Source: a virus
Length of the DNA: 64,000 bases
Direction: 5' to 3' (one strand)
Virus record (IMG/VR): IMGVR_UViG_3300035703_000089
Coordinates: 1-64,000 of that record
In this document: positions 1-64,000 of the stretch, piece by piece
Layout of the letters: every line of letters begins with the position of its first letter
Position numbering within the stretch: the first letter of the stretch is position 1
Program-made: the position numbers and the translations under genes
Notes under the pieces: generated by a model
What the model saw: only the letters and a program-made list of their open reading frames with translations
Told to the model about the DNA's origin: nothing
Databases searched by the model: none

Positions 1-2
1 GC

Positions 3-191
3 AACATTGGTAAATATCATGATAATACTTGGCATTGGGGTTATAGACATTATTTATATTTATTAACTTGTATAATATTATTAATAATACAAATAATAGA
101 AATAATAAACGATAATTCAAATGTAAAATTAAATAAAAATAAAAATGATTCAGTTTTGTTAGATAATTCAATATCATGTAGAATTGGGTAA
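3..191 (+). CDS. 3' end of a small hydrophobic protein (partial)
   Basis: The window opens inside a reading frame that runs without a stop to TAA at 189-191. The 62 visible residues start in a His/Trp/Tyr-rich stretch (KYHDNTWHWGYRHY) followed by a Leu/Ile-rich run of about 18 residues that looks like one membrane helix, then a hydrophilic Asn/Lys-rich tail. The composition and the downstream same-strand genes make it a plausible real gene, but the start lies outside the window and I do not recognise a family. It could be a short membrane protein of the early region. A competing frame ends at 66 and is less convincing because it is shorter. Confidence 0.5.
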   Translation, partial: NIGKYHDNTWHWGYRHYLYLLTCIILLIIQIIEIINDNSNVKLNKNKNDSVLLDNSISCRIG

Positions 192-214
192 TTAATATAA
201 TATACTTATTAAAA

Positions 215-457
215 ATGAAAAGATGCTTTACATGTAAAAAAAACAAACCATTAATATTATTTGGTACTAATAAACGTAAGTATCAGATAGCTTCAGATAA
301 AGGTAAAATGATTAATTGTAGGTTATGTGAAACTAAAAGATTTATTAACAATAAAGGTGAGATAATTAAGTTCAATTATAACATTAATAAGTTTAATATA
401 GTTAACCATAAACCAACATTAATTAATATTATTAAAATGTATTTAAATATTATATGA
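215..457 (+). CDS. small zinc-finger-like protein
   Basis: An 80-residue basic protein with two Cys pairs, CFTC at residues 4-7 and CRLC at about 35-38, separated by a KPLxxF motif. This layout resembles the small zinc-binding knuckle found in phage HNH-associated proteins, where it folds around one zinc ion, but no HNH catalytic residues follow here. The C-terminal half is Asn/Ile-rich and unrecognised. It overlaps the next gene by four bases (ATGA), so the two are probably translated as a unit. A nucleic-acid-binding role is inference from the zinc knuckle and the basic charge. Confidence 0.6.
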   Translation: MKRCFTCKKNKPLILFGTNKRKYQIASDKGKMINCRLCETKRFINNKGEIIKFNYNINKFNIVNHKPTLINIIKMYLNII

Positions 458-735
458 AAACACAAGAAGAAATAGAACAGTTAGCTAATGCAAAATACAA
501 GGATAATTTACATAATCCATTCTTTACAGCAGCACCAATGGGTTTTATCAAAGGCTACACTCAATGTCAAGAAGATATGGCTGATAAGAAATACACAGAG
601 GAAGATGTTATAAAAGCTATTAAACTAGCCAGAGAAACTGAAAGTATAAGAAGAGGTGCTTTAAGTGGAGATTGGGATGATGTAGAAAAGTATGATGAAA
701 TGGATATTATTTACCTACTAAACAAACAAGACTAA
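454..735 (+). CDS. hypothetical protein
   Basis: A 93-residue soluble, acidic protein with no motif I recognise. The first half contains an FFTAAPMGFIKGY segment, the second a helix-rich EEDVIKAIKLARE stretch followed by acidic residues. Its start overlaps the stop of the preceding zinc-finger-like gene (ATGA), and a new ATG follows its stop after one base, so it sits inside a tightly coupled small-gene operon. Such short accessory proteins are common in early regions of Bacteroidota phages; no function can be inferred. Confidence 0.7.
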   Translation: MKTQEEIEQLANAKYKDNLHNPFFTAAPMGFIKGYTQCQEDMADKKYTEEDVIKAIKLARETESIRRGALSGDWDDVEKYDEMDIIYLLNKQD

Positions 736-736
736 T

Positions 737-880
737 ATGTGGCATTATATAAAATACCTCTTAAAGTTATTATTTGGCTTTATGGTTATTATAGCATTAG
801 ATGTTATGCTTAAGAAAGCAGATCCAGATTCTGATGGTTGGTGGTTTTATATGACACTAATATTATACAATGGCTATTGA
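737..880 (+). CDS. small membrane protein
   Basis: A 47-residue frame from ATG 737 to TGA 878-880. Residues about 5-24 form a hydrophobic run (LLKLLFGFMVIIALDVML), then a short Asp-rich turn (DPDSDGWW) and a second short hydrophobic stretch. The gene fills exactly the space between the preceding stop (733-735) and the tRNA, which supports it as a real gene. Family unknown; a small inner-membrane protein of the early region. Confidence 0.55.
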   Translation: MWHYIKYLLKLLFGFMVIIALDVMLKKADPDSDGWWFYMTLILYNGY

Positions 881-918
881 TATTTAGAATATAGGCTAGA
901 AGATAAAGATTAACAAAT

Positions 919-1006
919 AGTCAGGTGGTGGAATTGGTTAGACGCTATACTTAAGCAGTTGAAGCTGGGTAATTCAACAATACAGGTTCGAATCCTATCC
1001 TGACTA
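919..1006 (+). tRNA. tRNA-Leu-like gene, probable UAA anticodon, odd anticodon arm
   Basis: Acceptor strands 919-925 and 999-1005 pair perfectly over 7 bp, with discriminator A1006; CCA is not encoded (CTA follows). The D-arm contains GGAATTGGTTAGAC, close to bacterial tRNA-Leu. The T loop TTCGAAT at 987-993 is canonical with one mismatch in its stem. A long variable arm forms from TTGAA (959-963) and TTCAA (973-977), as in type II tRNAs. The region left for the anticodon arm (946-958) is only 13 bases and pairs poorly. If CTTAAGC (950-956) is the loop, the anticodon is UAA, decoding Leu UUA, a codon suited to this AT-rich genome. It may be degenerate or need modification. Confidence 0.72.
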
Positions 1007-1028
1007 CTAAATCCTTACGGGGTATATT

Positions 1029-1080
1029 ATAGCATAGAGCTTAAGTTTTGTCATGATTTTCTTAAGTATCTATGCTATTT
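1029..1080 (+). terminator. hairpin downstream of the tRNA, probable terminator
   Basis: ATAGCATAGAGCTTAAG (1029-1045) is complementary to 1061-1078 with only a small internal bulge, giving a stem of about 16 bp around a 15-base loop. T-rich sequence follows. It lies between the tRNA and the next operon, so it probably ends or processes the tRNA transcript. The CTTAAG blocks in the stem also occur in the tRNA anticodon loop. Confidence 0.6.
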
Positions 1081-1119
1081 TATTAAATTAAATTATTATT
1101 AACATTAAAAAACAATACT

Positions 1120-1434
1120 ATGATAAAAGATTATGAAACACTAAAACAACATTGTAATGTTAATTATAAGATTAACAATACTAACATTAAAATAGGCGAT
1201 TTAAACGATAATCAGCTTAGCATCTCTAGAAATATACTTAACAGAAGATTAACGCTTAGCAATGAAGAAAAACAACAATTAAAAGCATTAAATTATGTAA
1301 TTGATTACAGATCTAAATGTGCTGAAATTAAAATGCAAAACAACCTCTCTGATTCATATAATAAAAGATTAGTTACTAGAGCTAGTAAAAAAGCTGATAT
1401 TATTATGGATTGGATACAAAAATCATACAAATGA
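1120..1434 (+). CDS. hypothetical protein
   Basis: A 104-residue basic protein, Asn/Lys-rich, predicted mostly helical, ending in DIIMDWIQKSYK. No recognised motif. It is the first gene after the tRNA/hairpin block and follows an A-rich leader (AACATTAAAAAACAATACT) with no Shine-Dalgarno sequence, as expected for Bacteroidota-type initiation, so a promoter probably lies in 1079-1119. Its stop overlaps the start of the next gene (ATGA), beginning a chain of coupled small genes. Confidence 0.65.
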   Translation: MIKDYETLKQHCNVNYKINNTNIKIGDLNDNQLSISRNILNRRLTLSNEEKQQLKALNYVIDYRSKCAEIKMQNNLSDSYNKRLVTRASKKADIIMDWIQKSYK

Positions 1435-1679
1435 AAAAATTAATAAACACACTAAAATGGTTAATATACCATAAAACAGATGTATATGTAATGGATGAAA
1501 TACATTACTCAGATTTACATTATTCATTATTCTTTCTGCATAGAGTAGATAGATTATTTGGGTTTAAAATACACAGATGTGTTGATAAAGCTACATCATT
1601 ATATCCATCAAACATTAAACCTGCACAATGGATATATAGTTATTTCAATTTAAAAACAAATAAAGTAATACTAAAATGA
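1431..1679 (+). CDS. hypothetical protein
   Basis: An 82-residue protein starting at the ATG that overlaps the previous TGA (1431). An upstream in-frame ATG at 1410 exists but would create a longer overlap, so 1431 is preferred. The sequence is Tyr/His-rich in its middle and ends in a beta-like NLKTNKVILK. Similar short proteins with a KWLIYHKTDVYVMDEIHYSD type start occur in Bacteroidota phages as far as I recall, but I cannot name a family. Its stop again overlaps the next start by four bases. Confidence 0.6.
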   Translation: MKKLINTLKWLIYHKTDVYVMDEIHYSDLHYSLFFLHRVDRLFGFKIHRCVDKATSLYPSNIKPAQWIYSYFNLKTNKVILK

Positions 1680-1924
1680 TAAATAAAAAACTTACTAAAG
1701 CGGATGCTATTAAGATGAGAAATGCTTATCAAGAAAAGCTACAAGAATATGATAAGATGAGTTTAGAAGAACTTAAAGCACTATTTAACTCTAAAAGGTT
1801 AGGTGGTGCTTATAAAGCTGCATTGATTGAAGTAGTTAAATACAAATTACAACAAGAAATGGTTGCTAAAGCAAAGGAAATTGAAAAGAATAATGAATCA
1901 CAAACTAAAATAGAAGAAGAATAA
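1676..1924 (+). CDS. hypothetical helical protein
   Basis: An 82-residue highly charged protein (MINKKLTKADAIKM...), Lys/Glu-rich, predicted entirely helical with a possible short coiled coil at the C-terminus. No recognised domain. It overlaps the gene before by four bases and the gene after by one base (TAATG), so it belongs to the same coupled cluster. Function unknown. Confidence 0.6.
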   Translation: MINKKLTKADAIKMRNAYQEKLQEYDKMSLEELKALFNSKRLGGAYKAALIEVVKYKLQQEMVAKAKEIEKNNESQTKIEEE

Positions 1925-2145
1925 TGAAAGTAGTAATGGAATTTAACTTACCTGAAGAACAGGAAGAACTTGAAAATGCACAAAATGGTTATAAATGGGC
2001 TACAGCAGCTAAAGAATTTGACCAAGCATTAAGGAATACAATTAAATATGAACCTGCAGATTTTAAAGGTGATATAAACACTTTACAAAACATAAGGGAT
2101 AAGTTTAATGAAATATTAAGTAGTTACAATTTAAGAGTATACTAA
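1924..2145 (+). CDS. conserved phage protein of unknown function
   Basis: A 73-residue acidic protein beginning with an FNLPEEQEELENAQNG motif and continuing AAKEFDQALRNTIKYEP. From memory, short proteins with this layout (a beta strand, FxLPEE, then FDxxLRxxIKY and a C-terminal helix) recur in phages and prophages of Bacteroidota and Firmicutes, without known function. It is joined by one-base overlaps to both neighbours. The motif match makes it a real gene; any activity is unknown. Confidence 0.68.
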   Translation: MKVVMEFNLPEEQEELENAQNGYKWATAAKEFDQALRNTIKYEPADFKGDINTLQNIRDKFNEILSSYNLRVY

Positions 2146-2246
2146 TGAAAAAAGAAGATATAATAGTAAAAGTTGCTGAAACAATAGCTGTTTTAAGCAT
2201 TGGAATAATAATAGGTATAATAATAGCTTATAATTATCAGAATTAA
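2145..2246 (+). CDS. tiny single-span membrane protein
   Basis: A 33-residue frame (ATG 2145, TAA 2244-2246). After a charged N-terminus (KKEDIIVKVAE), residues about 12-29 are almost purely Ile/Gly/Ala, a clear membrane helix, followed by YNYQN. The ATG overlaps the stop of the upstream gene by one base and the next gene starts two bases after its stop, which argues that this short frame is translated. Role unknown. Confidence 0.5.
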   Translation: MKKEDIIVKVAETIAVLSIGIIIGIIIAYNYQN

Positions 2247-2248
2247 TT

Positions 2249-2413
2249 ATGGATATAACAATGTGTGTAGGGTTAAATTGCCCATTAAGAGATAATTGCT
2301 TAAGATATAAAGTTGAATCAACTGAATTATATCAAGCTTATTTCTCAGAATCACCTATTAAAAATGGTGAATGTGAATATTTTATAGATTATAGTCAATA
2401 CAAATTACTGTAA
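2249..2413 (+). CDS. small Cys-rich, probably metal-binding protein
   Basis: A 54-residue protein with four Cys: CVGLNCPLRDNC at residues 6-17 and C42. The CPxRDxCxRY pattern is a recurrent theme of tiny phage and plasmid proteins and probably holds zinc or an iron-sulfur cluster. The gene starts two bases after the previous stop and ends immediately before the next ATG (2414). Function unknown; the metal ligand assignment is inference from the Cys spacing. Confidence 0.55.
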   Translation: MDITMCVGLNCPLRDNCLRYKVESTELYQAYFSESPIKNGECEYFIDYSQYKLL

Positions 2414-2797
2414 ATGAAAGGTATATTAAGTAAAACAAGCCAAGGATGGATTGTAAAATACAAATATAATCACTTAGATAAAGGGTATTTCACTAAAGAA
2501 TTGCAAATTCACCCTGATGATGCAAAAAATTTAGATGAAATACCTAATGCTTATGAAGTACTTAATAACAATGAGATTGAATTTGATATTACAGAAGTTA
2601 TACTAAGTACTAATGATAACAAAGTAATATTAAATGATTTTGCTAGGATAAAATCACCAACAATAAACAAGGTTGATACTGCTAAAACATCTTGGGATAC
2701 TGTATGGAAAGATTTTAGAGTTAAGAAAAACGCATCTTATTCTTGGGCATTACTTGAGTATTTAAGAGATAATTATAATCCACCAACTAAAAAATAA
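2414..2797 (+). CDS. hypothetical protein
   Basis: A 127-residue protein whose first 70 residues alternate short beta-like strands (KGILSKTSQGWIVKY, LQIHPDDAKNL, EIEFDITEV), as in small phage proteins with a KGxLxKTxxGWxVxY start and an LPLHPDD-type motif. The C-terminal half is helical and ends SYSWALLEYLRDNY. Directly abuts the Cys-rich gene upstream and precedes the radical SAM gene by one base. Recurrent in Bacteroidota phages as I recall, with no assigned role. Confidence 0.65.
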   Translation: MKGILSKTSQGWIVKYKYNHLDKGYFTKELQIHPDDAKNLDEIPNAYEVLNNNEIEFDITEVILSTNDNKVILNDFARIKSPTINKVDTAKTSWDTVWKDFRVKKNASYSWALLEYLRDNYNPPTKK

Positions 2798-2798
2798 T

Positions 2799-3653
2799 AT
2801 GATTAAGTTAATAAATAGAAGGTCTATGATTATAAGGCCTAGTGGTCGTAGTACAGATTATATTAGTCCAAGCTTTGGTCATGGCTGTTTATATAACTGT
2901 TCATATTGTTACATGAAACGTCATAAGCCTGAAGGTTTAGATATAGCTATGAATCCACATGATATACTAACAGCAGTAAACAATCATTGTGCATTTGCAG
3001 ATGTAGATAAGCCTAATCAAACTCATGCAGAATATATTACTTATGATATATCATGTAATGAAGATTTTGCATTGCATGCTAAATATCATGATTGGGAAAC
3101 AATATTTGACTTCTTCAAGAATCATCCTAAAGCTATGGGTTCATTTGCAACTAAATATGTAAATGAAAAGCTATTAAGCTACAATTCTAATGGCAAAATA
3201 AGAATTAGATTTAGTTTAATGCCACAGATATATGCAAACCTATTAGAGCCTAATACAAGCTCTATAAGTGATAGAATAGAAGCAATTGATAAGTTTATTG
3301 ACGCAGGATATGATGTACACATAAACTTTAGTCCTGTAATAGTATTTAATGACTGGTTACAACATTATGAAGAACTATTTGATTTAGTAAATCACCATGT
3401 AAAACATAAAGAGTTAGTTAAAGCTGAAGTAATATTTCTTACTCATAACGAGAATAAGCATAAGTATAATTTAATTAAAAACTTACAAGGCGAATTCTTA
3501 TTATGGAATAAAGATATACAAGAGAATAAAACATCTCAATATGGTGGTAATAATGTTAGGTATAAACATGATTTAAAGAATAAATACATTGAAGAATGGA
3601 CTAAGTTACATGATAGCATTATACCTTGGAATACAATAAGATATATATTTTAA
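2799..3653 (+). CDS. radical SAM protein, spore photoproduct lyase-like
   Basis: A 284-residue protein. The radical SAM cluster motif CxxxCxxC is at C30, C34 and C37 (GCLYNCSYCY), where three Cys bind a [4Fe-4S] cluster that cleaves S-adenosylmethionine. The preceding RPSGRSTDYISPSFGHGC and the later FATKYVNEKLL, RIRFSLMPQIY, EPNTSSISDRIEAIDKFIDAGYDVHIN and SPVIVFNDW segments follow the order of SplB-type spore photoproduct lyases. The known SplB reaction repairs a thymine dimer in spore DNA; Bacteroidota do not sporulate, so the substrate here is unknown and may be a nucleic acid or a peptide. It sits among small genes about 3 kb before the ligase island. Family assignment good, reaction unknown. 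Confidence 0.8.
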   Translation: MIKLINRRSMIIRPSGRSTDYISPSFGHGCLYNCSYCYMKRHKPEGLDIAMNPHDILTAVNNHCAFADVDKPNQTHAEYITYDISCNEDFALHAKYHDWETIFDFFKNHPKAMGSFATKYVNEKLLSYNSNGKIRIRFSLMPQIYANLLEPNTSSISDRIEAIDKFIDAGYDVHINFSPVIVFNDWLQHYEELFDLVNHHVKHKELVKAEVIFLTHNENKHKYNLIKNLQGEFLLWNKDIQENKTSQYGGNNVRYKHDLKNKYIEEWTKLHDSIIPWNTIRYIF

Positions 3654-3654
3654 T

Positions 3655-3957
3655 ATGAAAACAACATTAGATTATGATGACAATAGAGATTTAAACAAAT
3701 ATAAGTTAGTACGTGAACGTGATAATTTAACTAAATACTCACAAAGTATTTTATGGATTGAATACAAAGAAAATGGTTATTTTAAATCAAAACATAAGAT
3801 TATAAAGGTTGGTAGGTCATTATTAATGTCGCCATTTAATATGTTTTATACATGGCAAACAACACCTGTAACTAAAATTATTAAAAAGAAAAAAGATTAC
3901 ATTAAGTTTGAAACAGAAAATAGTGTTTATGAACTTTATAAATTAAATGATAAATAA
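3655..3957 (+). CDS. hypothetical protein
   Basis: A 100-residue basic protein, Lys/Tyr-rich, with alternating beta-like segments (SILWIEYKENGYF, HKIIKVGRSLLM, YIKFETENSVYELYKL). No motif recognised. It starts one base after the radical SAM gene and is followed two bases later by the next gene, so it is part of the same transcription unit. Confidence 0.6.
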   Translation: MKTTLDYDDNRDLNKYKLVRERDNLTKYSQSILWIEYKENGYFKSKHKIIKVGRSLLMSPFNMFYTWQTTPVTKIIKKKKDYIKFETENSVYELYKLNDK

Positions 3958-3959
3958 TT

Positions 3960-4190
3960 ATGACACCAAAAGAAAAGGCTAAAGAATTAGTTGAAAAGTT
4001 TTATGGATTACCAACAGGTAACACTAATCGTTGTGTTGATTGGTTAACAGCTACAGAAAGTGCTTTAGTAACAATTGATGCAATGTTACAAATACAATCT
4101 ATTACAATGTATCCTGTTATTGAAGATAATATGATATATGGGCATAAAGATTATTGGAATAAAGTTAAACAAGAAATAAATAGTTTATAA
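3960..4190 (+). CDS. conserved small phage protein
   Basis: A 76-residue protein starting MTPKEKAKELVEKFY and ending YWNKVKQEINSL. From memory this is a common small protein in phages and prophages of Bacteroidota, in which an initial helix KAKELVxKFY is followed by a helix that scans ALVTIDAML and a C-terminal YWxxVKxEIxxL. No function is known to me. Its stop overlaps the next start by one base. Confidence 0.68.
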   Translation: MTPKEKAKELVEKFYGLPTGNTNRCVDWLTATESALVTIDAMLQIQSITMYPVIEDNMIYGHKDYWNKVKQEINSL

Positions 4191-4864
4191 TGAAAATATG
4201 GCACATAAGTGATACGCATACATATCACGGATTATTAGATATACCTGATAATATAGATATAGTAATATTTAGTGGTGATTGTAGTAATCCTAGAGATCCA
4301 TACTTAAATAAACCAGAAGTAGAAAATTTTTTAGCTTGGTATGAATCATTACCTATTAAATACAAAATATTTGTTGCTGGAAACCACGACACTTCAATTG
4401 AAAAAGGTTTTATTAATAAATTAGATTTTGCATCAAAAGGTATTATTTATTTAGAAAATAATTATACTGAAATTGAAGGATTAAAAATATGGGGATCACC
4501 AATAACTCCTACATTTGGTGATTGGGCATTTATGAAAGCTAGACATAAAACACATGAATTATGGCAACAAATACCTAATAATACGGATATAATAATAATT
4601 CATGGGCCACCAGCAAATGTACTTGACTTATCATATAATAGATTAAATCAATTAGAATTTTGTGGTGATAAAGCATTAAAAAAAAGGCTAATTGATATTA
4701 ACCCTAAATTAGTTTGTTTTGGTCATATACATAATTGTGATGATATTATAAATGCAGGAACTATGAAGCTATCAATCAGAGATACTATCTATAGTAATGG
4801 TAGTGTTGTAACTGATGGTAAATTTGGTAAACTAAGTAGTAATGGTAATATATTTGAAATATGA
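4190..4864 (+). CDS. calcineurin-like metallophosphoesterase
   Basis: A 224-residue single-domain enzyme with the full metal-binding series: D8-x-H10 (SDTH), G29-D30, G64-N-H-D67, HGPP in the third quarter and GHIHN near residue 180. These residues hold two metal ions and hydrolyse phosphomono- or diesters; the natural substrate (nucleotide, nucleic acid or phosphoprotein) cannot be read from sequence. Length fits a minimal calcineurin-like domain without extra modules. It overlaps the preceding gene by one base and the following by four. A second, unrelated-looking metallophosphoesterase lies at 25.7 kb. Confidence 0.9.
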   Translation: MKIWHISDTHTYHGLLDIPDNIDIVIFSGDCSNPRDPYLNKPEVENFLAWYESLPIKYKIFVAGNHDTSIEKGFINKLDFASKGIIYLENNYTEIEGLKIWGSPITPTFGDWAFMKARHKTHELWQQIPNNTDIIIIHGPPANVLDLSYNRLNQLEFCGDKALKKRLIDINPKLVCFGHIHNCDDIINAGTMKLSIRDTIYSNGSVVTDGKFGKLSSNGNIFEI

Positions 4865-5172
4865 AACTAATAAAACTAAAAGATGACCACTATGTAGTGG
4901 TAACAGATAAACCAATAAAATGGAAAGATTACTTTTTAAATACTATACAAAAAGAAGTTTATTGTCATGATATAGAAAATTATGATGTCAATAAATATTA
5001 TCTTAAAAAAATCACCCACTCAACACAACCTATGCCTCATGGATTAGTAAGAGAAAGTCAAATAACAGGTGTTACAGCTATATCTCTCAAAAAAGTAAAA
5101 GAACTAATAGGTGATGTGGATAAAACAGAGTGGGAAGTAGAGATAGTAGATGGTAAACTTAAATTAAAATAA
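4861..5172 (+). CDS. hypothetical protein
   Basis: A 103-residue protein. The start MKLIKLKDDHYVVVTDKPIKWKDYFL and the end KVKELIGDVDKTEWEVEIVDGKLKLK resemble a recurring phage protein of Bacteroidota in which a beta-rich N-terminus contains DHYVVV(S/T)D and a central STQP motif (here HSTQPMPHG) precedes ISLKKVKELI. I cannot assign an activity. It overlaps the metallophosphoesterase by four bases. Confidence 0.65.
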   Translation: MKLIKLKDDHYVVVTDKPIKWKDYFLNTIQKEVYCHDIENYDVNKYYLKKITHSTQPMPHGLVRESQITGVTAISLKKVKELIGDVDKTEWEVEIVDGKLKLK

Positions 5173-5173
5173 A

Positions 5174-5533
5174 ATGAAAAAAATATTAATAATATTATTA
5201 TTAGCAATTTGTTTTAAGTCAAATGCTAAATTTATACAAACAGTAGAATTAAAATATGAGAAAAAAGATGGTTGGTCTAAGTATTATACAGTAGATGCTA
5301 CATTTATGACAGGATTTGAACTTAACAGAGCAACAAATACTTATGATTATAATTCATATTTAACATATTGCATTGTTTGGTGGGGAAATGGTCAATGTAG
5401 CTTAATAGCATTAAACTATATATCTTGTGGATACGAAGCATTACCGTCCTGTTTATCATATTATTACTCAGTTGATGGTAAAGATCAAGATGATAATAAG
5501 TGGAATATATGCTTAACATATACTTGTTATTAA
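5174..5533 (+). CDS. secreted/periplasmic hypothetical protein
   Basis: A 119-residue protein with a clear N-terminal signal peptide: basic KK, a hydrophobic ILIILLLAICF core and a probable signal peptidase I site after SNA (about residue 18). The mature part is rich in Tyr, Trp and Cys (six Cys in the last 55 residues), suggesting disulfides in the periplasm. No family recognised. An early-region exported protein could act at the cell envelope, for example in exclusion of other phages, but that is inference only. Confidence 0.6.
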   Translation: MKKILIILLLAICFKSNAKFIQTVELKYEKKDGWSKYYTVDATFMTGFELNRATNTYDYNSYLTYCIVWWGNGQCSLIALNYISCGYEALPSCLSYYYSVDGKDQDDNKWNICLTYTCY

Positions 5534-5536
5534 TTA

Positions 5537-5920
5537 ATGGCTAAAGTAAAAGTAAATAAATTTAATACGTGTTATTGGCTTTTAAAGAAAAATGAAATAA
5601 ATGAGTATACACAGGTTAATAACAATAACCGTAAAGATATAATATTAATTGGTAGGATATTATATATAATAGCAAGGACTGGCTCAAATTATCTTTATAG
5701 GGGTTCAATAGTTATAAACCCATGCTTTGAAAAAGGTTATTATAAATATCCTTTAATGCCATGGCAATGGACTAATGTAACTCATTTTAAAATTAATTTA
5801 GATAAAACAGATAAAGATGATTGGGCTAGAAGTTATAAAACATTAATAGATGGATTTATTGATGAAAAAGCTTTGTATTATAAAAAAGATGATCCAATTT
5901 TAGAATTTATAAAAGAATAA
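5537..5920 (+). CDS. hypothetical protein
   Basis: A 127-residue basic protein, Tyr/Trp-rich, with alternating short strands (RKDIILIGRILYIIARTGSNYLYRGSIVIN) and an acidic/helical C-terminus. No motif recognised. It sits between the exported protein and the 287-residue unknown with two- to four-base spacers on the same strand. Confidence 0.55.
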   Translation: MAKVKVNKFNTCYWLLKKNEINEYTQVNNNNRKDIILIGRILYIIARTGSNYLYRGSIVINPCFEKGYYKYPLMPWQWTNVTHFKINLDKTDKDDWARSYKTLIDGFIDEKALYYKKDDPILEFIKE

Positions 5921-5921
5921 T

Positions 5922-6785
5922 ATGCCTAATGATAGTGAATGGTTTAATAGTATTTTAGATACTTATACACAGTATTTAAGATTTACTAGTGATGGCAGAG
6001 TTACTTATAATACGCCATCAGATAGTATACCACAGCCAGAAATACAATATGTAAAAAAATATAATAAAGAATTAAGTAAAAGTATAAACAAAATGATTCA
6101 TGATGAAATAGATAAAGCGTTTGAGTTTAAAAACAAAATAATAGATTCCAAAGATTTAGCTTATACAGTTAGACATGGTAAACTTATAATATATAGGTTA
6201 AATAGAAAAACAAATAAAAGTATAGGTTTATTTAAAACAGATAATAGTTATAAGTTAGAAAAAATACCAGATGTATCTACATATAGAGCTTATAATATAG
6301 GAATTCCTGAAAGGAATATATTAAGAACATTTTGTGATGTAAAAATTAAATCTTTTCAAGAATCTGCAGATCTATTTGGTTATAAGCCAACTAAAGAATT
6401 TATGATGAAATCAGGTCAACAGTTTGAAATAAGTAACATGATTCTTGATTATACTTGTAAAAAAGATGGTATAATTAGAAACGTTGTTGAAGTTATATTC
6501 AAAGATAAAGCACTAAAGTTTCTTCCTGAAGATTTAGAATTTATATATCCAGATTTAGAACTATTAAGAAAAGGTTATACTGAACCTTTAGATAGAAAAA
6601 TTAAGAAAGGTTCTAATGTTAAAGTAGTTGACGATAGAGGTATTCCATTTAAAAAGAATACTAGGTTAAAAGTTAACACTGTTATAACAGTAGGTCATTC
6701 AAGTTTTGGTAGAAAATATTGTAGTATTTTAAATGATTATAAAGAATATTTAATACCAACTAAAAAGTTAAAAGTTGTAGCATGA
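5922..6785 (+). CDS. hypothetical protein with C-terminal SH3-like strands
   Basis: A 287-residue basic protein with no recognised enzyme motif. The N-terminal half is helical and charged; the last 65 residues (KKGSNVKVVDDRGIPFKKNTRLKVN..., then KYCSILNDYKEYLIPTKKLKVV) look like a small beta-barrel of SH3/KOW type, the kind that binds nucleic acid or a partner protein. Its stop overlaps the ATP-grasp gene by four bases, so it may be co-translated with the ligase island that follows. A role in that island is possible but not shown. Confidence 0.55.
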   Translation: MPNDSEWFNSILDTYTQYLRFTSDGRVTYNTPSDSIPQPEIQYVKKYNKELSKSINKMIHDEIDKAFEFKNKIIDSKDLAYTVRHGKLIIYRLNRKTNKSIGLFKTDNSYKLEKIPDVSTYRAYNIGIPERNILRTFCDVKIKSFQESADLFGYKPTKEFMMKSGQQFEISNMILDYTCKKDGIIRNVVEVIFKDKALKFLPEDLEFIYPDLELLRKGYTEPLDRKIKKGSNVKVVDDRGIPFKKNTRLKVNTVITVGHSSFGRKYCSILNDYKEYLIPTKKLKVVA

Positions 6786-7582
6786 TTAAAAAAAAAGTAA
6801 AAAATAAATTAGGTTATAGACCTTTATTATTAAGTAGGCATCCAAGCCATCAAATATTACGTACTACGCTTGATAGGAATCCTTTTAGGGCAGTTATTAG
6901 GTTAGGTAGTACTACAATACCAAATGATGGTAAAGAACGCTTAGAAATCAATACTGCAGGTGCTATACGTAATAGTGCTGATAAGTTACTTATGAAAGAA
7001 TGTTTTGATGAAGCAGGAGTTAAAACAGCTAAATGGTGGCGTGCTGAATGTTTACCTGAAATAGAGGATAGTTCATTTCCTATTATAGCTAAGCATAGGT
7101 TTGGTAGCCGTAATTCAGGTAATACTTTGTTACATAACAGAGAAGAACTTAATGATTGGCTTACAGGTAAAACAAAATCAAACTATATATTTGAGAAATT
7201 CTATACTTATTCTAAAGAATATAGGATTCACGTAACAAATGATGGTTGTTTTTATACTTGTAGGAAACTATTAAGAAATGATACGCCTAATGATGAACAA
7301 TGGCATCGTCATGATGATAATTCAGTATGGATAGTAGAAGATAATCCTAAGTTTAAAAAACCAAGTAATTGGGATTCAATTGTAGAAGATTGTATTAATG
7401 CTAAAAAAGCATTAGGACTAGATATTTGTGCATTTGATGTTAAAACACAGGGTAGTAGTAAAGAAAAGCCTAAATGGATTATTATTGAGTCATGCAGTGC
7501 ACCAAGTTTTGGTGAAATAACAACACAAAAGTATATTAAAGAGTTAAATAAATTAATTAAAAATAAATATTATGGAATTTGA
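6782..7582 (+). CDS. ATP-grasp ligase
   Basis: A 266-residue protein with ATP-grasp layout: an N-terminal pre-ATP-grasp part ending in a KLLMKECFDEAGVKTAKWW helix, the first phosphate-binding Lys and glycine loop (FPIIAKHRFGSRNSGN), the EKF..EYRIHV segment, a basic strand CRKLLR, and the metal-binding C-terminal part with CAFDVK and IIIESCSAPSFGEIT. Members join a carboxylate to an amine through an acylphosphate. The usual Glu-x-Asn metal pair appears as Glu-Ser, a small deviation. It begins the island of amidoligases and glutamine amidotransferases; known phage cassettes of this kind are predicted to make amide-linked modifications of proteins or peptides. Overlaps both neighbours. Confidence 0.8.
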   Translation: MIKKKVKNKLGYRPLLLSRHPSHQILRTTLDRNPFRAVIRLGSTTIPNDGKERLEINTAGAIRNSADKLLMKECFDEAGVKTAKWWRAECLPEIEDSSFPIIAKHRFGSRNSGNTLLHNREELNDWLTGKTKSNYIFEKFYTYSKEYRIHVTNDGCFYTCRKLLRNDTPNDEQWHRHDDNSVWIVEDNPKFKKPSNWDSIVEDCINAKKALGLDICAFDVKTQGSSKEKPKWIIIESCSAPSFGEITTQKYIKELNKLIKNKYYGI

Positions 7583-8240
7583 ATTATCTGAAACTCCAGT
7601 TGAAGCAATAGTTAAACCTAAAAGAAAATATGTTAAAAAAAGTAATGGTATTGATCCTTTAACTAGAGATCAGTTTGAAAAGGCTAAAGATATTCTTAAA
7701 AGAAAATTGCAAATGATGTGTACTATGAGTAGTTACAGATCTGATGGTAACGCAAATAAATATGTAGAAGCCTATATTGACAATGTAATTAACTTTTTAC
7801 GTGGTGATTTTAAAATGAAATCTAATGTAAAAAACTTACATGATTCAGCACATTATGTTTCTTATAGAATAAACATATTTGATTATAATTTAGACTTATC
7901 AAGAAGTTATCATACAGCAAATGTTTCATTTAAAATGGAAGAATTGCATTCAAATTGTTCAAGCATAGGTATTCATCATTTTGATGGTAATTTTGCACCT
8001 AATCCTGGTATGTATGGTAATCAAGAAGCTATATTTAATTCATCAGATAAATTTAAATTGTTTTTAGTTGAAATGGAAGAATTAGCTAGAATATTTGGTT
8101 ATAGCAATATACTTTATACTATTAGCAATGAATCAGATAAAGTTTTTGCAGAATATGTTAAAGCTACTGCAACACAAATAGATATTTTTACAAATAAAAG
8201 AAGTCAAAGAGTTATTAGTTATTACAGCAAAAGAATATAA
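7572..8240 (+). CDS. unknown protein of the ligase island, possibly GNAT-like
   Basis: A 222-residue protein. Residues 1-25 are basic and disordered (KPKRKYVKKSNG). The end, MEELARIFGYSNILYTISN through FTNKRSQRVISYYSKRI, recalls the closing strands of GNAT-type acetyltransferases in phages (helix, strand, then phi-x-N-x-R-S/T and a final strand). Acetyltransferase-like proteins are known partners of phage amidoligases, so an acyl- or aminoacyl-transfer role fits, but no acetyl-CoA loop is evident. It overlaps the ATP-grasp gene by 11 bases and precedes the ligase by three, so it belongs to the operon. Fold call is weak. Confidence 0.6.
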   Translation: MEFELSETPVEAIVKPKRKYVKKSNGIDPLTRDQFEKAKDILKRKLQMMCTMSSYRSDGNANKYVEAYIDNVINFLRGDFKMKSNVKNLHDSAHYVSYRINIFDYNLDLSRSYHTANVSFKMEELHSNCSSIGIHHFDGNFAPNPGMYGNQEAIFNSSDKFKLFLVEMEELARIFGYSNILYTISNESDKVFAEYVKATATQIDIFTNKRSQRVISYYSKRI

Positions 8241-8243
8241 ATT

Positions 8244-9047
8244 ATGAAAGTAAATAAAGTTTTAATAGGTTGTGATCCTGAAGGTTTTCTGTTTGATCCA
8301 ATAAGAAATAAATATGTGCCAGTATGTGGCTTAATAGGTGGTACTAAAGATGAACCAATTCCTATTACTGATAATGGACATAGTCTACAAGAAGATAATG
8401 TAATGGTTGAGTATACTATACCACCATCAGCAACTGTAGAAGAGTTTAAAGATAATATTAATTTTGTTAAAGATTATATTGCTGAAACTGTACTTAAACC
8501 TTTAAGTCTAGTACCTCATTATATTGCATCAGCAAGATTTGAGATTGATGATTTATTAGCACCACAAGCACAACATTTTGGTTGTAGTCCTGATTATAAT
8601 GCTTATACATTTGAAGCTAATAGAGTTCAACGTGATGATTTTACACTTAGGACTAGCGGTGGCCATATTCATATAGGCTATGATAATCCTAGTGCAGAAA
8701 CTAATATTGAATTGATTAAAGCTATGGATTTATTCCTAGGCGTACCTTCAATACTATTAGATACTGATACTGAACGTAGAAAAATGTATGGCAAAGCAGG
8801 CTGTTATAGGTTTAAGAAATATGGCTTAGAATATCGTGTATTATCAACATTCTGGACTGCAAATGATGAATTGATTGAATGGGCATTTAATGCCGCTAAG
8901 CAAGCGATTGAATTTGTAAATAGTAATGGTATAATAACAAATGAAAACGATATTATTGATTGTATTAATAATTCAAATAAAGATTTAGCTTTAGAGATTA
9001 TTGAAGATTATAATATTAATGTAAATTTAGAAAAATTAATAATTTAA
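8244..9047 (+). CDS. COOH-NH2 ligase type 2 (phiEco32-like amidoligase)
   Basis: A 267-residue protein matching the glutamine-synthetase-fold amidoligases first noted in phiEco32-type phages. Visible signatures are the start IGCDPEGFLFDP (acidic metal ligands at about residues 10-12), DNVMVEYTIPPS with a conserved Glu, TSGGHIHIGY in the middle, and KAGCYRFKKYGLEYRVLSTFW, the Arg/Lys and Glu-Tyr-Arg that bind nucleotide and substrate. The enzyme is expected to use ATP to ligate a carboxylate to an amino group of a peptide or small molecule. It directly precedes a class II glutamine amidotransferase, the arrangement known from other phage cassettes, where the latter supplies ammonia or processes glutamine. 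Confidence 0.88.
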   Translation: MKVNKVLIGCDPEGFLFDPIRNKYVPVCGLIGGTKDEPIPITDNGHSLQEDNVMVEYTIPPSATVEEFKDNINFVKDYIAETVLKPLSLVPHYIASARFEIDDLLAPQAQHFGCSPDYNAYTFEANRVQRDDFTLRTSGGHIHIGYDNPSAETNIELIKAMDLFLGVPSILLDTDTERRKMYGKAGCYRFKKYGLEYRVLSTFWTANDELIEWAFNAAKQAIEFVNSNGIITNENDIIDCINNSNKDLALEIIEDYNINVNLEKLII

Positions 9048-9050
9048 AAT

Positions 9051-10658
9051 ATGTGTGGACTTTTTGGTTTTTCGGGTAAAACCCCATGTAACAAGAAATA
9101 TATGCAGTTAGGTATTATCTGGAACTCATTAGAAAGAGGCGAAGATTCTACAGGTATATATAGTCCCATTAATGGACTTAAAAAAAGTTTAACAAAGGGC
9201 AGTCATTATGTGTTACACAATGAAAATGATTTCAAAGTTGACAAAATAATGATTGCCCATGTTAGGGCTAAAACAGTTGGCTCTGCAACAGTTGAAAATG
9301 CACATCCATTTGAGCGAGGAAATTATATCCTTGCTCATAATGGTACTTTAACAAATCACAGAGATTTAATACATAAGTATGAATTAGATAGTTCATTGTA
9401 TAATGTTGATAGTGACGTAATATGTGGCTGTATTGCAAAGAATAATAATTTTGATGTTATTAAAGAAATTGCAGGTGCAGCAGCATTATTAATTCATGAT
9501 AAAACTAATCCTGAGTTATTGTATGTGTTTAAAAATGATCAGCGACCATTATGGCGAGGTGTAGATGCTAAAGGTAATATGTATATCTCATCATTATGTG
9601 AGCCATTGTATTTTATGGAATTATTTAACGTAAAAGAATTTAAAAATGATGTTTTATATACTATAAAAGATGGTAATATTATTAAGTCTACTAAGATTAA
9701 AAATACACCATATACTAAGCCTTATGTACCAACTGTAAATCATAATAGCTATGATTATAATAATTACAATAATAATAGTTATAACAACTATGGTAATTAT
9801 AACAATATAAATAATCGTTTTAGCCTTTATGAAAATGATGGCACTTATACAAATGTTTGGCTAAGATCTAAGTGGGAAATGAGTCACGTATCTCCTGAAA
9901 ATAGTTATAGTCTAGTTAAAGATACATATTATCTTATATTAGGTAAATCTACTGATCAACACAGATTTAGGGTTATGTGTAATGGTGTTGAAAGATGCGT
10001 GCCTAAAGCCGCATTTGACTCTAGTGACTTATTACAACGTAATGATATATTAGTTTTACTTGAAGATATACCTGAAGGTAGAGGATCTTTTGCGGGTAAA
10101 AACGTAGGCTCTAAAGGTGATTTATTTAAAGTATCAACAGTTTATAATGATGCTGACGTAGGTATATGCACTATAATAAATGAAGTTAGTCTTGGTTATA
10201 TAGATAAAAAGTATGTTAGAAAATTATCAGAAAAGGAATTAGCTGATTATAGAATAGCATCTACAATAAGTCATGTAACTAATATTAAGTATATTGAAGA
10301 TATAAAGAATCCTGTTCAATTAGATTTATTTAATTCAGTACAAGATACTACTCCTTTAAATAGTGAGCCTAATAATGCAACTGACATAAATCAAAGTAAT
10401 AATGATGAAGATTATGAAGCTGAAATGAACGCTTATAATAAGTCATATGATCCTATTGATATGGTAGAAGTTGATGCAGCTTATGTATCAGAATACTTTG
10501 ATGAATCAGATAATTTACTAGAAGAAATAAATGAGCTTATGAGTAAAGATATGTATATAACACCTGATTTAAGAGGTAAAGTACTTGAACTAATAGATTT
10601 AAATTTTGTAGCAAGATATCAAATTATTAACGAAGAAGTAATTAAAGATGCCCATTGA
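9051..10658 (+). CDS. class II glutamine amidotransferase with Asn/Tyr-rich linker
   Basis: A 535-residue protein. MCG at the N-terminus supplies the Cys2 nucleophile of the Ntn-type glutaminase after Met removal; H70-x-R72, NAHPF (83-87) and HNG (96-98) are the glutamine-binding residues of the family. Residues about 225-255 are an Asn/Tyr low-complexity linker. A C-terminal part (about 265-400) has SH3-like strands, followed by an acidic tail. In families such as GlmS and asparagine synthetase this domain releases ammonia from glutamine for a partner site; here the partner is presumably one of the flanking amidoligases. Its end overlaps the next gene by 11 bases, suggesting coupled translation and a shared complex. 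Confidence 0.9.
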   Translation: MCGLFGFSGKTPCNKKYMQLGIIWNSLERGEDSTGIYSPINGLKKSLTKGSHYVLHNENDFKVDKIMIAHVRAKTVGSATVENAHPFERGNYILAHNGTLTNHRDLIHKYELDSSLYNVDSDVICGCIAKNNNFDVIKEIAGAAALLIHDKTNPELLYVFKNDQRPLWRGVDAKGNMYISSLCEPLYFMELFNVKEFKNDVLYTIKDGNIIKSTKIKNTPYTKPYVPTVNHNSYDYNNYNNNSYNNYGNYNNINNRFSLYENDGTYTNVWLRSKWEMSHVSPENSYSLVKDTYYLILGKSTDQHRFRVMCNGVERCVPKAAFDSSDLLQRNDILVLLEDIPEGRGSFAGKNVGSKGDLFKVSTVYNDADVGICTIINEVSLGYIDKKYVRKLSEKELADYRIASTISHVTNIKYIEDIKNPVQLDLFNSVQDTTPLNSEPNNATDINQSNNDEDYEAEMNAYNKSYDPIDMVEVDAAYVSEYFDESDNLLEEINELMSKDMYITPDLRGKVLELIDLNFVARYQIINEEVIKDAH

Positions 10659-12249
10659 AGGAAATATAAGATTAAGAAGTAATACTGAACCAGAACTACA
10701 TCCAGTTCCTGCACCACCATTAATTGATTGGGTGGAAGATGCAATGAGAGATCCAAGTTTTGATGAAACTGATGAGGAATTAGAGCGCATGCTTGAAGAA
10801 GAAGAACATTCTTCTGAACCTGAATTTAGTGATGATGATCTTGTAAAGTTATATGAAAATGATGAAAAGATAAAGTATAAAGATGCTGTTTATGTACAGC
10901 ATTTTGGTTTTTTCAAAAAAGATGATCCTAGATTATTTAAAGATAAGTTTTACAATGATTTAAATTTAATAATTGATGAAAAACTTAAATTATTGGCCTA
11001 TAATCAAATATATGCAGTATATGAAGATATAGACGCTAAAGGTAATCTAATTAACCCATCTTATACTGTAGCTGCTGAATGTAGTTCAAATTATATTCAA
11101 GTTAGTAATCCAAATCATAAACTATCAGAGTTTTCATGGCTAGATGATAAATTTGTAGATAATAATGTATTTAAATATTATTATGTAGAATGTGTAAATA
11201 CTGGTAATTTTTATCGCAAAGATGATCCTAATACACCTAAAAATATATTAGTTAAACAAAATGATATAACTTATAGGAAACGCAAGTATAATAAATCTTT
11301 TAAAGATTTAGTAGCTAATAAACCTATGACTTATGTTAAAATGCTTGGTAAAAAATATACTTGGGGTGTAGAAATAGAAACTTCAAGTGGTTATTTGCCA
11401 AAGTATTTAGATAAAAAGTTAGTTTATGATGCAGTACATGATGGTTCATTGAGAGATGAAAATGGCAATGTATTTGGCGGTGAGTATGTAACTAGTGTAT
11501 TATATGGTGACCTAGGTTTACAACAGCTTAAAATGCTTTGTAATGAATTATCTAAAAGATGCATGATTAACAAGAAGTGCGGTGTTCATGTCCATATAGG
11601 TGGAGCAACATTTAATAAGGAAAGTGTAGTATTGATGTACTACCTTTATAAGAAAATGGAGAAGTCTATATTTAACATGTTACCTGAGTCTAGAAGAGAT
11701 AATGAATATTGTAGGAAATTACCTAATGTTAATATTAATATAAGCTCTATTAATACAAATAGAGAATATAATATTGATTATTATTATAATACTATAATGA
11801 CTATATTATCTTCAGGTTATTCACCAGATCATAAGGTTAATAAGAAAAATGATCATCCAAAGGGTTTTAAATGTGGTTATGATCATAGTGCTGCAAGATA
11901 TTGCTGGGTTAATTTTATCCCTGCAGTATTTAATACTAGGAAAAATGAAGTGTATACTATAGAGTTTAGACCTCATTCTGCTAGTACATCTTATTATAAG
12001 ATTAAAAACTGGTTATTTATATGCATTGCATTGATTGATATTGTAGAGAACCATAAGAAAGAAATCTACAATAATCCTAATATTACATTGCAAGATATAA
12101 TCAGAATAGTTTATCCTAAAAATCACATGCAAATCAATGATTATATTGAGAAAAGAACTTTAAAGTTTGCTGATAAATCAATTAATCATGAAATAAGTGA
12201 CTATACGGATAACGAAGTAACTGATGATTTAACATTAAAAAGTTTGTAA
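10648..12249 (+). CDS. Amidoligase_2 family protein
   Basis: A 533-residue protein. The first 80 residues are acidic and probably disordered; a middle region of small beta motifs (YVQHFGFFKKDD...) follows; the catalytic part starts near 230 with KYTWGVEIETSSGYLP, then HDGSLRDENG, a GGEYVTS segment, CGVHVHIGG and, near the end, IEFRPHSASTSYYKI. Glu-x-Glu, HVHIGG and the Arg-rich strand are the metal/ATP signature of the Amidoligase_2 branch of glutamine-synthetase-like ligases. The expected reaction is ATP-dependent amide bond formation on a peptide or protein. It lies between two glutamine amidotransferases, overlapping the first by 11 bases and preceding the second by three. Confidence 0.88.
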   Translation: MPIEGNIRLRSNTEPELHPVPAPPLIDWVEDAMRDPSFDETDEELERMLEEEEHSSEPEFSDDDLVKLYENDEKIKYKDAVYVQHFGFFKKDDPRLFKDKFYNDLNLIIDEKLKLLAYNQIYAVYEDIDAKGNLINPSYTVAAECSSNYIQVSNPNHKLSEFSWLDDKFVDNNVFKYYYVECVNTGNFYRKDDPNTPKNILVKQNDITYRKRKYNKSFKDLVANKPMTYVKMLGKKYTWGVEIETSSGYLPKYLDKKLVYDAVHDGSLRDENGNVFGGEYVTSVLYGDLGLQQLKMLCNELSKRCMINKKCGVHVHIGGATFNKESVVLMYYLYKKMEKSIFNMLPESRRDNEYCRKLPNVNINISSINTNREYNIDYYYNTIMTILSSGYSPDHKVNKKNDHPKGFKCGYDHSAARYCWVNFIPAVFNTRKNEVYTIEFRPHSASTSYYKIKNWLFICIALIDIVENHKKEIYNNPNITLQDIIRIVYPKNHMQINDYIEKRTLKFADKSINHEISDYTDNEVTDDLTLKSL

Positions 12250-12252
12250 AAT

Positions 12253-13539
12253 ATGTGTTTAATAAGTGTGTGCCCTAAAGGAACTAAGAAGGGCACAGAA
12301 CAAGTATATAAATTTATTAAATCTGGCATGGAAAGTAACACTAGTGGTAGTGGTTATATGTTCAAGCGAGATGGTGAAAATACAATAACAATTAGAAAAG
12401 GATTTTTTAATTATGGTAGATTAATTGAGTCCTTGGAAAGTGATAGATTAAATGATAATGATGAGTTAGTAATTCATCATAGGATTCCAACAAGTGGCAA
12501 TAGAAATGATTTAAATTGCCATCCATTTGTTATATCTGATAATCATAGTGAAGTTATAATGACTAACGGAAGTACAGAAAAGCCTTGTATGGCTCATAAT
12601 GGTATTTTCAGTAGAATTATAAGCCTTGAAAACCTTAATCCAGAGTTTTCAGATACTTATGCATTTGCAAGATATATTATGGGTAATCCTAATATGTATG
12701 AAATATTTACAAATGATTATCTTTTATTTGAAACTTTAACTTCTCATATAGTTGGAACTGATAAGTTAGTATTCTTATTTCCTAATAAAGATTTAATGAT
12801 GATAGGTCAATACATTCAAGATGATGGCTATTTTCATTCAAATACAGGCTATAAGAGATATACTTATGATAGAGGTGGTAGCAGTAGTCACAACTATGCA
12901 ACATCGTCACACAGCAGTTTTTCAGAAGGATATGGAAATTGGAGTGAATATGTTGATGAAGATGAAAGTGAATATGGTTGGCCTCCAGCTCTTCCAGTAA
13001 TCAAGTCTATGCAACGTGTAACTAATAGTGTAGTTGTACCTAACCTTATAGCATTTGATTCAAGTGAAATAGCTTTAGATGAGAAAAACTATAATCATTT
13101 TGATTATGTAATGAAAACTAAGTGGGATGATACACCTCCTAATGAGAGGCATAAAGTTAAATTAAGTAGTTTAGAAGGTTTTGATGGTAATGCGTTATTA
13201 CAAGTTTTAACATGGGTTAGTGAAGATAAAAAGACTTATGGTGCTGGTGTACAAACATTCTCATTGATGGAAAACTATTATTATATTCCTAAAAATGAAC
13301 ATTACAATGTTTATAAGGATTATAAGAAATTGTTACTTAATGATTATCAGTATAGTAAAAGCTCTATTAAAGATTTAGGTAAATTGTTAAATCGTAACTA
13401 TTTAAAGCCAGACAATCATCCATTGCTATTCAAAAAAGATAGTAAGTTTTATTGTAAAAAAGCTTTACAAATGTTACATAATAATTTAACTAATCCTATG
13501 AGAGAAGTTATTGATGCATTAAACGCAGGGACTGCATGA
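12253..13539 (+). CDS. second class II glutamine amidotransferase
   Basis: A 428-residue protein starting MCL, again placing a Cys nucleophile at position 2. H76-R77 with IPTSG, NCHPF (88-92) and MAHNG (113-117) are the Ntn glutaminase signature. After about residue 195 comes a Ser/Tyr/Gly-rich linker (RGGSSSHNYATSSHSS) and an acidic patch, then a C-terminal region of unknown fold. The domain plan copies that of the amidotransferase at 9.05 kb (catalytic part, low-complexity linker, C-terminal partner domain), but the sequences are quite different. It follows the Amidoligase_2 gene by three bases, so one amidotransferase is paired with each of the two ligases. Confidence 0.87.
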   Translation: MCLISVCPKGTKKGTEQVYKFIKSGMESNTSGSGYMFKRDGENTITIRKGFFNYGRLIESLESDRLNDNDELVIHHRIPTSGNRNDLNCHPFVISDNHSEVIMTNGSTEKPCMAHNGIFSRIISLENLNPEFSDTYAFARYIMGNPNMYEIFTNDYLLFETLTSHIVGTDKLVFLFPNKDLMMIGQYIQDDGYFHSNTGYKRYTYDRGGSSSHNYATSSHSSFSEGYGNWSEYVDEDESEYGWPPALPVIKSMQRVTNSVVVPNLIAFDSSEIALDEKNYNHFDYVMKTKWDDTPPNERHKVKLSSLEGFDGNALLQVLTWVSEDKKTYGAGVQTFSLMENYYYIPKNEHYNVYKDYKKLLLNDYQYSKSSIKDLGKLLNRNYLKPDNHPLLFKKDSKFYCKKALQMLHNNLTNPMREVIDALNAGTA

Positions 13540-13763
13540 TAGAGAATGTAAATAGTATATCTGATAGACAAAAGATGATACATATTTACTTAAAAATACT
13601 AAATATTAGTAATAATAATTTGTTTTCTAATGTAGAAATAGTATCTTTGTTAAAGTCTAAGTTTGATTATGATGTGTCAATAAAAGATGTCCAGTTGTAT
13701 TTTGAGCCAACAGTGTTTGAAGATGAGATTGATTTGAGATTGCAAATGAAACACTTAATGTAA
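13536..13763 (+). CDS. hypothetical protein
   Basis: A 75-residue acidic protein, predicted helical, with a DRQKMIHIYLKILNISNNNLFSNVEIVSLLKSKFDYDVS core that could be a small winged-helix or HTH (helix, NxxLFSNxEI turn, helix, strand). It overlaps the amidotransferase gene by four bases and precedes the initiator-like protein by seven. A regulatory or adaptor role in the replication genes is conceivable; nothing more can be read. Confidence 0.6.
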   Translation: MIENVNSISDRQKMIHIYLKILNISNNNLFSNVEIVSLLKSKFDYDVSIKDVQLYFEPTVFEDEIDLRLQMKHLM

Positions 13764-13770
13764 CAACTTA

Positions 13771-14358
13771 ATGAACAACTTTAAAATAGATATAAAAACT
13801 TTAATAGATCTTCAACTTAGCTTTGAAGAGTATTTTGTTTTATACTCAATACATACAAATAATAAACAACTTATAACAAGTTATACTCACAACTGCAAAA
13901 AGATTAAAACTTATGTTTTTATAGATTTAGAATCTAACGGCTACATTAACATTGCAGACCGTTTGGATAATAATATTTACTTTGAGTTATTATCTCTTAC
14001 TGACAAAGGCAAGTCGCTACTCGGTAACCGTATCCCTTCAGAGTCAGAACATAGTTTTGAGGAATTCAGAAAATTTTATCCTTCCATTGTTAAACAAGGG
14101 GTGGAAACCCGCCGTTTACATGGGAATCTTAAAAAGTGTAAGAGTGCCTATGAGAAGCTATTACTGGAAACAACGCATGAAATATTATGTAAATGTGCGC
14201 AATTATATCACAGGGAAAAGATTAGATCTAACTCTGTGATATATATGCAAAATTTAGAAACATGGCTTAATCAAGCAAATTATAAACAATATCTACAAGA
14301 TATAAAACAGGTAGATTTAATAACTAATACGGAGAATAAGCAGAGTGAGGATATTTGA
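13771..14358 (+). CDS. replication initiator / helicase-loader-like protein
   Basis: A 195-residue protein in two parts. Residues 1-90 look like a winged helix (DLQLSFEEYFVLYSIH, then a FIDLESNGYI helix-strand-wing, and LTDKGKSLL). The second part, FEEFRKFYPS with basic residues, then a helix LKKCKSAYEKLL, and YMQNLETWLNQANY near the end, matches the C-terminal module of phage primosome proteins and helicase loaders, in which FxxFWxxYP and YMPxxxTWLN frame a helical bundle. It lies immediately upstream of the DnaB-like helicase and overlaps it by 14 bases, exactly where a loader is expected. Loader role is inferred from context plus motif order. Confidence 0.72.
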   Translation: MNNFKIDIKTLIDLQLSFEEYFVLYSIHTNNKQLITSYTHNCKKIKTYVFIDLESNGYINIADRLDNNIYFELLSLTDKGKSLLGNRIPSESEHSFEEFRKFYPSIVKQGVETRRLHGNLKKCKSAYEKLLLETTHEILCKCAQLYHREKIRSNSVIYMQNLETWLNQANYKQYLQDIKQVDLITNTENKQSEDI

Positions 14359-14505
14359 TAATCTATATAATAAGATAGAATCTAATATAGAAAAGAAAGA
14401 ATTAGGTGGTATAACTTCAATTGTACCACCTTTCCCTAGATTAGCTAAGAAATATCCTGGTTGGGTAAAAGGTACTTATTCAATAATAACTGCATCAAGC
14501 GGGAT
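14345..14505 (+). CDS. DnaB-like replicative helicase, exon 1
   Basis: Fifty-three full codons plus two bases, starting with GTG at 14345 inside the end of the loader-like gene. The exon encodes the N-terminal lead (PPFPRLAKKYPGWVKGTYSIITASSG) and stops in the middle of the Walker A loop. Joined to the second exon it gives ASSGIGKT, a complete P-loop, and a 367-residue protein. The join is supported by the guide pairing described for the intron. Without splicing, the frame would run 34 bases into the intron and stop at 14539 with no ATPase core, so splicing is essential for the phage helicase. Confidence 0.85.
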
Positions 14506-15512
14506 AAAAATAAATTTTAACTTGTACTTGCAGTATTAATAAAAAATCACTATATTAATAGTATATATTATACTATTATGAAAGTGCCTAAAATTTTATT
14601 TAAAAAGAAAATTCCACAAAGTGGGATTTATTGTATTGAAAACACAAAAAATGGAAAAATTTATATTGGAAGTTCTAAAAACATGTATCAAAGATTGCAT
14701 GTCCATAGAATTTACTTAAATAATAAAGTTCATCAAAATCAAAAATTGCAAAATTCTTGGAACAAACATACTGAAAACAGTTTTATATGTTATTCTTTAG
14801 AAATGTGCAGTCATAATGATTTGACTAAAAAAGAACAATATTGGATTGATTTATTATCTCCTTGGTATAATATTACTTTAAAAGTTGAAAGAAACATACT
14901 TTCAGAAGAAAGTAAAATTAAAATTTCAGAAACTTTAAAAAGAAAATATAAATCAGGAGAAATTAAAGCTACAAGAACATCTGAAATAGATTGTTATGAT
15001 TTAGAAGGAAACTTTATTAAATCATATAAAATGCTAAAAGATTGTTCAAAAGATTTAAATATTGCAACTAGTTCAATAACTAGAATTATAGCTGGTGAAT
15101 ATAAACAATGTAAAGGTTATCAATTCAAATACAAAAATGATAATAAAATTTTAGGAAAAGTTGAAATTGATATTGCAGGAAGAAGTAAAAGATCAGTCCC
15201 CTTAAAATCGGATAAATTGCTGGAAAACCCTGAAGAGGATAATCAGCAGCCTATCATTACTTTAAATGAGTAATGCTGGTTCAACGACTAGATATTGAAA
15301 CTAAATTATGGAATATAAGCAGTTATTCTCTAAAGAACCTTGTTTGCATGTTACAATCGCAGGGAAAGCACCTAGATAAATTTAGAATATAATATATCCA
15401 CGAACATCCGACATTTCATAAGTCTTTGAAATGATGATATAGTCTGAACTATAGATATAACAAAATGAAACTATAGATCTATAAGATAAAGAGCTTATAG
15501 GATAACAAAATG
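14506..15512 (+). ncRNA. group I intron 1, inserted in helicase P-loop codons
   Basis: The core elements are visible in order: P (AATTGCTGGAAA, 15214-15225), Q (AATCAGCAGCC, about 15240-15250), R (GTTCAACGACTAG, about 15282-15294) and S (GATATAGTCTGAAC, about 15435-15449). The 5' exon ends GGGAT; a guide GTCCC at 15196-15200 pairs with it, giving the U.G pair at the splice site. The intron ends in G15512, and the 3' exon TGGT pairs with 15192-15195 as P10. The guide is about 690 bases into the intron, so the homing ORF sits within the P1 loop and its last codons run into the core. The spliced frame restores a perfect Walker A motif. Confidence 0.9.
14578..15273 (+). CDS. GIY-YIG homing endonuclease with NUMOD1-like tail
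   Basis: A 231-residue protein. SGIYCIEN..NGKIYIGSS at the start is the GIY-YIG motif, followed by the YQRLHVH Arg/His segment and an EQYWIDLLSPWYN stretch with the metal-binding Glu, as in I-TevI-type nucleases. A linker rich in basic residues (SEESKIKISETLKRKYKSGE) resembles NUMOD3, and CYDLEGNFIKSYKMLKDCSKDLN..ASSITRII is a helix-turn-helix of NUMOD1 type for target recognition. The enzyme is expected to cut intronless helicase alleles near the P-loop and drive intron spread. Its C-terminal 25 residues are encoded by intron core RNA, so folding and translation compete. Confidence 0.9.
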   Translation: MKVPKILFKKKIPQSGIYCIENTKNGKIYIGSSKNMYQRLHVHRIYLNNKVHQNQKLQNSWNKHTENSFICYSLEMCSHNDLTKKEQYWIDLLSPWYNITLKVERNILSEESKIKISETLKRKYKSGEIKATRTSEIDCYDLEGNFIKSYKMLKDCSKDLNIATSSITRIIAGEYKQCKGYQFKYKNDNKILGKVEIDIAGRSKRSVPLKSDKLLENPEEDNQQPIITLNE

Positions 15513-16455
15513 TGGTAAGACTAAAATAGCAAAGTTCTTTGCAGTAACATCTGTATATGAATTTGCTAAGGCTAATCCTAATATAAAAGTTAAAGTATTT
15601 TACTTTGCATTAGAAGAAAGTAAAGAAGTATTTTGGTTAAGTATGATAAGTAGTTTGTTATATACAAGATATAACATTTATTTATCACCTCAACACCTTT
15701 TATCATTAGGTGAATTTACTTTAGATAGAAACACACTTGAAAGAATTGAGTCTGTTAAAGAAGAAGTAAATGATATGGAGAAATATATTGATGTTGTAGA
15801 TCATGTATTTAATCCGTATGGTATTTATAGATATGTAAGGGAATGGTTTCAGAATCCTGAAATTGGTAGTTTTAAGAAAATTGAAACTGAGAATGGTGTA
15901 ATCAATGGTGAATTTGTATATAATGATGACGATCAATATGTATTTGTAGTAACTGATCACGTATCATTATTAGTTCCAGATACTAACGGAAAGATTACTC
16001 AACAAAAGAACTTACATGAAGCTATGAGTTATTTCTCACAAGAGTATTGCCTTAAACAAATGTGTAAAAGATTGAAATGTGTTGTTATTAATATACAACA
16101 ACAAAGTGCTGAGAAGGAGAAACAGGAGTTTTATAAAGGTCAATCTATTGAGAAGAAATTAGAGCCAAGCCTTGATGGTTTAGCTGATAATAAATTAACA
16201 CAGAGGGATTGTGACCTTGTGTTAGGTCTATTTGCACCAACTAGATATGAATTAGATAGTTATAGGGGATTTAATATAAATAGATTGAAGGACAAGTACA
16301 GGTGTTTAATATTTCTAAAAGATCGTCATTATGGCTTAGCAAATAATTATGTAAATCTTTATTTTAATGGTGCTTCAAACATTATGAAAGAATTGCCACT
16401 TGCTAAAGATATGACGGAAAATGATTACTTAAATATTGAACAAAATAAATTTTAA
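15513..16455 (+). CDS. DnaB-like replicative helicase, exon 2
   Basis: One base plus 314 codons. It begins with GKTKIAKFF, completing the P-loop, and contains FYFALEESKE (the Walker A-prime style Glu), QYVFVVTDHVSLL (Walker B strand with Asp), VVINIQQQSAEKE (motif H3/Q loop) and ADNKLTQRDCDLVLGLF near the end, the layout of SF4 DnaB-type ATPases. The N-terminal DnaG-interaction domain of cellular DnaB is missing, as in many phage helicases. The product would unwind the replication fork together with the primase at 17.85 kb. The predicted frame from the first in-frame ATG (15643) would lack the P-loop and is not the real gene. Confidence 0.87.
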
Positions 16456-16458
16456 TAA

Positions 16459-17184
16459 ATGACAGAAACAATTAAACTTCCTACTAAAAAAGTAGAAGCA
16501 CAGAGAGTTAATCCAAAGAGATTAGTTATTTATTCTAAGCCTAAGACTGGTAAAACAACAGCTTTTGCAGGTTTAGATAATAATCTAATAATAGATTTGG
16601 AGAATGGCTCAGATTATGTAGATGCTTTAAAGGTTAAAGCAAATAGTATTGAGGATCTAAAAACAATAGGTACTCAACTTAAAGAGGCAAATTATCCTTA
16701 TAAGTTTGTTACAATTGATACTGTAACTGTACTTGAGGATATAGTAAAGCCATATGCTTTAAGGTTATATAAAAGTACTCCAATAGGCAAGAATTTTGAT
16801 GGGGATGATGTACTTAAACTACCTAATGGCGCTGGCTATATGTATCTTAGAGAAGCATTTTTCAAGATACTAGACTATATTGATAGCTTTGCACCTCACA
16901 TCATACTATCTGGTCATATAAAAGATAAGCAGGTAGATGATAAAGGTGAGCTTGTAATGGCTGCAAATATAGATTTAACAGGTAAAATTAAATCTTTAAT
17001 CTGTTCACAAGCAGACGCAATAGGTTATATGTTCAGGAAAGGCAATCAAACTATACTTAGTTTTAAAGCTACTGATGAAATAACTTGTGGCGCTCGTCCT
17101 GATCATTTAAAGAATCAGGAAGTATTGCTTGCAGAAGAAGTAAATGGTGTGTATACAGCATACTGGGATAAAATTTATAAATAA
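16459..17184 (+). CDS. RecA-like ATPase, Sak4-type
   Basis: A 241-residue AAA/RecA-fold ATPase: Walker A SKPKTGKTT at residues 26-34, a strand NNLIIDLENGSDYV, Walker B KFVTIDTVT near residue 95, and a later IILSGHIKDK strand that corresponds to the sensor region. Size and motif spacing fit phage Sak4/Erf-context single-strand annealing ATPases, which load on SSB-coated DNA and promote recombination. It follows the helicase by three bases and precedes the SSB-like gene, a typical Sak4 neighbour, which supports the call. A generic phage NTP-binding protein is the alternative. Confidence 0.78.
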   Translation: MTETIKLPTKKVEAQRVNPKRLVIYSKPKTGKTTAFAGLDNNLIIDLENGSDYVDALKVKANSIEDLKTIGTQLKEANYPYKFVTIDTVTVLEDIVKPYALRLYKSTPIGKNFDGDDVLKLPNGAGYMYLREAFFKILDYIDSFAPHIILSGHIKDKQVDDKGELVMAANIDLTGKIKSLICSQADAIGYMFRKGNQTILSFKATDEITCGARPDHLKNQEVLLAEEVNGVYTAYWDKIYK

Positions 17185-17216
17185 TAAAATAATAATAACT
17201 AATAAATAATAATAAT

Positions 17217-17795
17217 ATGTTCAATTTAAACGAAGCAAACGAATCAACAGGAAGTTCAGTTAATTACCAAAAAGTAGGTATTTATGACAATGTAAAAGTA
17301 ACTGAAGTAATTTTAGCTAAAACTGGTCTTAATCAAGTTCCTTATATGGAGTTAAAAACTGTTGGTGAGGATGGTGCAGTTGGTAAAAGTAATAAAATGT
17401 TCTTATCTACAGATGTTAAGCCTGGTAAACAAACCTCAGCTTGGGCTATTACTGCTCGTAACATCTTAGATTTAATTGTAAATACTCACAATATTACTCG
17501 TGATGAGGCTAAGGCTATTCAGTTAGTTAACCCTGCTGAAACTAATCCTGAGAAGGCACAAGCTGACTTAGTTAATAAAGTTGCATCTTTGTTAGTAGGT
17601 AAGCCTTTCCGTGCTAAATTCCGTGGTGAAGAAGGTACTAAGCCAGGTGTTATTTGGGTATCATTAGATTTAACTGAGTCAATGAATGTGCCTAAAGATC
17701 AATCTATGTTAAGATTTGATCCAGCACGTGATATTAAAAAGTTAATTGTACCTACTGCTACTGCAGCTACTACAACTAACGATTTACCATTCTAA
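17217..17795 (+). CDS. SSB-like single-stranded DNA-binding protein
   Basis: A 192-residue acidic protein with beta-rich first half (KVGIYDNVKVTEVILAKTGLNQVPYMELKTVG) compatible with an OB fold, a central helical segment, and a second set of strands (KPFRAKFRGE...GVIWVSLDL). It ends in an Ala/Thr-rich linker and the tail NDLPF, matching the acidic-hydrophobic C-terminal tip of bacterial SSB (DDIPF) that recruits partner enzymes. It lies next to the Sak4-like ATPase and before the primase. A Gln/Asp-rich codon choice with more C-ending codons than its neighbours, an A-rich leader (TAATAATAATATG), and a terminator-like hairpin behind it suggest high expression. Confidence 0.78.
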   Translation: MFNLNEANESTGSSVNYQKVGIYDNVKVTEVILAKTGLNQVPYMELKTVGEDGAVGKSNKMFLSTDVKPGKQTSAWAITARNILDLIVNTHNITRDEAKAIQLVNPAETNPEKAQADLVNKVASLLVGKPFRAKFRGEEGTKPGVIWVSLDLTESMNVPKDQSMLRFDPARDIKKLIVPTATAATTTNDLPF

Positions 17796-17807
17796 ATCAA
17801 TTTAATT

Positions 17808-17846
17808 AAGTATTAGGGGCATTAATATTGTCCCTAGTACTTTTAT
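17808..17846 (+). terminator. hairpin between the SSB-like gene and primase
   Basis: AAGTATTAGGGG (17808-17819) pairs with TCCCTAGTACTT (17831-17842) over about 12 bp with two G.U pairs, enclosing an 11-base loop, and is followed by TTATAAAT. It lies 12 bases after the SSB-like stop and just before the primase start (17851). It may act as a partial terminator that lowers primase relative to SSB levels, or as an mRNA 3'-end stabiliser. Confidence 0.6.
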
Positions 17847-17850
17847 AAAT

Positions 17851-18858
17851 ATGTATAATTTACAAGAAGAACATAGTAATATAAGTTTAGATGATATATT
17901 CTCCAGATTATCAGAATATGAATTATGGAGTTATTATTGCCCTAATTTTACAAAATTAGATAAATCTTTTTTATCAGAACTTTACGATGATAAAAACCCT
18001 TCTTGTAGAATATTTATAGGTAATAACAATAGATTGCAATACAAAGATTTTGGCACAGGTGATACTTATACAATACTGGATTATATACAAAGGAAATACA
18101 ACTGTAACTTCAAAGAGTGCTTAAATATAATAGCAAATGATTTTAGTTTAAAGAAAACAGGTATTACTTTGAATAAAACAGTTAAAACATTTAATGTTGA
18201 AGAAAAGTTATTAATCAGGCCTAAATCAAGGATTGAAATATTATCACAACCTTTTAATATAACAGATTTTAATTACTGGAATCAATATAAAATACCATTT
18301 GATTTGTTAAATGAATATAATGTATTTTCATGCAAACATGTTTATTTATACAAAGGAGATGATATGACTGTATTTACTTATACAAAACAACGACCTATAT
18401 ACGCTTATAGGTTTTGTAGTAATAATGAATATAGTTATAAGATTTATATGCCTTATAATGATAAAAAATATAAATGGTTATTCTCTGGTGGTAGCTCAAA
18501 AGATATTGAAGGACTTGATCAGCTTTCATTAAATGGAGATACGCTTATATTGACTAAAAGCTTAAAGGATTGCATGGCTTATAGGTTGCTAGGTTATGAT
18601 GCTATATCACTGCAAGGTGAGGCTAATAAACTAGAATATGACCTAGTAGATAAGTTACTTAAAAGGTTTGATAAGATTATTGTTAATTATGATAATGATG
18701 CAGAAGGTATAAAAGGCTCAGAAAGGTTTAAATCACAATATAATTTTGATTATTTCTTTATAGATGAATATAAAGATTTAAGTGATTATATGATGCATAA
18801 AAGCCTTAGTGAAGCTAAAGAAATGATTTCAAATAAATTAAAACAATTAAATGGCTAA
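17851..18858 (+). CDS. DnaG-type primase (TOPRIM), zinc cysteines absent
   Basis: A 335-residue protein. The N-terminal part (LYDDKNPSCRIF, LQYKDFGTGDTYTILDYIQRKY) corresponds to the zinc-binding fold of phage primases, but the usual zinc Cys set is missing. The TOPRIM part starts with LILTKSLKDCMAYRLLGYDAISLQGE, where the conserved Glu position is TKS as in many phage primases, and continues FDKIIVNYDNDAEG, the Asp-x-Asp metal pair. It makes RNA primers at the fork and pairs functionally with the DnaB-like helicase about 1.4 kb upstream. It follows a hairpin and overlaps the next gene by eight bases. Confidence 0.88.
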   Translation: MYNLQEEHSNISLDDIFSRLSEYELWSYYCPNFTKLDKSFLSELYDDKNPSCRIFIGNNNRLQYKDFGTGDTYTILDYIQRKYNCNFKECLNIIANDFSLKKTGITLNKTVKTFNVEEKLLIRPKSRIEILSQPFNITDFNYWNQYKIPFDLLNEYNVFSCKHVYLYKGDDMTVFTYTKQRPIYAYRFCSNNEYSYKIYMPYNDKKYKWLFSGGSSKDIEGLDQLSLNGDTLILTKSLKDCMAYRLLGYDAISLQGEANKLEYDLVDKLLKRFDKIIVNYDNDAEGIKGSERFKSQYNFDYFFIDEYKDLSDYMMHKSLSEAKEMISNKLKQLNG

Positions 18859-19252
18859 TAAAATTAAAGTAAGTTTTGAGATTGAAGATTCTTATAATAT
18901 CCAAGGGTTTAGGAATTTTCTTAAATATATACAATCTGATGATAAGTTTGAGTTATACATTATATCAAATGATGATGATTCAGCACTTATAACAAAAGTT
19001 GGACAGAATTTAGGATTAGATCCATCTAAGGTAATTATATGCAACTTTACTCAAGATAAAATACAAGCTATTATTGATAATAATATTAATATTCATTTAG
19101 ATAATTTACAAAGTACTATAATGCTTGTACAAGAAACTACAAGTGCTTATGGTATATTAGTAACAAAGAATCTAAATAAATATTATTTAGAACCAGACTA
19201 TGTTATTGTATTTAACAGAGTCGTTGAGGAAATAGAAAGTAATGCGCCGTAA
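18851..19252 (+). CDS. HAD-like protein lacking the catalytic first motif
   Basis: A 133-residue protein. FELYIISNDDD resembles HAD motif II (strand ending in Ser/Thr), a Lys in CNFTQDKIQAI resembles motif III, and INIHLDNLQS resembles motif IV. The N-terminal DxD nucleophile motif expected within the first 15 residues is not there (KIKVSFEIEDSYNI instead). It is therefore probably a HAD-fold protein without phosphatase chemistry, used for binding, or one whose catalytic half is provided elsewhere. It overlaps primase and nuclease genes, placing it in the replication set. Assignment from motif order only. Confidence 0.6.
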   Translation: MANKIKVSFEIEDSYNIQGFRNFLKYIQSDDKFELYIISNDDDSALITKVGQNLGLDPSKVIICNFTQDKIQAIIDNNINIHLDNLQSTIMLVQETTSAYGILVTKNLNKYYLEPDYVIVFNRVVEEIESNAP

Positions 19253-19748
19253 AGTAAAAAAAACAAGCTTTTCAGGTGCTTCTGAAAACAAGAAGATACG
19301 TAATGCTAAGAAATTAGAAATAAATGGTTTAAAGTTTAGATCTAAGCTTGAGGCATTTACCTATCAGAAACTTGTAGAAAATGGTATTACAGACTTTAAA
19401 TATGAAGCTGATAAGTTTGTATTACAGGAAGCATTTGAGTATAATAACGAGTCTTATGAAGCTTATGAGAGGAAAGAAGGGAAACAATATGTAAAGAATT
19501 TCTCAGATGTTGATCATAAGATTAGAAGCTTAACGTATTTACCTGATTTTACAAGAATAAATCCAGCTACTAAAACTGGTTGGATATTAGAGGTAAAAGG
19601 TTACAATAATGATGCGTTTCCAATTAAATGGAAATTATTCAAAAAGTACTTACAGGATAACAATTACAACGTCACTCTATACAAGCCTAATACGCAAGGA
19701 AACGTTATTAAGTGTGTAGAATTGATTAAATCTAGATATTATAGTTAA
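19242..19748 (+). CDS. PD-(D/E)XK endonuclease (DUF1064 / endonuclease I-like)
   Basis: A 168-residue basic protein. The conserved core is FRSKLEAFTYQKLVENG (first Glu), SLTYLPDFT (active-site Asp) and WILEVKGYNND (Glu-x-Lys), then FPIKWKLFKKYL and a final strand. This is the order in small phage nucleases related to DUF1064 and T7 endonuclease I, which cut branched or single-stranded DNA intermediates. A Lys/Arg-rich N-terminus (RRKVKKTSFSGASENKK) probably binds DNA. It overlaps genes on both sides and sits in the replication/recombination cluster, where a junction resolvase would be used before packaging. Confidence 0.82.
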   Translation: MRRKVKKTSFSGASENKKIRNAKKLEINGLKFRSKLEAFTYQKLVENGITDFKYEADKFVLQEAFEYNNESYEAYERKEGKQYVKNFSDVDHKIRSLTYLPDFTRINPATKTGWILEVKGYNNDAFPIKWKLFKKYLQDNNYNVTLYKPNTQGNVIKCVELIKSRYYS

Positions 19749-20122
19749 TGAGATACATATTACTATTTTCAGTTGCTTTAATAACGTCATGCATGACTGT
19801 TAAGCAAGAAAAGTTCTCTTATAAGGCCTTAGAAAAAGAATTACAGTTACTAGGTATTAAGCACCCAAAAATTGTACTTGCTCAAGCAAAATTAGAAACT
19901 GGTAATTTTAAATCAAACTACTTTAAGAAAAGAAATAATCTTTTTGGATTTAGAGATGGTAAAGGTTATTTACGCTTTAAATCGTGGCAAGATTGCTGTA
20001 AGTATTATAAGAGATGGCAAAGAAAAAGATATAAAGGTGGTAACTACTATCATTTCCTTAAACAAGTAGGTTATGCAGTAGATCCACTTTATATAAAAAA
20101 ACTAAAAAAATGTTTAAAGTAA
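19748..20122 (+). CDS. lipoprotein glucosaminidase (GH73-like)
   Basis: A 124-residue protein with a lipoprotein signal (hydrophobic ILLFSVALITSC; lipobox Cys15) and then a small lysozyme-fold domain: HPKIVLAQAKLETGNF with the likely catalytic Glu50, RNNLFGFR, YLRFKSWQDCCKYYKRWQ and GYAVDPLYIKKLKK. These are the hallmarks of endo-beta-N-acetylglucosaminidases of the GH73 group, acting on peptidoglycan. Membrane anchoring and an early-region position are unusual for a lysin; a separate CHAP endolysin sits in the late cassette. It could remodel the wall during infection or act against superinfection; both are inference. Confidence 0.82.
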   Translation: MRYILLFSVALITSCMTVKQEKFSYKALEKELQLLGIKHPKIVLAQAKLETGNFKSNYFKKRNNLFGFRDGKGYLRFKSWQDCCKYYKRWQRKRYKGGNYYHFLKQVGYAVDPLYIKKLKKCLK

Positions 20123-20322
20123 GCAGTGATAAATTAATACGTATTGTTAAAGCTCTAGAAGCTTCAAATAACGCTATTAATATACTTGAAAGAGCCAATA
20201 AGAATCACATACTATTTAGTAATGTGAAAAATGAAATAACTAATTTAGCAGAGGAAATAACCTCTCAATATGGGCTTAAAGAGTTCAATGACTTTAAAGA
20301 TAATGGAGAGTCAGAAGGATAA
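20110..20322 (+). CDS. hypothetical helical protein
   Basis: A 70-residue helical protein (SSDKLIRIVKALEASNNAINILERANKNHI...NLAEEITSQYGL) with no recognised motif. It overlaps the glucosaminidase by 13 bases and the exonuclease by 20 bases in other frames, an arrangement that supports translation of all three. Function unknown. Confidence 0.6.
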   Translation: MFKVSSDKLIRIVKALEASNNAINILERANKNHILFSNVKNEITNLAEEITSQYGLKEFNDFKDNGESEG

Positions 20323-21040
20323 AATAGCCGTATGGGATGCTGATTTTATACCATTCTATGTTTGCTATAATAAGAAGGATGAGCCTATTAAATCACTTGA
20401 AGAATGTAAAGCATTGTGTGACAGCATGATAGATACTATTAATATATCTACTAGATGTGATTATTACACAGGTTATTTAACAGTTGGAAAGTGCTTTAGA
20501 TATGAGGTAAATCCTTCTTATAAAGCTAATAGAAAGTATGGAGAAACTCCACCATTCATTGCTGAAATTAAAGATCATTTAAAAACTAATCACAATTTTT
20601 TATTTGATACAAGATATGAAGCAGATGATTTAGTTTTATCATTTAAAGCTCAAAATCCTCAATATGAATGCGTTATTATATCTCCTGATAAAGATGTATT
20701 AAACTTGTATGAAGGTGGCTACAACCCACGTTTAAATCAATTTAAGTATACATCTAAAGAAGAGGCTGAGAAGTTTTTTTGGGGAAGTATGATAATAGGT
20801 GACAGAGTTGATGGGATTCCAGGAATTCCCGGCATGGGTAAAAAAGCAGTTGAAAAATTATTTGATAGGCCAAATATAACATCATATATGGCTATTGTTC
20901 AAGAAGAATACTGTAAGGTATTTGGAGAATATGAAGGAATAAAAGAGTTTACAAGGAATTATTTAAGTTTAAAGTTAGTTGACAATGTGAAATTAGAAGA
21001 AGTGAAACTTAATAAAATAGATAAACTACTTTGTGAATAA
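20303..21040 (+). CDS. flap-type 5'-3' exonuclease (PIN/FEN family)
   Basis: A 245-residue protein if started at ATG 20303 (MESQKDKIAVWDAD); upstream in-frame ATGs at 20270 and 20288 are less likely because the conserved family start is AVWDAD. D12 and D14 begin the metal site; YEADDLV and ISPDKDVLNLY supply further acidic ligands; GDRVDGIPGIPGMGKKAVEKL is the helix-hairpin-helix that binds duplex DNA, typical of T4 RNase H, T5 exonuclease and FEN1. The enzyme removes RNA primers and flaps on the lagging strand. It completes the fork set with helicase, primase and SSB. Confidence 0.9.
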   Translation: MESQKDKIAVWDADFIPFYVCYNKKDEPIKSLEECKALCDSMIDTINISTRCDYYTGYLTVGKCFRYEVNPSYKANRKYGETPPFIAEIKDHLKTNHNFLFDTRYEADDLVLSFKAQNPQYECVIISPDKDVLNLYEGGYNPRLNQFKYTSKEEAEKFFWGSMIIGDRVDGIPGIPGMGKKAVEKLFDRPNITSYMAIVQEEYCKVFGEYEGIKEFTRNYLSLKLVDNVKLEEVKLNKIDKLLCE

Positions 21041-21611
21041 ACGGCAAAAAATAGAAGGAACTAAATTAAATAAATGTGTAAGATTAGTCTTACCAATGTG
21101 TGATATAAACTTTAGTATTTTACCTAAAAACTTTACTAATGGTTATATATCAGATAATAATAAAGCAATTATAGTATTTGATAAAAAATATATTTTACCT
21201 GAAACAGACAACTTTGAAATCTTTTTATTACATTTGTGTGAAAATAAGAATTTTAAGCTTAAAACTGAAGATGAAGATGAAATAGTTGTTTACTTTAATA
21301 TACCAAGTATATGGCTTGATGACCTCAAACTATTTAAAATTGGTGCTTATAGTAAATTTTCAAATGATTATAAGAAAAAATTAGTACAATATTTTGGCAA
21401 TAGGTCTATAAAAGATACGTATCATGCAAATGTATACAATGCTATATATCCTCAAGATTTTAAGAGGAAACAGATTGCTGAAAGACTTAGTACTAAAAAT
21501 AGTATAGTAGATTACAGAGATATAGTTGAAGTACTGGAAGTGCCTGATTTGTTTAAAGAAACATTTAGGCCAATAACACAATTACAAGAAACAAATATAA
21601 ATAATATATGA
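21033..21611 (+). CDS. hypothetical protein
   Basis: A 192-residue basic protein beginning with GTG at 21033 (a TTG lies one codon off at 21031 but is out of this frame). Beta-rich first part (CVRLVLPMCDINFSILPKNFTNGYI), then helices and a C-terminal DIVEVLEVPDLFKETFRPI. No recognised motif. It overlaps the exonuclease by eight bases and the reductase by four (ATGA), so it is co-transcribed with nucleotide and replication genes. Confidence 0.6.
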   Translation: MNKRQKIEGTKLNKCVRLVLPMCDINFSILPKNFTNGYISDNNKAIIVFDKKYILPETDNFEIFLLHLCENKNFKLKTEDEDEIVVYFNIPSIWLDDLKLFKIGAYSKFSNDYKKKLVQYFGNRSIKDTYHANVYNAIYPQDFKRKQIAERLSTKNSIVDYRDIVEVLEVPDLFKETFRPITQLQETNINNI

Positions 21612-22402
21612 CAAAAGATAAGGAAGTATTAAGTAAGATTACGATCTTCAACAAGTATGCTAAGTTCATACCTGAATTAAATCGTAGAGAAACATGGGAA
21701 GAGTTATGCACAAGATATCAAGATATGATGATAAGTAAATATCCATCATTACAAAATGATATTAAAGCTAACATGAAATACATTTATGATAAGAAAGTTT
21801 TACCATCAATGCGTGCATTACAATTTGCAGGTAAAGCTATATCAAAGAATGAAAGTCGTATATATAATTGTGCTTATTTGCCTGTAGATGATTACAGGGC
21901 ATTTTCAGAAACTATGTTTTTATTATTAGGTGGTACTGGCGTGGGTTATTCCGTGCAGTACCATCATGTTGAAAAACTAAATGAGATTCACAAGCCTACA
22001 AAACTACGTAAATATGTAGTATCTGATAGTCTTGAAGGTTGGGCAGATGCAATTAAAGTGCTTATGAAAGCATATATTGGTGGTTCTAGTTACAAGCCTA
22101 AATTTAACTTCAGTGACATCCGTCATAAGGGAGTTAGATTAGTAACTGCAGGTGGTAAAGCACCAGGGCCTAGACCTTTAATGGAATGCATTGCTAAGAT
22201 TGAAGGACTATTAGAATCTAAAGAAAATGGTAGTAAATTAAAGCCTATTGAGTGTCATGATATTCAATGCTATATTGCAAATGCAGTATTATCAGGTGGT
22301 ATAAGAAGATCAGCAATGATTAGCTTATTTTCATTTGATGATGATGAAATGCTTAAATGCAAATATGGTAATTGGTGGGAACTTAATGAGCAAAGAGGAC
22401 GT
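21608..22402 (+). CDS. nrdJ: class II ribonucleotide reductase, exon 1
   Basis: Exons 1-3 (this entry, 23408-23588, 24357-25282) join into a 633-residue reductase of the adenosylcobalamin-dependent class II type, which turns ribonucleotides into deoxyribonucleotides. Exon 1 holds the start of the barrel: VLPSMRALQFAGKAI, RIYNCAYLPVDD with the first redox Cys, FLLLGGTGVGYSVQ, SDSLEGWADAIKV, AGGKAPGPRPL and GGIRRSAMISLFS. The exon stops after GR in EQRGR; the next exon starts ANNSAV, giving the conserved EQRGRANNSA. There is no ATP-cone and no class I metal-site subunit nearby, consistent with class II. It would supply dNTPs independent of oxygen if the host makes B12. Confidence 0.87.
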
Positions 22403-23407
22403 AATTAATTTGTGCGCCCTAAAATATGGTGAATTGCTGGAAACCCCTTAGAGTCTTAACTACCAAAGAGTAAAAATGTTAAGAATTGGGCAATCAGCAG
22501 CCAAGTCTATTAAATAATAGAAAGGTTCAACGACTATCCGCAAGGAGTACAATCGAGTGATTGGAAGCGCCATACACTATAAATTTATAGTGAAGATATA
22601 GTCTAATCTTAATGGAAACATTAAGCAGTTGTTAAAATAGCTTAAATTTTATATTAGCTCTTGCACTATATTCATTTATTTATTATATTTATAATATGTA
22701 CAATTCTTTTATAAATAAATATAAAAATCAAATAATTAAAGATGATTATTTTGAAATGCATCATATAAAACCTAGATATTTAGGTGGATGTAATAGTGAA
22801 GAAAATTTAATTAAATTAACTTATAGACAGCATATTTTAGCTCATTTATTATTGTGGAGAAAATATAAAAATCCAGAAGATATGTGTGCTTATAGATTAA
22901 TGAAAGGTTTATCTAAAGATAGAAAATCTGAAATATGCAAAATGATTGGAGAAAAAAATAAAATATCTGGTCATATCTATAAGTTAGGATTAAAAAACAA
23001 AGAAACTAATTGGATAAATAAAATTAAAACTAAAGAAAGTTTATCAAAAGGTGGAAAAATTGCTGGAAAAATAGCAAAAGAAACTGGTCAGATAAATAAA
23101 ATTAAAACTAATAATTCTTGTAAAAAAGGTGGAATTACTCAAGGAAACAAAGCTAAAGAATTAGGTCAAATACAACAGATAGCCAAATATAAAGGTAAAT
23201 ATGTTTTAATAATGCCTGATGGTAAAGAATTTTTACATGCTTTTCAAGCTTCAGAATACATGAATGTTGATTCAAACACAATTAGTCAAAGATGTTATTC
23301 AGGAGCGTTAGGGTACAAAAGAAGATTAAAAAAACAAGAAGAATATGGTATGTATGGAGTTTTAACAACGGAGTAGAAATTAACGAGTCTACTTGAATAA
23401 AAAAAAG
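22403..23407 (+). ncRNA. group I intron 2, in nrdJ after EQRGR
   Basis: Core elements: P GAATTGCTGGAAAC (22431-22444), Q CAATCAGCAGCC (22491-22502), R GGTTCAACGACTA (22524-22536), S GAAGATATAGTCTAATC (about 22592-22608). A guide GCGCCC at 22414-22419 pairs with exon GGACGT with one mismatch and the U.G splice pair. The 3' exon start GCAAAT pairs with 22408-22413 over six bases (P10), and the intron ends in G23407. The core is compact and near the 5' end, with the homing ORF downstream of it. The core resembles intron 3 of the same gene much more than intron 1, especially around R and the AAGGAGTACA block, suggesting duplication of one intron type within the gene. Confidence 0.9.
22696..23376 (+). 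CDS. HNH homing endonuclease in nrdJ intron 2
   Basis: A 226-residue basic protein. YFEMHHIKPRYLGGCNSEENLIKLTYRQHILAHLLLWRKY is an HNH motif (His-His, Asn, His), as in phage SegH-like and I-HmuI-related enzymes. A double repeat follows: KGGKIAGKIAKETGQINKIK and KGGITQGNKAKELGQIQQI, of NUMOD-type DNA-contacting modules, and then MPDGKEFLHAFQASEYMNVDSNTISQ, a helix-turn-helix of intron-nuclease-repeat type. The ORF begins about 85 bases after the intron core and ends 31 bases before the exon. It presumably cleaves intronless nrdJ alleles. It uses TAG as stop. Confidence 0.88.
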   Translation: MYNSFINKYKNQIIKDDYFEMHHIKPRYLGGCNSEENLIKLTYRQHILAHLLLWRKYKNPEDMCAYRLMKGLSKDRKSEICKMIGEKNKISGHIYKLGLKNKETNWINKIKTKESLSKGGKIAGKIAKETGQINKIKTNNSCKKGGITQGNKAKELGQIQQIAKYKGKYVLIMPDGKEFLHAFQASEYMNVDSNTISQRCYSGALGYKRRLKKQEEYGMYGVLTTE

Positions 23408-23588
23408 GCAAATAATTCAGCTGTAATAGTACGTAATAGAATTAAAAAAGAAGAATTTGATGAAGTTTGGGAAAAAATTGAATTATCTAATTCAGGAGAA
23501 CCTGGATTATATTTTACTAATAACAGTGATTGGGGCACTAATCCTTGTTGTGAAATTGCACTAAGGCCATTTCAATTTTGTAATCTCT
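23408..23588 (+). CDS. nrdJ: class II ribonucleotide reductase, exon 2
   Basis: Sixty codons plus one base. It starts ANNSAVIVRNRIKKEEFDEVW and contains NPCCEIALRPFQFCNL. In class II reductases of the Lactobacillus leichmannii type the thiyl Cys408, Glu410 and redox Cys419 lie at this spacing (C-x-E and a second Cys 11 residues later), which the sequence shows exactly. The exon ends with T23588 after CTC, so intron 3 sits about two codons past the redox Cys. An exon this short and this important is easily missed by gene callers; a frame from the AUG-like codons before it would include intron sequence. Confidence 0.85.
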
Positions 23589-24356
23589 AAACAAACATGG
23601 AGATTTAAAACGTGGAGAATTGCTGGAAAATCTAAACGTAAAGGCGTAGACAATCAGCAGCCGAGCCTACAGTCTGTAGGAAGGTTCAACGACTATCCTG
23701 AAAAGGAGTACACTTAAGTAAGTGGAAGCACCACGCACTAGAAATAGTGATGATATAGTCTGAACTTATAAGAAATTATAAGATGAGTAAACTTTAACAA
23801 ATATTTAACATGTAAAATTTTCAAATATAGATTTAATTTTGTAAATTAATATTATTACAAAACTAAACATTATGGAAGATTTTAAAATAAACAGGGAAGG
23901 TAATTTAATTTCACAAACTCACAGAGAATGTACTAATAAAAATTGTAAAAAAATTTTTAAAAAAACATCAAAAACTGTTACTTTATGTAATGAATGTAAT
24001 TCAAATAGAGTAAAAGGGCGTGATAAAAAAACTAAAATGCTTAATGGTGCTAAAAATAGAGCTAAAATTAAAAATTTAGACTTTAATATAGACTTAAGTG
24101 ATATAATTATCCCTGAATATTGTCCAGTTTTAAAAATAAAATTAAATGTTCACAAAGGAATATCAGGAGGTAAAAAAGATTCTCCTGCTTTAGATAGAAT
24201 AAATAATAATATTGGATATGTTAAAGGAAATGTTAGAGTTATTAGTCATTTAGCAAATATGATGAAAAGTCATGCAAACAATGAAGAATTATTGCTTTTT
24301 GCAAAATGGATTAATAATACTCTGGCTGAGAATAACGAACTCAGTTGAACAATTTG
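23589..24356 (+). ncRNA. group I intron 3, in nrdJ after FCNL
   Basis: Guide GGAGAT (23599-23604) pairs perfectly with exon ATCTCT, six base pairs including the terminal U.G. Core elements are P GAATTGCTGGAAAA (23617-23630), Q CAATCAGCAGCC (23651-23662), R AAGGTTCAACGACTA (23681-23695) and S GATGATATAGTCTGAAC (about 23749-23765). The intron ends in G24356; the 3' exon GTG pairs with 23596-23598 as a short P10. Splicing joins CTC-T to GT-GAA, giving FCNLCEINVSD. Another end at 24344 (exon TTGAAC...) would add four residues and breaks P10, so it is less likely. Confidence 0.87.
23872..24348 (+). CDS. HNH endonuclease with zinc knuckle in nrdJ intron 3
   Basis: A 158-residue basic protein. Residues about 15-45 hold a zinc-knuckle (CTNKNC, CNEC). 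The nuclease part is EYCPVLKIKLNV, SPALDRINNNIGYVKGNVRVISHLANMMKSHANNEELLLFAKWI, which is the pattern of small T7-type phage HNH enzymes (CPxL, SPxLDRI, GYVxGN, VIS..AN.MKS). It differs from the enzymes of introns 1 and 2, so each intron carries its own nuclease. It starts about 100 bases after the intron core and ends eight bases before the exon. A TAATTTTG promoter-like box lies at 23834-23841, about 30 bases before its ATG, possibly allowing independent expression. Confidence 0.87.
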   Translation: MEDFKINREGNLISQTHRECTNKNCKKIFKKTSKTVTLCNECNSNRVKGRDKKTKMLNGAKNRAKIKNLDFNIDLSDIIIPEYCPVLKIKLNVHKGISGGKKDSPALDRINNNIGYVKGNVRVISHLANMMKSHANNEELLLFAKWINNTLAENNELS

Positions 24357-25282
24357 GTGAAATTAATGTAAGTGATATTGCATCTCAACAAGACTTAAAT
24401 GAAAGAGCTTCTGTAGCATCATTCTTTGGTACTTTACAAGCAGGATTTACTGATTTCCATTACTTACGTCCAATATGGAGAAAAACTACTGAGAAAGATG
24501 CTTTAATTGGGGCTGGAATGACAGGTATAGCTTCAGGTGAAGTTTTGAAATATAATCTAGCTGAAGCTGCTGAGGTTGTTAAGTTTATTAATGAACAAGT
24601 AGCTGCTAAGATTGGTATTAATAAAGCTGCACGTACTACAACTATTAAACCATCAGGTACAACTAGTTGTGTATTAGGTACATCAAGCGGTATTCATGCA
24701 TGGCATAATGATTATTATATTCGCCGTATAAGAATAATGAAGAATGATCCTTTATATTCTTATCTAATAAAAGAACTACCTGAACTTATTGAAGATGATA
24801 AATTACAGTTTAATACTGCAGTATTATCTATTCCTCAAAAAGCTCCAGAAGGTTCTATTGTTAGGACTGAAAGTGCAATACAATTACTTGGTAGAATTAA
24901 GTATTTTAATATGAAATGGGTTAGAGAAGGTCATCGTAAGGGTGATAATACTAACAATGTATCAGCAACTGTTTCAATTAGAAATGAAGTTATACCTGGT
25001 ATGAGAATTGAAAATGGTGTAGAGATACGTGATGAACTTAGAGAATGGGATGCTGTTAGAGAATGGATGTGGGATCATAAACACACATTTAATGGCTTAT
25101 CAGTATTACCATATGATAATGGTTCATATGTACAAGCACCATTTACAGATTGTACTGAAGAAGAATATAATAAGTTGTATGCTTTAATCAAAGATATTGA
25201 CTTAAGTAAAGTAATTGAAGAAGATGATAATACAACTCATTCTCAAGAAGCTGCTTGTGCAGGTGGAGAATGTGCTGTTTAA
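24357..25282 (+). CDS. nrdJ: class II ribonucleotide reductase, exon 3
   Basis: Two bases plus 308 codons, beginning (C)EINVSDIASQQDLNERASVASFFGTLQAGFTDFHYLRPIW. Later signatures are GAGMTGIASGE, ARTTTIKPSGTTSCVLGTSSGIHAWHNDYYIRRIRI (the nucleotide/phosphate-binding PSGT loop) and the C-terminal CAGGECAV, whose Cys pair shuttles electrons from thioredoxin to the active site. A longer frame starting at 24272 exists but its first 28 residues come from the intron, out of frame with the HNH ORF, and should not be annotated. The following gene, 11 bases on, acts on dATP/dGTP-type substrates. Confidence 0.87.
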
Positions 25283-25293
25283 TAATTTAAATT

Positions 25294-25665
25294 ATGAATA
25301 ACAAAAATTATATTGTAGAAGAAAGTTTTGATGTAAATGATTCTAGAGTATTTGAAACTGGTGCAAAACGGGACTCAAATTACGCTAAGCCTTTTATTCA
25401 TAACTTACAAGGTTATACAAGATTAAGATTTGGTTATCATACTAATTTAGGTGCTAGAAAATATGGTGATGGGAATTTCCTTAAAGGGATTCCCACTCCT
25501 GTAGCACTTGAGTCATTAGACAGGCATTTAGCACTATATTTAGTAGGTGATAGGTCAGAAGATCATTTATCTGCAATAATATTTAATGCACAATTATGTA
25601 TGTTAAATGAAAGAGATGAGGGTATGCAATCAGATCATTTTTATAAAATAAACAGTAATAAATGA
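25294..25665 (+). CDS. dATP/dGTP diphosphohydrolase-like protein (DUF5664)
   Basis: A 123-residue protein with the family's pattern: ETGAKRDSNYAKPFIHN at the N-terminus, RLRFGYHTNLGARKYGDGNFLKGIP in the middle, LESLDRHLALYLVGDRSEDHLSAIIFNAQLC at the C-terminus. The GAKKYGxxNWxKG and RHL...HLxAxxxN motifs define a predicted all-alpha NTP pyrophosphatase group, annotated as dATP/dGTP diphosphohydrolase N-terminal domain. It would trim or sanitise dNTP pools. Placement right behind the ribonucleotide reductase agrees. It overlaps the next gene by four bases. Nucleotide preference cannot be read from sequence. Confidence 0.8.
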   Translation: MNNKNYIVEESFDVNDSRVFETGAKRDSNYAKPFIHNLQGYTRLRFGYHTNLGARKYGDGNFLKGIPTPVALESLDRHLALYLVGDRSEDHLSAIIFNAQLCMLNERDEGMQSDHFYKINSNK

Positions 25666-26585
25666 ATAAAGTAAATAAAAAAGAAGATGCAATTTATACT
25701 TGGTTAAATGAACGTAAAGGTTATTTAAAGAAAGGTATAATGGCTGGTTTTAACATCTATAGAAGTACTGTAGATAAAACTGCAAGTTTTATTGATTACA
25801 ACGATGCTTTAAGGCGTTTAAGACTTGAAAATGAAGATCATTATAAGTCTAAACCTAAACCATCTAAACCTGTTAAAATAACAACTTACAAACCTATTAG
25901 ATCTAGTAGTTCTAGTAATAAACAAAATACTTTGGCTATATCTGATATGCATGAACCATTCTGTAAAGAAGGTTACATGGAGCATTGTATGGAAATAGCT
26001 AAGAAGTATGAATGTACTAGAGTAGTATTAATAGGTGACGAAGTAGATTTATGTGGCATAGGTCAATGGGAAAAAGATCCTGACGGATTTAGTGCAGGTT
26101 CAGAAGCTGCTATGGCTCATGAAAAGATGAAGTTATGGTATAAAGCATTTCCTGAAGCTTATGTATGCATAGGTAATCATACTGCAAGACCTTTTAGAAT
26201 GGCTAGAACAAGTGGTATTCCTAAAAAGTTTATAAAGTCTTATGAAGAAGCTTGGGAAGCTCCTAGTACATGGAAATGGGCTGAACATTGGGAATTTGAT
26301 GGTGTATTATATACACATGGTACAGGTTTTAGTGGTGCTAATGCAGCTATTAGAATAGCTACAAGGCATCGTCAAAATACTGTAATAGGTCATATCCATA
26401 GTGAGGCTGGTATTCAATACTCTGCAAGTAAGATAGATTTAGTATGGGGTATGCAATTAGGTGGCGCATTGGATGATAGTTCATATGCAGCTTATTATGC
26501 AAAAGATCAACTTAAAAAATCTATTGTAGGTTGTGGTGTAGTATTAGAAGGTAGATTACCAATTTATGAACCAATGAAATTATAA
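25662..26585 (+). CDS. second metallophosphoesterase
   Basis: A 307-residue protein. About 85 residues at the N-terminus include an HTH-like segment (EDAIYTWLNERKGYLKKG) and a Lys/Pro/Ser-rich linker. The catalytic part shows LAISDMHEPF (D-x-H), LIGDEVDL (GD), CIGNHTARPFRMA (GNH), LYTHGTGF (H) and VIGHIHSEAG (GHxH), a complete calcineurin-like metal site. Phage homologues with GNHxxR and GxHxG layout are common in Bacteroidota phages; substrates are unknown. It follows the dNTP hydrolase gene with a four-base overlap, suggesting a role in nucleotide or DNA-end metabolism, which is inference. Confidence 0.85.
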   Translation: MNKVNKKEDAIYTWLNERKGYLKKGIMAGFNIYRSTVDKTASFIDYNDALRRLRLENEDHYKSKPKPSKPVKITTYKPIRSSSSSNKQNTLAISDMHEPFCKEGYMEHCMEIAKKYECTRVVLIGDEVDLCGIGQWEKDPDGFSAGSEAAMAHEKMKLWYKAFPEAYVCIGNHTARPFRMARTSGIPKKFIKSYEEAWEAPSTWKWAEHWEFDGVLYTHGTGFSGANAAIRIATRHRQNTVIGHIHSEAGIQYSASKIDLVWGMQLGGALDDSSYAAYYAKDQLKKSIVGCGVVLEGRLPIYEPMKL

Positions 26586-26612
26586 TTTTAAATTAATAAA
26601 CAACAAAGTAAA

Positions 26613-26939
26613 ATGAAAAGAACAGTAACATCAAGAAGAAGTACTAGTACTAAAAGTAAACCTGCTAAAAAAGTGGCTACTAAAAAATCAACCAAAAAGG
26701 TTGCAACTAAAAGTCCTGCTAAGAAATCAACTGCTAAAAAAGTAGTTAAAAAGGCTGTAAAAACTACTAATAAAGTTACAACAACTCCTAGAACTACTAG
26801 AGTTAAAAGAACTAGTAGTATTGAAAAGACTCCATCTAATACATTTCGTGTAAGAAAAGTTATTAATGGTAAACGTCACAACATTTCATTTAAAACACGT
26901 AAGGATGCAGTAGCATATCTTAACATGTTAAATGGATAG
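26613..26939 (+). CDS. histone-H1-like basic protein
   Basis: A 108-residue very basic protein. Residues 1-70 consist of Lys/Thr/Ser/Ala/Val repeats such as KKVATKKSTKKVATK and SPAKKSTAKK, the composition of bacterial and eukaryotic H1 tails. The last 35 residues, NTFRVRKVINGKRHNISFKTRKDAVAYLNMLNG, form three strands and a helix like AP2/integrase-arm DNA-binding modules. It is the last gene of the plus block, ends at TAG and is followed directly by the convergent terminator. It probably coats or compacts DNA, or alters host nucleoid structure; both are inference. Confidence 0.72.
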   Translation: MKRTVTSRRSTSTKSKPAKKVATKKSTKKVATKSPAKKSTAKKVVKKAVKTTNKVTTTPRTTRVKRTSSIEKTPSNTFRVRKVINGKRHNISFKTRKDAVAYLNMLNG

Positions 26940-26948
26940 GTAAAAAGT

Positions 26949-26983
26949 AACCCCATAAGCAATTAAGTTTATGGGGTTTTTTA
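26949..26983. terminator. bidirectional intrinsic terminator at the convergence point
   Basis: AACCCCATAA (26949-26958) and TTATGGGGTT (26969-26978) form a perfect 10-bp stem around a 10-base loop, followed by a T run on the plus strand (26977-26982). On the minus strand a short T run (TTTTTA) lies beyond the other arm. The site separates the stop of the H1-like gene (26939) from the stop of the late block (27002), so it ends transcription from both sides. No other region in the window has as strong a stem with a GC-rich base. Confidence 0.88.
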
Positions 26984-27001
26984 TTTAAACTAAATTTAAT
27001 A

Positions 27002-30000
27002 TTATTCCATAGCTTTACTAGTTCCTTGGTAAAGTCTTTCAATCTGAGTAAGAAATGGTATATTCTTTTCAGCAGCAACTCTAATTCTTAAATCACCTTT
27101 GTGTATACCAGTCTTGTAATAAGGATCACCAGTAATAGTTTTTTGTGTAGCTTGTACTAATTTAGCAGCATCAGTAATAATACTCATTGCAGGTATAGAA
27201 CTTTGTGTAATCTTTTCAAATGCTAATGGACTAGTAAAGAATGCCATATCATTTTGAGTTCTAAGATTAATGTTTATAAGATAATTTAAAGCTTTTTTCT
27301 CATCGTCATCATCAGAATCTAAAGATTTTAATATTAATGTTAACATGTATAAATGTAAATATATTAACATTTCCATAGCATTTTTGCGCATATTAGCTTT
27401 GTCAACTTCAGATAAAGAATCTAAACTAGTTTTAAATGCACCGCCAAAGGTTAAAAAATTTGCCATCTGGCTTAATAATAACATAGGCCCTTGAACTAAA
27501 CCTTGTTCTTTAAGAGTTATAAATCTACCTTTTCTAGATCTACCTAATAATAAATCTTCTTTTTCACCTTCAAATCTAGCAGCAAATCCTTCTGCTACCC
27601 AGTTTCTAAACATTGTAACAGCTCTACCTAATGTAACTTTTTTAATAGCAACAGGTGAACTTGGATCATAGTTACCATGTACAATTTTTTTAACTTGCTC
27701 TAATTTAATTTTAAAATCAGATTTTTCCTTTTCACTTTGCGGAGGGAATTCATCAGTTTTCCAATTACCTTCTTCATCATAAGCTTCCCACATAGATCTT
27801 TCATTACCTTGTAAATCTTTAATTTTTTTATTAAGAAGCATTGCAACAAATGTGCTACCCTGATTTAAATATTCAGCTCTTTTAGTTAATTCATAAGGTG
27901 ATAATTTCTGTAAACCTTTTGCTACACCTGATTCAAATGCCGTAGAATTATAACCAGCTTGGTCAATTTCTCCTACAACATTAAAATTAACCATCATGTT
28001 GTTAATCTTTTTAGCAGTTTTAGTTTCTAAAGCATCTAATGAAGCAGATTTACCTACAGAATTTAACATTAATCTATAAGCTTTAAGATAATCACCTGCA
28101 GTATAATCTTCATTACCTGAAGCATGTATTAAGTTACTTATAAAACCTACTACAGTATTGTTTACAGGAGCAAATAAATTCCAACCCATACCTTTTAGTT
28201 GAGCAAATTGTATTACTTTATCCCAAACTTTTGAAGCTACTACGTTAGAACCTAATTCATCTATTTTAGCTTGTATTTCTTTTTTAGCATCTTCATCAGT
28301 AGTTTCAGCAAGTTGCTTTTCTAAATCAGCTTTAATAGCCTTTTCTTCAGTATTTAAAAGTTTTTTAGTTTTAGAAACACCTTCTTCAATTCTTCTTTTA
28401 TTATACAATAATGCTTCAACAGCATAGTTATATTGAGCTCTATAGTTTTTTAATTTACCTTCTACAGATATAGCTTCATTACGAGCATTCATCTTAGGAG
28501 TTCCGTCAGGATTTAAAACAGCTTCCTTAGAATTATTAACTACTTGTTCTAATAATCTAATACTATCTTCAATTTCAGATTTATGCTTAAATGATAAAGC
28601 CATTATTGAAAATGCTTTAGTAATTCTAGCTAAATCATAAGATTTTTCATCAGCCTTAAGGTTTTTACCAACCATTGAAATTGGTAAAGTTTTAATAAGC
28701 TCACCTGTTTCAGGATCCCTTTCCTCATAACTAATACCTGATGGTGAACTTGTAGTTAATTCTGATATAATTTTATCATACCAACCATCTAAACCACCTT
28801 TAATTCCTTTATCAGAAAATAACTCAGCTATATTTTTACGTATCTCTGGTATATAATTGTATTGCAAATCTTCTACAGCACTATCTGGTAAATAATCACG
28901 TAATTCATTAAACTTATCTATAGTATATTTGTAGTAATCATATAATGCAGGATTATCTTGAATAACATCAAACTTTGCGTCATGCCAATTAGTTTTTTGA
29001 CCATCAGGAGTAAACCTTCTAGGAACTTCAGAAGTATATTTATACCCTTTAGGGTTTATAAACTTTTCTCCTAACTTAATTTTTTTACCTTCATATACTC
29101 TTTCAGCATAAACAAATGGACTATTTGTTAATAACCATTCTTCCATCATAGCGTCTTTAGCACTTTGATCGGCTTCTAATGATGAAATATATTCTTTTTG
29201 AGCTTCTAAATCCTTTTTATATAGGTCAAATTTGGCTTGTAGGCGATCATAATACTCTTGATAACCCTTTTCCCCTAATTGTAATTTTAAATCGTTTATA
29301 TGAGCTGTAATATCTTCTTCAGAGAATTCTTTACCACCATCTAACTCTTTATACTCATTATAAAATAACTTTCTTAAATCAAATAATATATTATTTTCTT
29401 TTTTCCATTTAAAAAAATCTTCCCAATTACCTGTTTTTTTAGCATCATCCCTTCTTTTACCAGACTCTTTATAAAATACATCAGAAAATCTACTGGTCAT
29501 CATACCAGTTTTTTTACCATCTTTATCTTCTTGTGCAAATATATCAAAGCCTTTTTGCTTATATTCAACAGTTTTTTTAACTGCATCCATTAAAGCATCA
29601 ACCTCTTTAACAGTTTTAATAACTTCCTGTTCAGTTTTAAAATTAGCTTCTTTAATAATCTTAGATGTTACTTGAAATATAACATCATTAGTCATACTAA
29701 TATCTCTTAAATTAGCTTGAAGAATATCAATTTCTTTTTTAGCACCAAATATTTGTTCCTTAGTAGGCGTTACACCTTGTTTAAGGAATATATTCATTAC
29801 AGTATTTTCAAATACTTTAGTATACTTTAAACTTAATTCTTTAGCTCTTAATTCAATATTATTAACTGCCTGAACATTTAAACTATATTGACCATCAGTT
29901 CTTTCTAAATCATTTGCATCAAATATAGTGCCTACTACATTATTCCATTGATGTAATATTTTATTTGCATAGAATAAATCTGAAGTTGAAATTTCATCCT

Positions 30001-30637
30001 TATTAAGGATTTTCTCAACATCATCCATGTCACTATTACCAAATGACACAACATTTGCTAATTTATCTTCAGCTATTAATTCAGCTTCACGTTCTTCAAG
30101 AGTTTTAATCTTTGCACTTATTTCAGCAAATTTAGTTCTATCAGATTTATTAGCATTTAAGTTACGTTTTAATGTAGATATCCTATCAGTTATTTTATTA
30201 ATTTCATTTTGAAATCTATTAACTTTAGGTAATGTAGCTGGTGAATAATCAACTTCAGTTATTTCATCGCCATTAATTCTCTTATATTCCTCAATAAGCT
30301 CTTTAGGAATGTTCCAACTTATTTCAGTATAATATGTAGAAATGTTTTTATCTATATAAGCAACAGTTCCAAATTTATCTGACATAAATTCTTCATTAAT
30401 CCTATCTACAAGTTTCTGTCCCCAATTATTAGTTTTAGGTTTATCATCTAATTGAGGGTTATTCTTGTTAACCATTAAAAAGGTTTTATTTGGGGCAGTT
30501 TTTAAATAACGAGCAGAAGTCCTTTGATTATATTCAGGCTCAACATATCCAATATTAGGCACATCTGTAGGGTTAAATCCTACAATCTTAGCAATTCTTT
30601 TAATTATTTCTCTTCTATAATGTTGTTCGCAATCCAT
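27002..30637 (-). CDS. 1211-aa internal virion protein, last gene of the late block
   Basis: A 1211-residue Lys/Glu-rich protein, mostly helical with coiled-coil segments (about residues 140-200, 440-500 and 760-800). The C-terminal third contains hydrophobic stretches (GMGWNLFAPVNNTVVGFISNLIHA, MLIYLHLYMLTLILKSL) and a KKIVHGNYDPSSPVAIKKVTLGRAVTMFRNWVAEGF segment that I associate with the C-terminal parts of very large internal proteins of phages with virion RNA polymerases. Its ATG abuts the stop of the 5209-residue gene with no spacer, so it may be the detached C-terminus of that polyprotein. I infer a packaged, ejected protein that helps cross the envelope. No enzyme motif seen. Confidence 0.75.
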   Translation of the reverse strand: MDCEQHYRREIIKRIAKIVGFNPTDVPNIGYVEPEYNQRTSARYLKTAPNKTFLMVNKNNPQLDDKPKTNNWGQKLVDRINEEFMSDKFGTVAYIDKNISTYYTEISWNIPKELIEEYKRINGDEITEVDYSPATLPKVNRFQNEINKITDRISTLKRNLNANKSDRTKFAEISAKIKTLEEREAELIAEDKLANVVSFGNSDMDDVEKILNKDEISTSDLFYANKILHQWNNVVGTIFDANDLERTDGQYSLNVQAVNNIELRAKELSLKYTKVFENTVMNIFLKQGVTPTKEQIFGAKKEIDILQANLRDISMTNDVIFQVTSKIIKEANFKTEQEVIKTVKEVDALMDAVKKTVEYKQKGFDIFAQEDKDGKKTGMMTSRFSDVFYKESGKRRDDAKKTGNWEDFFKWKKENNILFDLRKLFYNEYKELDGGKEFSEEDITAHINDLKLQLGEKGYQEYYDRLQAKFDLYKKDLEAQKEYISSLEADQSAKDAMMEEWLLTNSPFVYAERVYEGKKIKLGEKFINPKGYKYTSEVPRRFTPDGQKTNWHDAKFDVIQDNPALYDYYKYTIDKFNELRDYLPDSAVEDLQYNYIPEIRKNIAELFSDKGIKGGLDGWYDKIISELTTSSPSGISYEERDPETGELIKTLPISMVGKNLKADEKSYDLARITKAFSIMALSFKHKSEIEDSIRLLEQVVNNSKEAVLNPDGTPKMNARNEAISVEGKLKNYRAQYNYAVEALLYNKRRIEEGVSKTKKLLNTEEKAIKADLEKQLAETTDEDAKKEIQAKIDELGSNVVASKVWDKVIQFAQLKGMGWNLFAPVNNTVVGFISNLIHASGNEDYTAGDYLKAYRLMLNSVGKSASLDALETKTAKKINNMMVNFNVVGEIDQAGYNSTAFESGVAKGLQKLSPYELTKRAEYLNQGSTFVAMLLNKKIKDLQGNERSMWEAYDEEGNWKTDEFPPQSEKEKSDFKIKLEQVKKIVHGNYDPSSPVAIKKVTLGRAVTMFRNWVAEGFAARFEGEKEDLLLGRSRKGRFITLKEQGLVQGPMLLLSQMANFLTFGGAFKTSLDSLSEVDKANMRKNAMEMLIYLHLYMLTLILKSLDSDDDDEKKALNYLININLRTQNDMAFFTSPLAFEKITQSSIPAMSIITDAAKLVQATQKTITGDPYYKTGIHKGDLRIRVAAEKNIPFLTQIERLYQGTSKAME

Positions 30638-33600
30638 TTAGCAAGGTTTTAATTCGTATAGATTTTTAATTTTACTCTTCTTTCTAGTTACAGGCATTAA
30701 GTCAGTGTCAGTTGGTTCATTTGTTACAGTACCAAATATATCATCTTCAGTAGTTAAACCTTTAGCAGGTCTATTGTTATCAGTTTTATCAGATAATACA
30801 TAAGCATTTTGTGTAGGTCTACTAAATGCAACATATTTTAATTTATTTCTTTCAGAAGCATTACTATTTTTATCTATGTTATTTTCATTAACTAATACAT
30901 TAGTATAAGTGCTTCCTTGAGATTTATGAACTGTTATAGCATATCCGTAGTCTAAATCTTTTTTAACTATTAACTGTCCACCTGGCCCATATAAGTTTTC
31001 AAGCAATAGGTATTTATTTTTAAATGCAAAATAACTAGGCCATAATTTTCTATTCTGTTTTGCAGCATTTAATTTCTGATTAAATATTTGAACAAATTTA
31101 ACATAATTATTTGTATTTGGAAGCAAAATATTTACACTTAATGGATTTCCTGGTTCATCTATTAAATCTAATTCAGCAGATATAACATCTAAACCATCAG
31201 AAGTAGTTTTATTTGATGTTTGAACAACTACGTAATCAGCACTATTTTCAATAGCTTCATAAGGGCCAAGCTGAATTGTATTGTAAGCCATTAATAAATC
31301 TCCTTGCAATACAGGCTCTGTAGGATTATCAAATAAACTATTTCTTATTATGCCATTCCAATATTTTACATCATCATTAGTCCATGTTAATATCTTAACA
31401 AAATCTTTATCTTTTTTATATTCTTCAGAATTATAAAGTTCAATAGCTTTTTTCTCAAATTCTTTATATTTTTCAGTAAAAACAATACCTTCGTTTTTAT
31501 TATTAATAGATGTAGTGTGGATAAATCTATCTATTAAAGAAGTTAAATTATTTCTTATAGAATCATATATTAGCATTAAAGGATTATCACCTTTTTGACG
31601 CTCAACTTTAGTTAATTCAGATTTATTAGGCAAAGAAAATACTTGACTTATTTGCTCTCCAACTGGAGGTAATTGAGCAGCATCACCCATAAATAATATT
31701 TTAGTACCTGCTTTTTCAGCTTCTTTAAGCAACAAATTAAACAAGTCTTTGTTTAGCATTGAAGCTTCATCAATAATAATTAAACCATACCTGTTTATTT
31801 CTTTTTCTCCTTTAGGATCAAATTGAGGTCTATTAATATCAAAGTTATCTAAATCAGTGTTAGGCATTAAACCTAATAGTTTCTGAATAGTATAACCAGT
31901 TTTTTTAGTAGATTTTTGTATAACTTTTTTAGCTTTATGAGTAGGCGCAGATACAGCAACTCTACCTTTATACTTATCAAGTATAGATTTAACTAAAGTA
32001 GTTTTACCTGTTCCTGCAAAACCTGACAATGTATAAAATAAATCATCACCTTTTAACCATTCATTAATATTATTAATAGCACTTACTTGTTGATCATTAA
32101 AAGTAATTACTCTACCATCAGGTAATTTGTACTGATTAGATTCAACAACTTCTGAAAATGGCGTTGAAATATTTTTAGTAGGATCTTTAGCTTCAGCAAA
32201 CTTATTTATTTGTTGAGGATCAACATCTCTGTTAGTATTAAATGCTGATAATAATAAAGCTTTTCTTTCAGGTTTACCTTTGTAATCAACTACATCAATA
32301 CCTGTTGAACCATCTTCACTTAATATTACTTTATAAGGTGCTCCAAAGTATTTATAATCAGCAGTTTTTTGCTCAACTTTAGGTGTAATTTTTACATCTT
32401 TAAAATCTTGAGTTGTATAACTTACTATTTTAGTATTAGCTTCTCCATGCGCATATTTAAATATGTCATTATTTCTTTGTAAAACACTAACATTATCAGA
32501 ATAATCATAAGATATTGAGTAAAGATTTATTATTGTTTTATTTTTAGTGTCAACTAAATATTTACCAGGTTTAAACCCTCCTCTTTTATAATCATATGCA
32601 CTTCCAGCATCTAAAACATATCTTTCTAATATATAGAATCTTTCAGAGCCTTTAAATATTTCATCTAAACTATATCCAATTGATTTAGATAATAGTTTTT
32701 CAGAAGCAGCATTTTTATGTAAATCATAATTACCATGAGTTGTAACTAGAGTTTTAGTTGGTGCATTTTTAATTACTTCATTAAATGCATCTTTAACAGT
32801 AAAATCTTTTTGTTCAGTAACAGGAGCAGAAGGTTGAGTAGTAGGTTTATTAGTTGCTTTAAAAGTATTAGCATATACATCTCTAATAGCTTGTTTAGCA
32901 GCTTCTTCAATCTCTTTTCCTTTATATTGTTCTCTTGGCACCCATTTACCTTCCTTTTGTACATTATAAGATTCAATATCTCTTGAACCTACGCCAGCAA
33001 AATTTTTAGTAAGAGTTGGAGTTTCAATCTCTTTCCAGCCATTATAATCCCATTTATGTTTAGTTGAATCATAACCTGTTTTAAGAAACTCAGTATCTTG
33101 TGTATACCATTTTTTTGTATCTAAATCAAATACATATACAGGTTTACCCATCTTTATTCCTAATTTAACAGCCGTATTAGTTCCACCCATAACTTCAGGT
33201 CTTGTAGTAGGACTGATTTCAGCTATAGCAAATACAGCATCAGCATTAGCTACTTGGTAATAATTTCTTACTTGAAGATTTCCTTGTAAAGTATCAGGAT
33301 ATTTTTCTCCAAGCAGTCTTTCTACCTCTAATCTAGCCTTGTCCATTTGTTCTTTAGTAAGAATAGTAGCTTTTACACCTGCATTTCTAAGTTTTTGAGA
33401 TAAATTAGCATTGCCAGCATCTTTATAATGCATATGATTAGTAACACCAAATTCTCTACCTATTAAATCCCAAAAAGTATCTCCGCCATAAGCTCCACCA
33501 GAATGATTCGTGTAACTTAAAGGATTATTGTCAATAGTGCTTTCAGATAATTCCTCAGCATATTGAGGATTAGTTAAGTTAATTAACTCTACTATATTAG

Positions 33601-36600
33601 ATACAGCATTTGATAATACTGAATTTTCTTTAACAGGAAATCCTACTGAAGCTAATAATTTGTTAACTAACTCAACAAATCTATCAAGTATTGTTTTATT
33701 GCTATCAAATGGAATATCATTAAGTATTTTTTGGAATTCCATATCAGTCATAGCCATTGTAAAGAATTCTGAAAACTTATAAGCTCCATAATTCTTGCTT
33801 ACTTGAATTTCATCAACGTGTTTTTTAGACTCATATGTTTTAACAAATTCATCATATTGAGCTTGCCACTTAGGATTACTTTTAATTTTAGCAACTAAAG
33901 TATTTTGCATTGTTTTTAATGAATTGCAAATTCTTATTTGCTCATCAGTTAACTCACCTTTATTACCAGTTTCTAAATACTTTTCATAATCTTTAGCAAT
34001 ATAACCTGTTAAATGATGTACTAACTCGTGTAACAATGTTCTTTCAAAATCTTCGTCAGATCTAGTATTAGCTTCATTAATAACAACTGTACCTTCTTTA
34101 GTTTTTCTATCATAAGCATAAAATCCTTTAACGTTTGGATCATTACTTATAGCAATGTTAACTTTAGGACTATTTTTTAAAGCCTTTCTTATTTCAGGCG
34201 CTAATGCTTTATGTAGTAAATTTGTAGATGTTTTAGATATAATGTCTAATGCATTATCAATGTTTACTATATTATACTTAATAACTCTTCTAGTATCTGA
34301 TAAATTATTAGCTACACCAGGCATTTCTTTTTCAACAACATCTCTAGTATCAGTTTTAACAGGTTGTTTAGGTAAAGGCTTATTAGCTTTATTCTCATAA
34401 ACTAATGAATCAACGTTAAATTCACCTTGTGTATATTCTGAATAACCAAATGAACCTAATGTATCTATTAACACATATTTACCATTTCCAGTATATTGAT
34501 AAAGTTTAAAATCTAAATTAACAAACTCTGGTAATACTTCTAAAAACTCATTAGTTTCAGGCATAACTCTACCAACTAGTATATCACTAGCAAGTTTATT
34601 TGTTGTTGTAAATTCAGTAATAGTTTTATTAAAATCACGCTTAATTGACTTAGGATCAATTTGTGAAAGATCATCTTTTAACTTAATAGCTTCACCAGGA
34701 TTATGTTGTATATATTGTTTAACAAAGTTAGATACTTCATAGTAATTAGATTTTTGATTTAAATCAAGTATACCTAATAATTCTGGATCCTCAAAATTTA
34801 AGTTTCTTAAGTTCTCATCAAAACCTATTGCTCTTAAATATGAATTAGGTATATACTTACCAAACTGAATAGCTTGTTGTATACCGCCTGATATGTAAAA
34901 ATAAGTAATCATGTTCTGAGCTAACTCAGTAGTTGCTTCATTACCTATTAAATCAATAAATCCTTGGTAAACATTTAATTCATCAAAATTCTCTGCAGCT
35001 CCTGCATTGTATTTAATTAATGAAGGTTTATTACCAGTTGGATCTATATCAACCATTAAACGTGTTATAAATGGATTTTTAGAGGTCTTTTGTAATTCCT
35101 TAACTTGTGACGCTAAAGATTTATTACCAGCTCTATCAAAGAATAACTTTTCACGTAATGACCTAACATTTTCATTATCTAAACCTAAACTTTGCTTAGA
35201 ATAAACAAATGATTTAATACCATTAAATATCTTTAATCTTTTTTCATTAGTCAATACTTTTTTACCAAGTACTGATTGTAGCTCATTAAATACTTGTGAT
35301 ATCTTACCATAAGGAAATAAATGATACCATAGACTATTGTTTAATCTTAATGCATCATCTGTTGCAAAACCATTAATAGTATTATCTAATAAGTTTTCAA
35401 CATTAGCAATGTATTTGTTATCAAATAACTCATTAACCTTTTCTTCCTTGTAGTTAGACTCAATTAATGATGGAGATATACCAGCACTATCAGTATTAAT
35501 AGTTAACTGAATATTACTAATTTCTTTACCTATTTCCCTTGCTTTATTAAACTTAACTAAAGCTCTAATCTGTGTTTTATAATAGTTAGGATCTTTTTCA
35601 CCCATCTCAATACTACTCCACATTTCTTCCTTAGTTAAAGGGTAGTCAGGATCCATTAAAGATGCTGCAAGAAAAGAGTCTATATTACCTTCAGTAGCAT
35701 ATTTGTTTATTAACTTAGTAATAATAGTTTGTTCAGGGTTAGATATAAACTCATCATTTACAGAGTCTTGTGACCTAGCCATTTCATTAGCATAGTCAAA
35801 TATTGCATCTTGTGAAGTTAATGGTGCTATAAATGATTCATCAAATCCTACTGCAGCTAATGCTCTTTCAGCATCAAATGTATAATTATTAGAGTTAATC
35901 TTTTCTAAGATTTGTTCCTTTTCATTATCTACAGCAGCTGACTGATAAGCAGAAACAGTATTGATTTTAGGTTTATTATTTATACCATCTTTTTCAGATA
36001 TATTATTAAGTTCAATTGCTTTACCTGATTCGTCACCAAATACTAAGTTAATTTTAGTTTCTATAGGATTAAAACCACCTGAAACAGTTCTTAAATATAA
36101 ATCTTTGCCTTGTGATATTGCAGTAAATACAGAGTCTAATGATTTAACACCAGTACCTGATTTGCCTGCACGAGCCTTTAAATACTTTTCTTTTTGATAA
36201 GTATCATTTAACTTAGTAGCTTTAAATTTAGATTCTAATCTTTTACTTCTATATGAATCAACTTTATTAGCTATACTTGGTAGTTCACCAAATCCTAAAG
36301 GATTAACTATGTTAGTAAATAAATTAGGATTTGACATTACAGATATATGAACATCTAATAATTCATTTTGTAATTTCTTTTTAGCTGATGAATCATCTCT
36401 TACAAGTTTACCATTTTCAATTTTAGCATTGTACATGTAAGTATATAACTTATCCACGTCAAAGTCACTACCCATTTGTTTAGTAAAATCTTTAGGCGCT
36501 ATAACTAAATCTCCCATATAACTTGGTAAAAACCCTACTACTTCTACGTAACTCATAGAACTATGTAACTGTGTAGGTATACGGAAACCAAATCCTGTTA

Positions 36601-39600
36601 ATAATTTTGGATCTATTTTAGAAAGATCTAAGTATCCATCTCTAGTCATAAATCTTTGTAGATTTACAGGATTACCTTCTTGATCTTTTAACTTATTAGT
36701 AATTAATATTTGAGCAGGCAATACTTTGCCTGTTTTTTTGTCTATTCTCATAGGCAATAAACCTGTTTCAGGGTTATAAGACTTAGTATAAATAATATCT
36801 TTACTCTTGCCTCTAAATCCTTCTTCAGAACCTAATACAAATGAATTACCACGTAATTTTTGTTTACGCACCTTATTATCAACTAATGAACTTAATAAAG
36901 CTTCAATCTTATTTGCAGATGTACTAGCCCATAAAGGCATTGCAAATTGATCTATTATTTCATTAACTTTTACTAACCTTAAAGCATCAATATCATTTTG
37001 TGGCCATCCTCTACCTTTAGCTTCTTCAATAAGTAATTTTTGTACTTTTACAAGGTTTAAATTACCACTATCATCAGTTATTTCTTTTAATAAAGCTCTT
37101 TTACCATTTGCAAATAATTGCTTGTTTAAAGCGTTGTATTCATCTTGTAATTGTTTACCATTAATAGTTTCACCATTATAGTTAAAACCTTCCATATCTA
37201 ATATGTTGGCAAATAATAATTTAGCTTCTTGTGAACCTCTATTTACAGAATCTTTTTCAGCATCAAAAGGTACATCTTGTTGTATTCTAAAACCACTTCT
37301 ATCTAATAACATCTTATTATCAAATACTAGATTGGATTTAATAGTACCGTCTTGATTAAATATATCTATAAATTCTTTAGGGCCACCTACTTTAGTAGCT
37401 GTTTTAAATGCTAATCTATCAACGCCATTCTTAATCATAGCATCTCTTAGCTTATCCATTTCAGGTGTTAATCCTTTAACTAAAGGAAATGAAGATGATT
37501 TAATGTATATCTTCCTGTTGACATCCATTGATGGTTCTAATTGCGTATTAACATAAACAGGTTTGATAGGTTGAAATATATCAACAAAGTCATATTTATT
37601 TAAAGTACCCTTTTCTTCCCTTTCAAGTAACTCTTTAACTTTTTCAGGACTTATTTTACCAGATTTTTCTAGTACATATAAATGCTCAGCAAGTATAGTA
37701 AGTTCTTGAGCGTCAGTACCTTCAATATCATAATAAGGATAAGAATCTAAAGCTTCTTTTTCTTTTTTACTTAATTTATTAAATTCTTCTACTGATAAAC
37801 CATCCAACATTTTTAATAGTTGTGGAAAATTCATTGAAACACTTAATGCGCCACTTGCATCTTTAGCAAACGCAACAGTAAATTTATTATTTTTTGAATC
37901 AGCTAATTCTAATCCTGGCGCAATTTCAGCAGCAAGACGTTTACCTACGTTAATCCAAGTTTTTTCAGCATCCTTTTTAAAGAATAGTGCAGGATCACCT
38001 ACAAACAGTTGAAATGAATTAGCATTTGCTATAACATAATTAATTACATAGTCAGCTGCAGCATAAGTAATTACATCACTCATGTTCTTATTAGCTTCAC
38101 GTAAATTATTTCTTGCAGCAGTTATATAAGTTTTATCAGCAAATTTAAATGAATCTTTAGTTGTTAAACCTAAGTCAGTCCAATGCTGTTTCTTAGCTTC
38201 AATCAATTTTAATGCATGATCAGCAACAAATTCCTTAATTATATTTTGATTTATTTGATTTAAAGGTTTAAGAGTTTTTCTAGTAATTTCTTTACCATTT
38301 TCATCAGTAATAGTTGTTTCTTCCCATAATGCCTTATTGTTATTTAATTCCTCAAAAAAATAAAACATATTAGGGTTATAACCATCTATATCATTCTTAA
38401 TATTATAAGATTGCAGAATTCTTTTATATTCAGCTTCAACAACATCATATAAAGCATCTTTAGTACTTTCACTTAATTCAATACTTCCATCTTCATTAAA
38501 CAACACTTGTACATTATGCCTCAAAGCAGTAATACCAGTCATTGTAGATTTATCTGACATTGTAGGGAATAAGAAATGAGATATTTTCTCATCTTGCCTT
38601 CCATTATTTTGATTCCAGAATAAAGCTAATTTAGTTAACTCATGTTCCCTAGATGACATATGATCTAAAGTAACACCTTCTTTTTTATATTTTAATGTAT
38701 CTAAATAGAAATAATCAAATACTTGACTAAAGTATGAATCCTTATTCTTAAGTTGTTTACCCCAACTAGATGTTGAAGCAAAACTTGTACTCATTAAATT
38801 GTTTAAATAGTTACCAACATTACGTTTTAATCTGTAAAACTGATTGATAAAATACTTATTATTTGAATAAGCAAATACACTTTTACCTTCACCATTTTTA
38901 AATGAATTACTAAAGTGTGCATCAGAATATAATGCTTCAATAGCAGCTAATTTCTTAATACCACTATTGTTAGTTAAAGGATTGTTTGTATCAAACGTAT
39001 CATCAGCACTTAATGTTTCTTTAGATAGATTTGCAACTATGTTAAAGAATATACCATTTTTATCAGTAAATTGTTTAGCATATGGACTCGTAGGATTGTT
39101 TTTAATGGCTTCTAAAGTATCCATTGATACTTCTATGCCAATTTTAGCTAACCACGCTTTAACAGCGTTTAAATCGTTTTTATCAATACTATTTAATTCA
39201 TCAACTAACTCTTTACGTTTAGAGTTATCAATTATTAAATTACCAGGAGTAGTTTCTTTTACTAAATCAGTAGTTTTAAGATTTGCTAACCATTTAGATT
39301 GTATAGTTTTAATAATAGCATTTTGGTCAGAATCCATTACTTTAATGGAAATTCCACCTGTTTTAATGCTACCAAATATTTCAGCTATTTTAAAATTTGC
39401 ATAATGCTTAGTTGCCCATTGAACAAATTCATTTTTAATTTGATCAGATGCATTATCTAATTCATTTTTAACTTCTTTAACCCAAGGTTTAACTTTAGCA
39501 ATTTCACCTAATCTAGCACTAATATCTGCATAAGATGCTTCCATGCCAGCTAATTGACCTGATAGGTAATTAACTACCTCATCAAACGGCATATAAGTAT

Positions 39601-42600
39601 CTAATTGTAAATAAGATTTAGTAGGACTAGTAATAAATGATAAAAATTGCTTTAACCTAGATGACATTGATTCTTTAGAGTCAATTAAGAATGTTGCCCC
39701 ATCATCATAATTTACCTTTTCATTATTAGATTCAACATCTTCAACACCTACTACATCTTCAACAGGAGCTTCAGTAGTTTTACCTTCATTACTTATTTTA
39801 CCAGGTTGACCAGGTACTTCTTTAACATTAAACAAAGTTAATCTTTGTTCAGATTGTTTAACAAACTCTTCGTAATTATCTAGTATCTTTTTAAATTCAT
39901 TAGCATAATTAACTTTACCACGATCCCTAAATGCTTTTTCATACTCAACAAAAGTGTTTTTAAGTTCATTATATAATGCAGATTTAGTTTGAGCACCTTT
40001 CTCTTTTAAAGATTTAAGTACAAACCCATTCATTATATTAACAACCTGACCTTGCCTAAATGCATTAAAGCCTGGTATTAATGATGAAGCATCAGCAATT
40101 TCTTGTTTAGATTTAGGTGATAATGTTGGAGGAGATAAATCAACAGATCCTGTAAATTCTTTAAATCCTTGTATATCTTGTTTAGAACCTAGTATATGAA
40201 TTTGTTCTGGTTCAAATACCACATAACTTTCAACATTTTGAGATTCATCTTCAATGCCTTTAATAGTATCAAAATTATCTTTATTTAAATTTTTTACTAT
40301 TTCAGAATTTACTTTAGAAATTTCTTTTATGTTTTTACTATTTAAAACGACAGAATACTTTTTAAGTTCTTTTTTTGCTTCTTCTGTAGTCATTATTACT
40401 CCAGAATACAAAGCATGTGATTTTATTTTTTCTGCAATAAGCTCTTCTGCATATTTTATATTATCTGTAAAATATATACCGTTATCTCTTTTAGTAAAAT
40501 TATTTATAATATTATAGCCTACATGATAAACAATATCTTTTACTTTACTTTCAGGAAATATAGTATCAAGATATTGAGAGTATGCTTGTAGAGCTTGTTG
40601 TTTTTGTTGTGGAGTTACTTTCTTTAATATATCTTTTGTAGCTTTTAGTTTTTCTTCTTTAGTTAAAAGAGGATTTTCAGATATTTGATCAAGATCTGCA
40701 ATTTCTAAATAACTATTTATAAATGCATCCTTTTCTTCTGTAGTAGCTATTTGACCATCAATAAACTTAATTTCTTCTGCAAATCTTTGTTTAGAAATTT
40801 CTTCAGGACTTTGGTTTTCACTAAAATAGAAATATCTATTATCAGAAGTTTTTACTAAATCAATATAAAAAGCATCTGTATTATCTCCAGCTCTAAATAA
40901 AACAGTAGATTTATCTTTAAATATATCTTTTAGTTTTTCTGTTAAAGCTAATTTATTTTTAGTTTCTTTACTATATTCTTTAAACCCTAAAGCTTCGTAC
41001 ACAGCATTAGCTAATTCAGGATTAGATTCAAATAGTTCTGCAACACCTTCTTTAATAGGCTGTTTAGCTTCAGAACTTAATACTACAGGTGATTCATCAA
41101 CTAAATCTTTCTCATCATTTAAAGCATCAAAATCTATTTTACCTAATTTTGTAGGATCAGACTTTGTACTAGGTGTAGTATAACTAGGTTTTGATGAGTC
41201 ATTAAGAATATTCTTACCTACCTCAACAGCTTCTTCAAATGTTATTACAGGTTGTACAAATAGAGTGTAACTACCATCTGGTAACTTAATATCAGATACG
41301 TTAGTAGTTGTATTATTTTTAATAAATTCAGTGTAAGTAGATTCTTTATAAGTTACTTTACCTTTGTTGTCAATATATACTTGTTTAAATGAAGGTTTAT
41401 TTAAGTGTTTTAAAAATATAGAAACAAATGATCTTTTAATTTGTTTATTAAAATCACTCTTATTAAAGTTTGCTAAATTACCTACAGACTTAAGAACGCC
41501 TCCACCAGTACCATATTGTATTCCGCTACCTAGTACATTTAAAAATAATTTTGTATCATTTTTAACATTATTATTTAAGTCAGCTTGATCAAAACTAGCG
41601 GTAGCTACGTATAGTTCAAAGAAACTTCTTAAACCATTAGCTGTAAGAATATCTATACCTGTTTGTTTAAGTATTTCATTACCAATCTTAGCATCTTGTT
41701 TAAAGAATGCTTCAGCAGCATTAGTTAATGTATCAGCAATTTCATCACTAATCTTATTATTAAATACTGGTATAGCAATAGTTTTACCTGCAACAGGTGT
41801 ATCAACTACCATGTATACTAAACCAGCTTTAACATCTTTGTTAATAGGCTGATTGCCATTTAAAGGCTTATCTAATCCTTCATAAAAACTATTATTCTTA
41901 CCTATTACAAATTTAACATTAGGGTTTTTAATAACTTCAGAAGTTGGTTTATCAACTTTCTTAGTAGTAAAGTTTAATTTACCTAATGTTTTATTACTTA
42001 TAAATACTTTCTTAGTTCCTTTAGCTACTATATCTTCACGCAAAGCTTTTAACGCATTACGTTGTATTTCAATGTTATTACCCTTAGATGCTACGTTAGA
42101 TTCTGTAATCCAATCTAAAGTATGTAAATACCCTATAATCTTACCTTCTTTATTAGTAATCTTAATAGGTACTAAGTAAGGATTATTTTTAGTTTGTTCA
42201 TAAGTAATAACTGTACCATCTTTTAAAGTTAAATTAAATGTAGTATCAACTGATAAGTTTAACTCATCACCTACTTGATATTGTTTACCTGACAATAACA
42301 TAGGTTCTTGGATTAACTCATTAAGTTGATCTTCAGATATATCTTCTTTTCTAGAATAAGTTACTTCACCTAATTTAGCAAACTTTGATATATAAGATTT
42401 AGATAAATACGCAATACTCTTTGCTGCATTAATAATTAAATCACCTAATGTAACTGAATTACCTTGTGGACTTACAGATTCACCTTGATCATTAGTAAAC
42501 TCTAAATCTTCATTTAATTCATTTTCAAGGGCTTTTCTTTCCTTATAACCAATTTCAGGTACAATCCCATCATTAGCATTGACAATAATATTTTCCTTAG

Positions 42601-45600
42601 TATTTTGAGCATCTTCAATCTTTTCAATTTGTTTATTTAATTCTTCTTTAACACCATACTTTTGTTTTACTAGATTCTCTAAATCATTAAATCTTTCATT
42701 AATAATGTTAATAGAATTTTCTAATACTTCTTTAGGTAAATTAGCATTAGTTAAATCACTAATAGCCTTTTCCTTTTTATTATTAAGATCTTGTAATTCA
42801 GATTCAAGTGTAGCAACTTTAGGTTTACCACCTTCTAAAGATTTTAGTTCTGCATCAATTTTAGATTGGTTTTTAATATATCCATTAACATCTGAAAGTA
42901 TTCCTAAAATACCAAAAGGATTATTACTTTTATCTTCTCTAATACTTTTACCATCCCATATTCCAGTTCTTTCTTTTTCAGCATAAAAAGTTATTTTATC
43001 ACCAACTTTAAGCTGTGATGCTACTTTATCTGGATTTAATATTTCAGTTCCTTTTTTAGCTAAACCAGTGCCATCAGATATTTCTTTTAGAGAATCTCTA
43101 GTAAAAGTATTTGCTTTTTCTATATCAGCTTTAGTATTAGTAGTAGTAGTTGCACTTTTTAAAGCAGCTAGTTCTGCATCATATTTAGCGTTAATTCTTC
43201 TTTGTATACCTTCTATAAGTTCTGGTTCATAATACTCTCTAAGTTCGTTACCATCTGTAAATCTAATTACAGCTGTACTTTTATCAGCTAAAGGAGTAAT
43301 AGCTCTTATTTTAAAACCATCTAAATTTACTATTTCTTTTAATATAGGTTGTCCTGGAATGCTTGGTAATTCTTCTTCTACATCAGCTTCAACAGTATCT
43401 CCTATTTTAAAATCTGTATAAGATTTAGGAGCTTTATCTAACTCTTCTTGCCTTCTTCTTTCTATATCAGCTCTCTTAGCTTCTATGTCTGTAGCAGTTG
43501 TTGCAGGTTGTTTATTAGATAATAGTTCTTCTACCGCTTTTACTAATTCAGGATTACTACCATCTTTTTTAGCTTTGTGATAAGCTTCTGAAACATCAGT
43601 AAATATATTTGAATCTTCTAATCCTGCTATTTTTTGAATTTTTTCATACTCATTATATTTTTGTTGTTTATAATAAGCGTTGTATAATCCATCGGTTGTA
43701 CTTTTTACATCTTTTAATACATTTTTAGTTTCTATATCAGTAACACCTAATTCAGTTTCTAAATTTTTTTCTTCAATATTACTTTTAACAAATAAGTTAT
43801 TCCAGTTAATTTTATCTTTTGAGTTCCACCATTTTTCTTTTTTTGTTTCATTGTCTACCAATAAAATACCTTTTAAATACTGATTAGATCCTTTTCCTCC
43901 AACATTAAAAGCTTTTATTGTATAACTATTAGCAACGTCTTGAGTGTTTGTATATAAATTATATAAAATATCACCTTTTTTTAAATCAAATTCATTTACT
44001 GGTATAAATTTATCTTTACTTCTTTTTTTACCAACGTTTAACTCAGTTTCAGTAGGTTCTATTGTTTCACCAAATATATCACCTGCAGGTTGACTAGTTA
44101 CATTAGCTTTTTGTTCTTCAAAATTAGCTTCATTCTCAGCATCCTTGTTAAGTATATCTAGTATATCTGTAGGTATATTATTGCCAGCAACTTTTAATTC
44201 TTCAACTCTACTATCAATAGCTTTTTTATTAGCATTGTAATAAGCTAATTCTTCTTCAGATGCTAATTGTTCACCACTGTTAATCTTGTTGGCAAACATG
44301 TCAATAATCTTTGCTTGTTCAGTCTTTGCAGCTTGTTCAGCAGCTAATTTAGCTTCATTCTGAATTCTAGCTAATTCCTCTTCAGCACCTTTTTTAATCT
44401 CATCTCTACCTTCAGGTGTAGATAATTTATATAAAGCCTCTTTATTTTGATTAAATGTTCTAGTATCTAACTCCTGATTTCTAATTAAATTAATTAACTT
44501 AGAGTCATTAGGAGATATTAATTGCTTATCAATATCTTCTTTAGAACTATAAACTCCTTCAGATAATAATAAGTTATAATTTTCAGCAATTGTTAATTGT
44601 AATTGTTTAGCCTTATCTGCAAATTGAGGTATATCTTTAATAGCCTCATATTGCATTTTAAGATTTTTAAACTGATACAATGTAGGATCTTGTAAGTTTA
44701 ATGAAAAAGCATCTTCAGCTTTTAAAGATGTTAATTCAGTATTTATATTTTTTAATCTATTTTCAGTTAATTTTTGATCTATTGCATAATCTAATTCAGT
44801 AGCCTTTGCAATATCATCTTTAGTATTATCAGATGCTAATGTATTCCTATAATCTTCAGCAAATTTAATTACCTGTTTCCTGTCATTTAAAGTCTTTTGT
44901 GACTTAACTCTTTCTTCAGGATCATCCATTGCTTCAGGAGTCATATCTAACATTGATTTAAAATTATCAAGGTCAGTTATATTATCCATTAATGTTTTAT
45001 GAAAAACATCATCAGTAGTTCTATTAAATGATTGTTCATCACCTTTAATTACAGCAGTATGTAATTTAATAATAGCTTCTTGTTGTTTCTGAAGCTTTTC
45101 AATATTTTTATTTTCACTAAATTTACCAACACCTGCAAATATACCTCCGCCTAATCCACCTAAAAATGCACTAGTCCAAAATTCACCATCTTTTGCATAA
45201 TCTAATGTTCTGTCAATCAATGATGATTTATCATCTTCTAATACACCAGATTTAATTAATGCGGCACGTTTAGTTTCTTCATTAGTAATAAACTGATAAG
45301 CTTCTTCACCAGCCTCTTGCCCCATTGTTGTAAGTACATCAGATAAACCAATTCTTTGATCTTTAATCATTTGGCTAAATGACTTATTTAACAACATGTA
45401 CTGAGGTAAGTCAGTTGCAATATTTGCCCAATTTAATTTATAGTTATTAGCTGCAGCTTCACCAGCTATAGCTTTTTTCTCATCTTCAGTAAATAATTGA
45501 TTAGTGTTAGGATTAATCTTGCCTTCTAATTTCCTATAAGTATCTTCAAATGTTTGACCACCTTCCATGATGTTTTCCATTTGACGAGATATTACAGCAC

Positions 45601-46267
45601 CTGTAATACCTTTTAAGCCAGCGCTTAAATTTTTAGTACCACTAATAGCTTCAATACCTCTAATAAGTTTAGCTCCACCTAAAGTTTTACCTAGTTTAGA
45701 TAAACCCATTACAGCTCCTTGTGCAGGAACCATCATACTTACTGTTGTTAATATAGACGGAATATTTTCACCCCACCATCCATAAGATAATGGACTAAAC
45801 CCTTCAGATTCTTTAGTTCTGTAAACAGGTAGTTTAAGTTTATCTTCAGCAGATTGTATTGCATCTGCAATGTCATTATGAAAACCTTCTTTAGCTCTTT
45901 CAGTAAAGTCAGTATAATTTCTGTAATCTAGTAAATATGAAGCGTCTTTAATTATATCTAATCCAGTTTGTGTAACTGCATTAGCTAATCCTGAACCTAT
46001 TTTAGCAAGACTTGACTGTTCCTGAGCTCTTTGATATTGAAATGGTAAATTTTCATCACCATAATTTTCAAAATATTGTTGAGTTAAAGGTTTATCATAT
46101 TTAGATTCACCAAATAAATTAAATTGTTCTTTTGTTGAATAACCTGGTTGAGGTGTTATAACTTGTCCAACATAGCTAAAATCTTCTCCAGCTTTAACTC
46201 TTTTTGAAAATTTATCAATAGCATCTTCTTGATTATTATTTTTTTTAGGTAATTCTTGTTTAGCCAT
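30638..46267 (-). CDS. 5209-aa giant virion protein: RNA polymerase, ART, zincin, SLOG, SF1 helicase
   Basis: One uninterrupted frame. Hydrophobic segments near residues 165-205 and 360-380 could contact membranes. An ART-like domain (polyvalent type) spans about 1910-2040 (YHVGYNIINNF, GIYFTDN, YVVFEPEQIHILG). The RNA polymerase beta-prime-like catalytic barrel is near 3227-3290: GFRIPTQLHSS, then DFDVD at 3268-3272 with three Mg-binding Asp, as in crAss-like virion polymerases. A zincin has HELVH at 4080-4084 and a possible third ligand E4167. A SLOG-like Rossmann domain covers about 4255-4430 (SGGAYGGDTFW, GKPVYVFD, FAGVGSRDI). An SF1 helicase of RecD/Dda type has Walker A at 4749-4757, DEAS, GDAAQLPPV, VHKSQGSTY and YVAFSRP. 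It is probably packaged, ejected and used to transcribe phage genes in the new cell. Confidence 0.88.
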   Translation of the reverse strand: MAKQELPKKNNNQEDAIDKFSKRVKAGEDFSYVGQVITPQPGYSTKEQFNLFGESKYDKPLTQQYFENYGDENLPFQYQRAQEQSSLAKIGSGLANAVTQTGLDIIKDASYLLDYRNYTDFTERAKEGFHNDIADAIQSAEDKLKLPVYRTKESEGFSPLSYGWWGENIPSILTTVSMMVPAQGAVMGLSKLGKTLGGAKLIRGIEAISGTKNLSAGLKGITGAVISRQMENIMEGGQTFEDTYRKLEGKINPNTNQLFTEDEKKAIAGEAAANNYKLNWANIATDLPQYMLLNKSFSQMIKDQRIGLSDVLTTMGQEAGEEAYQFITNEETKRAALIKSGVLEDDKSSLIDRTLDYAKDGEFWTSAFLGGLGGGIFAGVGKFSENKNIEKLQKQQEAIIKLHTAVIKGDEQSFNRTTDDVFHKTLMDNITDLDNFKSMLDMTPEAMDDPEERVKSQKTLNDRKQVIKFAEDYRNTLASDNTKDDIAKATELDYAIDQKLTENRLKNINTELTSLKAEDAFSLNLQDPTLYQFKNLKMQYEAIKDIPQFADKAKQLQLTIAENYNLLLSEGVYSSKEDIDKQLISPNDSKLINLIRNQELDTRTFNQNKEALYKLSTPEGRDEIKKGAEEELARIQNEAKLAAEQAAKTEQAKIIDMFANKINSGEQLASEEELAYYNANKKAIDSRVEELKVAGNNIPTDILDILNKDAENEANFEEQKANVTSQPAGDIFGETIEPTETELNVGKKRSKDKFIPVNEFDLKKGDILYNLYTNTQDVANSYTIKAFNVGGKGSNQYLKGILLVDNETKKEKWWNSKDKINWNNLFVKSNIEEKNLETELGVTDIETKNVLKDVKSTTDGLYNAYYKQQKYNEYEKIQKIAGLEDSNIFTDVSEAYHKAKKDGSNPELVKAVEELLSNKQPATTATDIEAKRADIERRRQEELDKAPKSYTDFKIGDTVEADVEEELPSIPGQPILKEIVNLDGFKIRAITPLADKSTAVIRFTDGNELREYYEPELIEGIQRRINAKYDAELAALKSATTTTNTKADIEKANTFTRDSLKEISDGTGLAKKGTEILNPDKVASQLKVGDKITFYAEKERTGIWDGKSIREDKSNNPFGILGILSDVNGYIKNQSKIDAELKSLEGGKPKVATLESELQDLNNKKEKAISDLTNANLPKEVLENSINIINERFNDLENLVKQKYGVKEELNKQIEKIEDAQNTKENIIVNANDGIVPEIGYKERKALENELNEDLEFTNDQGESVSPQGNSVTLGDLIINAAKSIAYLSKSYISKFAKLGEVTYSRKEDISEDQLNELIQEPMLLSGKQYQVGDELNLSVDTTFNLTLKDGTVITYEQTKNNPYLVPIKITNKEGKIIGYLHTLDWITESNVASKGNNIEIQRNALKALREDIVAKGTKKVFISNKTLGKLNFTTKKVDKPTSEVIKNPNVKFVIGKNNSFYEGLDKPLNGNQPINKDVKAGLVYMVVDTPVAGKTIAIPVFNNKISDEIADTLTNAAEAFFKQDAKIGNEILKQTGIDILTANGLRSFFELYVATASFDQADLNNNVKNDTKLFLNVLGSGIQYGTGGGVLKSVGNLANFNKSDFNKQIKRSFVSIFLKHLNKPSFKQVYIDNKGKVTYKESTYTEFIKNNTTTNVSDIKLPDGSYTLFVQPVITFEEAVEVGKNILNDSSKPSYTTPSTKSDPTKLGKIDFDALNDEKDLVDESPVVLSSEAKQPIKEGVAELFESNPELANAVYEALGFKEYSKETKNKLALTEKLKDIFKDKSTVLFRAGDNTDAFYIDLVKTSDNRYFYFSENQSPEEISKQRFAEEIKFIDGQIATTEEKDAFINSYLEIADLDQISENPLLTKEEKLKATKDILKKVTPQQKQQALQAYSQYLDTIFPESKVKDIVYHVGYNIINNFTKRDNGIYFTDNIKYAEELIAEKIKSHALYSGVIMTTEEAKKELKKYSVVLNSKNIKEISKVNSEIVKNLNKDNFDTIKGIEDESQNVESYVVFEPEQIHILGSKQDIQGFKEFTGSVDLSPPTLSPKSKQEIADASSLIPGFNAFRQGQVVNIMNGFVLKSLKEKGAQTKSALYNELKNTFVEYEKAFRDRGKVNYANEFKKILDNYEEFVKQSEQRLTLFNVKEVPGQPGKISNEGKTTEAPVEDVVGVEDVESNNEKVNYDDGATFLIDSKESMSSRLKQFLSFITSPTKSYLQLDTYMPFDEVVNYLSGQLAGMEASYADISARLGEIAKVKPWVKEVKNELDNASDQIKNEFVQWATKHYANFKIAEIFGSIKTGGISIKVMDSDQNAIIKTIQSKWLANLKTTDLVKETTPGNLIIDNSKRKELVDELNSIDKNDLNAVKAWLAKIGIEVSMDTLEAIKNNPTSPYAKQFTDKNGIFFNIVANLSKETLSADDTFDTNNPLTNNSGIKKLAAIEALYSDAHFSNSFKNGEGKSVFAYSNNKYFINQFYRLKRNVGNYLNNLMSTSFASTSSWGKQLKNKDSYFSQVFDYFYLDTLKYKKEGVTLDHMSSREHELTKLALFWNQNNGRQDEKISHFLFPTMSDKSTMTGITALRHNVQVLFNEDGSIELSESTKDALYDVVEAEYKRILQSYNIKNDIDGYNPNMFYFFEELNNNKALWEETTITDENGKEITRKTLKPLNQINQNIIKEFVADHALKLIEAKKQHWTDLGLTTKDSFKFADKTYITAARNNLREANKNMSDVITYAAADYVINYVIANANSFQLFVGDPALFFKKDAEKTWINVGKRLAAEIAPGLELADSKNNKFTVAFAKDASGALSVSMNFPQLLKMLDGLSVEEFNKLSKKEKEALDSYPYYDIEGTDAQELTILAEHLYVLEKSGKISPEKVKELLEREEKGTLNKYDFVDIFQPIKPVYVNTQLEPSMDVNRKIYIKSSSFPLVKGLTPEMDKLRDAMIKNGVDRLAFKTATKVGGPKEFIDIFNQDGTIKSNLVFDNKMLLDRSGFRIQQDVPFDAEKDSVNRGSQEAKLLFANILDMEGFNYNGETINGKQLQDEYNALNKQLFANGKRALLKEITDDSGNLNLVKVQKLLIEEAKGRGWPQNDIDALRLVKVNEIIDQFAMPLWASTSANKIEALLSSLVDNKVRKQKLRGNSFVLGSEEGFRGKSKDIIYTKSYNPETGLLPMRIDKKTGKVLPAQILITNKLKDQEGNPVNLQRFMTRDGYLDLSKIDPKLLTGFGFRIPTQLHSSMSYVEVVGFLPSYMGDLVIAPKDFTKQMGSDFDVDKLYTYMYNAKIENGKLVRDDSSAKKKLQNELLDVHISVMSNPNLFTNIVNPLGFGELPSIANKVDSYRSKRLESKFKATKLNDTYQKEKYLKARAGKSGTGVKSLDSVFTAISQGKDLYLRTVSGGFNPIETKINLVFGDESGKAIELNNISEKDGINNKPKINTVSAYQSAAVDNEKEQILEKINSNNYTFDAERALAAVGFDESFIAPLTSQDAIFDYANEMARSQDSVNDEFISNPEQTIITKLINKYATEGNIDSFLAASLMDPDYPLTKEEMWSSIEMGEKDPNYYKTQIRALVKFNKAREIGKEISNIQLTINTDSAGISPSLIESNYKEEKVNELFDNKYIANVENLLDNTINGFATDDALRLNNSLWYHLFPYGKISQVFNELQSVLGKKVLTNEKRLKIFNGIKSFVYSKQSLGLDNENVRSLREKLFFDRAGNKSLASQVKELQKTSKNPFITRLMVDIDPTGNKPSLIKYNAGAAENFDELNVYQGFIDLIGNEATTELAQNMITYFYISGGIQQAIQFGKYIPNSYLRAIGFDENLRNLNFEDPELLGILDLNQKSNYYEVSNFVKQYIQHNPGEAIKLKDDLSQIDPKSIKRDFNKTITEFTTTNKLASDILVGRVMPETNEFLEVLPEFVNLDFKLYQYTGNGKYVLIDTLGSFGYSEYTQGEFNVDSLVYENKANKPLPKQPVKTDTRDVVEKEMPGVANNLSDTRRVIKYNIVNIDNALDIISKTSTNLLHKALAPEIRKALKNSPKVNIAISNDPNVKGFYAYDRKTKEGTVVINEANTRSDEDFERTLLHELVHHLTGYIAKDYEKYLETGNKGELTDEQIRICNSLKTMQNTLVAKIKSNPKWQAQYDEFVKTYESKKHVDEIQVSKNYGAYKFSEFFTMAMTDMEFQKILNDIPFDSNKTILDRFVELVNKLLASVGFPVKENSVLSNAVSNIVELINLTNPQYAEELSESTIDNNPLSYTNHSGGAYGGDTFWDLIGREFGVTNHMHYKDAGNANLSQKLRNAGVKATILTKEQMDKARLEVERLLGEKYPDTLQGNLQVRNYYQVANADAVFAIAEISPTTRPEVMGGTNTAVKLGIKMGKPVYVFDLDTKKWYTQDTEFLKTGYDSTKHKWDYNGWKEIETPTLTKNFAGVGSRDIESYNVQKEGKWVPREQYKGKEIEEAAKQAIRDVYANTFKATNKPTTQPSAPVTEQKDFTVKDAFNEVIKNAPTKTLVTTHGNYDLHKNAASEKLLSKSIGYSLDEIFKGSERFYILERYVLDAGSAYDYKRGGFKPGKYLVDTKNKTIINLYSISYDYSDNVSVLQRNNDIFKYAHGEANTKIVSYTTQDFKDVKITPKVEQKTADYKYFGAPYKVILSEDGSTGIDVVDYKGKPERKALLLSAFNTNRDVDPQQINKFAEAKDPTKNISTPFSEVVESNQYKLPDGRVITFNDQQVSAINNINEWLKGDDLFYTLSGFAGTGKTTLVKSILDKYKGRVAVSAPTHKAKKVIQKSTKKTGYTIQKLLGLMPNTDLDNFDINRPQFDPKGEKEINRYGLIIIDEASMLNKDLFNLLLKEAEKAGTKILFMGDAAQLPPVGEQISQVFSLPNKSELTKVERQKGDNPLMLIYDSIRNNLTSLIDRFIHTTSINNKNEGIVFTEKYKEFEKKAIELYNSEEYKKDKDFVKILTWTNDDVKYWNGIIRNSLFDNPTEPVLQGDLLMAYNTIQLGPYEAIENSADYVVVQTSNKTTSDGLDVISAELDLIDEPGNPLSVNILLPNTNNYVKFVQIFNQKLNAAKQNRKLWPSYFAFKNKYLLLENLYGPGGQLIVKKDLDYGYAITVHKSQGSTYTNVLVNENNIDKNSNASERNKLKYVAFSRPTQNAYVLSDKTDNNRPAKGLTTEDDIFGTVTNEPTDTDLMPVTRKKSKIKNLYELKPC

Positions 46268-48402
46268 TATTCAGTTTCTTGTAGATTTTCAAATTCATCA
46301 GTTTTAGTAGCTCTATCAAAATTTCTTGTATTGTAAGTAGGTAGTAAAGGAGATATATTATCTTTATCTAATAACTTGTTAGCTTCATCTAATGTCATAG
46401 GAATTGGTTGGCCATTTGTATTAAACATAGTTACACCAAATTCTATAATAGGTCTACCATTAGCATCTTTTTTATTTCCTTTAACAAATGATGCATAAAC
46501 ATTTCCTTTTGAATCTTGTTGTGCAGAAACAAATTTTTGATTTCCTGTTGCTCCTACAGCTTTATTTACTTTGGTTAATAAAGGAGAATTATCTACAACA
46601 CCTTGTTGTATAAAGTTATTTATTGATTGTGTTAAACTTGTAGATGCTTGATTTGCTCTATTAAAATCTACGTTATTAGTGTTTATTATAAATATTCTAG
46701 GTTCTCCAGTTTTAGGATCTTTACTTTGCAAGTATAAATCTCCAGCTTTATAATTTGAATTAGTTAAACTTTTTGCAGGGCCAAGTATTTTAGAATTATT
46801 TAAAATATTAGCTTTTACTAATTCTAAATCTTCAGCTTCTAAAGGTTTTCCATCTAAAGTTTTAACAGTACTAAATGATAATTGACCAGGATTTACAACA
46901 TTTCCATCTTTATCAACAGATGCACCAAATGCTTTAGATAAAGCTTGTTTAGTTCCTTCATCAAATGCTGTAAAATTCATTTGGAAAGTATTTGCAGTTT
47001 TTAAATATTCTTCAACAGCATTTTTATAATCTGCAAATTTACCACTAGATACACCTAATCTTTGACCTAACTTTATTAAGTTTTTATTAGCATTAACGTG
47101 ATCTTGTTCAGTAACAGGTTTTGAAGTTATAGTAACATTTTTACCATCTGGGCCTTTAACAACTGTACTTGATTTTCCTCCACTAGAACCAGCTCCTGGC
47201 ATATAAATTCCAGAAGTTGTTTCAGCCTTATATCCTTCAGGTAAATTATCTAAGCCATATTGTTTACCATTAATATTTACAACATCAACAGTTTTGCCAG
47301 TTAGATTCTTAAGAGATAATTTTCCGTCTTTAAATTCCCAATCATTACCTAAATTATTATCTGTATTTTTTAATACAGTGTTTATTCCAGAATCATTATT
47401 TACATTTTTAGGATCAGTAGGTATTCCTTGAGATGTCCAAAGCATTTGTTTGTTAATATCTTCTTCATCAGATCTTTTCTTTAAATTATATAATTTTAAA
47501 GGATCTGAAACTTTCATATAGTCTTGTTTTTCTTTTTGATATTGTGCACCATATGCAATACCTTGTAATATATTACCAAAAGGAGTTTTAGTATTAGGTA
47601 TTAATGTTCCAGATTCATCAACTAAAGGTTTTCCGTTTTCATCTCTAGCAATAAAATCACTCCATCCTTTTTGACCTTTAAATCTTCCTTCTTGCTCTAA
47701 AGATGATTTTAATTTTTCATCTCCTGCAGCTCTTGATAATAAAGAACTCATTATTTTATTATAATCCTTATGTTCTATTTCTCCAGATGCAAATGCTTGA
47801 GTTACTTCATTAAGACTTCCGTAATTTTTTAATTTTGAAATTCCAGTATCTGCAGCAACATCTTTTAAAGCTTTTGATGCCCACTCATTTGCATCAACAT
47901 AATTTGCAACACCTTCTCCTGCAAAATAATTTATGTTACCGTCTTGAACTGTTCCAGCAAAAGATTCTTTAGCTTGATTTAAATGAGATCTTAATTCATT
48001 TTGTGACCAACCTAAATCTTTAGCTTTATCTAAAATATTTTTTTCGTATGCTTTATAAGCATCATAATTTGCTTGTATTGCGCCAAGATCACCAGTTGGA
48101 CTAAGTCTAGAAACTAATTCATTTTTCTTTTTTGACCATTCTCTTTTAATAATAGGATCACTAAAATCTTTATCTCCAAATTCAGCAACAGCATTTTCTA
48201 TTTCCTTTTTTGCCTTTTTAGAATATTCATAATCTGAAGGTAAAAAATTCCAATTTTTGCCAGCAATATCTATTCCTTCTTGTAATTTTTTTTCTTGATT
48301 AACATTATATTCCTTTGCTAGACCAGATAAATAATCTAGTGGCATTGGTACATATTGTGAAACGTATTCTTGTTTTTGAGGTGTATCAAAACGATTAGCC
48401 AT
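46267..48402 (-). CDS. 711-aa cargo-like virion protein
   Basis: A 711-residue hydrophilic protein. The start, MANRFDTPQKQEYVSQYVPMPLDYLSGLAKEYN, resembles the opening of cargo proteins that precede the polymerase gene in crAss-like phages. A helical region to about residue 250 (NELVSRLSPTGDLGAIQANYDAYKAYEKNI) is followed by a long low-complexity region with a Gly/Ser stretch around 405 (MPGAGSSGGKSS). It overlaps the giant protein gene by one base (shared A of TAATG), so the two are likely co-translated and packaged together. No catalytic motif. The role, filling the portal/tail vestibule, is inferred from position and start motif. Confidence 0.72.
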   Translation of the reverse strand: MANRFDTPQKQEYVSQYVPMPLDYLSGLAKEYNVNQEKKLQEGIDIAGKNWNFLPSDYEYSKKAKKEIENAVAEFGDKDFSDPIIKREWSKKKNELVSRLSPTGDLGAIQANYDAYKAYEKNILDKAKDLGWSQNELRSHLNQAKESFAGTVQDGNINYFAGEGVANYVDANEWASKALKDVAADTGISKLKNYGSLNEVTQAFASGEIEHKDYNKIMSSLLSRAAGDEKLKSSLEQEGRFKGQKGWSDFIARDENGKPLVDESGTLIPNTKTPFGNILQGIAYGAQYQKEKQDYMKVSDPLKLYNLKKRSDEEDINKQMLWTSQGIPTDPKNVNNDSGINTVLKNTDNNLGNDWEFKDGKLSLKNLTGKTVDVVNINGKQYGLDNLPEGYKAETTSGIYMPGAGSSGGKSSTVVKGPDGKNVTITSKPVTEQDHVNANKNLIKLGQRLGVSSGKFADYKNAVEEYLKTANTFQMNFTAFDEGTKQALSKAFGASVDKDGNVVNPGQLSFSTVKTLDGKPLEAEDLELVKANILNNSKILGPAKSLTNSNYKAGDLYLQSKDPKTGEPRIFIINTNNVDFNRANQASTSLTQSINNFIQQGVVDNSPLLTKVNKAVGATGNQKFVSAQQDSKGNVYASFVKGNKKDANGRPIIEFGVTMFNTNGQPIPMTLDEANKLLDKDNISPLLPTYNTRNFDRATKTDEFENLQETE

Positions 48403-48419
48403 AGTTTTATTTTATATCG

Positions 48420-48440
48420 CAAATATAATAATTATATTTG
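48420..48440. repeat. 21-bp palindrome in the spacer before the 711-aa gene
   Basis: CAAATATAAT-A-ATTATATTTG is a perfect inverted repeat centred in the 55-base spacer (48403-48457). On the minus strand it carries TATATTTG, which fits the Bacteroidota -7 promoter box TAnnTTTG, about 20 bases before the 711-aa gene's ATG. It could be an operator overlapping a promoter, or form a weak mRNA hairpin. No TTTG box at -33 is obvious, so the promoter reading is tentative. Confidence 0.35.
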
Positions 48441-48457
48441 ATTGTTGTTTAATATTA

Positions 48458-51400
48458 TTATTTTTTAAATTGTGCAATATAAGCTTTACCTTCAGCACTA
48501 TTTGCCCACTGAGGATTAGAAGCAATAATAGCATTTAAAGTTTTTTGATCCATACTACCAGTCCTATAATCTTTTACTTGCGATGAAACATTTTTACCTA
48601 TACCTGACATACCTGAACTCATTAAATCTCTATTAGCTGCTCTATTCTGTGCATTAGCAATAGTTTCTCTCATTGCAAGTTCAGTATTATATTGACCTGC
48701 TTGATTTGTAATACCAGCATTTAAATTATTAACTTCTTCAATAGCTTTAGCATCAGCATACATTTTCTTAAGAGCTAAGTCTTTTAAATTTTGTCTATAT
48801 GCACTACCACTACCTTGTGATGCAGCGGCTAAACCTTCTTTACCCTTAGCATAACCTAACTGATTTCTTCTAAGTATTTCATTAGCAGTTAATGTAGTTG
48901 GAGTATATCTTTCATAAGTTTCAGTTTCAGGTTTACTTCCCCTGTAAATATCATATATATTACCAGCATTTTGTAATAAGCCCATACCTATTTGTGTGCC
49001 AGCATTTATAAGACCACTATAATCTTTAGTTTTACCAGCATCAGTAAATCCAGTATTACCTGCATTAAATTCACTAGCGCCTTTAGCTAATGATTGGTTA
49101 AAATCATTTCTATCACCAAAATCTGCTATAGAATTATCTCTAACTTCTGTAACACCTTGAGGTACATTTCCAAGTCCAGACATTGAATAATCATAATCAT
49201 CTACAAATTTAGATGGATCATATGCTGGCCCACCATTAACATATTGAATAATACTTTCGTTATTATAATTTATTCCACCATATCTTTTTTGAGATATTGC
49301 TTCATTTGCAATATTATTAGTTCCGTAATTTAAAATCTGAGCTTTTTGTTTAGCCTGATTGTAACTATCATTAATACCAGGTATTGAATAACCTTGATAG
49401 TCAGGATGCATTATAGTTCCTTTAGGAGTTACAGGAGTAGTATTAGCTACAGGAGTAGCAGTAGATCTTAACTTACTAATATAATCTTGATAAGTTACAT
49501 TAGCAGGTGCTTCAAATTTAGCATTATAAACCATTCCTGAAGGATCGTTAGGGCCTTTAGCGTATTGACCTGAAATAGGTTTAGGATTTACACCTGTAAT
49601 TCTTGCATATTCAGCTTCAGCATTAGTAAATTTAGGATCTTGCCAATTCTCTTTATATTTACTAGAGTTGTAAAGTATTTTTTTAACATTTTGTAATGCT
49701 TTAAAATCAGCTTCACTCATAGGCTCACCTGTATTACCACCCATATTATATTGTTGTACACCACCCATTTCATGTTTCCAACCTGCAGCATTACGTGCAA
49801 AATTAGCACGCTTAACTTGTGTAGAACTATAATCTTCTTTATTAGCTAATACGTGTCTTGCAAACTCTTGTACACTCATTCCTGCACGTTCAGCACTTGC
49901 AGTAAATTTACCTTTATTTGCAGGGTTAATATGTATACCACCTTCTCTATATTCAGCATTAATCTTAGCTTCTTGTTCAAGCATTTCCTTAGTAGGTTCT
50001 TTGCCACTACCAGCATTATCTCTTATATTATCCCATAAACCACGTTTAGAATATGTACCATCTGCACGCTTAATCATACCGCCATTACCATAATTAGCAA
50101 TGTAATTATTTGCTTCTTCAGGTGACATATGAGCCTCTAATCTAGATCTTAATATACCTTCAGGTAATTTACCACCATTAGCATATGTTAATGAGTTATA
50201 ATTTTCATCACGCATATAATCATTTACAGTTGGTACCATCATTTGACCACCAGCCATATACATGCCACCCATTCTAGCTATTGCATATTCACCTTCATTA
50301 CTTTCAGGTAAACCCATAGGCTCAGTAGTTTCAGTATCTCTTGAAGGTACTAAACCTAATCTCTTAGCATAATTATTAACCTTTTGTTGTTTAAGTGCCT
50401 CTTGTTGTGCAAATAAGTTTTGAGAGTTAATCATCATAGCTTTTCTTAATTCTTTTTTAGCATTTTTTGCAGTTTGATTATCAGGCATCTTATCAAATTT
50501 TTTATCTAATTTACTAGTATCATTTTTCTTATTTACCTCAGCAAATGTTTTATTTGTACCAGGTACTTTTAATTTATCAGAAAATATTATACTACCAGTA
50601 GGTATTTGTTGTTCAGTTAATTTAACACCACCCTCTTCATGTGAAGGAGCACTGTCAGGTAGTTGTACAAATCCGCCATTATCAGCTTTAATGTAATTCT
50701 CACCACCTTCTAACTCAGCTACTATTTGACCACCATTTTTAAACATTTGTAATGAATTAACAAACAATGGTTTTTTATTAGGATTATCCCAAACTCTTTG
50801 CATACCACTACTTAATCCACCATCACCAAACATTCTAATATCTGTAATAGCTATTTTATTATCATAAGGAGTTTTAATAACTCCACCTAACGCATATTTC
50901 ATTCCACCATATCTAGCCATCATACCAGCTTGTTGTGGACTCATAGTATTAGGTACACCTGTATTCATACTAGGGTTAATCATTGTAAGCATATTTGCAT
51001 TACTGCCACCTGTCATTCCTGTAGAACCCATTCCTTGACCTAATCCCATAGATGCTAATTGACCTAATGATCCAACTGCTTGACCTGCCATTTGAGCATT
51101 AGGATCACCTGCACTACCATATGATATGCCTTGACCTATTCCTTTTGATGCAGTACCTATTGCAGCTTCAGGAGATACTAATCCTGTAGCAGCGCCTGTA
51201 ATAGCACCTGCTGCTTTACCATAACCAGCAATAGAATTTTGTTGCCTTATTTCATCTTCAGTAGAATTACCAGCTTTTTGTAAAGCCTTATAACCCATAT
51301 CAGTTAATTGATCAGTTGCACCCATTGTCATAGTGTCAAGCAATCCTTCACCTACGCCATATGCACCAGCGCCTATGTCTTTCCATATTCTTGCATTCTT

Positions 51401-51517
51401 GCCACCGTCACCATATTGTGGAACACCATAATAGGGATTATATACACTAGGTAATTTAGATGGCATTTTTTTACCACCGTTTTTATATGTTTTAACTAAA
51501 GATTTTTTATTTTTCAT
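48458..51517 (-). CDS. 1019-aa GG-repeat virion protein
   Basis: A 1019-residue protein dotted with about a dozen aromatic-x-GG motifs (YKNGG, YGDGG, YALGG, MFGDGG, MFKNGG, MYMAGG, YANGG, YGNGG, HEMGG, YNMGG, YVNGG). A Gly/Ala-rich hydrophobic region at 90-170 may interact with membrane. Two recognisable modules: EGGENYIKADNGGF...PSHEEGGVKL...IIFSDKLKVPG at about 265-320, and REGGIHINPANKGKFTASAERAG...ANFARNAAGWKHEMGG at about 520-590, both recurrent in Bacteroidota phages. The order between muzzle and cargo genes suggests an internal or ejected virion protein, perhaps in a tape-measure-like or membrane-channel role. Function not established. A promoter-like TAAATTTG box lies upstream. Confidence 0.75.
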   Translation of the reverse strand: MKNKKSLVKTYKNGGKKMPSKLPSVYNPYYGVPQYGDGGKNARIWKDIGAGAYGVGEGLLDTMTMGATDQLTDMGYKALQKAGNSTEDEIRQQNSIAGYGKAAGAITGAATGLVSPEAAIGTASKGIGQGISYGSAGDPNAQMAGQAVGSLGQLASMGLGQGMGSTGMTGGSNANMLTMINPSMNTGVPNTMSPQQAGMMARYGGMKYALGGVIKTPYDNKIAITDIRMFGDGGLSSGMQRVWDNPNKKPLFVNSLQMFKNGGQIVAELEGGENYIKADNGGFVQLPDSAPSHEEGGVKLTEQQIPTGSIIFSDKLKVPGTNKTFAEVNKKNDTSKLDKKFDKMPDNQTAKNAKKELRKAMMINSQNLFAQQEALKQQKVNNYAKRLGLVPSRDTETTEPMGLPESNEGEYAIARMGGMYMAGGQMMVPTVNDYMRDENYNSLTYANGGKLPEGILRSRLEAHMSPEEANNYIANYGNGGMIKRADGTYSKRGLWDNIRDNAGSGKEPTKEMLEQEAKINAEYREGGIHINPANKGKFTASAERAGMSVQEFARHVLANKEDYSSTQVKRANFARNAAGWKHEMGGVQQYNMGGNTGEPMSEADFKALQNVKKILYNSSKYKENWQDPKFTNAEAEYARITGVNPKPISGQYAKGPNDPSGMVYNAKFEAPANVTYQDYISKLRSTATPVANTTPVTPKGTIMHPDYQGYSIPGINDSYNQAKQKAQILNYGTNNIANEAISQKRYGGINYNNESIIQYVNGGPAYDPSKFVDDYDYSMSGLGNVPQGVTEVRDNSIADFGDRNDFNQSLAKGASEFNAGNTGFTDAGKTKDYSGLINAGTQIGMGLLQNAGNIYDIYRGSKPETETYERYTPTTLTANEILRRNQLGYAKGKEGLAAASQGSGSAYRQNLKDLALKKMYADAKAIEEVNNLNAGITNQAGQYNTELAMRETIANAQNRAANRDLMSSGMSGIGKNVSSQVKDYRTGSMDQKTLNAIIASNPQWANSAEGKAYIAQFKK

Positions 51518-51573
51518 GTATATAATTTATTATGTTATATATGTATTATTAATATAGTGTTTTTAGTGATAAA

Positions 51574-51581
51574 GTGCAAAT
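51574..51581 (-). promoter_or_regulatory. promoter-like -7 box before the 1019-aa gene
   Basis: On the minus strand TAAATTTG fits the Bacteroidota sigma -7 consensus TAnnTTTG, about 60 bases upstream of the start codon at 51517, in the 100-base gap between the muzzle gene and this gene. The expected TTTG at -33 is not at standard spacing, so this is only a candidate. The hairpin on its upstream side would separate the two transcription units. Confidence 0.3.
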
Positions 51582-51588
51582 TTATAAT

Positions 51589-51623
51589 ATAACATAAGGT
51601 GTTATAATAACACCAAATGTTAT
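51589..51623 (-). terminator. composite hairpin at the end of the muzzle gene
   Basis: GGTGTTA-TAA-TAACACC forms a perfect inner stem; ATAACAT and ATGTTAT form an outer stem of seven pairs separated from it by AA/AA internal loops. The outer arm overlaps the stop codon of the 1528-aa gene (51620-51622). The minus-strand sequence after it is A/T-rich but lacks a clean T run, so it may be a weak terminator, a processing site or a 3'-end stabiliser. Confidence 0.5.
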
Positions 51624-54600
51624 CTATCAGAAATGCGATAAGTTGATTTAAGATTATGTAGTATAAACCTGTTATTTAATATGTTATTGTACTCCATATC
51701 AACAACCAAGTATTTATCTCTCATCCTGTCACCAAACAATGTTTTAGTTAATATAGCAGGATCAAATATAGAATATGTGTTAATATTGTTTGCATCATAA
51801 TTAACCTTATTTCTAGGTAATTGCATATTGTAACCTTGTTCAGATTTCCTTAAAGTAGGATTAGGGAATGCGGTACTTAATGTTACCCAATCAGTATTCT
51901 GATATTCATTATAAGCTCTTATCTTAGTGATTGTATTGTTAAGGTAAGGTATATCATCAGAATCTCCTAAATAATCGTTTATAGAGTCTTTAAATAGCAA
52001 ATTATCCTTAATTGATTCACTTATCCAAGATAAGTTATCAAATACTTTAGTATATATTGGATTTTCATTAATATTAACTTTTAAAGTAGATGGATAAATA
52101 TTACCATAGAATTTGCAGTAATCTCCTATATTATGTAAATACATTTTACTACGAACTCCTGAATCATATGAATTAACACTGTATAGTTTATTGTGATTGT
52201 TTAAATAAATATAAGGAGTAAAGCTATAAAATGAACTAAATGCATCTATTAGATCTGAATATACTATAGTATATTTTTCACTGTAATTAGGTGGTTCATC
52301 AGTTATGTAAGTATTTAAAAACGTGTATAAAAATTCATTATTAATATAATCATAAGTTGTTAAAATACCTTTTCCTATTATAGGATTATCATTAACTAAT
52401 ATATGATCATGCAATACTTTATTTACAAATCCTCTATTACCTTTAGTGTCACTTATAGGACTAACAGCTTGGCCATCAAATAAAAATATTTTTTTATGCC
52501 TTGAGTCAACAAATGTAATGTGAGTATTAGATCTGTTAACTGACCACTGATGTTTACTACCAGAGTCTATAGAATAATACACATGTTTTTGTATCACTTC
52601 ACCTGTGCCTATACCAATAGATTGTAAGTTTTGTGTAGTAACAGTTTCATAAGGATTAACTATTAATAATCCTATTGCTCTATCTTGTACAAAGTACATG
52701 TTGTTTTTAAGTATTTGTAAAGCATTTATAGGGCCATAGCTACCTTCTACATCATAGTAGTTATCTACAAATACGCTAGTCCAACTATCAGATGTTTCAC
52801 CATTTATTTTAACTTCAGAGTAATAAACCCTGTTGTTCCATTCATTTGTTAAGTTAAAAAATATAGGTCTAGGATAATACTTTTTAAGTGTATTTTCAAA
52901 TGAAAAACTTGACACATAAACATAATCATCTGTACCTGATGCAAAATTACCTGCGTCATTATCTAAGTCAGAATTAACATGTGCCCCATCTCTTAAATCC
53001 ACATTTTTATAAGACTGATGTGGAAAATACCAAGTTTGTGAATGCTTTTCATTAGCATTAGCTTCATTTGGCAAAGGAACACTTTGAGCTTGACTTCCTG
53101 TCCAATTTTTAATAGCTTTTTGAGAATCTAATATACCATGAAACACATCGCCACCAAATACCTTTATTGTATAAATTCCATTTTCAGTAACAGGATAATA
53201 TGCACCTGTAGGTATATATTCTCTAGTAGCTCTTCTTGCATTAGTTCTGCCGCCATATTGATTTTTTAAAACACTTGGCTTATAATGTAATCCTAACATT
53301 TTAGCATTACCTTGTGTTGATCCTGTAGAACATACTCCCATAAATGTAAATGGTGTCCAATCAAATGATGAATCTTTAATACCAACTACAACAGTAGGAG
53401 ATCCTGCAGAAAAATGTGATCCAGCAATTCCAGTTCCTAATTGCCAATCTTGATTTTTATAAACATTTCCACCCACAACAGATATGCTTGGGCTTATTCC
53501 ATCTTGAGAAACATAATAAGCTTCTTTAACTGTGTGAATATCAGTAGCTCCAAAATAATTATTTCTATAAAGATTATATGTTTTATCGTAATACTTTTTT
53601 ATATAATATTTATCACGAACACTAGATGTAGGAAAATTTCCTGGAGTAATAGAACTTTCTATAACTTTTATATAAACTTCAGTTAAAACTAACTGATCAT
53701 CTTCTTCAAAATCATCATTTGTTTGATCAACTAATGACTCCATTGAATGATAACATATTAAATCTTTTGTAGCCATTCCTCTTGTACTAGGAGTAACTGG
53801 AACTGGCCCACTCTCAGGATCACATGCATTATAATTATTTCCATTTGAATAATGTGTAAATGGCATATAATAATTGCTAGAATCCCACGTTGGGCCTGTA
53901 GCAACTTGTGTAATTAAACCATGAGATTTAATAGTTCTGTCATTTTGAGTTCTTAAACATCTAACTATTTCATAACCTGATATAATATTAGAAACTTCTT
54001 TAGGTATATTAACTTCAAAATTAATGTAAGGAACTACAAGATATGCACTAGGATCTGATGGATTAGTAGTATCATAAAACATACTTCTAAAATCTGGACA
54101 TTTTGTACCCCATTCAGTTTCATCACATAAATTAATATCTGCTTGATCTGAATAATCAGGAAACTTAATATCTCCTATCCATTTAACAAATGAAGTTTCA
54201 CCTGTACGTGATTTAAATACTATACCAAAACTATAAATTTCATTATGTTGATATGATCTAAATGCTCCTGATAAATACTCAAGAGCCATAGTATTTAAAC
54301 TATTATTTTGTTTGTACCTTTGATTAGGAGCCCCATTATAAAATGTAGGATCTAAAAATGAACCATTTGATAGACCTGCTGCTTTTCTATAACCATAAGG
54401 ATATAACTGACCACTACCAGGATTATCTCTTGCAGTACCTTCATTAGTAGATGAACCATTTAAAGGCATTGTAGGGAATGCATCAGCTCTTAATAATAAA
54501 TTACCAAATGAATAACTTATATTAGGGCCTGAACCACCTATATCACTACTAAGTCTTTTATACTTCATTGTAAAGTCAAAGTTAGGATCTTCAGCAGTAC

Positions 54601-56206
54601 TCATACCTAAATTTATTAAAGGTATAAGGTCAGCATCTTGTTGTATGTTTGCATAATCATTTGGAGTTGATATAGTATAGGCTTGAGGAACTGTATCACC
54701 TTCATATTGCAAAACATCAAATACATTTGAACTTTGTATAAACCTATAAGTTCTAGTATCGTATGCGTCAAGTATAGTATCTATATCACTTCTAACATTA
54801 CCAAAGAATAACCTATTATCTTTTTGTTCAATTGTTTTACAATGACTAAACAATACGTTTTCAATAAGTAATTCTTCAGTAGTTATTTCATCGTTGGTAA
54901 GTGGATCATTAACCCATGTAGTTAATATAGTTGAATTACCATTTATTACTTGAGTGTCAAATTTGTAAACATAAAATAAATTTATATTTGATACATCTCT
55001 AGTAATTATTACAAATTCTATATTATCATAATCTGTGTCAACTCCTTGTACTTCAAATCTAAGAGCTTTATTTACACCACCTGGAGCACCAGTAGCTGCA
55101 ATACTACTAAAGTTATTTAATGTTTTAACAAAGTCTGAAGTTCTTTGAGGAATAGGTGCAACTATGTTTGATAAACTTGAATAGTTTGTTATAGCACCAT
55201 TATTCTTTGTTAACCTATATGCACATTGATAAGTTGCAGTATTTGATATATTATTAACAGCGCCACCATCTATAACGTCATTTAATACAGGTACTGACAT
55301 GTTAGTTAATGGACGAAGATTAGTTAAATCAACATTTAGTGCCATTAAATTAACATCTTTAACATTTACAGTTCTTACAGGGTTATAAAAGTCTGTCCAG
55401 TAAATACGTTGTAAATTATTTAATTCATATCTACCTATTGCAGCAGATGTAGGTATAGGATGATCTATTGTAAAATTTAAATAGTTGTTATACAATAAAT
55501 AAATAGTAGTTGTTTTAGTTAATTCATCATAAACTAATTCCCATATTTGACCTATTTTATTAGTGTTGTTTTGGGGGCAAGTAAATATGTAAATATTTTC
55601 GTTAACAAATGTAGAGCCTATTATTACTAATGGATCAGTTAAATTTACACGTGGTACAAAATATGTATTAGCAACACTTGTTAAATTACCTTCAGGATCT
55701 ACATAATCTATTCCAGAAGTACCACTTACTTGAGTAATAGTAACTACTGGTTCAGTTGATAAATCACCACTGCATCCTGTATATTCAGGTTGTTGATATA
55801 TTACAATATAGTCAGAATTATATGCTACTGCAAATAATGCAACACCTGTAGATGTTCCGTAACAATTAGGTAAGCCACTTATTGATCCTACAAAAGAATT
55901 TATATTAGTATTTTCATTAATAAGAATATTTGGTGTAGTTTCTCCATTTACAGTAATTGTAACAACTCCTGGTAAAAAATTATTATCTACATCATATTCT
56001 TTTCTTATAGCTAACTTATAAACACTTCTTAATATAGGAAAAGATATTTGACATTCATTACCTTTAATATTTACTAAAGATGCATTAGAGCTACCTAGTT
56101 CAGTTACAGGTCTAAAATTTAAAGCTTTTACGTATTGATCTTTAGACTGATATAGTTTTGATATATCAGAATTCATTCCGTTTTGAAAAGTATTATTACT
56201 ATCCAT
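51620..56206 (-). CDS. 1528-aa muzzle/nozzle-like tail protein
   Basis: A 1528-residue beta-rich protein starting MDSNNTFQNGMNSDISKLYQSKDQYVKALNFRPVT...SLVNIKGNE. The sequence G-M-N-x-D-x-S/K...Y..A.N.R......ASL.N..GN is the start of podovirus nozzle proteins (T7 gp12 type) and of the crAss-like muzzle protein, whose propeller forms the tip of the short tail. The length fits the crAss-like version. It overlaps the ring-protein gene upstream by one base and is followed by the cargo-type genes, the order known for crAss-like phages. The identity rests on start motif, size and gene order; no experimental residue can be checked by eye. Confidence 0.78.
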   Translation of the reverse strand: MDSNNTFQNGMNSDISKLYQSKDQYVKALNFRPVTELGSSNASLVNIKGNECQISFPILRSVYKLAIRKEYDVDNNFLPGVVTITVNGETTPNILINENTNINSFVGSISGLPNCYGTSTGVALFAVAYNSDYIVIYQQPEYTGCSGDLSTEPVVTITQVSGTSGIDYVDPEGNLTSVANTYFVPRVNLTDPLVIIGSTFVNENIYIFTCPQNNTNKIGQIWELVYDELTKTTTIYLLYNNYLNFTIDHPIPTSAAIGRYELNNLQRIYWTDFYNPVRTVNVKDVNLMALNVDLTNLRPLTNMSVPVLNDVIDGGAVNNISNTATYQCAYRLTKNNGAITNYSSLSNIVAPIPQRTSDFVKTLNNFSSIAATGAPGGVNKALRFEVQGVDTDYDNIEFVIITRDVSNINLFYVYKFDTQVINGNSTILTTWVNDPLTNDEITTEELLIENVLFSHCKTIEQKDNRLFFGNVRSDIDTILDAYDTRTYRFIQSSNVFDVLQYEGDTVPQAYTISTPNDYANIQQDADLIPLINLGMSTAEDPNFDFTMKYKRLSSDIGGSGPNISYSFGNLLLRADAFPTMPLNGSSTNEGTARDNPGSGQLYPYGYRKAAGLSNGSFLDPTFYNGAPNQRYKQNNSLNTMALEYLSGAFRSYQHNEIYSFGIVFKSRTGETSFVKWIGDIKFPDYSDQADINLCDETEWGTKCPDFRSMFYDTTNPSDPSAYLVVPYINFEVNIPKEVSNIISGYEIVRCLRTQNDRTIKSHGLITQVATGPTWDSSNYYMPFTHYSNGNNYNACDPESGPVPVTPSTRGMATKDLICYHSMESLVDQTNDDFEEDDQLVLTEVYIKVIESSITPGNFPTSSVRDKYYIKKYYDKTYNLYRNNYFGATDIHTVKEAYYVSQDGISPSISVVGGNVYKNQDWQLGTGIAGSHFSAGSPTVVVGIKDSSFDWTPFTFMGVCSTGSTQGNAKMLGLHYKPSVLKNQYGGRTNARRATREYIPTGAYYPVTENGIYTIKVFGGDVFHGILDSQKAIKNWTGSQAQSVPLPNEANANEKHSQTWYFPHQSYKNVDLRDGAHVNSDLDNDAGNFASGTDDYVYVSSFSFENTLKKYYPRPIFFNLTNEWNNRVYYSEVKINGETSDSWTSVFVDNYYDVEGSYGPINALQILKNNMYFVQDRAIGLLIVNPYETVTTQNLQSIGIGTGEVIQKHVYYSIDSGSKHQWSVNRSNTHITFVDSRHKKIFLFDGQAVSPISDTKGNRGFVNKVLHDHILVNDNPIIGKGILTTYDYINNEFLYTFLNTYITDEPPNYSEKYTIVYSDLIDAFSSFYSFTPYIYLNNHNKLYSVNSYDSGVRSKMYLHNIGDYCKFYGNIYPSTLKVNINENPIYTKVFDNLSWISESIKDNLLFKDSINDYLGDSDDIPYLNNTITKIRAYNEYQNTDWVTLSTAFPNPTLRKSEQGYNMQLPRNKVNYDANNINTYSIFDPAILTKTLFGDRMRDKYLVVDMEYNNILNNRFILHNLKSTYRISDR

Positions 56207-56925
56207 TAGTGACGTTTTAAATTCTCTACGTTATTAATATTTCTGAAATTTGTAGTGTAAGCGTTTTGACTAGGTATTAATCTAACCATAACATTCTTTA
56301 AGCTGTTTAATTGTGCAAGATTTGGCATATTTGCAGAACCTTTAGCTGCTCCTACGTACCATAACCATTCTTGTTCAGATTTTTGCATAACCTTATCAGC
56401 AGTATTTCCTTTACGCCAATCTCTGTAATCAATCATATAAGTTACGTATGATGAACAAGCTTTCATAAAATGAACATCATCTGGTATTAATGGATAACCT
56501 TCATCATCAATTGGTACACCTAAATATGATATGCAAATATAATCTTGCTGCTTTATTTGTGATTCAGTAATATCAGTTATAATATAACTGTTGTTTATAT
56601 AGAATTTATTTTCAGTACAACATCTTGGCAATATGTTAGTTTCACAACCAAATTCAGGAATTTGATTAGCATTAGCCCAAGACAATACTCCATTTATATA
56701 AGTAATAGTTATTAACTTATAGAAGTTTGCAGGTAATTTAATCTTACCATCTACTATAGGTAAAGTAGTAGCTATTTCATCATACTGATAAAACGTACCT
56801 ATTAACTCTAAGGCTTCAGCAATCCATTCAATTACATGAGATTCATTAATCTCAGTTGTTAGACCTAAATCCCTATATAGTTTAGCCATTACAGCTTTAC
56901 TACTTACATATCCATTTATTGCCAT
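56206..56925 (-). CDS. ring / tail tubular protein
   Basis: A 239-residue protein with the features of portal-proximal ring (adaptor-like) proteins: an N-terminal helical stretch (AVMAKLYRDLGLTTEINESHVIEWIAEALELIG), then beta strands with ATTLPIVDGKIKLPANFYKLITITYING, and a C-terminal helix SEQEWLWYVGAAKGSANMPNLAQLNSLKNVMVRLIP. This helix-strand-helix plan is typical of T7 gp11-like tail tubular proteins and crAss-like ring proteins. It lies between the 145-residue protein and the muzzle, overlapping each by one base. Confidence 0.75.
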   Translation of the reverse strand: MAINGYVSSKAVMAKLYRDLGLTTEINESHVIEWIAEALELIGTFYQYDEIATTLPIVDGKIKLPANFYKLITITYINGVLSWANANQIPEFGCETNILPRCCTENKFYINNSYIITDITESQIKQQDYICISYLGVPIDDEGYPLIPDDVHFMKACSSYVTYMIDYRDWRKGNTADKVMQKSEQEWLWYVGAAKGSANMPNLAQLNSLKNVMVRLIPSQNAYTTNFRNINNVENLKRH

Positions 56926-57362
56926 TAATTATAAAAATCTAATTGTTTATTATTTACAGCATCAGCTATTAATCTTGATGCAGTTCTACAAGGTTTAAAA
57001 CTATAATACCTTTTACCTTTTACACCGCAATGAACTTTGCTCCATTTCCATTTATAGCCGTATTTAGAGCCATGATAAACAATCATACCTGTTTCTTTAC
57101 TAAGTTTATAATTAACCTTCCAGTTCCTTTTATTATCCTCAGTAAATGTATTTTGAAACTTATGTATAAAAAGTTTACCTAATTTAAATGGCAATGTTAA
57201 AGTTTCACTGCTGTATACTATTTTATTCCTTACCTCTAAATTAAACTCTTTTAATATTTTAGAGTAAGTCTGATAATCTACGTAACTTCTATTCTTTTTT
57301 ATTGAAGTTTCTTTATAATATTTGTAAAAATCTCTAAGTCCTATATCCTTAGTATAACCCAT
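56925..57362 (-). CDS. conserved small late protein of unknown function
   Basis: A 145-residue, very basic, Tyr/Lys-rich protein: LRDFYKYYKE, VDYQTYSKILKEFNLEVRNKIVYSSETLTLPFKLGKLFIHKFQ, KVNYKLSKETG, YKWKWSKVHCGVKGKRYYSFKPCRTASRLIADAV. Proteins with FYxxYK, YxxVLKxFNxxIxxxIV and LPFxLGxLxIxK motifs sit beside ring/muzzle genes in Bacteroidota phages as far as I recall, without known role. The high positive charge suggests DNA or RNA contact. Its start lies four bases after the stop of the gene upstream. Confidence 0.68.
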   Translation of the reverse strand: MGYTKDIGLRDFYKYYKETSIKKNRSYVDYQTYSKILKEFNLEVRNKIVYSSETLTLPFKLGKLFIHKFQNTFTEDNKRNWKVNYKLSKETGMIVYHGSKYGYKWKWSKVHCGVKGKRYYSFKPCRTASRLIADAVNNKQLDFYN

Positions 57363-57366
57363 TTAT

Positions 57367-58053
57367 TTATTGTTTTGTTGGTAATCTATCTAATGTATTG
57401 CTAGAATCATTAGTGTTATCCTGTGGCATACTCATAAATGGATATATCTTAGTTTTTAAAACTATATTAGTTATATCACTAGCCATTTTTAAACTTATAG
57501 GATAAAAAGAATTAATATCATAGCAAGTATTTCCATCGCAGTTTACATAATTAGATAAATCTGATGGTGTTTCCCATAAACCATATACATTTATTTTATT
57601 TAAAAACTGAGAATTTATAATGTAAATATAGTTATTTTTTAAATACCATTTAGTTTTATCTGTAGTGTATTTATTATAATTGTTATACTTGCTTTCAAAT
57701 GCAGTAGTTTTAGATAATATATTACCAGAAATATCTTCAACTCTTACAATTGAGTTATCATGTACAGTATCAATAGTACTAGGAACTTGTTCCTGAGTTC
57801 TTAAAACTTTACAATTTGTAGTTACTTCACAACATTCAGATTTATCAACTTCTATTAAGTCTAAACAGTTTATTGGAAGTATCCAACTATCATTAATATC
57901 ATCCTTTTTTTCTAAAGATTGAGCTATAAGCATTGACCTTATTTCATCAATCCAGTATTGGATTTGAGCATCTTCTATACGAAAATCAATAGGGTTACTA
58001 CCACTAGTAGCAATATTTCTTATATCAGATATTATCTTATTAGCTGTTACCAT
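57367..58053 (-). CDS. second ring-like tail protein
   Basis: A 228-residue protein. The N-terminal part, MVTANKIISDIRNIATSGSNPIDFRIEDAQIQYWIDEIRSMLIAQSLEKK, is a helical pattern seen in ring/adaptor proteins next to the muzzle in crAss-like phages. Later segments are beta-rich with several Cys (SECCEVTTNCKVL, CDGNTCYD). It sits before the 145-residue protein and the other ring protein, consistent with a stack of ring proteins below the portal. The family call is by position and the helix pattern; moderate. Confidence 0.65.
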   Translation of the reverse strand: MVTANKIISDIRNIATSGSNPIDFRIEDAQIQYWIDEIRSMLIAQSLEKKDDINDSWILPINCLDLIEVDKSECCEVTTNCKVLRTQEQVPSTIDTVHDNSIVRVEDISGNILSKTTAFESKYNNYNKYTTDKTKWYLKNNYIYIINSQFLNKINVYGLWETPSDLSNYVNCDGNTCYDINSFYPISLKMASDITNIVLKTKIYPFMSMPQDNTNDSSNTLDRLPTKQ

Positions 58054-58054
58054 T

Positions 58055-58594
58055 TTATACTATTTTATTATATGCTTTAAATATACCCCAAGCTAAGAAT
58101 GTAAGTAAAACAATCCATGCTGTGTAACCTGATTTAATTATAAAGGATTGCCAAGCAGTAACTTTATATATTATTTTAGGCTCAAGAGTAATTTTTTTAT
58201 TTTCAATTCTTAACTTATTAATTTCAGTTGTTATTTTTTCATTAATTTGTAATAAGCTGTCAACATCACATTTCTGTACTAATGTATTATTTTTAGTATC
58301 AGTATATAATGTTTGTTTAATACCGTTCTTTTTAGTTTGTTTATAGAAAGGTTTTAATTTACCTGTACTATCACAAAATTGATCACATGGCCCAGGAAGA
58401 ATTACTGAAGGGCCCTCTATAGTTTTATAAACTGTATCATGTACAGTTATAGTTTTACTCCATGAAGAGTCAATTACAGCTATTACTTCAGTAACAACTG
58501 GACACTCAGAACATATCTTAGCGCGTTTCTTTTCAGTAATACAACTTACTAATAGTAATAGTATTGCAATAATTAATATTTTACTTAGTTTCAT
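58055..58594 (-). CDS. unimolecular-spanin-like lipoprotein
   Basis: A 179-residue protein with a signal sequence and lipobox (KILIIAILLLLVSC, Cys18), a soluble middle with an alpha-helical coiled-coil-like segment (LLQINEKITTEINKLRIENKKI, about 113-135), and one membrane helix near the C-terminus (TAWIVLLTFLAWGIF). An N-terminal outer-membrane lipid plus a C-terminal inner-membrane span is the topology of u-spanins, which fuse the two membranes in the last step of Gram-negative lysis. It lies immediately after the endolysin and holin-like genes, overlapping the latter by 14 bases. Assignment rests on topology and position, since spanins are poorly conserved. Confidence 0.72.
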   Translation of the reverse strand: MKLSKILIIAILLLLVSCITEKKRAKICSECPVVTEVIAVIDSSWSKTITVHDTVYKTIEGPSVILPGPCDQFCDSTGKLKPFYKQTKKNGIKQTLYTDTKNNTLVQKCDVDSLLQINEKITTEINKLRIENKKITLEPKIIYKVTAWQSFIIKSGYTAWIVLLTFLAWGIFKAYNKIV

Positions 58595-58802
58595 CTTTGA
58601 AAAAATTTGTTAAAAACTTACCAATTATACCTACAAATAATGTAGCGCCTATAATTATTTTAAGTTCTTTAGGACTATAAATTGATTTTAAATCATCAAA
58701 TGCCATTAAACCACCTGCACCAACTATAGCTGCAGATGCTAATAAAGCATCACCTATTTTTCTCCATTTCTTAGGAGTTGTTTTATAATAATTTTTTAAC
58801 AT
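58581..58802 (-). CDS. holin-like membrane protein
   Basis: A 73-residue protein with a basic N-terminus (KNYYKTTPKKWRKIG) and two hydrophobic segments, DALLASAAIVGAGGLMAF (about 17-34) and LKIIIGATLFVGIIGKFL (about 47-64), joined by a short polar loop and ending in a charged tail. This fits a two-span class II holin that opens the inner membrane for the endolysin. It is one base after the endolysin stop and overlaps the spanin-like gene, completing a three-gene lysis cassette. Confidence 0.75.
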   Translation of the reverse strand: MLKNYYKTTPKKWRKIGDALLASAAIVGAGGLMAFDDLKSIYSPKELKIIIGATLFVGIIGKFLTNFFKDETK

Positions 58803-58803
58803 A

Positions 58804-59268
58804 TTATTTATCTAGTATTGGTGGATGTATAAATATTGAAACACTATACTTTCTTTCTCTTATCATAACTGTACCACCATTAGAGTCATTATTAAGAGCT
58901 GTGTTACCTTCAACTGATTGAAAACTACCATTACCTAGGTCTTTAATAAAGATGCCTGTATGGTCATATCTACCATCTCCATTCCAATCAAATAATACTA
59001 CATCACCTGTTTTAGGTGTTTTAGTAATCCATTTCTTATCCCTAAAATATGCATAGCCTGATTGACAACCTGCAAATCCTGGAAATCTAAATCCTATTTT
59101 AGGTAAGGGTAAGCCTGCTTCATTGTAGCACCAACTAACAAATAATGCGCACCATGCTACACCATTGTATTTAGCCCATTCACCATATTTTTGCTTATTA
59201 GAATTTTTAGGCTCTTCGCAAGTACCAACTTCTAATTTAGCTATATCTACTATCTTTTGACCTTTCAT
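58804..59268 (-). CDS. CHAP-domain endolysin
   Basis: A 154-residue single-domain enzyme. GVAWCALFVSWCYNEAGLPLP holds the catalytic Cys40; GDVVLFDWNGDGRYDHTGIF holds the catalytic His103; QSVEGNT provides the third residue (Glu120) found in CHAP amidases/endopeptidases. The protein cleaves peptide bonds of peptidoglycan. No signal peptide, so release relies on the holin downstream. The start at 59268 follows a 71-base gap (59269-59339) with an AT-rich leader. It contrasts with the lipoprotein glucosaminidase at 19.7 kb, which acts on the glycan. Confidence 0.92.
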   Translation of the reverse strand: MKGQKIVDIAKLEVGTCEEPKNSNKQKYGEWAKYNGVAWCALFVSWCYNEAGLPLPKIGFRFPGFAGCQSGYAYFRDKKWITKTPKTGDVVLFDWNGDGRYDHTGIFIKDLGNGSFQSVEGNTALNNDSNGGTVMIRERKYSVSIFIHPPILDK

Positions 59269-59339
59269 ATATATAATATAACATTATTTACTTAAATAAG
59301 CAAGAAAAACTATAAATTATAATTTTGTAAATTTTAACA

Positions 59340-60914
59340 TTAACCAGTAACTTTTTGTATTATTACGTTAACATCACTTAAAGTTAAGTTATTAGTACCA
59401 CCCTCATTTCTTACCCATACTTCAAAGTAATCTCCTGTTGAAACCTGTATAATATCTTGTGCTGAAAATGGAAAAGGTTGGCTTGCTGTTGGACATCTTA
59501 CAGATATAGCACTTTCATTTTGTATAACACCATTTTCTGCTATACCTATACTTAATGTGATATTAGCAGTTGCTGATGCAATTGCACCAACTATAGTTAT
59601 TACAAATTCTGTTGTTATGCTACCAGTATAAGTTAGCCTATTAGTTACAGATGTATCCCATTTAGGTGAATTGCCTAAACCAACAACTGTTGTTCCAGCA
59701 GCTTTTTTCCAGATATTCTGTTGACCAGTACCTACTACTGTAGCAGTAGCATTATTTTGCATATAGTATTGACCAATATTTGAAGTGTTTGATATACCTA
59801 TGTTGTTGATAAACAATGCTTTATTAGATGTTTGATCTACGCCAGCAAGGTATGTTCCACCACCAGAAAAATTACAGTAGGTAAGAATGTACCCATCATT
59901 AGGGATTACTGCAGATGCATTTATATTAATACCAGTTTCTCCAGCTAGTACTATAAATGAAGTGTATATAACTCTAAATCTTCTAGTAATTGTTAAAGTA
60001 GAAGGAAGAATAAAAACAGAATTTGCTGCATTGCAGTTGAATAAACATTGGCTAAAACCAACAGTTCCTATAGTCCCATCAAATGTTAAACCGCCTGAAT
60101 TAAGAAAAGCTGAGTCAGCCATTATAACATTAGTATAATTTTTAATTAAACCTACTGTGTTACAATCTGTAAAATTAACACCAAACCAATCTAAAGCTGT
60201 AGTTGTTGTGTCACCAACAAGGTTTAAAGCAACATCAGCTTCTATTGTAATGTTTCTTATAGGAAGAGAATAGTTAGATGTTATTAAAGCTGTACCTACT
60301 AATCCAGTTGATTTAATTCTGCAGTTTTCAGATGATCCACCTATTATAGTAGTATTTATTCCAGCTACTATTCTATCTCCTTCAAGATCTACAACTGTAG
60401 TAAAAAAATATGTTGTTTCATTTTCTAAAGTAATAACACCACTAACAGGTAATGGAAGGTCAGTTTTAGAAGATATAAATTTTAAATAAGTTAATATTGG
60501 TAAATAAATAACTGCAGCATCAGCGCTAGTTAAATAAGGTGTTAGGTCTGAAGATGTTATAAAATCACTTGGATTAGCATCACTATAAGGCGTATACCCT
60601 AAAGCTGTTGTTACGTCACCTGATGTAATATTTGTAATATAATTTTCAGGATTATTTAACGGATAATAATTATCTATTAAAAATTGTTCTGTAGGTTGAG
60701 AAACTGGTTTATTTAAGTCAGATGTATTATCTACATTACTTAAACCTACACTACTTTTAGTTAAACCTGTTATATTATTTGTAGGTAATAAGTATTCAGT
60801 ATATCTATTTTTAGTTATTGCTCTAAAAACTCCTTTACTAGTAAAGTATACTTCATTAGGTATTAGTTTACCATAATACCTTAATGATAATAATTCTTTA
60901 TAGTCAATATTCAT
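59340..60914 (-). CDS. tail appendage protein with beta-helix region
   Basis: A 524-residue Thr/Asn/Ile-rich protein. The N-terminal part contains TKSSVGLSNVDNTSDLNKPVSQPTEQFL, the collar-type LGNVDNTSDxxKP motif of phage fibres, and ALGYTPYSDANPSDFITSSDL, another fibre linker. From about residue 150 to 400 runs a series of short beta repeats (INTTIIGGS, RNITIEADVAL, CNTVGLIKN, GTVGFSQCLF, YILTYCNFSGGG), consistent with a right-handed beta-helix. The last 130 residues are a beta domain. It is probably a receptor-binding or appendage protein of the tail or capsid. It precedes the endolysin on the late strand. Confidence 0.8.
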   Translation of the reverse strand: MNIDYKELLSLRYYGKLIPNEVYFTSKGVFRAITKNRYTEYLLPTNNITGLTKSSVGLSNVDNTSDLNKPVSQPTEQFLIDNYYPLNNPENYITNITSGDVTTALGYTPYSDANPSDFITSSDLTPYLTSADAAVIYLPILTYLKFISSKTDLPLPVSGVITLENETTYFFTTVVDLEGDRIVAGINTTIIGGSSENCRIKSTGLVGTALITSNYSLPIRNITIEADVALNLVGDTTTTALDWFGVNFTDCNTVGLIKNYTNVIMADSAFLNSGGLTFDGTIGTVGFSQCLFNCNAANSVFILPSTLTITRRFRVIYTSFIVLAGETGININASAVIPNDGYILTYCNFSGGGTYLAGVDQTSNKALFINNIGISNTSNIGQYYMQNNATATVVGTGQQNIWKKAAGTTVVGLGNSPKWDTSVTNRLTYTGSITTEFVITIVGAIASATANITLSIGIAENGVIQNESAISVRCPTASQPFPFSAQDIIQVSTGDYFEVWVRNEGGTNNLTLSDVNVIIQKVTG

Positions 60915-60916
60915 TT

Positions 60917-61180
60917 TTAGTTATGATTATGATGAGCATTTAAATCTTCTAATCTTGATACTCTTTGTTTAACTTCCTTAACATCTTCTTTTAAATTAGT
61001 ATGATCGTTAGTTAAAACACCTAAATCTTTTTCCATTCTATTAACAGATTTTGCAATACTTTGTAATTGCGAAACACCTAATCTTCCAACATAGGCTAAT
61101 ATGCCTAATAATGTAATAACTAACCACATTAGCGTTTTTGAATCAGTAGCACTTACTATGCTGTTAGAAATAGTTTCCAT
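60917..61180 (-). CDS. membrane-anchored coiled-coil protein
   Basis: An 87-residue protein: an N-terminal Ser/Thr-rich lead, one membrane helix (LMWLVITLLGILAYVG, about 18-33) and a charged helix with heptad pattern (SVNRMEKDLGVLTNDHTNLKEDVKEVKQRVSRLEDL) ending in HHNHN. The layout matches small XhlA-like lysis accessory proteins, and it lies near the lysis cassette but between fibre genes. Role could be lysis timing or fibre assembly; not decidable. Confidence 0.65.
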   Translation of the reverse strand: METISNSIVSATDSKTLMWLVITLLGILAYVGRLGVSQLQSIAKSVNRMEKDLGVLTNDHTNLKEDVKEVKQRVSRLEDLNAHHNHN

Positions 61181-61240
61181 AAATTATTTTTAAATTATAT
61201 TAATATTTTAAATTTTATTTTTTAATTAATTGATTTTTAG

Positions 61241-61414
61241 TTAAACTAATTTTGCAGGAATACTATCGTACCATCTCCATCCATCTACAGGATAAGTATA
61301 AGTTTCATGTAATTCTCTTTCTAGTACATATTCTGTATTTACAACCTTGTTTGGGCCCCACAACCATTCTAATTGTTCAATGTCCCATTTATAAAAACCA
61401 CTTGTATCTTCCAT
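61241..61414 (-). CDS. small Trp/Tyr-rich fibre-associated protein
   Basis: A 57-residue protein from ATG 61414, two bases after the stop of the LRR fibre gene; an upstream in-frame ATG at 61435 would overlap that gene and is less likely. Sequence MEDTSGFYKWDIEQLEWLWGPNKVV...YTYPVDGWRWYDS. Short proteins ending TYPVDGWxWFDS recur directly behind fibre genes in Bacteroidota phages as I recall, possibly as fibre caps or chaperones. About 60 AT-rich bases without recognisable signals (61181-61240) follow. Confidence 0.62.
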   Translation of the reverse strand: MEDTSGFYKWDIEQLEWLWGPNKVVNTEYVLERELHETYTYPVDGWRWYDSIPAKLV

Positions 61415-61416
61415 AA

Positions 61417-62583
61417 TTATGTTGTTACTGTCCAACCTTTATTAGTTGCTATTAATAAATCAGCAGCCGTTAAATCTGCAACTCCTGGATTATTTGTTAT
61501 TGTAATAGTTTTTGCAGTTACTGTAGCTAAATCATTAAATAAATCTACCAATTCTGTTCTTTGCATGTTACATCCTGTTATTGAAAAAGTTGCACCCATT
61601 CCAGGCATTCTTAATTTTCTAAGACTCTGACAATTTGTAAATGCAGTAGTAGTTGTTACTACTGTAGCACATGATGTAAATACTATTTCTTTTAGTTTTA
61701 TGCAATTATAAAACATGCTTGTAATATTAGTTGTAGCAGGAGTTGTTAATGTTCCTAATTTAGCTAAATTTTGACAAAAGAAAAACATCTGCAATGTATT
61801 TTGAGCTAATGTAAGGTCTATATTTCCAACCTCTTCTACAGAAGAATAAGCAAACATATTTTGAGAAATTGTTGTACCTGAAAAGTTTAAATTACCTATA
61901 GCTTTAATTCTACTAAAATAAAAAAATTGTAAGCAAGTAGCTGATGCAGGAAATGAAAAATCCATTTTATCAATATTACCTATAAAATTAAAGTAACTAC
62001 TTGCTGATGTAACTGCTGATGTATTTATATTCTCCCATCTTAAAGACCTTAAAGAAGTTAATGAATCAAGGTAGCTATTCATGTTACCGCTAAGAGTAGC
62101 TTTAAAAACTTGAAGTCTTTGAAGATATATAGCATATCTTATTCCGAATTGAAAAACTGCTGTCCAACTATAACTAACATCTAACCAATTATTAGAACCT
62201 CCTTGAGTTATTGATGGCCCTAAATTCCAACTTGTTACAGTTCCACTATTATTAGTAATACTTATAATAACTTGTTTATAATTAAACCCAAAATCATCTT
62301 GTAAAATTACACTTGATATTAAAGTATAATCGTATCTTTTAGTGTAAGTATTTGTTGTAGTTCCTGTTTGTGAAGTTCCATCACCCCAGTCTATATTATA
62401 ATTTTGCGCCCCACCTCCCGGTGCTTGAATTGATATTGCATTCTCTTCATTTTGATATACTGCAACTAATCCTACTATCCTTGTATCAGCAGATGTTATA
62501 GTAGGTAATGTTAACCAACCTGATGGTCTATTCCAATTAGTTGATGAAGGAGCAGTTGCTTTTATATACCTATTATCACTCAT
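61417..62583 (-). CDS. BspA-like leucine-rich fibre / adhesin protein
   Basis: A 388-residue protein. Residues 1-30 attach to the virion or preceding fibre; about 50-110 is a PKD-like strand set (YNIDWGDGTSQTGTTTNTYTKRYDYT). From about 150 runs a series of 20-25 residue repeats with Leu/Phe/Asn at fixed spacing (SLTSLRSLRWENINTSAVTS, NIDKMDFSFPASATCLQFF, EVGNIDLTLAQNTLQMFFFCQNLAKLGTL, NITSMFYNCIKLKEIVF). The end, DLFNDLATVTAKTITITNNPGVADLTAADLLIATNKGW, is a typical closing motif of phage BspA-type proteins. It probably binds the host surface. Overlaps the next gene upstream by one base. Confidence 0.8.
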   Translation of the reverse strand: MSDNRYIKATAPSSTNWNRPSGWLTLPTITSADTRIVGLVAVYQNEENAISIQAPGGGAQNYNIDWGDGTSQTGTTTNTYTKRYDYTLISSVILQDDFGFNYKQVIISITNNSGTVTSWNLGPSITQGGSNNWLDVSYSWTAVFQFGIRYAIYLQRLQVFKATLSGNMNSYLDSLTSLRSLRWENINTSAVTSASSYFNFIGNIDKMDFSFPASATCLQFFYFSRIKAIGNLNFSGTTISQNMFAYSSVEEVGNIDLTLAQNTLQMFFFCQNLAKLGTLTTPATTNITSMFYNCIKLKEIVFTSCATVVTTTTAFTNCQSLRKLRMPGMGATFSITGCNMQRTELVDLFNDLATVTAKTITITNNPGVADLTAADLLIATNKGWTVTT

Positions 62584-63884
62584 TATTTTGTAATATTTAG
62601 ATTAATAACTGATGCAACTGAAGCAGTTACAGTTATTTTACTTCCTATTGCTATTGTATTACCTAATGTATAGGCTACATTATCATCTTGTATAGTTATG
62701 GTAGGTGAGTTTAAAACATTTGAAACTGATGTAATAATCATGTTATAAGGTGCATAAAAATCAACTGTAAGAGCACTTATAAGTTCAACTGTATATTGTA
62801 TTCCTGCATTTACCCATAAAGAAGTAGATGATTGATATTCAAGTGAAGATCCACCTGTTGGGTTATTAATATAAACATTGTGTAGTTCATCTAACTCCCA
62901 ACCATTCATTATTTTTACATATATTTTACCATGATTAGAATGAGCATATTCAACATAACCAACTACTACTATATGACCTGTTGAGCCATTAGGTTTTATT
63001 TTAGTTATTGCACCAGGAGTTGTAGGACTTAAATATAATACATCACCATCGGCCCATGTTTCACCTTGTAATGAGCCTGTAGTGTTAATATCTTCTAACT
63101 GACCTACAGTCATAATAAAACCTTCTTGGTTAGAAGCAATAGTTTCTATTACAATTCCTAATGTATCTGCACTATTATTATCATTATTTGCCTGTGCTAA
63201 TCCAACTGCTAATCTTTGACCTTGCGCTCCTGTAACCTTAACAACTTGATATGCTGCCTTAGTTAATGTTGTATTTGGAGTTACTTTATTAACTACTCTT
63301 GCAACCAAATCAATACCATTTTTTAATGTAACACTACCTCCTTTTAAACCAGTATCTACAGTTCCATTTGTGTTATTCCAATTCATTCTACCAACAGTAT
63401 TAGTAACTACTGCATTTGTATTAAATTCTACATAGTCAGTAACTATTTCATTACCGTCATTAGAATCTATAATGTAAAATGTATTTAAATTTGACCAGTT
63501 AACTGCTTTAATTGTTATAGAGTATATTAAAGCAACGGAAGGATCTGTGTATATGCCAGATGCAATATAAGCACCAGTTGTTGTATTTAAAGAAACTGTA
63601 ACTGTATCTTCACTAGATGTTAACGGCGTTTCAAAAGTCGGCTTATTTGAGCCATCAATTTTTGAAAGTATAGCGTTACCCGATAACCCAAATTCCCCCG
63701 AGTTGAAAGTTGACGTTGCAGGCGGAGTGATGGTGCCGCTTGTTCCTGAGATAATCTCGTAATATGTGACTTTATATTCATTATTTTCTAAGTTTGTAAC
63801 TCTAGCATCTAAGCCAGCAGGAGATGATCCTAAATCTGGACTAGCACTAAATAATCTATATTTATATTTTAAGAAACTACTCAT
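62583..63884 (-). CDS. tail appendage protein with GC-rich insert
   Basis: A 433-residue Thr/Asn/Val-rich beta protein. A short N-terminal attachment part with DARVTNLEN (trimerising helix) is followed by repeats of short strands and, at about 190-260, a KNGIDLVARVVNKVTP...VVKVTGAQGQRLAVGLAQANN segment known from phage fibres and capsid decorations. Codons for residues about 45-72 (SGTSGTITPPATSTFNSGEF) are far richer in GC than the rest. It lies between the partial upstream structural gene and the LRR fibre, with a one-base overlap to the latter. Likely head fibre or tail fibre; no catalytic motif. Confidence 0.75.
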   Translation of the reverse strand: MSSFLKYKYRLFSASPDLGSSPAGLDARVTNLENNEYKVTYYEIISGTSGTITPPATSTFNSGEFGLSGNAILSKIDGSNKPTFETPLTSSEDTVTVSLNTTTGAYIASGIYTDPSVALIYSITIKAVNWSNLNTFYIIDSNDGNEIVTDYVEFNTNAVVTNTVGRMNWNNTNGTVDTGLKGGSVTLKNGIDLVARVVNKVTPNTTLTKAAYQVVKVTGAQGQRLAVGLAQANNDNNSADTLGIVIETIASNQEGFIMTVGQLEDINTTGSLQGETWADGDVLYLSPTTPGAITKIKPNGSTGHIVVVGYVEYAHSNHGKIYVKIMNGWELDELHNVYINNPTGGSSLEYQSSTSLWVNAGIQYTVELISALTVDFYAPYNMIITSVSNVLNSPTITIQDDNVAYTLGNTIAIGSKITVTASVASVINLNITK

Positions 63885-63902
63885 TACAAAAATAATTTAT
63901 AA

Positions 63903-64000
63903 TTATTTGTAATATTGTATATATAATATTGCTGAGTTACCAGACGTAGCTATTACTCTAAAATTTTGTAAATTTTCTCTTGAAGAAATGTCAAACAAAT
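63903..64000 (-). CDS. 3' end of a structural protein (partial)
   Basis: A minus-strand frame enters the window at its right edge and ends at TAA (63903-63905). The visible 31 residues, LFDISSRENLQNFRVIATSGNSAILYIQYYK, have the beta-strand character of an appendage protein's C-terminus. The gap to the next start at 63884 is 18 bases, as short as in the rest of the late operon, which supports a real gene. Confidence 0.5.
   Translation of the reverse strand, partial: LFDISSRENLQNFRVIATSGNSAILYIQYYK

Follow-up and report, generated by a model that had tools for sequence, protein, structure and literature searches.

The six coupled genes at positions 6782–13539 of the stretch analysed here (positions 1–64,000 of IMG/VR record IMGVR_UViG_3300035703_000089, itself a 65-kb fragment; hereafter the window) are best explained as a Crassvirales-type member of an amide-ligation cassette already known from phages, carrying an extension confined to one phage lineage and having its target among the peptides of the host envelope; taken as a whole, we consider this explanation about evenly balanced between right and wrong. 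The four core families, namely an ATP-grasp ligase, a COOH-NH2 ligase type 2 (LIG2), an Amidoligase_2 (AMD2) and a class-II glutamine amidotransferase, are those of the standard phiEco32/LUZ24/phiRIO-1 cassette, and their conserved sequences give good support to glutamine-fed amide ligation as the predicted chemistry. What is new is the extension, which comprises a second class-II glutaminase (GATb) and two small partner proteins of 222 and 287 aa.

The core enzymes and their operon

The first-pass annotation, made from the sequence alone, described six coupled genes encoding an ATP-grasp enzyme, two families of amidoligases and two glutaminases. All six ORFs are indeed found in this span on a single strand (plus), and searches against Pfam, PHROG and PDB matched the families named. 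The successive spacings of -11, +3, +3, -11 and +3 bases on the same strand make translational coupling plausible. The operon begins at least one gene earlier, with the ORF 5922–6785, and its end probably includes the ORF 13536–13763, both also on the plus strand. The cassette is placed among replication genes (helicase, primase and nucleotide genes), away from genes for lysis or surface proteins.

The ATP-grasp enzyme (6782–7582) was identified by its match to phrog_2599 (E-value 1.5e-31), and a profile comparison with PDB revealed RimK-type alpha-L-glutamate ligases as its nearest solved structures (E-value 1e-10), placing it near RimK and cyanophycin synthase and showing a weak likeness to D-Ala-D-Ala ligase. 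Such a RimK-like enzyme would add an amino acid, probably glutamate. Our alignments revealed that the active sites of the cassette enzymes are kept, with one exception in the metal site of this protein: K68, E146, R148, K162, D219 and E236 are conserved in 85/85 sequences, but the metal motif E-x-N reads E-S-C in the window phage, with N238 replaced by Cys. The same motif occurs in the nearest relatives (IMG/VR contigs L023/L026/L033, L035 and L022), and to judge from the sequence the substitution could mean that activity is altered or lost in this lineage.

LIG2 (8244–9047) matches PF14395 (E-value 2.6e-11) and phrog_3815 (E-value 3.8e-75); E13, E56, H141, R178, R189, E196 and R198 are invariant in 88 sequences, and H143 is present in 86 of the 88. 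It is presumably a ligase of the gamma-glutamyl type. AMD2 (10648–12249), which carries an N-terminal extension of ~230 residues, matches PF12224 over residues 270–462 (E-value 1.5e-13), and E242, E244, E279, H314, H316, E439 and R441 are invariant in 97 sequences. The two ligases would form amide or isopeptide bonds at the expense of ATP. A sequence search of the solved structures in PDB returned no relative of either, and hence their substrates cannot be read from structures. The first glutaminase (GATa, 9051–10658) matches PF13522 (E-value 1.9e-13), phrog_4736 (E-value 3.3e-33) and the PurF/GFAT structures in PDB (E-value 9e-22). Its R72, N97 and G98 are found in 85/86 sequences, D120 in 86/86 and Cys2 in 82, the other four being gapped there. 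Class-II (Ntn) glutaminases of this kind would split glutamine and hand the ammonia to the carboxylate-amine ligases in trans.

A lineage-specific extension

GATb (12253–13539) has no significant match in Pfam, and its match in PHROG is weak (2e-4), to a family of unassigned function. Nonetheless, the profile of its own family matches the GFAT/PurF glutaminases in PDB (E-value 2.4e-5), and Cys2, His75, Arg77, Asn116, Gly117 and Asp134 are conserved in all 23 aligned sequences. In the tree GATb is separate from GATa (99% SH-aLRT), and on the basis of this tree, which does contain long branches, we reject the idea that it is a duplicate of GATa. Instead it groups with the glutaminases of stand-alone pairs in other phages (Mycobacterium phage Marvin gp105-gp106, Methylophilales phage MEP402, C75C1 and a Christensenellales phage), in which a GATb-family glutaminase follows an Amidoligase_2 and, unlike in the window, no ATP-grasp or type-2 ligase was found nearby. 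The amidoligases of these pairs branch far from the window AMD2, and the AMD2s from GATb cassettes form one group. We also considered and rejected GATb as a replacement for a class-I glutaminase: the latter is present in 6/11 loci with GATb versus 57/70 others, a weak and non-significant tendency (p 0.06).

It had been proposed that each ligase is paired with its own amidotransferase. This holds for AMD2 in so far as GATb lies directly 3' of it in every full cassette that carries GATb, a gene order from which we infer that the two enzymes work as a pair. As a general rule it fails, since most cassettes contain both ligases and a single class-II glutaminase, which in the podovirus order stands beside the amidoligase and not beside the type-2 ligase. 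In the lineage of the window, GATb would thus be the glutaminase of Amidoligase_2 itself, and such dedication suggests that ammonia is a substrate of AMD2, i.e. that the reaction is an amidation. The GATb-Amidoligase_2 association is a useful handle for experiments, as are the stand-alone pairs, which represent a minimal version for assay.

The 222-aa protein (7572–8240) belongs to no Pfam or PHROG family, and neither a direct search of 50,697 phage records nor a single-sequence scan of IMG/VR returned a match; its relatives were recognised in the same slot of neighbouring loci that had been fetched (L023, L024-L026 and L033-L036). Its AlphaFold model, of moderate confidence (mean pLDDT 64.8, higher across the C-terminal half of the fold), has the topology beta-beta-beta-beta-alpha-beta-alpha-beta-beta. 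Residues ~81–222, which include a conserved Cys129, are predicted to adopt the GNAT fold (Z 11.4 over 121 residues at 2.5 A; Foldseek E-value 6e-7), and a library of viral folds yielded generic GNAT matches only. The acyl-CoA-binding loop [RQ]xxGx[GA], sought between beta4 and alpha3, is absent from the proteins of the window, L026 and L035 and present in those of L022, L088 and L101. Accordingly, we claim no acetyltransferase function and regard the protein as a predicted GNAT-fold member that has lost the acyl-CoA loop. It had been taken for a specific partner of the cassette; a partner it appears to be, restricted to this lineage and, according to the model, with a GNAT fold. A decayed class-I glutaminase, the enzyme that can occupy the same slot, was rejected on the grounds of a different predicted fold and no similarity to the profile of that family.

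The 287-aa protein (5922–6785), upstream of the span originally delimited, is predicted to consist of SH3/KOW-like small barrels (model pLDDT 75), although the matches of its C-terminal barrel to KOW/Tudor/SH3 structures are weak (Z <=7.5). Its homologs lie directly or nearly upstream of the ATP-grasp gene in 15 fetched loci (7/81 non-redundant), and all the non-redundant ones also carry GATb; the gene belongs to the cassette. The likely role of both small proteins is that of partners that bind substrate or provide a scaffold. The 75-aa ORF that overlaps the GATb stop (13536–13763) has homologs in L003, L004, L022, L023, L026, L033, L034 and L036, and is probably co-transcribed. One may further speculate, as an unlikely idea, that the chemistry has changed in this lineage, with the E-S-C ATP-grasp, AMD2 with its dedicated GATb and the CoA-less GNAT-fold protein with its conserved Cys forming a multi-enzyme complex whose product differs from that of the standard cassette.

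Relatives of the cassette in other phages

The passages of PMC5498523 that cite Hardies 2013 and Iyer name a "peptidoglycan modification cassette" in phiRIO-1/PSA-HP1, phiEco32, 7-11, PaP3, LUZ24, tf, PA11 and CW02. It shares with the window the four core families, clustered next to replication genes, but differs in gene order and in its accessory proteins, which in the phiEco32-type cassette are of the phi32_85 and phi32_87 types and in the window GNAT-fold and SH3/KOW-like; the window moreover adds GATb, and neither a gamma-glutamyl cyclotransferase nor a class-I glutaminase was detected in it. The two ligases with an ATP-grasp enzyme, initially regarded as an expanded set, are in fact standard content in PaP3, LUZ24, phiEco32, RIO-1, cr108_1 and phi14:2. 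The Crassvirales phage cr108_1 (NC_055878) and Cellulophaga phage phi14:2 (NC_021806) have the same order as the window, i.e. ATP-grasp, (accessory), ligase, GATa, amidoligase, adjoining primase, helicase and Sak4-like genes as in the window, and several replication proteins of the window match their loci; the comparison with Crassvirales covered these proteins and the cassette order. Both lack GATb and the 222- and 287-aa proteins. In cr108_1 a class-I glutaminase and two uncharacterised proteins fill the slot of the 222-aa protein, and phi14:2 carries a gamma-glutamyl cyclotransferase. The full gene set and order of the window, including the 287-aa protein, the 222-aa protein (or an equivalent GNAT-like one) and GATb, recur in metagenome phages, namely the IMG/VR contigs L023/L026/L033, L035 and L022, with 50–61% identity in ATP-grasp and LIG2. 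Our literature search found no paper on the cassette in crAss-like phages, the single match for Crassvirales and ATP-grasp concerning host proteins.

Among 81 non-redundant loci with LIG2, GATa is present in 80, AMD2 in 79 and ATP-grasp in 75. In named phages, LIG2 and GATa searches returned 316 and 319 records, respectively, with the same host spread; the core is thus widespread, including phages of E. coli (the phiEco32-like BASEL coliphages Bas90 and Bas94 were among the matches) and P. aeruginosa, and its active site is strictly conserved. Wherever hosts were identified in 60 records sampled across the ranking, they were Gram-negative, which fits a shared target in the diderm wall but does not prove it. 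Gamma-glutamyl cyclotransferase (30/81 loci) is frequent but optional and therefore does not define the cassette; relaxing the search threshold still gave no match to it in the window, which comes from a 65-kb fragment. Class-I glutaminase occurs in 63/81 loci and was not found within the window.

Possible targets

In known systems, the substrates of gamma-glutamyl cyclotransferase and class-I glutaminase are free peptides or small gamma-glutamyl compounds. The presence of these enzymes in sister cassettes argues against the view that proteins of the host or the virion are tagged, with the ATP-grasp enzyme glutamylating C termini and the ligases amidating or branching them so as to redirect the host translation or transcription machinery, and no protein target is known. 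This view, which we consider improbable though worth keeping in mind, agrees with the kinship of the ATP-grasp enzyme to RimK-type ribosomal-S6/alpha-L-glutamate ligases, with the location among early replication genes and with the predicted KOW/SH3-like and GNAT-fold proteins, which would suit a protein or ribosome target. For the R2K ATP-grasp ligases of phages, too, a role in modifying proteins of the host has been suggested (PMC4431377).

The same two enzymes of the sister cassettes, together with a gamma-glutamyl-type ligase, resemble the Puu pathway and the logic of butirosin BtrJ/BtrG. By this analogy the product might be a small gamma-glutamyl or amidated metabolite (e.g. a gamma-glutamyl amine) serving as osmolyte, polyamine store or signal, with a glutamyl moiety that protects it transiently and is later cleaved off by the cyclotransferase. 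The matches of the 222-aa model include spermidine acetyltransferases, though many other GNATs match equally well. Since neither the cyclotransferase nor the class-I glutaminase was found in the window, its lineage would lack the deprotecting steps, and we regard this reading as unlikely. Much less probable still is the attachment of amino groups or amino acids to the bases of phage DNA: the cassette does lie between helicase, primase and nucleotide genes, but the ORFs searched yielded no recognisable gene for base hydroxymethylation or for a base kinase.

We therefore return to the envelope, inferring the substrate and purpose from published proposals, among which cell-wall peptides are the leading guess. 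The context-based proposal of amide modification to which the first-pass annotation referred does exist and is cited in later papers; the literature found reports no demonstrated reaction for any cassette member. Peptidoglycan modification or a block to superinfection is put forward as a hypothesis in PMC5498523 and PMC10580990. The target would most likely be an envelope peptide with free carboxylates, such as peptidoglycan stem peptides or their precursors, and the altered wall may protect the infected cell from rival phages or early lysis. If so, many phages would run a wall-remodelling pathway during lytic infection. Against a wall target, the cassette does not sit with lysis or surface genes, and the RimK/cyanophycin-synthase likeness of the ATP-grasp enzyme suits a protein or poly-glutamate target equally well.

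Enzymes of the cassette and their active sites

Six closely linked genes on the plus strand of the window (64 kb of a 65,167-base IMG/VR virus record) encode an ATP-grasp enzyme (6782-7582), a 222-residue protein (7572-8240), a COOH-NH2 ligase type 2 ("ligase", 8244-9047), the class-II glutaminase GATa (9051-10658), an Amidoligase_2 ("amidoligase", 10648-12249) and a second class-II glutaminase, GATb (12253-13539), with intergenic gaps of -11, +3, +3, -11 and +3 bases. All six stand where the first-pass annotation had placed them, and profile searches bore out the identities of the ATP-grasp enzyme, ligase, GATa and amidoligase. The Pfam search gave no significant match for GATb; its family profile matched the GFAT/PurF glutaminase domain in the PDB (2.4e-5), and its active-site residues are kept.

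Marker residues of the core enzymes are nearly invariant (85-97 homologues compared): ligase E13, E56, H141, R178, R189, E196 and R198 (88/88), amidoligase E242, E244, E279, H314, H316, E439 and R441 (97/97), ATP-grasp K68, E146, R148, K162, D219 and E236 (85/85), and GATa R72, N97 and G98 (85/86). GATb keeps Cys2, His75, Arg77, Asn116, Gly117 and Asp134 in 23/23 sequences. Loss of catalytic residues, which the first-pass annotation had considered fatal to its reading, is partly touched at a single point, the metal-site asparagine of the ATP-grasp E-x-N motif. It is Asn in 78 of 85 homologues, Cys in the window phage and in five of the fetched loci (L022, L023, L024, L035, L103), and Ala in locus L105; this replacement is a lineage trait rather than a sequencing slip.

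Relation to known phage cassettes and glutaminase pairing

The same four core families occur together in PaP3, LUZ24, phiEco32, Salmonella phage 7-11, phiRIO-1, O4 and one Alcaligenes phage, as well as in the crAss-like cr108_1 and phi14:2; UFV-P2 was annotated with such a cassette in 2014 (PMC3890496). We fetched 100 ligase-bearing loci, sampled by likeness to the window's ligase, and clustered them at 90% identity into 81. These contain GATa (80), amidoligase (79), ATP-grasp (75), class-I glutaminase (63) and gamma-glutamyl cyclotransferase (30), all of them minimum counts, since many contigs are truncated. Among named phages, searches with the ligase and with GATa gave almost equal numbers of records (316 and 319) and the same host spread. 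Thus, two ligases with an ATP-grasp enzyme and a glutaminase are the norm and not, as first suggested, an expansion; the earlier interpretation is partly supported, the cassette being a variant of a known phage kind. Neither class-I glutaminase nor cyclotransferase was found within the window, even at relaxed thresholds. By eye, a 353-aa ORF of L084 (8934-9995) apparently joins a cyclotransferase-like N-terminus to a class-I glutaminase, a fusion that, if true, would tie these accessory activities together.

Eleven of the 81 loci carry GATb; wherever a full cassette has it, its gene immediately follows that of the amidoligase. Amidoligase and GATb also occur without nearby ATP-grasp or ligase in Marvin, MEP402, C75C1, a Christensenellales phage and others (in two cases ~1 kb apart). 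A glutaminase tree, whose long branches leave details unsure, separates GATa from GATb (SH-aLRT 99) and places GATb from full cassettes together with GATb from stand-alone pairs. Since the amidoligases from cassettes with GATb cluster together (support 88), GATb within full cassettes looks like a single addition in one lineage. Hence, of the proposal that each ligase has its own amidotransferase, the amidoligase-GATb half is supported by adjacency, stand-alone pairs and trees, whereas the case for ligase-GATa is weaker, because most cassettes have a single class-II glutaminase serving both ligases and podovirus gene order places it beside the amidoligase.

Predicted chemistry and target

As neither glutaminase has a detected synthetase domain of known type, GATa and GATb would supply ammonia in trans; the ligases would use ammonia, or amines, to form amides, and the RimK-like ATP-grasp enzyme would add an amino acid. 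Cell-wall peptides are the published and our leading candidate target, with about an even chance of being correct. The known cassette has been named a "peptidoglycan modification cassette", with seven genes making three unusual peptide linkages and superinfection prevention as its supposed role (PMC5498523). In a list of ligase-bearing phages spread over the search ranking, all identified hosts are Gram-negative, which fits a wall target common to these phages and also fits sampling. Modification of proteins is unlikely, a small gamma-glutamyl metabolite as product marginally more so, and DNA as target highly improbable.

The 222-residue protein and other neighbours

Pfam, PHROG and phage-record searches placed the 222-residue protein in no family. 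Relatives occupy the same slot in L023, L024-L026, L033-L034 and L035, and its iterated profile brought in L022 as well as small proteins next to further cassettes; two of these small proteins matched Pfam Acetyltransf_1 just below the cut-off. Its model (mean pLDDT 64.8, N-terminal 80 residues poor) has the strand/helix order of GNAT enzymes and superimposes on them (Z 11.4, 121 residues, 2.5 A). The acyl-CoA loop is absent from the window protein, L026 and L035 and kept in the relatives of L022, L088 and L101; Cys129 is the sole invariant alignment column. The protein is probably a GNAT-fold partner that has lost acyl-CoA use. A conserved [N/C/D]-C-G motif is common to this family and to small cassette-side proteins of L061 (9069-10002), L053 (5779-6261), L051 (2164-2550) and L042 (10236-10682); together they are possibly a so far undescribed cassette-associated GNAT-like family.

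Outside the span given in the first-pass annotation, a 287-aa plus-strand ORF (5922-6785) shares its last 4 bases with the beginning of the ATP-grasp gene. Its homologues, from 15 fetched loci, fall in 7 of 11 GATb clusters versus 0 of the 70 others, the clusters being phylogenetically non-independent. The model consists of small barrels; the final one has weak matches to KOW/Tudor/SH3 domains (best Z 7.5). Proteins of ~300 aa recur upstream of the ligase (L001 12385-14286, L013 10130-12311, L014 2542-4479, L028 10812-11720), in many standard cassettes, with phi32_87/88, PaP3 orf49/50 and cr108_1 gp029/030 among them; these proteins may be distantly related to each other. A plus-strand ORF behind GATb (13536-13763) is conserved in that place. 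The window has two metallophosphoesterase genes (4190-4864 and 25662-26585; phrog_1649, phrog_221), one of them shortly upstream of the cassette and common to L024-L026/L033.

Elsewhere, the ribonucleotide reductase gene (21608-25282) contains two group I introns that split its coding sequence (Rfam RF00028; 22393-22625, E 7.6e-27, and 23548-23782, E 4.8e-18), with a homing endonuclease ORF (22696-23376) between them and an endonuclease-VII-like ORF (23872-24348) after the second. Large minus-strand ORFs of 1211, 5209, 711, 1019 and 1528 aa (27002-57362) are as expected for crAss-like giant virion proteins.

What the first reader, a model, noticed from the sequence alone, without database searches (positions are those of the whole stretch)
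30638..46267. A 5209-residue virion protein fuses RNA polymerase, ART, protease, SLOG and helicase
Seen: one frame of 15.6 kb with FRIPTQLHSS...DFDVD (3229-3272), an ART-like stretch near 1910-2040, HELVH (4080), a SLOG-like part near 4255-4430 and a complete SF1 helicase at the C-terminus. Known: crAss-like phages carry a virion RNA polymerase with a DFDxD metal loop, and polyvalent proteins of phages join ART, zincin and helicase-like domains that act as injected effectors. Inference: here both themes are merged, so the polymerase would arrive in the cell together with anti-host effectors and a helicase that could clear or melt its template.
Basis: partly seen in the sequence, partly recalled or inferred. 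Interest (0 to 1): 0.86.

Follow-up and report, generated by a model that had tools for sequence, protein, structure and literature searches.

The report
Giant crAss-like virion RNA polymerase
A phage related to the common gut crAss phages encodes one 5,209-residue protein that joins the RNA polymerase it packs into its particle to a peptidase-like domain and to exchangeable host-targeting and DNA-handling domains; the polymerase is a known kind, but the domain set and its cassette-like swapping between phages look new.

Summary
Residues 2888-3986 are a crAss-type two-barrel RNA polymerase: sequence match to phi14:2 gp66 (PDB 6vr4, E 1.6e-26); AlphaFold model pLDDT 83, best Foldseek hit 6vr4 (E 4e-32). 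Around it lie a gp67/gp47-like N-terminal part, an ART-PolyVal module, a zincin, a SLOG/DprA-like domain and a complete SF1B helicase. Muzzle, tail and IHF-like genes next door are crassvirus-like.

Giant crAss polymerases are already known, and N4 virion polymerases are known to be fused to metallopeptidase and ART. The zincin is not an optional effector: 68 of 76 sampled crAss-type polymerase ORFs carry it, and it is homologous to the zincin of N4 virion polymerase. ART, SLOG and helicase are optional and change position.

What appears new: the full domain set (also in three other contigs, in another order); a SLOG module shared with unrelated N4-type virion polymerases; and cassette-like exchange (SLOG 86-90% identical between phages whose polymerases are about 32% identical; short DNA islands at module borders). 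Virion location and activities are inferred.

The parts
30638..46267 (-). Giant gene, 5,209 aa: gp67/gp47-like N-terminal part, ART, virion RNA polymerase, zincin, SLOG-like domain, SF1B helicase
45059..46132 (-). N-terminal part (about residues 46-403), homologous to crAss001 gp47 and phi14:2 gp67, which are separate virion proteins there
   Evidence: profile E 6e-56 and 3e-58; leave-one-out 9e-68
40979..41055 (-). Short DNA island, outer upstream border of the ART module (IKEGVAELFESNPELANAVYEALGFK), 76-94% nucleotide identity in many divergent phages
40088..40750 (-). ADP-ribosyltransferase module of the ART-PolyVal kind (residues 1840-2060)
   Evidence: (8 of 10 family members match PF18760, best 9e-10)
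40522..40620 (-). Short DNA island, N-side border of the ART core (KVTPQQKQQALQAYSQYLDTIFPESKVKDIVYHV)
40154..40219 (-). Short DNA island, C-side border of the ART core (VFEPEQIHILGSKQDIQGFKEF)
34310..37606 (-). Two-barrel single-subunit RNA polymerase core (residues 2888-3986)
   Evidence: PDB 6vr4 phmmer 1.6e-26; alignment A1; AlphaFold pLDDT 83, pTM 0.83; Foldseek to 6vr4 E 4e-32, TM 0.73
36452..36466 (-). Catalytic metal loop DFDVD; the three aspartates are invariant in 44 aligned relatives
33563..34267 (-). Zincin-like domain (residues 4001-4235), HELVH at 34016-34030; homologous to the zincin of N4-type virion RNA polymerase
32948..33520 (-). SLOG superfamily (DprA-like) module (residues 4250-4440)
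32840..32915 (-). Short DNA island just downstream of the SLOG module (KEIEEAAKQAIRDVYANTFKATNKPT)
30743..32116 (-). SF1B helicase (residues 4718-5175) with motifs I, II, III, V and VI; Dda/RecD2/PIF1 type
27002..30637 (-). Next gene, 1,211 aa, homologous to phi14:2 gp65 (RNA polymerase-associated protein)
   Evidence: E 1e-10 to phi14:2 gp65
51620..56206 (-). Muzzle protein homologue (crAss001 gp44)
   Evidence: PDB 7qok E 7.8e-19
56206..58053 (-). Three genes: tail tubular protein (56206-56925), IHF-like (56925-57362), homologue of phi14:2 g074 virion protein (57367-58053)
   Evidence: E 3e-15, 5e-8, 9e-7 to phi14:2

Best explanation
[quoted passage not shown] The protein is loaded into the particle and ejected into the cell with the DNA, where the polymerase core transcribes the early genes. 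The zincin is a constant companion of virion polymerases, in crAss-type and N4-type enzymes alike, and most likely serves packaging, ejection or processing of the protein. The ART, SLOG-like and helicase domains are optional passengers sitting at tolerated sites: the gp67/gp66 junction, the tail behind the core and the next gene. They arrive with the polymerase and act in the first minutes: ART on host proteins, SLOG on nucleotide-derived defence signals or on single-stranded DNA, helicase on the entering genome. ART and SLOG modules spread between distant phages as cassettes. Shown: gene, domain homologies, synteny, distribution, module exchange. Inferred: virion location, ejection, all activities.
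For: Polymerase identity. Synteny with phi14:2 and crAss001 (muzzle, tail tubular, IHF-like, gp65-like). Virion location by homology: phi14:2 gp65, gp66 and gp67 are annotated from MS/MS of virions; crAss001 gp47, gp49 and gp50 were detected in virions by MS (PMC10172136); Fpv1 gp33 is annotated as a virion structural protein. Zincin in 68 of 76 polymerase ORFs and homologous to the N4-type one: phrog_2206 matched by 17 of 20 members, best 1e-11; N4 virion polymerase structures E about 5e-5; Pylas polymerase 3e-13. SLOG in 61 of 79 SLOG-scan loci within a crAss-type polymerase ORF and inside N4-type polymerases of Klebsiella phage Pylas, Alteromonas phage PT15-A5 and contigs L117, L123, L167. 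Cassette exchange: SLOG 86-90% aa identical to L095-L097 while the catalytic polymerase segment is 32-34% identical, synonymous codon identity 0.73-0.74 against 0.41-0.50; ART borders share codons above saturation (0.73-0.76 against 0.54 in the polymerase; 92 of 105 pairs). Insertion sites.
Against: No proteomics or biochemistry exists for this phage; the contig is a 65 kb fragment without portal, terminase or capsid in view. 14 of 135 zincin copies lack the HExxH motif, so peptidase activity may not be the selected function. The ART model is of low confidence (pLDDT 60) and its best Foldseek hits are not significant. Frequencies for SLOG and ART placement come from scans seeded with these domains.
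Confidence: 0.62

Rival explanations
1. The extra domains serve transcription and genome entry rather than host manipulation: the SF1B helicase opens or pulls in the incoming DNA, the SLOG/DprA-like domain binds single strands, and ART regulates the phage's own proteins.
For: The helicase is almost always behind the core in the same ORF (41 of 42). PHROGs names the SLOG family DprA-like; cellular DprA binds single-stranded DNA. Virion polymerases fused to entry proteins are proposed to couple DNA entry to transcription (PMC10770324).
Against: 20 of 76 polymerase ORFs have the helicase, only 7 the SLOG, so neither is needed for transcription. The fast exchange of SLOG and ART between phages is more typical of conflict genes. 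Pfam's weak hits place the SLOG nearer YpsA than DprA.
Confidence: 0.27
2. It is a polyprotein: the zincin cuts the chain so that polymerase, ART, SLOG and helicase act as separate proteins.
For: A zincin with HExxH is present; processing by such peptidases was proposed for polyvalent proteins (PMC5512222). Relatives often encode the parts as separate ORFs.
Against: The zincin is equally common in ORFs with no extra domains (47 of 76 have the zincin alone), and some copies lack HExxH. In P23-45 the fused virion polymerase was found at full size (PMC10770324).
Confidence: 0.2
3. The fusion is an annotation or assembly artefact or the accessory domains are decaying passengers.
For: Single metagenomic contig; no read data available here.
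Against: Three independent contigs carry all five domains in one ORF (L066, L122, L139); complete ORFs of 4,000-6,400 aa are common among relatives; helicase and SLOG motifs are intact.
Confidence: 0.04

Closest known systems
Cellulophaga phage phi14:2 gp66 (PDB 6vr4) with gp65 and gp67
   Same: Homologous polymerase core with FRIPTQ-type motif and DxDxD loop, same predicted fold, same gene order, gp67-like N-terminal part and gp65-like next gene
   Different: In phi14:2 these are separate genes of 1,797, 2,180 and 1,421 aa; the zincin is in gp65; no ART, SLOG or helicase was found with the module profiles
Crassvirus giant polymerases cr118_1 gp14, cr109_1 gp53, cr130_1 gp79, cr272_1 gp23
   Same: Single ORFs of 4,300-6,400 aa containing the crAss-type polymerase; cr118_1 has the helicase, cr109_1, cr130_1 and cr272_1 the SLOG
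   Different: None of those examined has ART, zincin, SLOG and helicase together (cr130_1 only partly examined)
Flavobacterium phage Fpv1 gp33 (phrog_16227)
   Same: 4,401 aa virion structural protein, 27.6% identical over residues 2198-4233, zincin in the same place
   Different: Ends after the zincin; no SLOG, helicase or ART
N4-type virion RNA polymerases (phage N4 gp50, Klebsiella phage Pylas gp65)
   Same: Virion polymerase in a very large protein with homologous zincin, and in Pylas and others a homologous SLOG; ART fusions reported (PMC5512222)
   Different: The polymerase is of the unrelated T7 single-subunit fold; the N4 profile does not match the window protein
Thermus phage P23-45 gp96
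   Same: 5,002 aa virion protein with a fused two-barrel polymerase and a metallopeptidase domain (PMC10770324)
   Different: Fused to a tail tape-measure protein in a long-tailed phage; no ART, SLOG or helicase reported in the passages read
Polyvalent proteins of phages and conjugative elements
   Same: Multi-domain proteins combining ART-PolyVal, zincin and nucleic-acid enzymes, thought to be injected (PMC5512222)
   Different: Polymerases in that survey are N4-type; the word SLOG does not occur in that paper

Membership tests
crAss-type virion RNA polymerase | DxDxD metal loop in a conserved context | tested here: met
   DFDVD at 3268; aspartates invariant in 44 relatives
crAss-type virion RNA polymerase | Two-barrel single-chain fold as in 6vr4 | tested here: met
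   AlphaFold pLDDT 83; Foldseek best hit 6vr4, E 4e-32, TM 0.73. Barrels not traced strand by strand
crAss-type virion RNA polymerase | Packaged in the virion and transcribes early genes | not testable with these tools
   Only homologues have MS evidence
Crassvirales | Muzzle, tail tubular, IHF-like and ring genes in conserved order | tested here: met
Crassvirales | TerL, portal, MCP phylogeny | not tested
   Not seen in this 65 kb fragment
N4-type virion RNA polymerase | T7-like single-subunit polymerase domain | tested here: not met
   N4 profile finds Pylas, Alteromonas, L117 and L167 but not the window protein
Polyvalent proteins | Several effector, peptidase and nucleic-acid domains in one chain | tested here: met
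Polyvalent proteins | Injected into the host | not testable with these tools
   inferred from virion homologues
ART-PolyVal (PF18760) | Match above curated cut-off | tested here: inconclusive
   Window copy 17.7 bits against 31.2; 8 of 10 family members match, best 9e-10
ART-PolyVal (PF18760) | ART fold and H-Y-acidic/amide residues | tested here: inconclusive
   YHVG, GIYFTD and EPEQIHIL present; strand-helix order compatible but pLDDT 60, Foldseek not significant
Zincin metallopeptidase | HExxH motif in a zincin profile | tested here: met
   HELVH 4080; phrog_2206 1.8e-8, phrog_87 6e-6. Third ligand and activity not established
SLOG superfamily | GGxxGxD and GGT nucleotide-binding motifs, SLOG profile | tested here: met
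   phrog_768 matched by 10 of 10 members, best 3.6e-15; cpYpsA only weakly
SF1B helicase (Dda/RecD2/PIF1) | Motifs I, II, III, V, VI and whole-domain profile | tested here: met

The most novel reading that the evidence does not exclude
Virion RNA polymerases, of two unrelated folds, are shared docking platforms for a pool of exchangeable injected modules. Short DNA islands at module borders act as recombination arms, so that phages whose polymerases are nearly unrecognisable to each other swap almost identical SLOG and ART cassettes. The SLOG then works as a preloaded counter to NAD-derived defence signals of the Thoeris kind.
Probability: 0.3. Interest if true: 0.85.

Novelty: new variant of a known kind. 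Interest (0 to 1): 0.64.

Why it matters
Virion RNA polymerases are the first phage enzymes at work in the cell. If the same zincin and SLOG modules have been joined independently to two unrelated polymerases, they probably meet a common need of a polymerase that must be packed, threaded through a tail and survive arrival; that gives a concrete handle on the open question of what the thousands of extra residues in these proteins do. The recurrent ART and SLOG cassettes are also candidates for virion-borne counter-defence. A 2022 survey described phage SLOG domains as typically stand-alone and predicted that they counter ADP-ribose signals (PMC9503650); their fusion to virion polymerases would put them in the cell before any phage gene is expressed, which can be tested.

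Tried and rejected
A single-sequence relative search with the polymerase found nothing; one call failed on frame. PDB searches with the SLOG and ART alignments gave only spurious hits. Foldseek of the ART model gave no significant hit; PARP10 catalytic domains recur among the weak ones. tblastn of the ART module in annotated phages and plasmids found nothing. A bacterial-genome scan with the ART alignment found 19 loci, mostly metagenome bins of Patescibacteria and others, not followed up. The idea that the protein is a record in size was dropped: relatives reach 6,386 aa (cr272_1) and a review quotes about 6,000 aa. The idea that the zincin is an anti-host effector was dropped because it is nearly constant. 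Literature searches found no paper linking crAss polymerase with ART; the library lacks most subscription papers, including the phi14:2 polymerase paper. Coordinates refer to stop-to-stop frames and can be one or a few residues off.

Full report
What is there. The window is almost the whole of a 65,167-base virus record. On the minus strand, 46267 to 30638, one frame of 5,209 codons runs from ATG to TAA. It abuts a 711-aa gene before it and a 1,211-aa gene after it.

The polymerase. Residues 2888-3986 align with phi14:2 gp66, crAss001 gp50, Fpv1 gp33 and crassvirus giants, with the three aspartates of the metal loop invariant. A single-sequence search of the PDB finds only 6vr4, the phi14:2 virion polymerase, E 1.6e-26. 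AlphaFold with 44 related sequences gives pLDDT 83 and pTM 0.83. Foldseek puts 6vr4 first (E 4e-32, TM 0.73 on the query) and then large subunits of cellular polymerases, which are not individually significant.

The surroundings. In transcription order the neighbours are homologues of a phi14:2 ring/virion protein, IHF-like protein, tail tubular protein and muzzle, then two large proteins, the giant, and a homologue of gp65. [quoted passage not shown] The window thus has gp67+gp66 in one chain. In phi14:2 gp65-gp67 are annotated from mass spectrometry, and in crAss001 gp47, gp49 and gp50 were found in virions (PMC10172136). That is the basis for calling this a virion protein; it is inference for this phage.

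The other domains. The zincin (4001-4235) alone matches phrog_2206, the N4-type virion polymerase family, at 1.8e-8; 17 of 20 members of its alignment do so. The alignment also matches solved N4 virion polymerase chains (about 5e-5) and an internal virion protein (2.7e-10). The SLOG-like domain (4250-4440) matches phrog_768. The helicase matches Dda, RecD2 and PIF1 profiles and has motifs I, II, III, V and VI. The ART is the weakest for the window copy alone (E 0.0066, below cut-off), but 8 of 10 relatives match PF18760, best 9e-10. Leave-one-out profiles and 200 shuffles exclude chance.

Distribution. A scan of 2.9 million viral contigs with the polymerase alignment found at least 527 relatives, of which the best 80 were kept; 76 are distinct. 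In the polymerase ORF itself 68 have the zincin (3 more in another ORF), 20 the helicase, 7 the SLOG and 5 the ART (4 more in another ORF). This sample leans towards polymerases similar to the window's. The full set of four occurs in the window and in L066, L122 and L139, in the different order ART-polymerase-SLOG-helicase-zincin. Scans seeded with SLOG and ART show where these modules sit: SLOG mostly behind the core but sometimes far in front of it; ART in front of the core, behind it, at the end of the preceding gene or, most often, in the first third of the next gene. 61 of 79 SLOG loci have the SLOG inside a crAss-type polymerase ORF.

Two unrelated polymerases, the same modules. The SLOG is 43% identical to a segment of the virion RNA polymerase of Klebsiella phage Pylas, an N4-type enzyme, and also occurs in that of Alteromonas phage PT15-A5 and in contigs L117, L123 and L167, before the polymerase domain in some and behind it in others. 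In a SLOG tree the N4-type copies fall in three places among the crAss-type ones; starred branches force at least two changes. Zincin and SLOG have thus been joined to both kinds of virion polymerase, and the SLOG more than once.

Cassette exchange. The window SLOG is 86-90% identical in protein to L095-L097 while the catalytic polymerase segment is 32-34% identical and its synonymous codons are at chance. Nucleotide similarity starts and stops close to the module (about 32830 to 33514). The ART has three short DNA islands of 66-99 bp that recur at roughly 80-98% nucleotide identity in dozens of phages, around a middle part that is only 22% identical in protein. Among 15 distinct phages carrying both regions, identical codons at conserved residues are 0.73-0.76 in the ART borders and 0.54 in the polymerase, where codon usage predicts 0.54; the excess holds in 92 of 105 pairs and 14 of 15 phages. 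The scan patterns select amino acids, not codons, so this is not a selection effect. Pairs are not independent, and DNA-level constraint on the islands is an alternative to recent exchange.

Mechanism. Most likely the chain is packed, ejected and refolded; the core makes early RNA; the zincin has a general role in packing, ejection or processing; ART, SLOG and helicase are optional early-acting modules. For SLOG, two readings stand: countering NAD-derived signals, predicted for phage SLOG domains in general (PMC9503650), or binding single-stranded DNA as cellular DprA does (PMC7824862). The exchange pattern favours the first, but nothing here tests it.

Known and new. Known: crAss virion polymerases and their size, fusion of virion polymerases with metallopeptidase and ART in N4-like phages, a fused polymerase in a 5,002-aa virion protein. 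Not found in the papers I could search: the five-domain chain, the SLOG shared by two polymerase classes, and the exchange of ART and SLOG cassettes between giant virion polymerases.

Noticed in passing
window 21608-25282: A class II (B12-dependent type) ribonucleotide reductase gene is interrupted by two group I introns (Rfam 22393-22625 and 23548-23782), with ORFs 22696-23376 (weak HNH match) and 23872-24348 inside the two insertions; relatives have the gene uninterrupted.
   Followed up: partly
window 40979-41055, 40522-40620, 40154-40219, 32840-32915: Short DNA islands conserved at the nucleotide level across dozens of divergent phages, at the borders of the ART module and just downstream of the SLOG module.
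   Followed up: partly
window 6782-13539: Cluster with glutamine amidotransferase (9051-10658) and amidoligase (10648-12249) genes, resembling the ligase, aminotransferase and amidoligase cluster of phi14:2 g038-g041.
   Followed up: no
window 2799-3653: Spore photoproduct lyase-like radical SAM gene (PF20903, 1.5e-26), with about 68-69% identical DNA in several relatives.
   Followed up: no
window 26613-26939: Very lysine/threonine-rich, histone H1-like small protein next to the end of the early gene block.
   Followed up: no
L144, L194: Two ART border sets in tandem in one phage, suggesting duplicated ART modules.
   Followed up: no
L019, L025, L026, L018, L079, L086: Zincin copies in which the first histidine of HExxH is replaced (for example EEIVH, EELFH, KELMH), suggesting loss of peptidase activity with the domain kept.
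   Followed up: no
window 48458-51517: 1,019-aa protein with recurring Gly-Gly motifs (YGG, NGG, MGG); its middle part resembles the protein after the muzzle in crassviruses.
   Followed up: no
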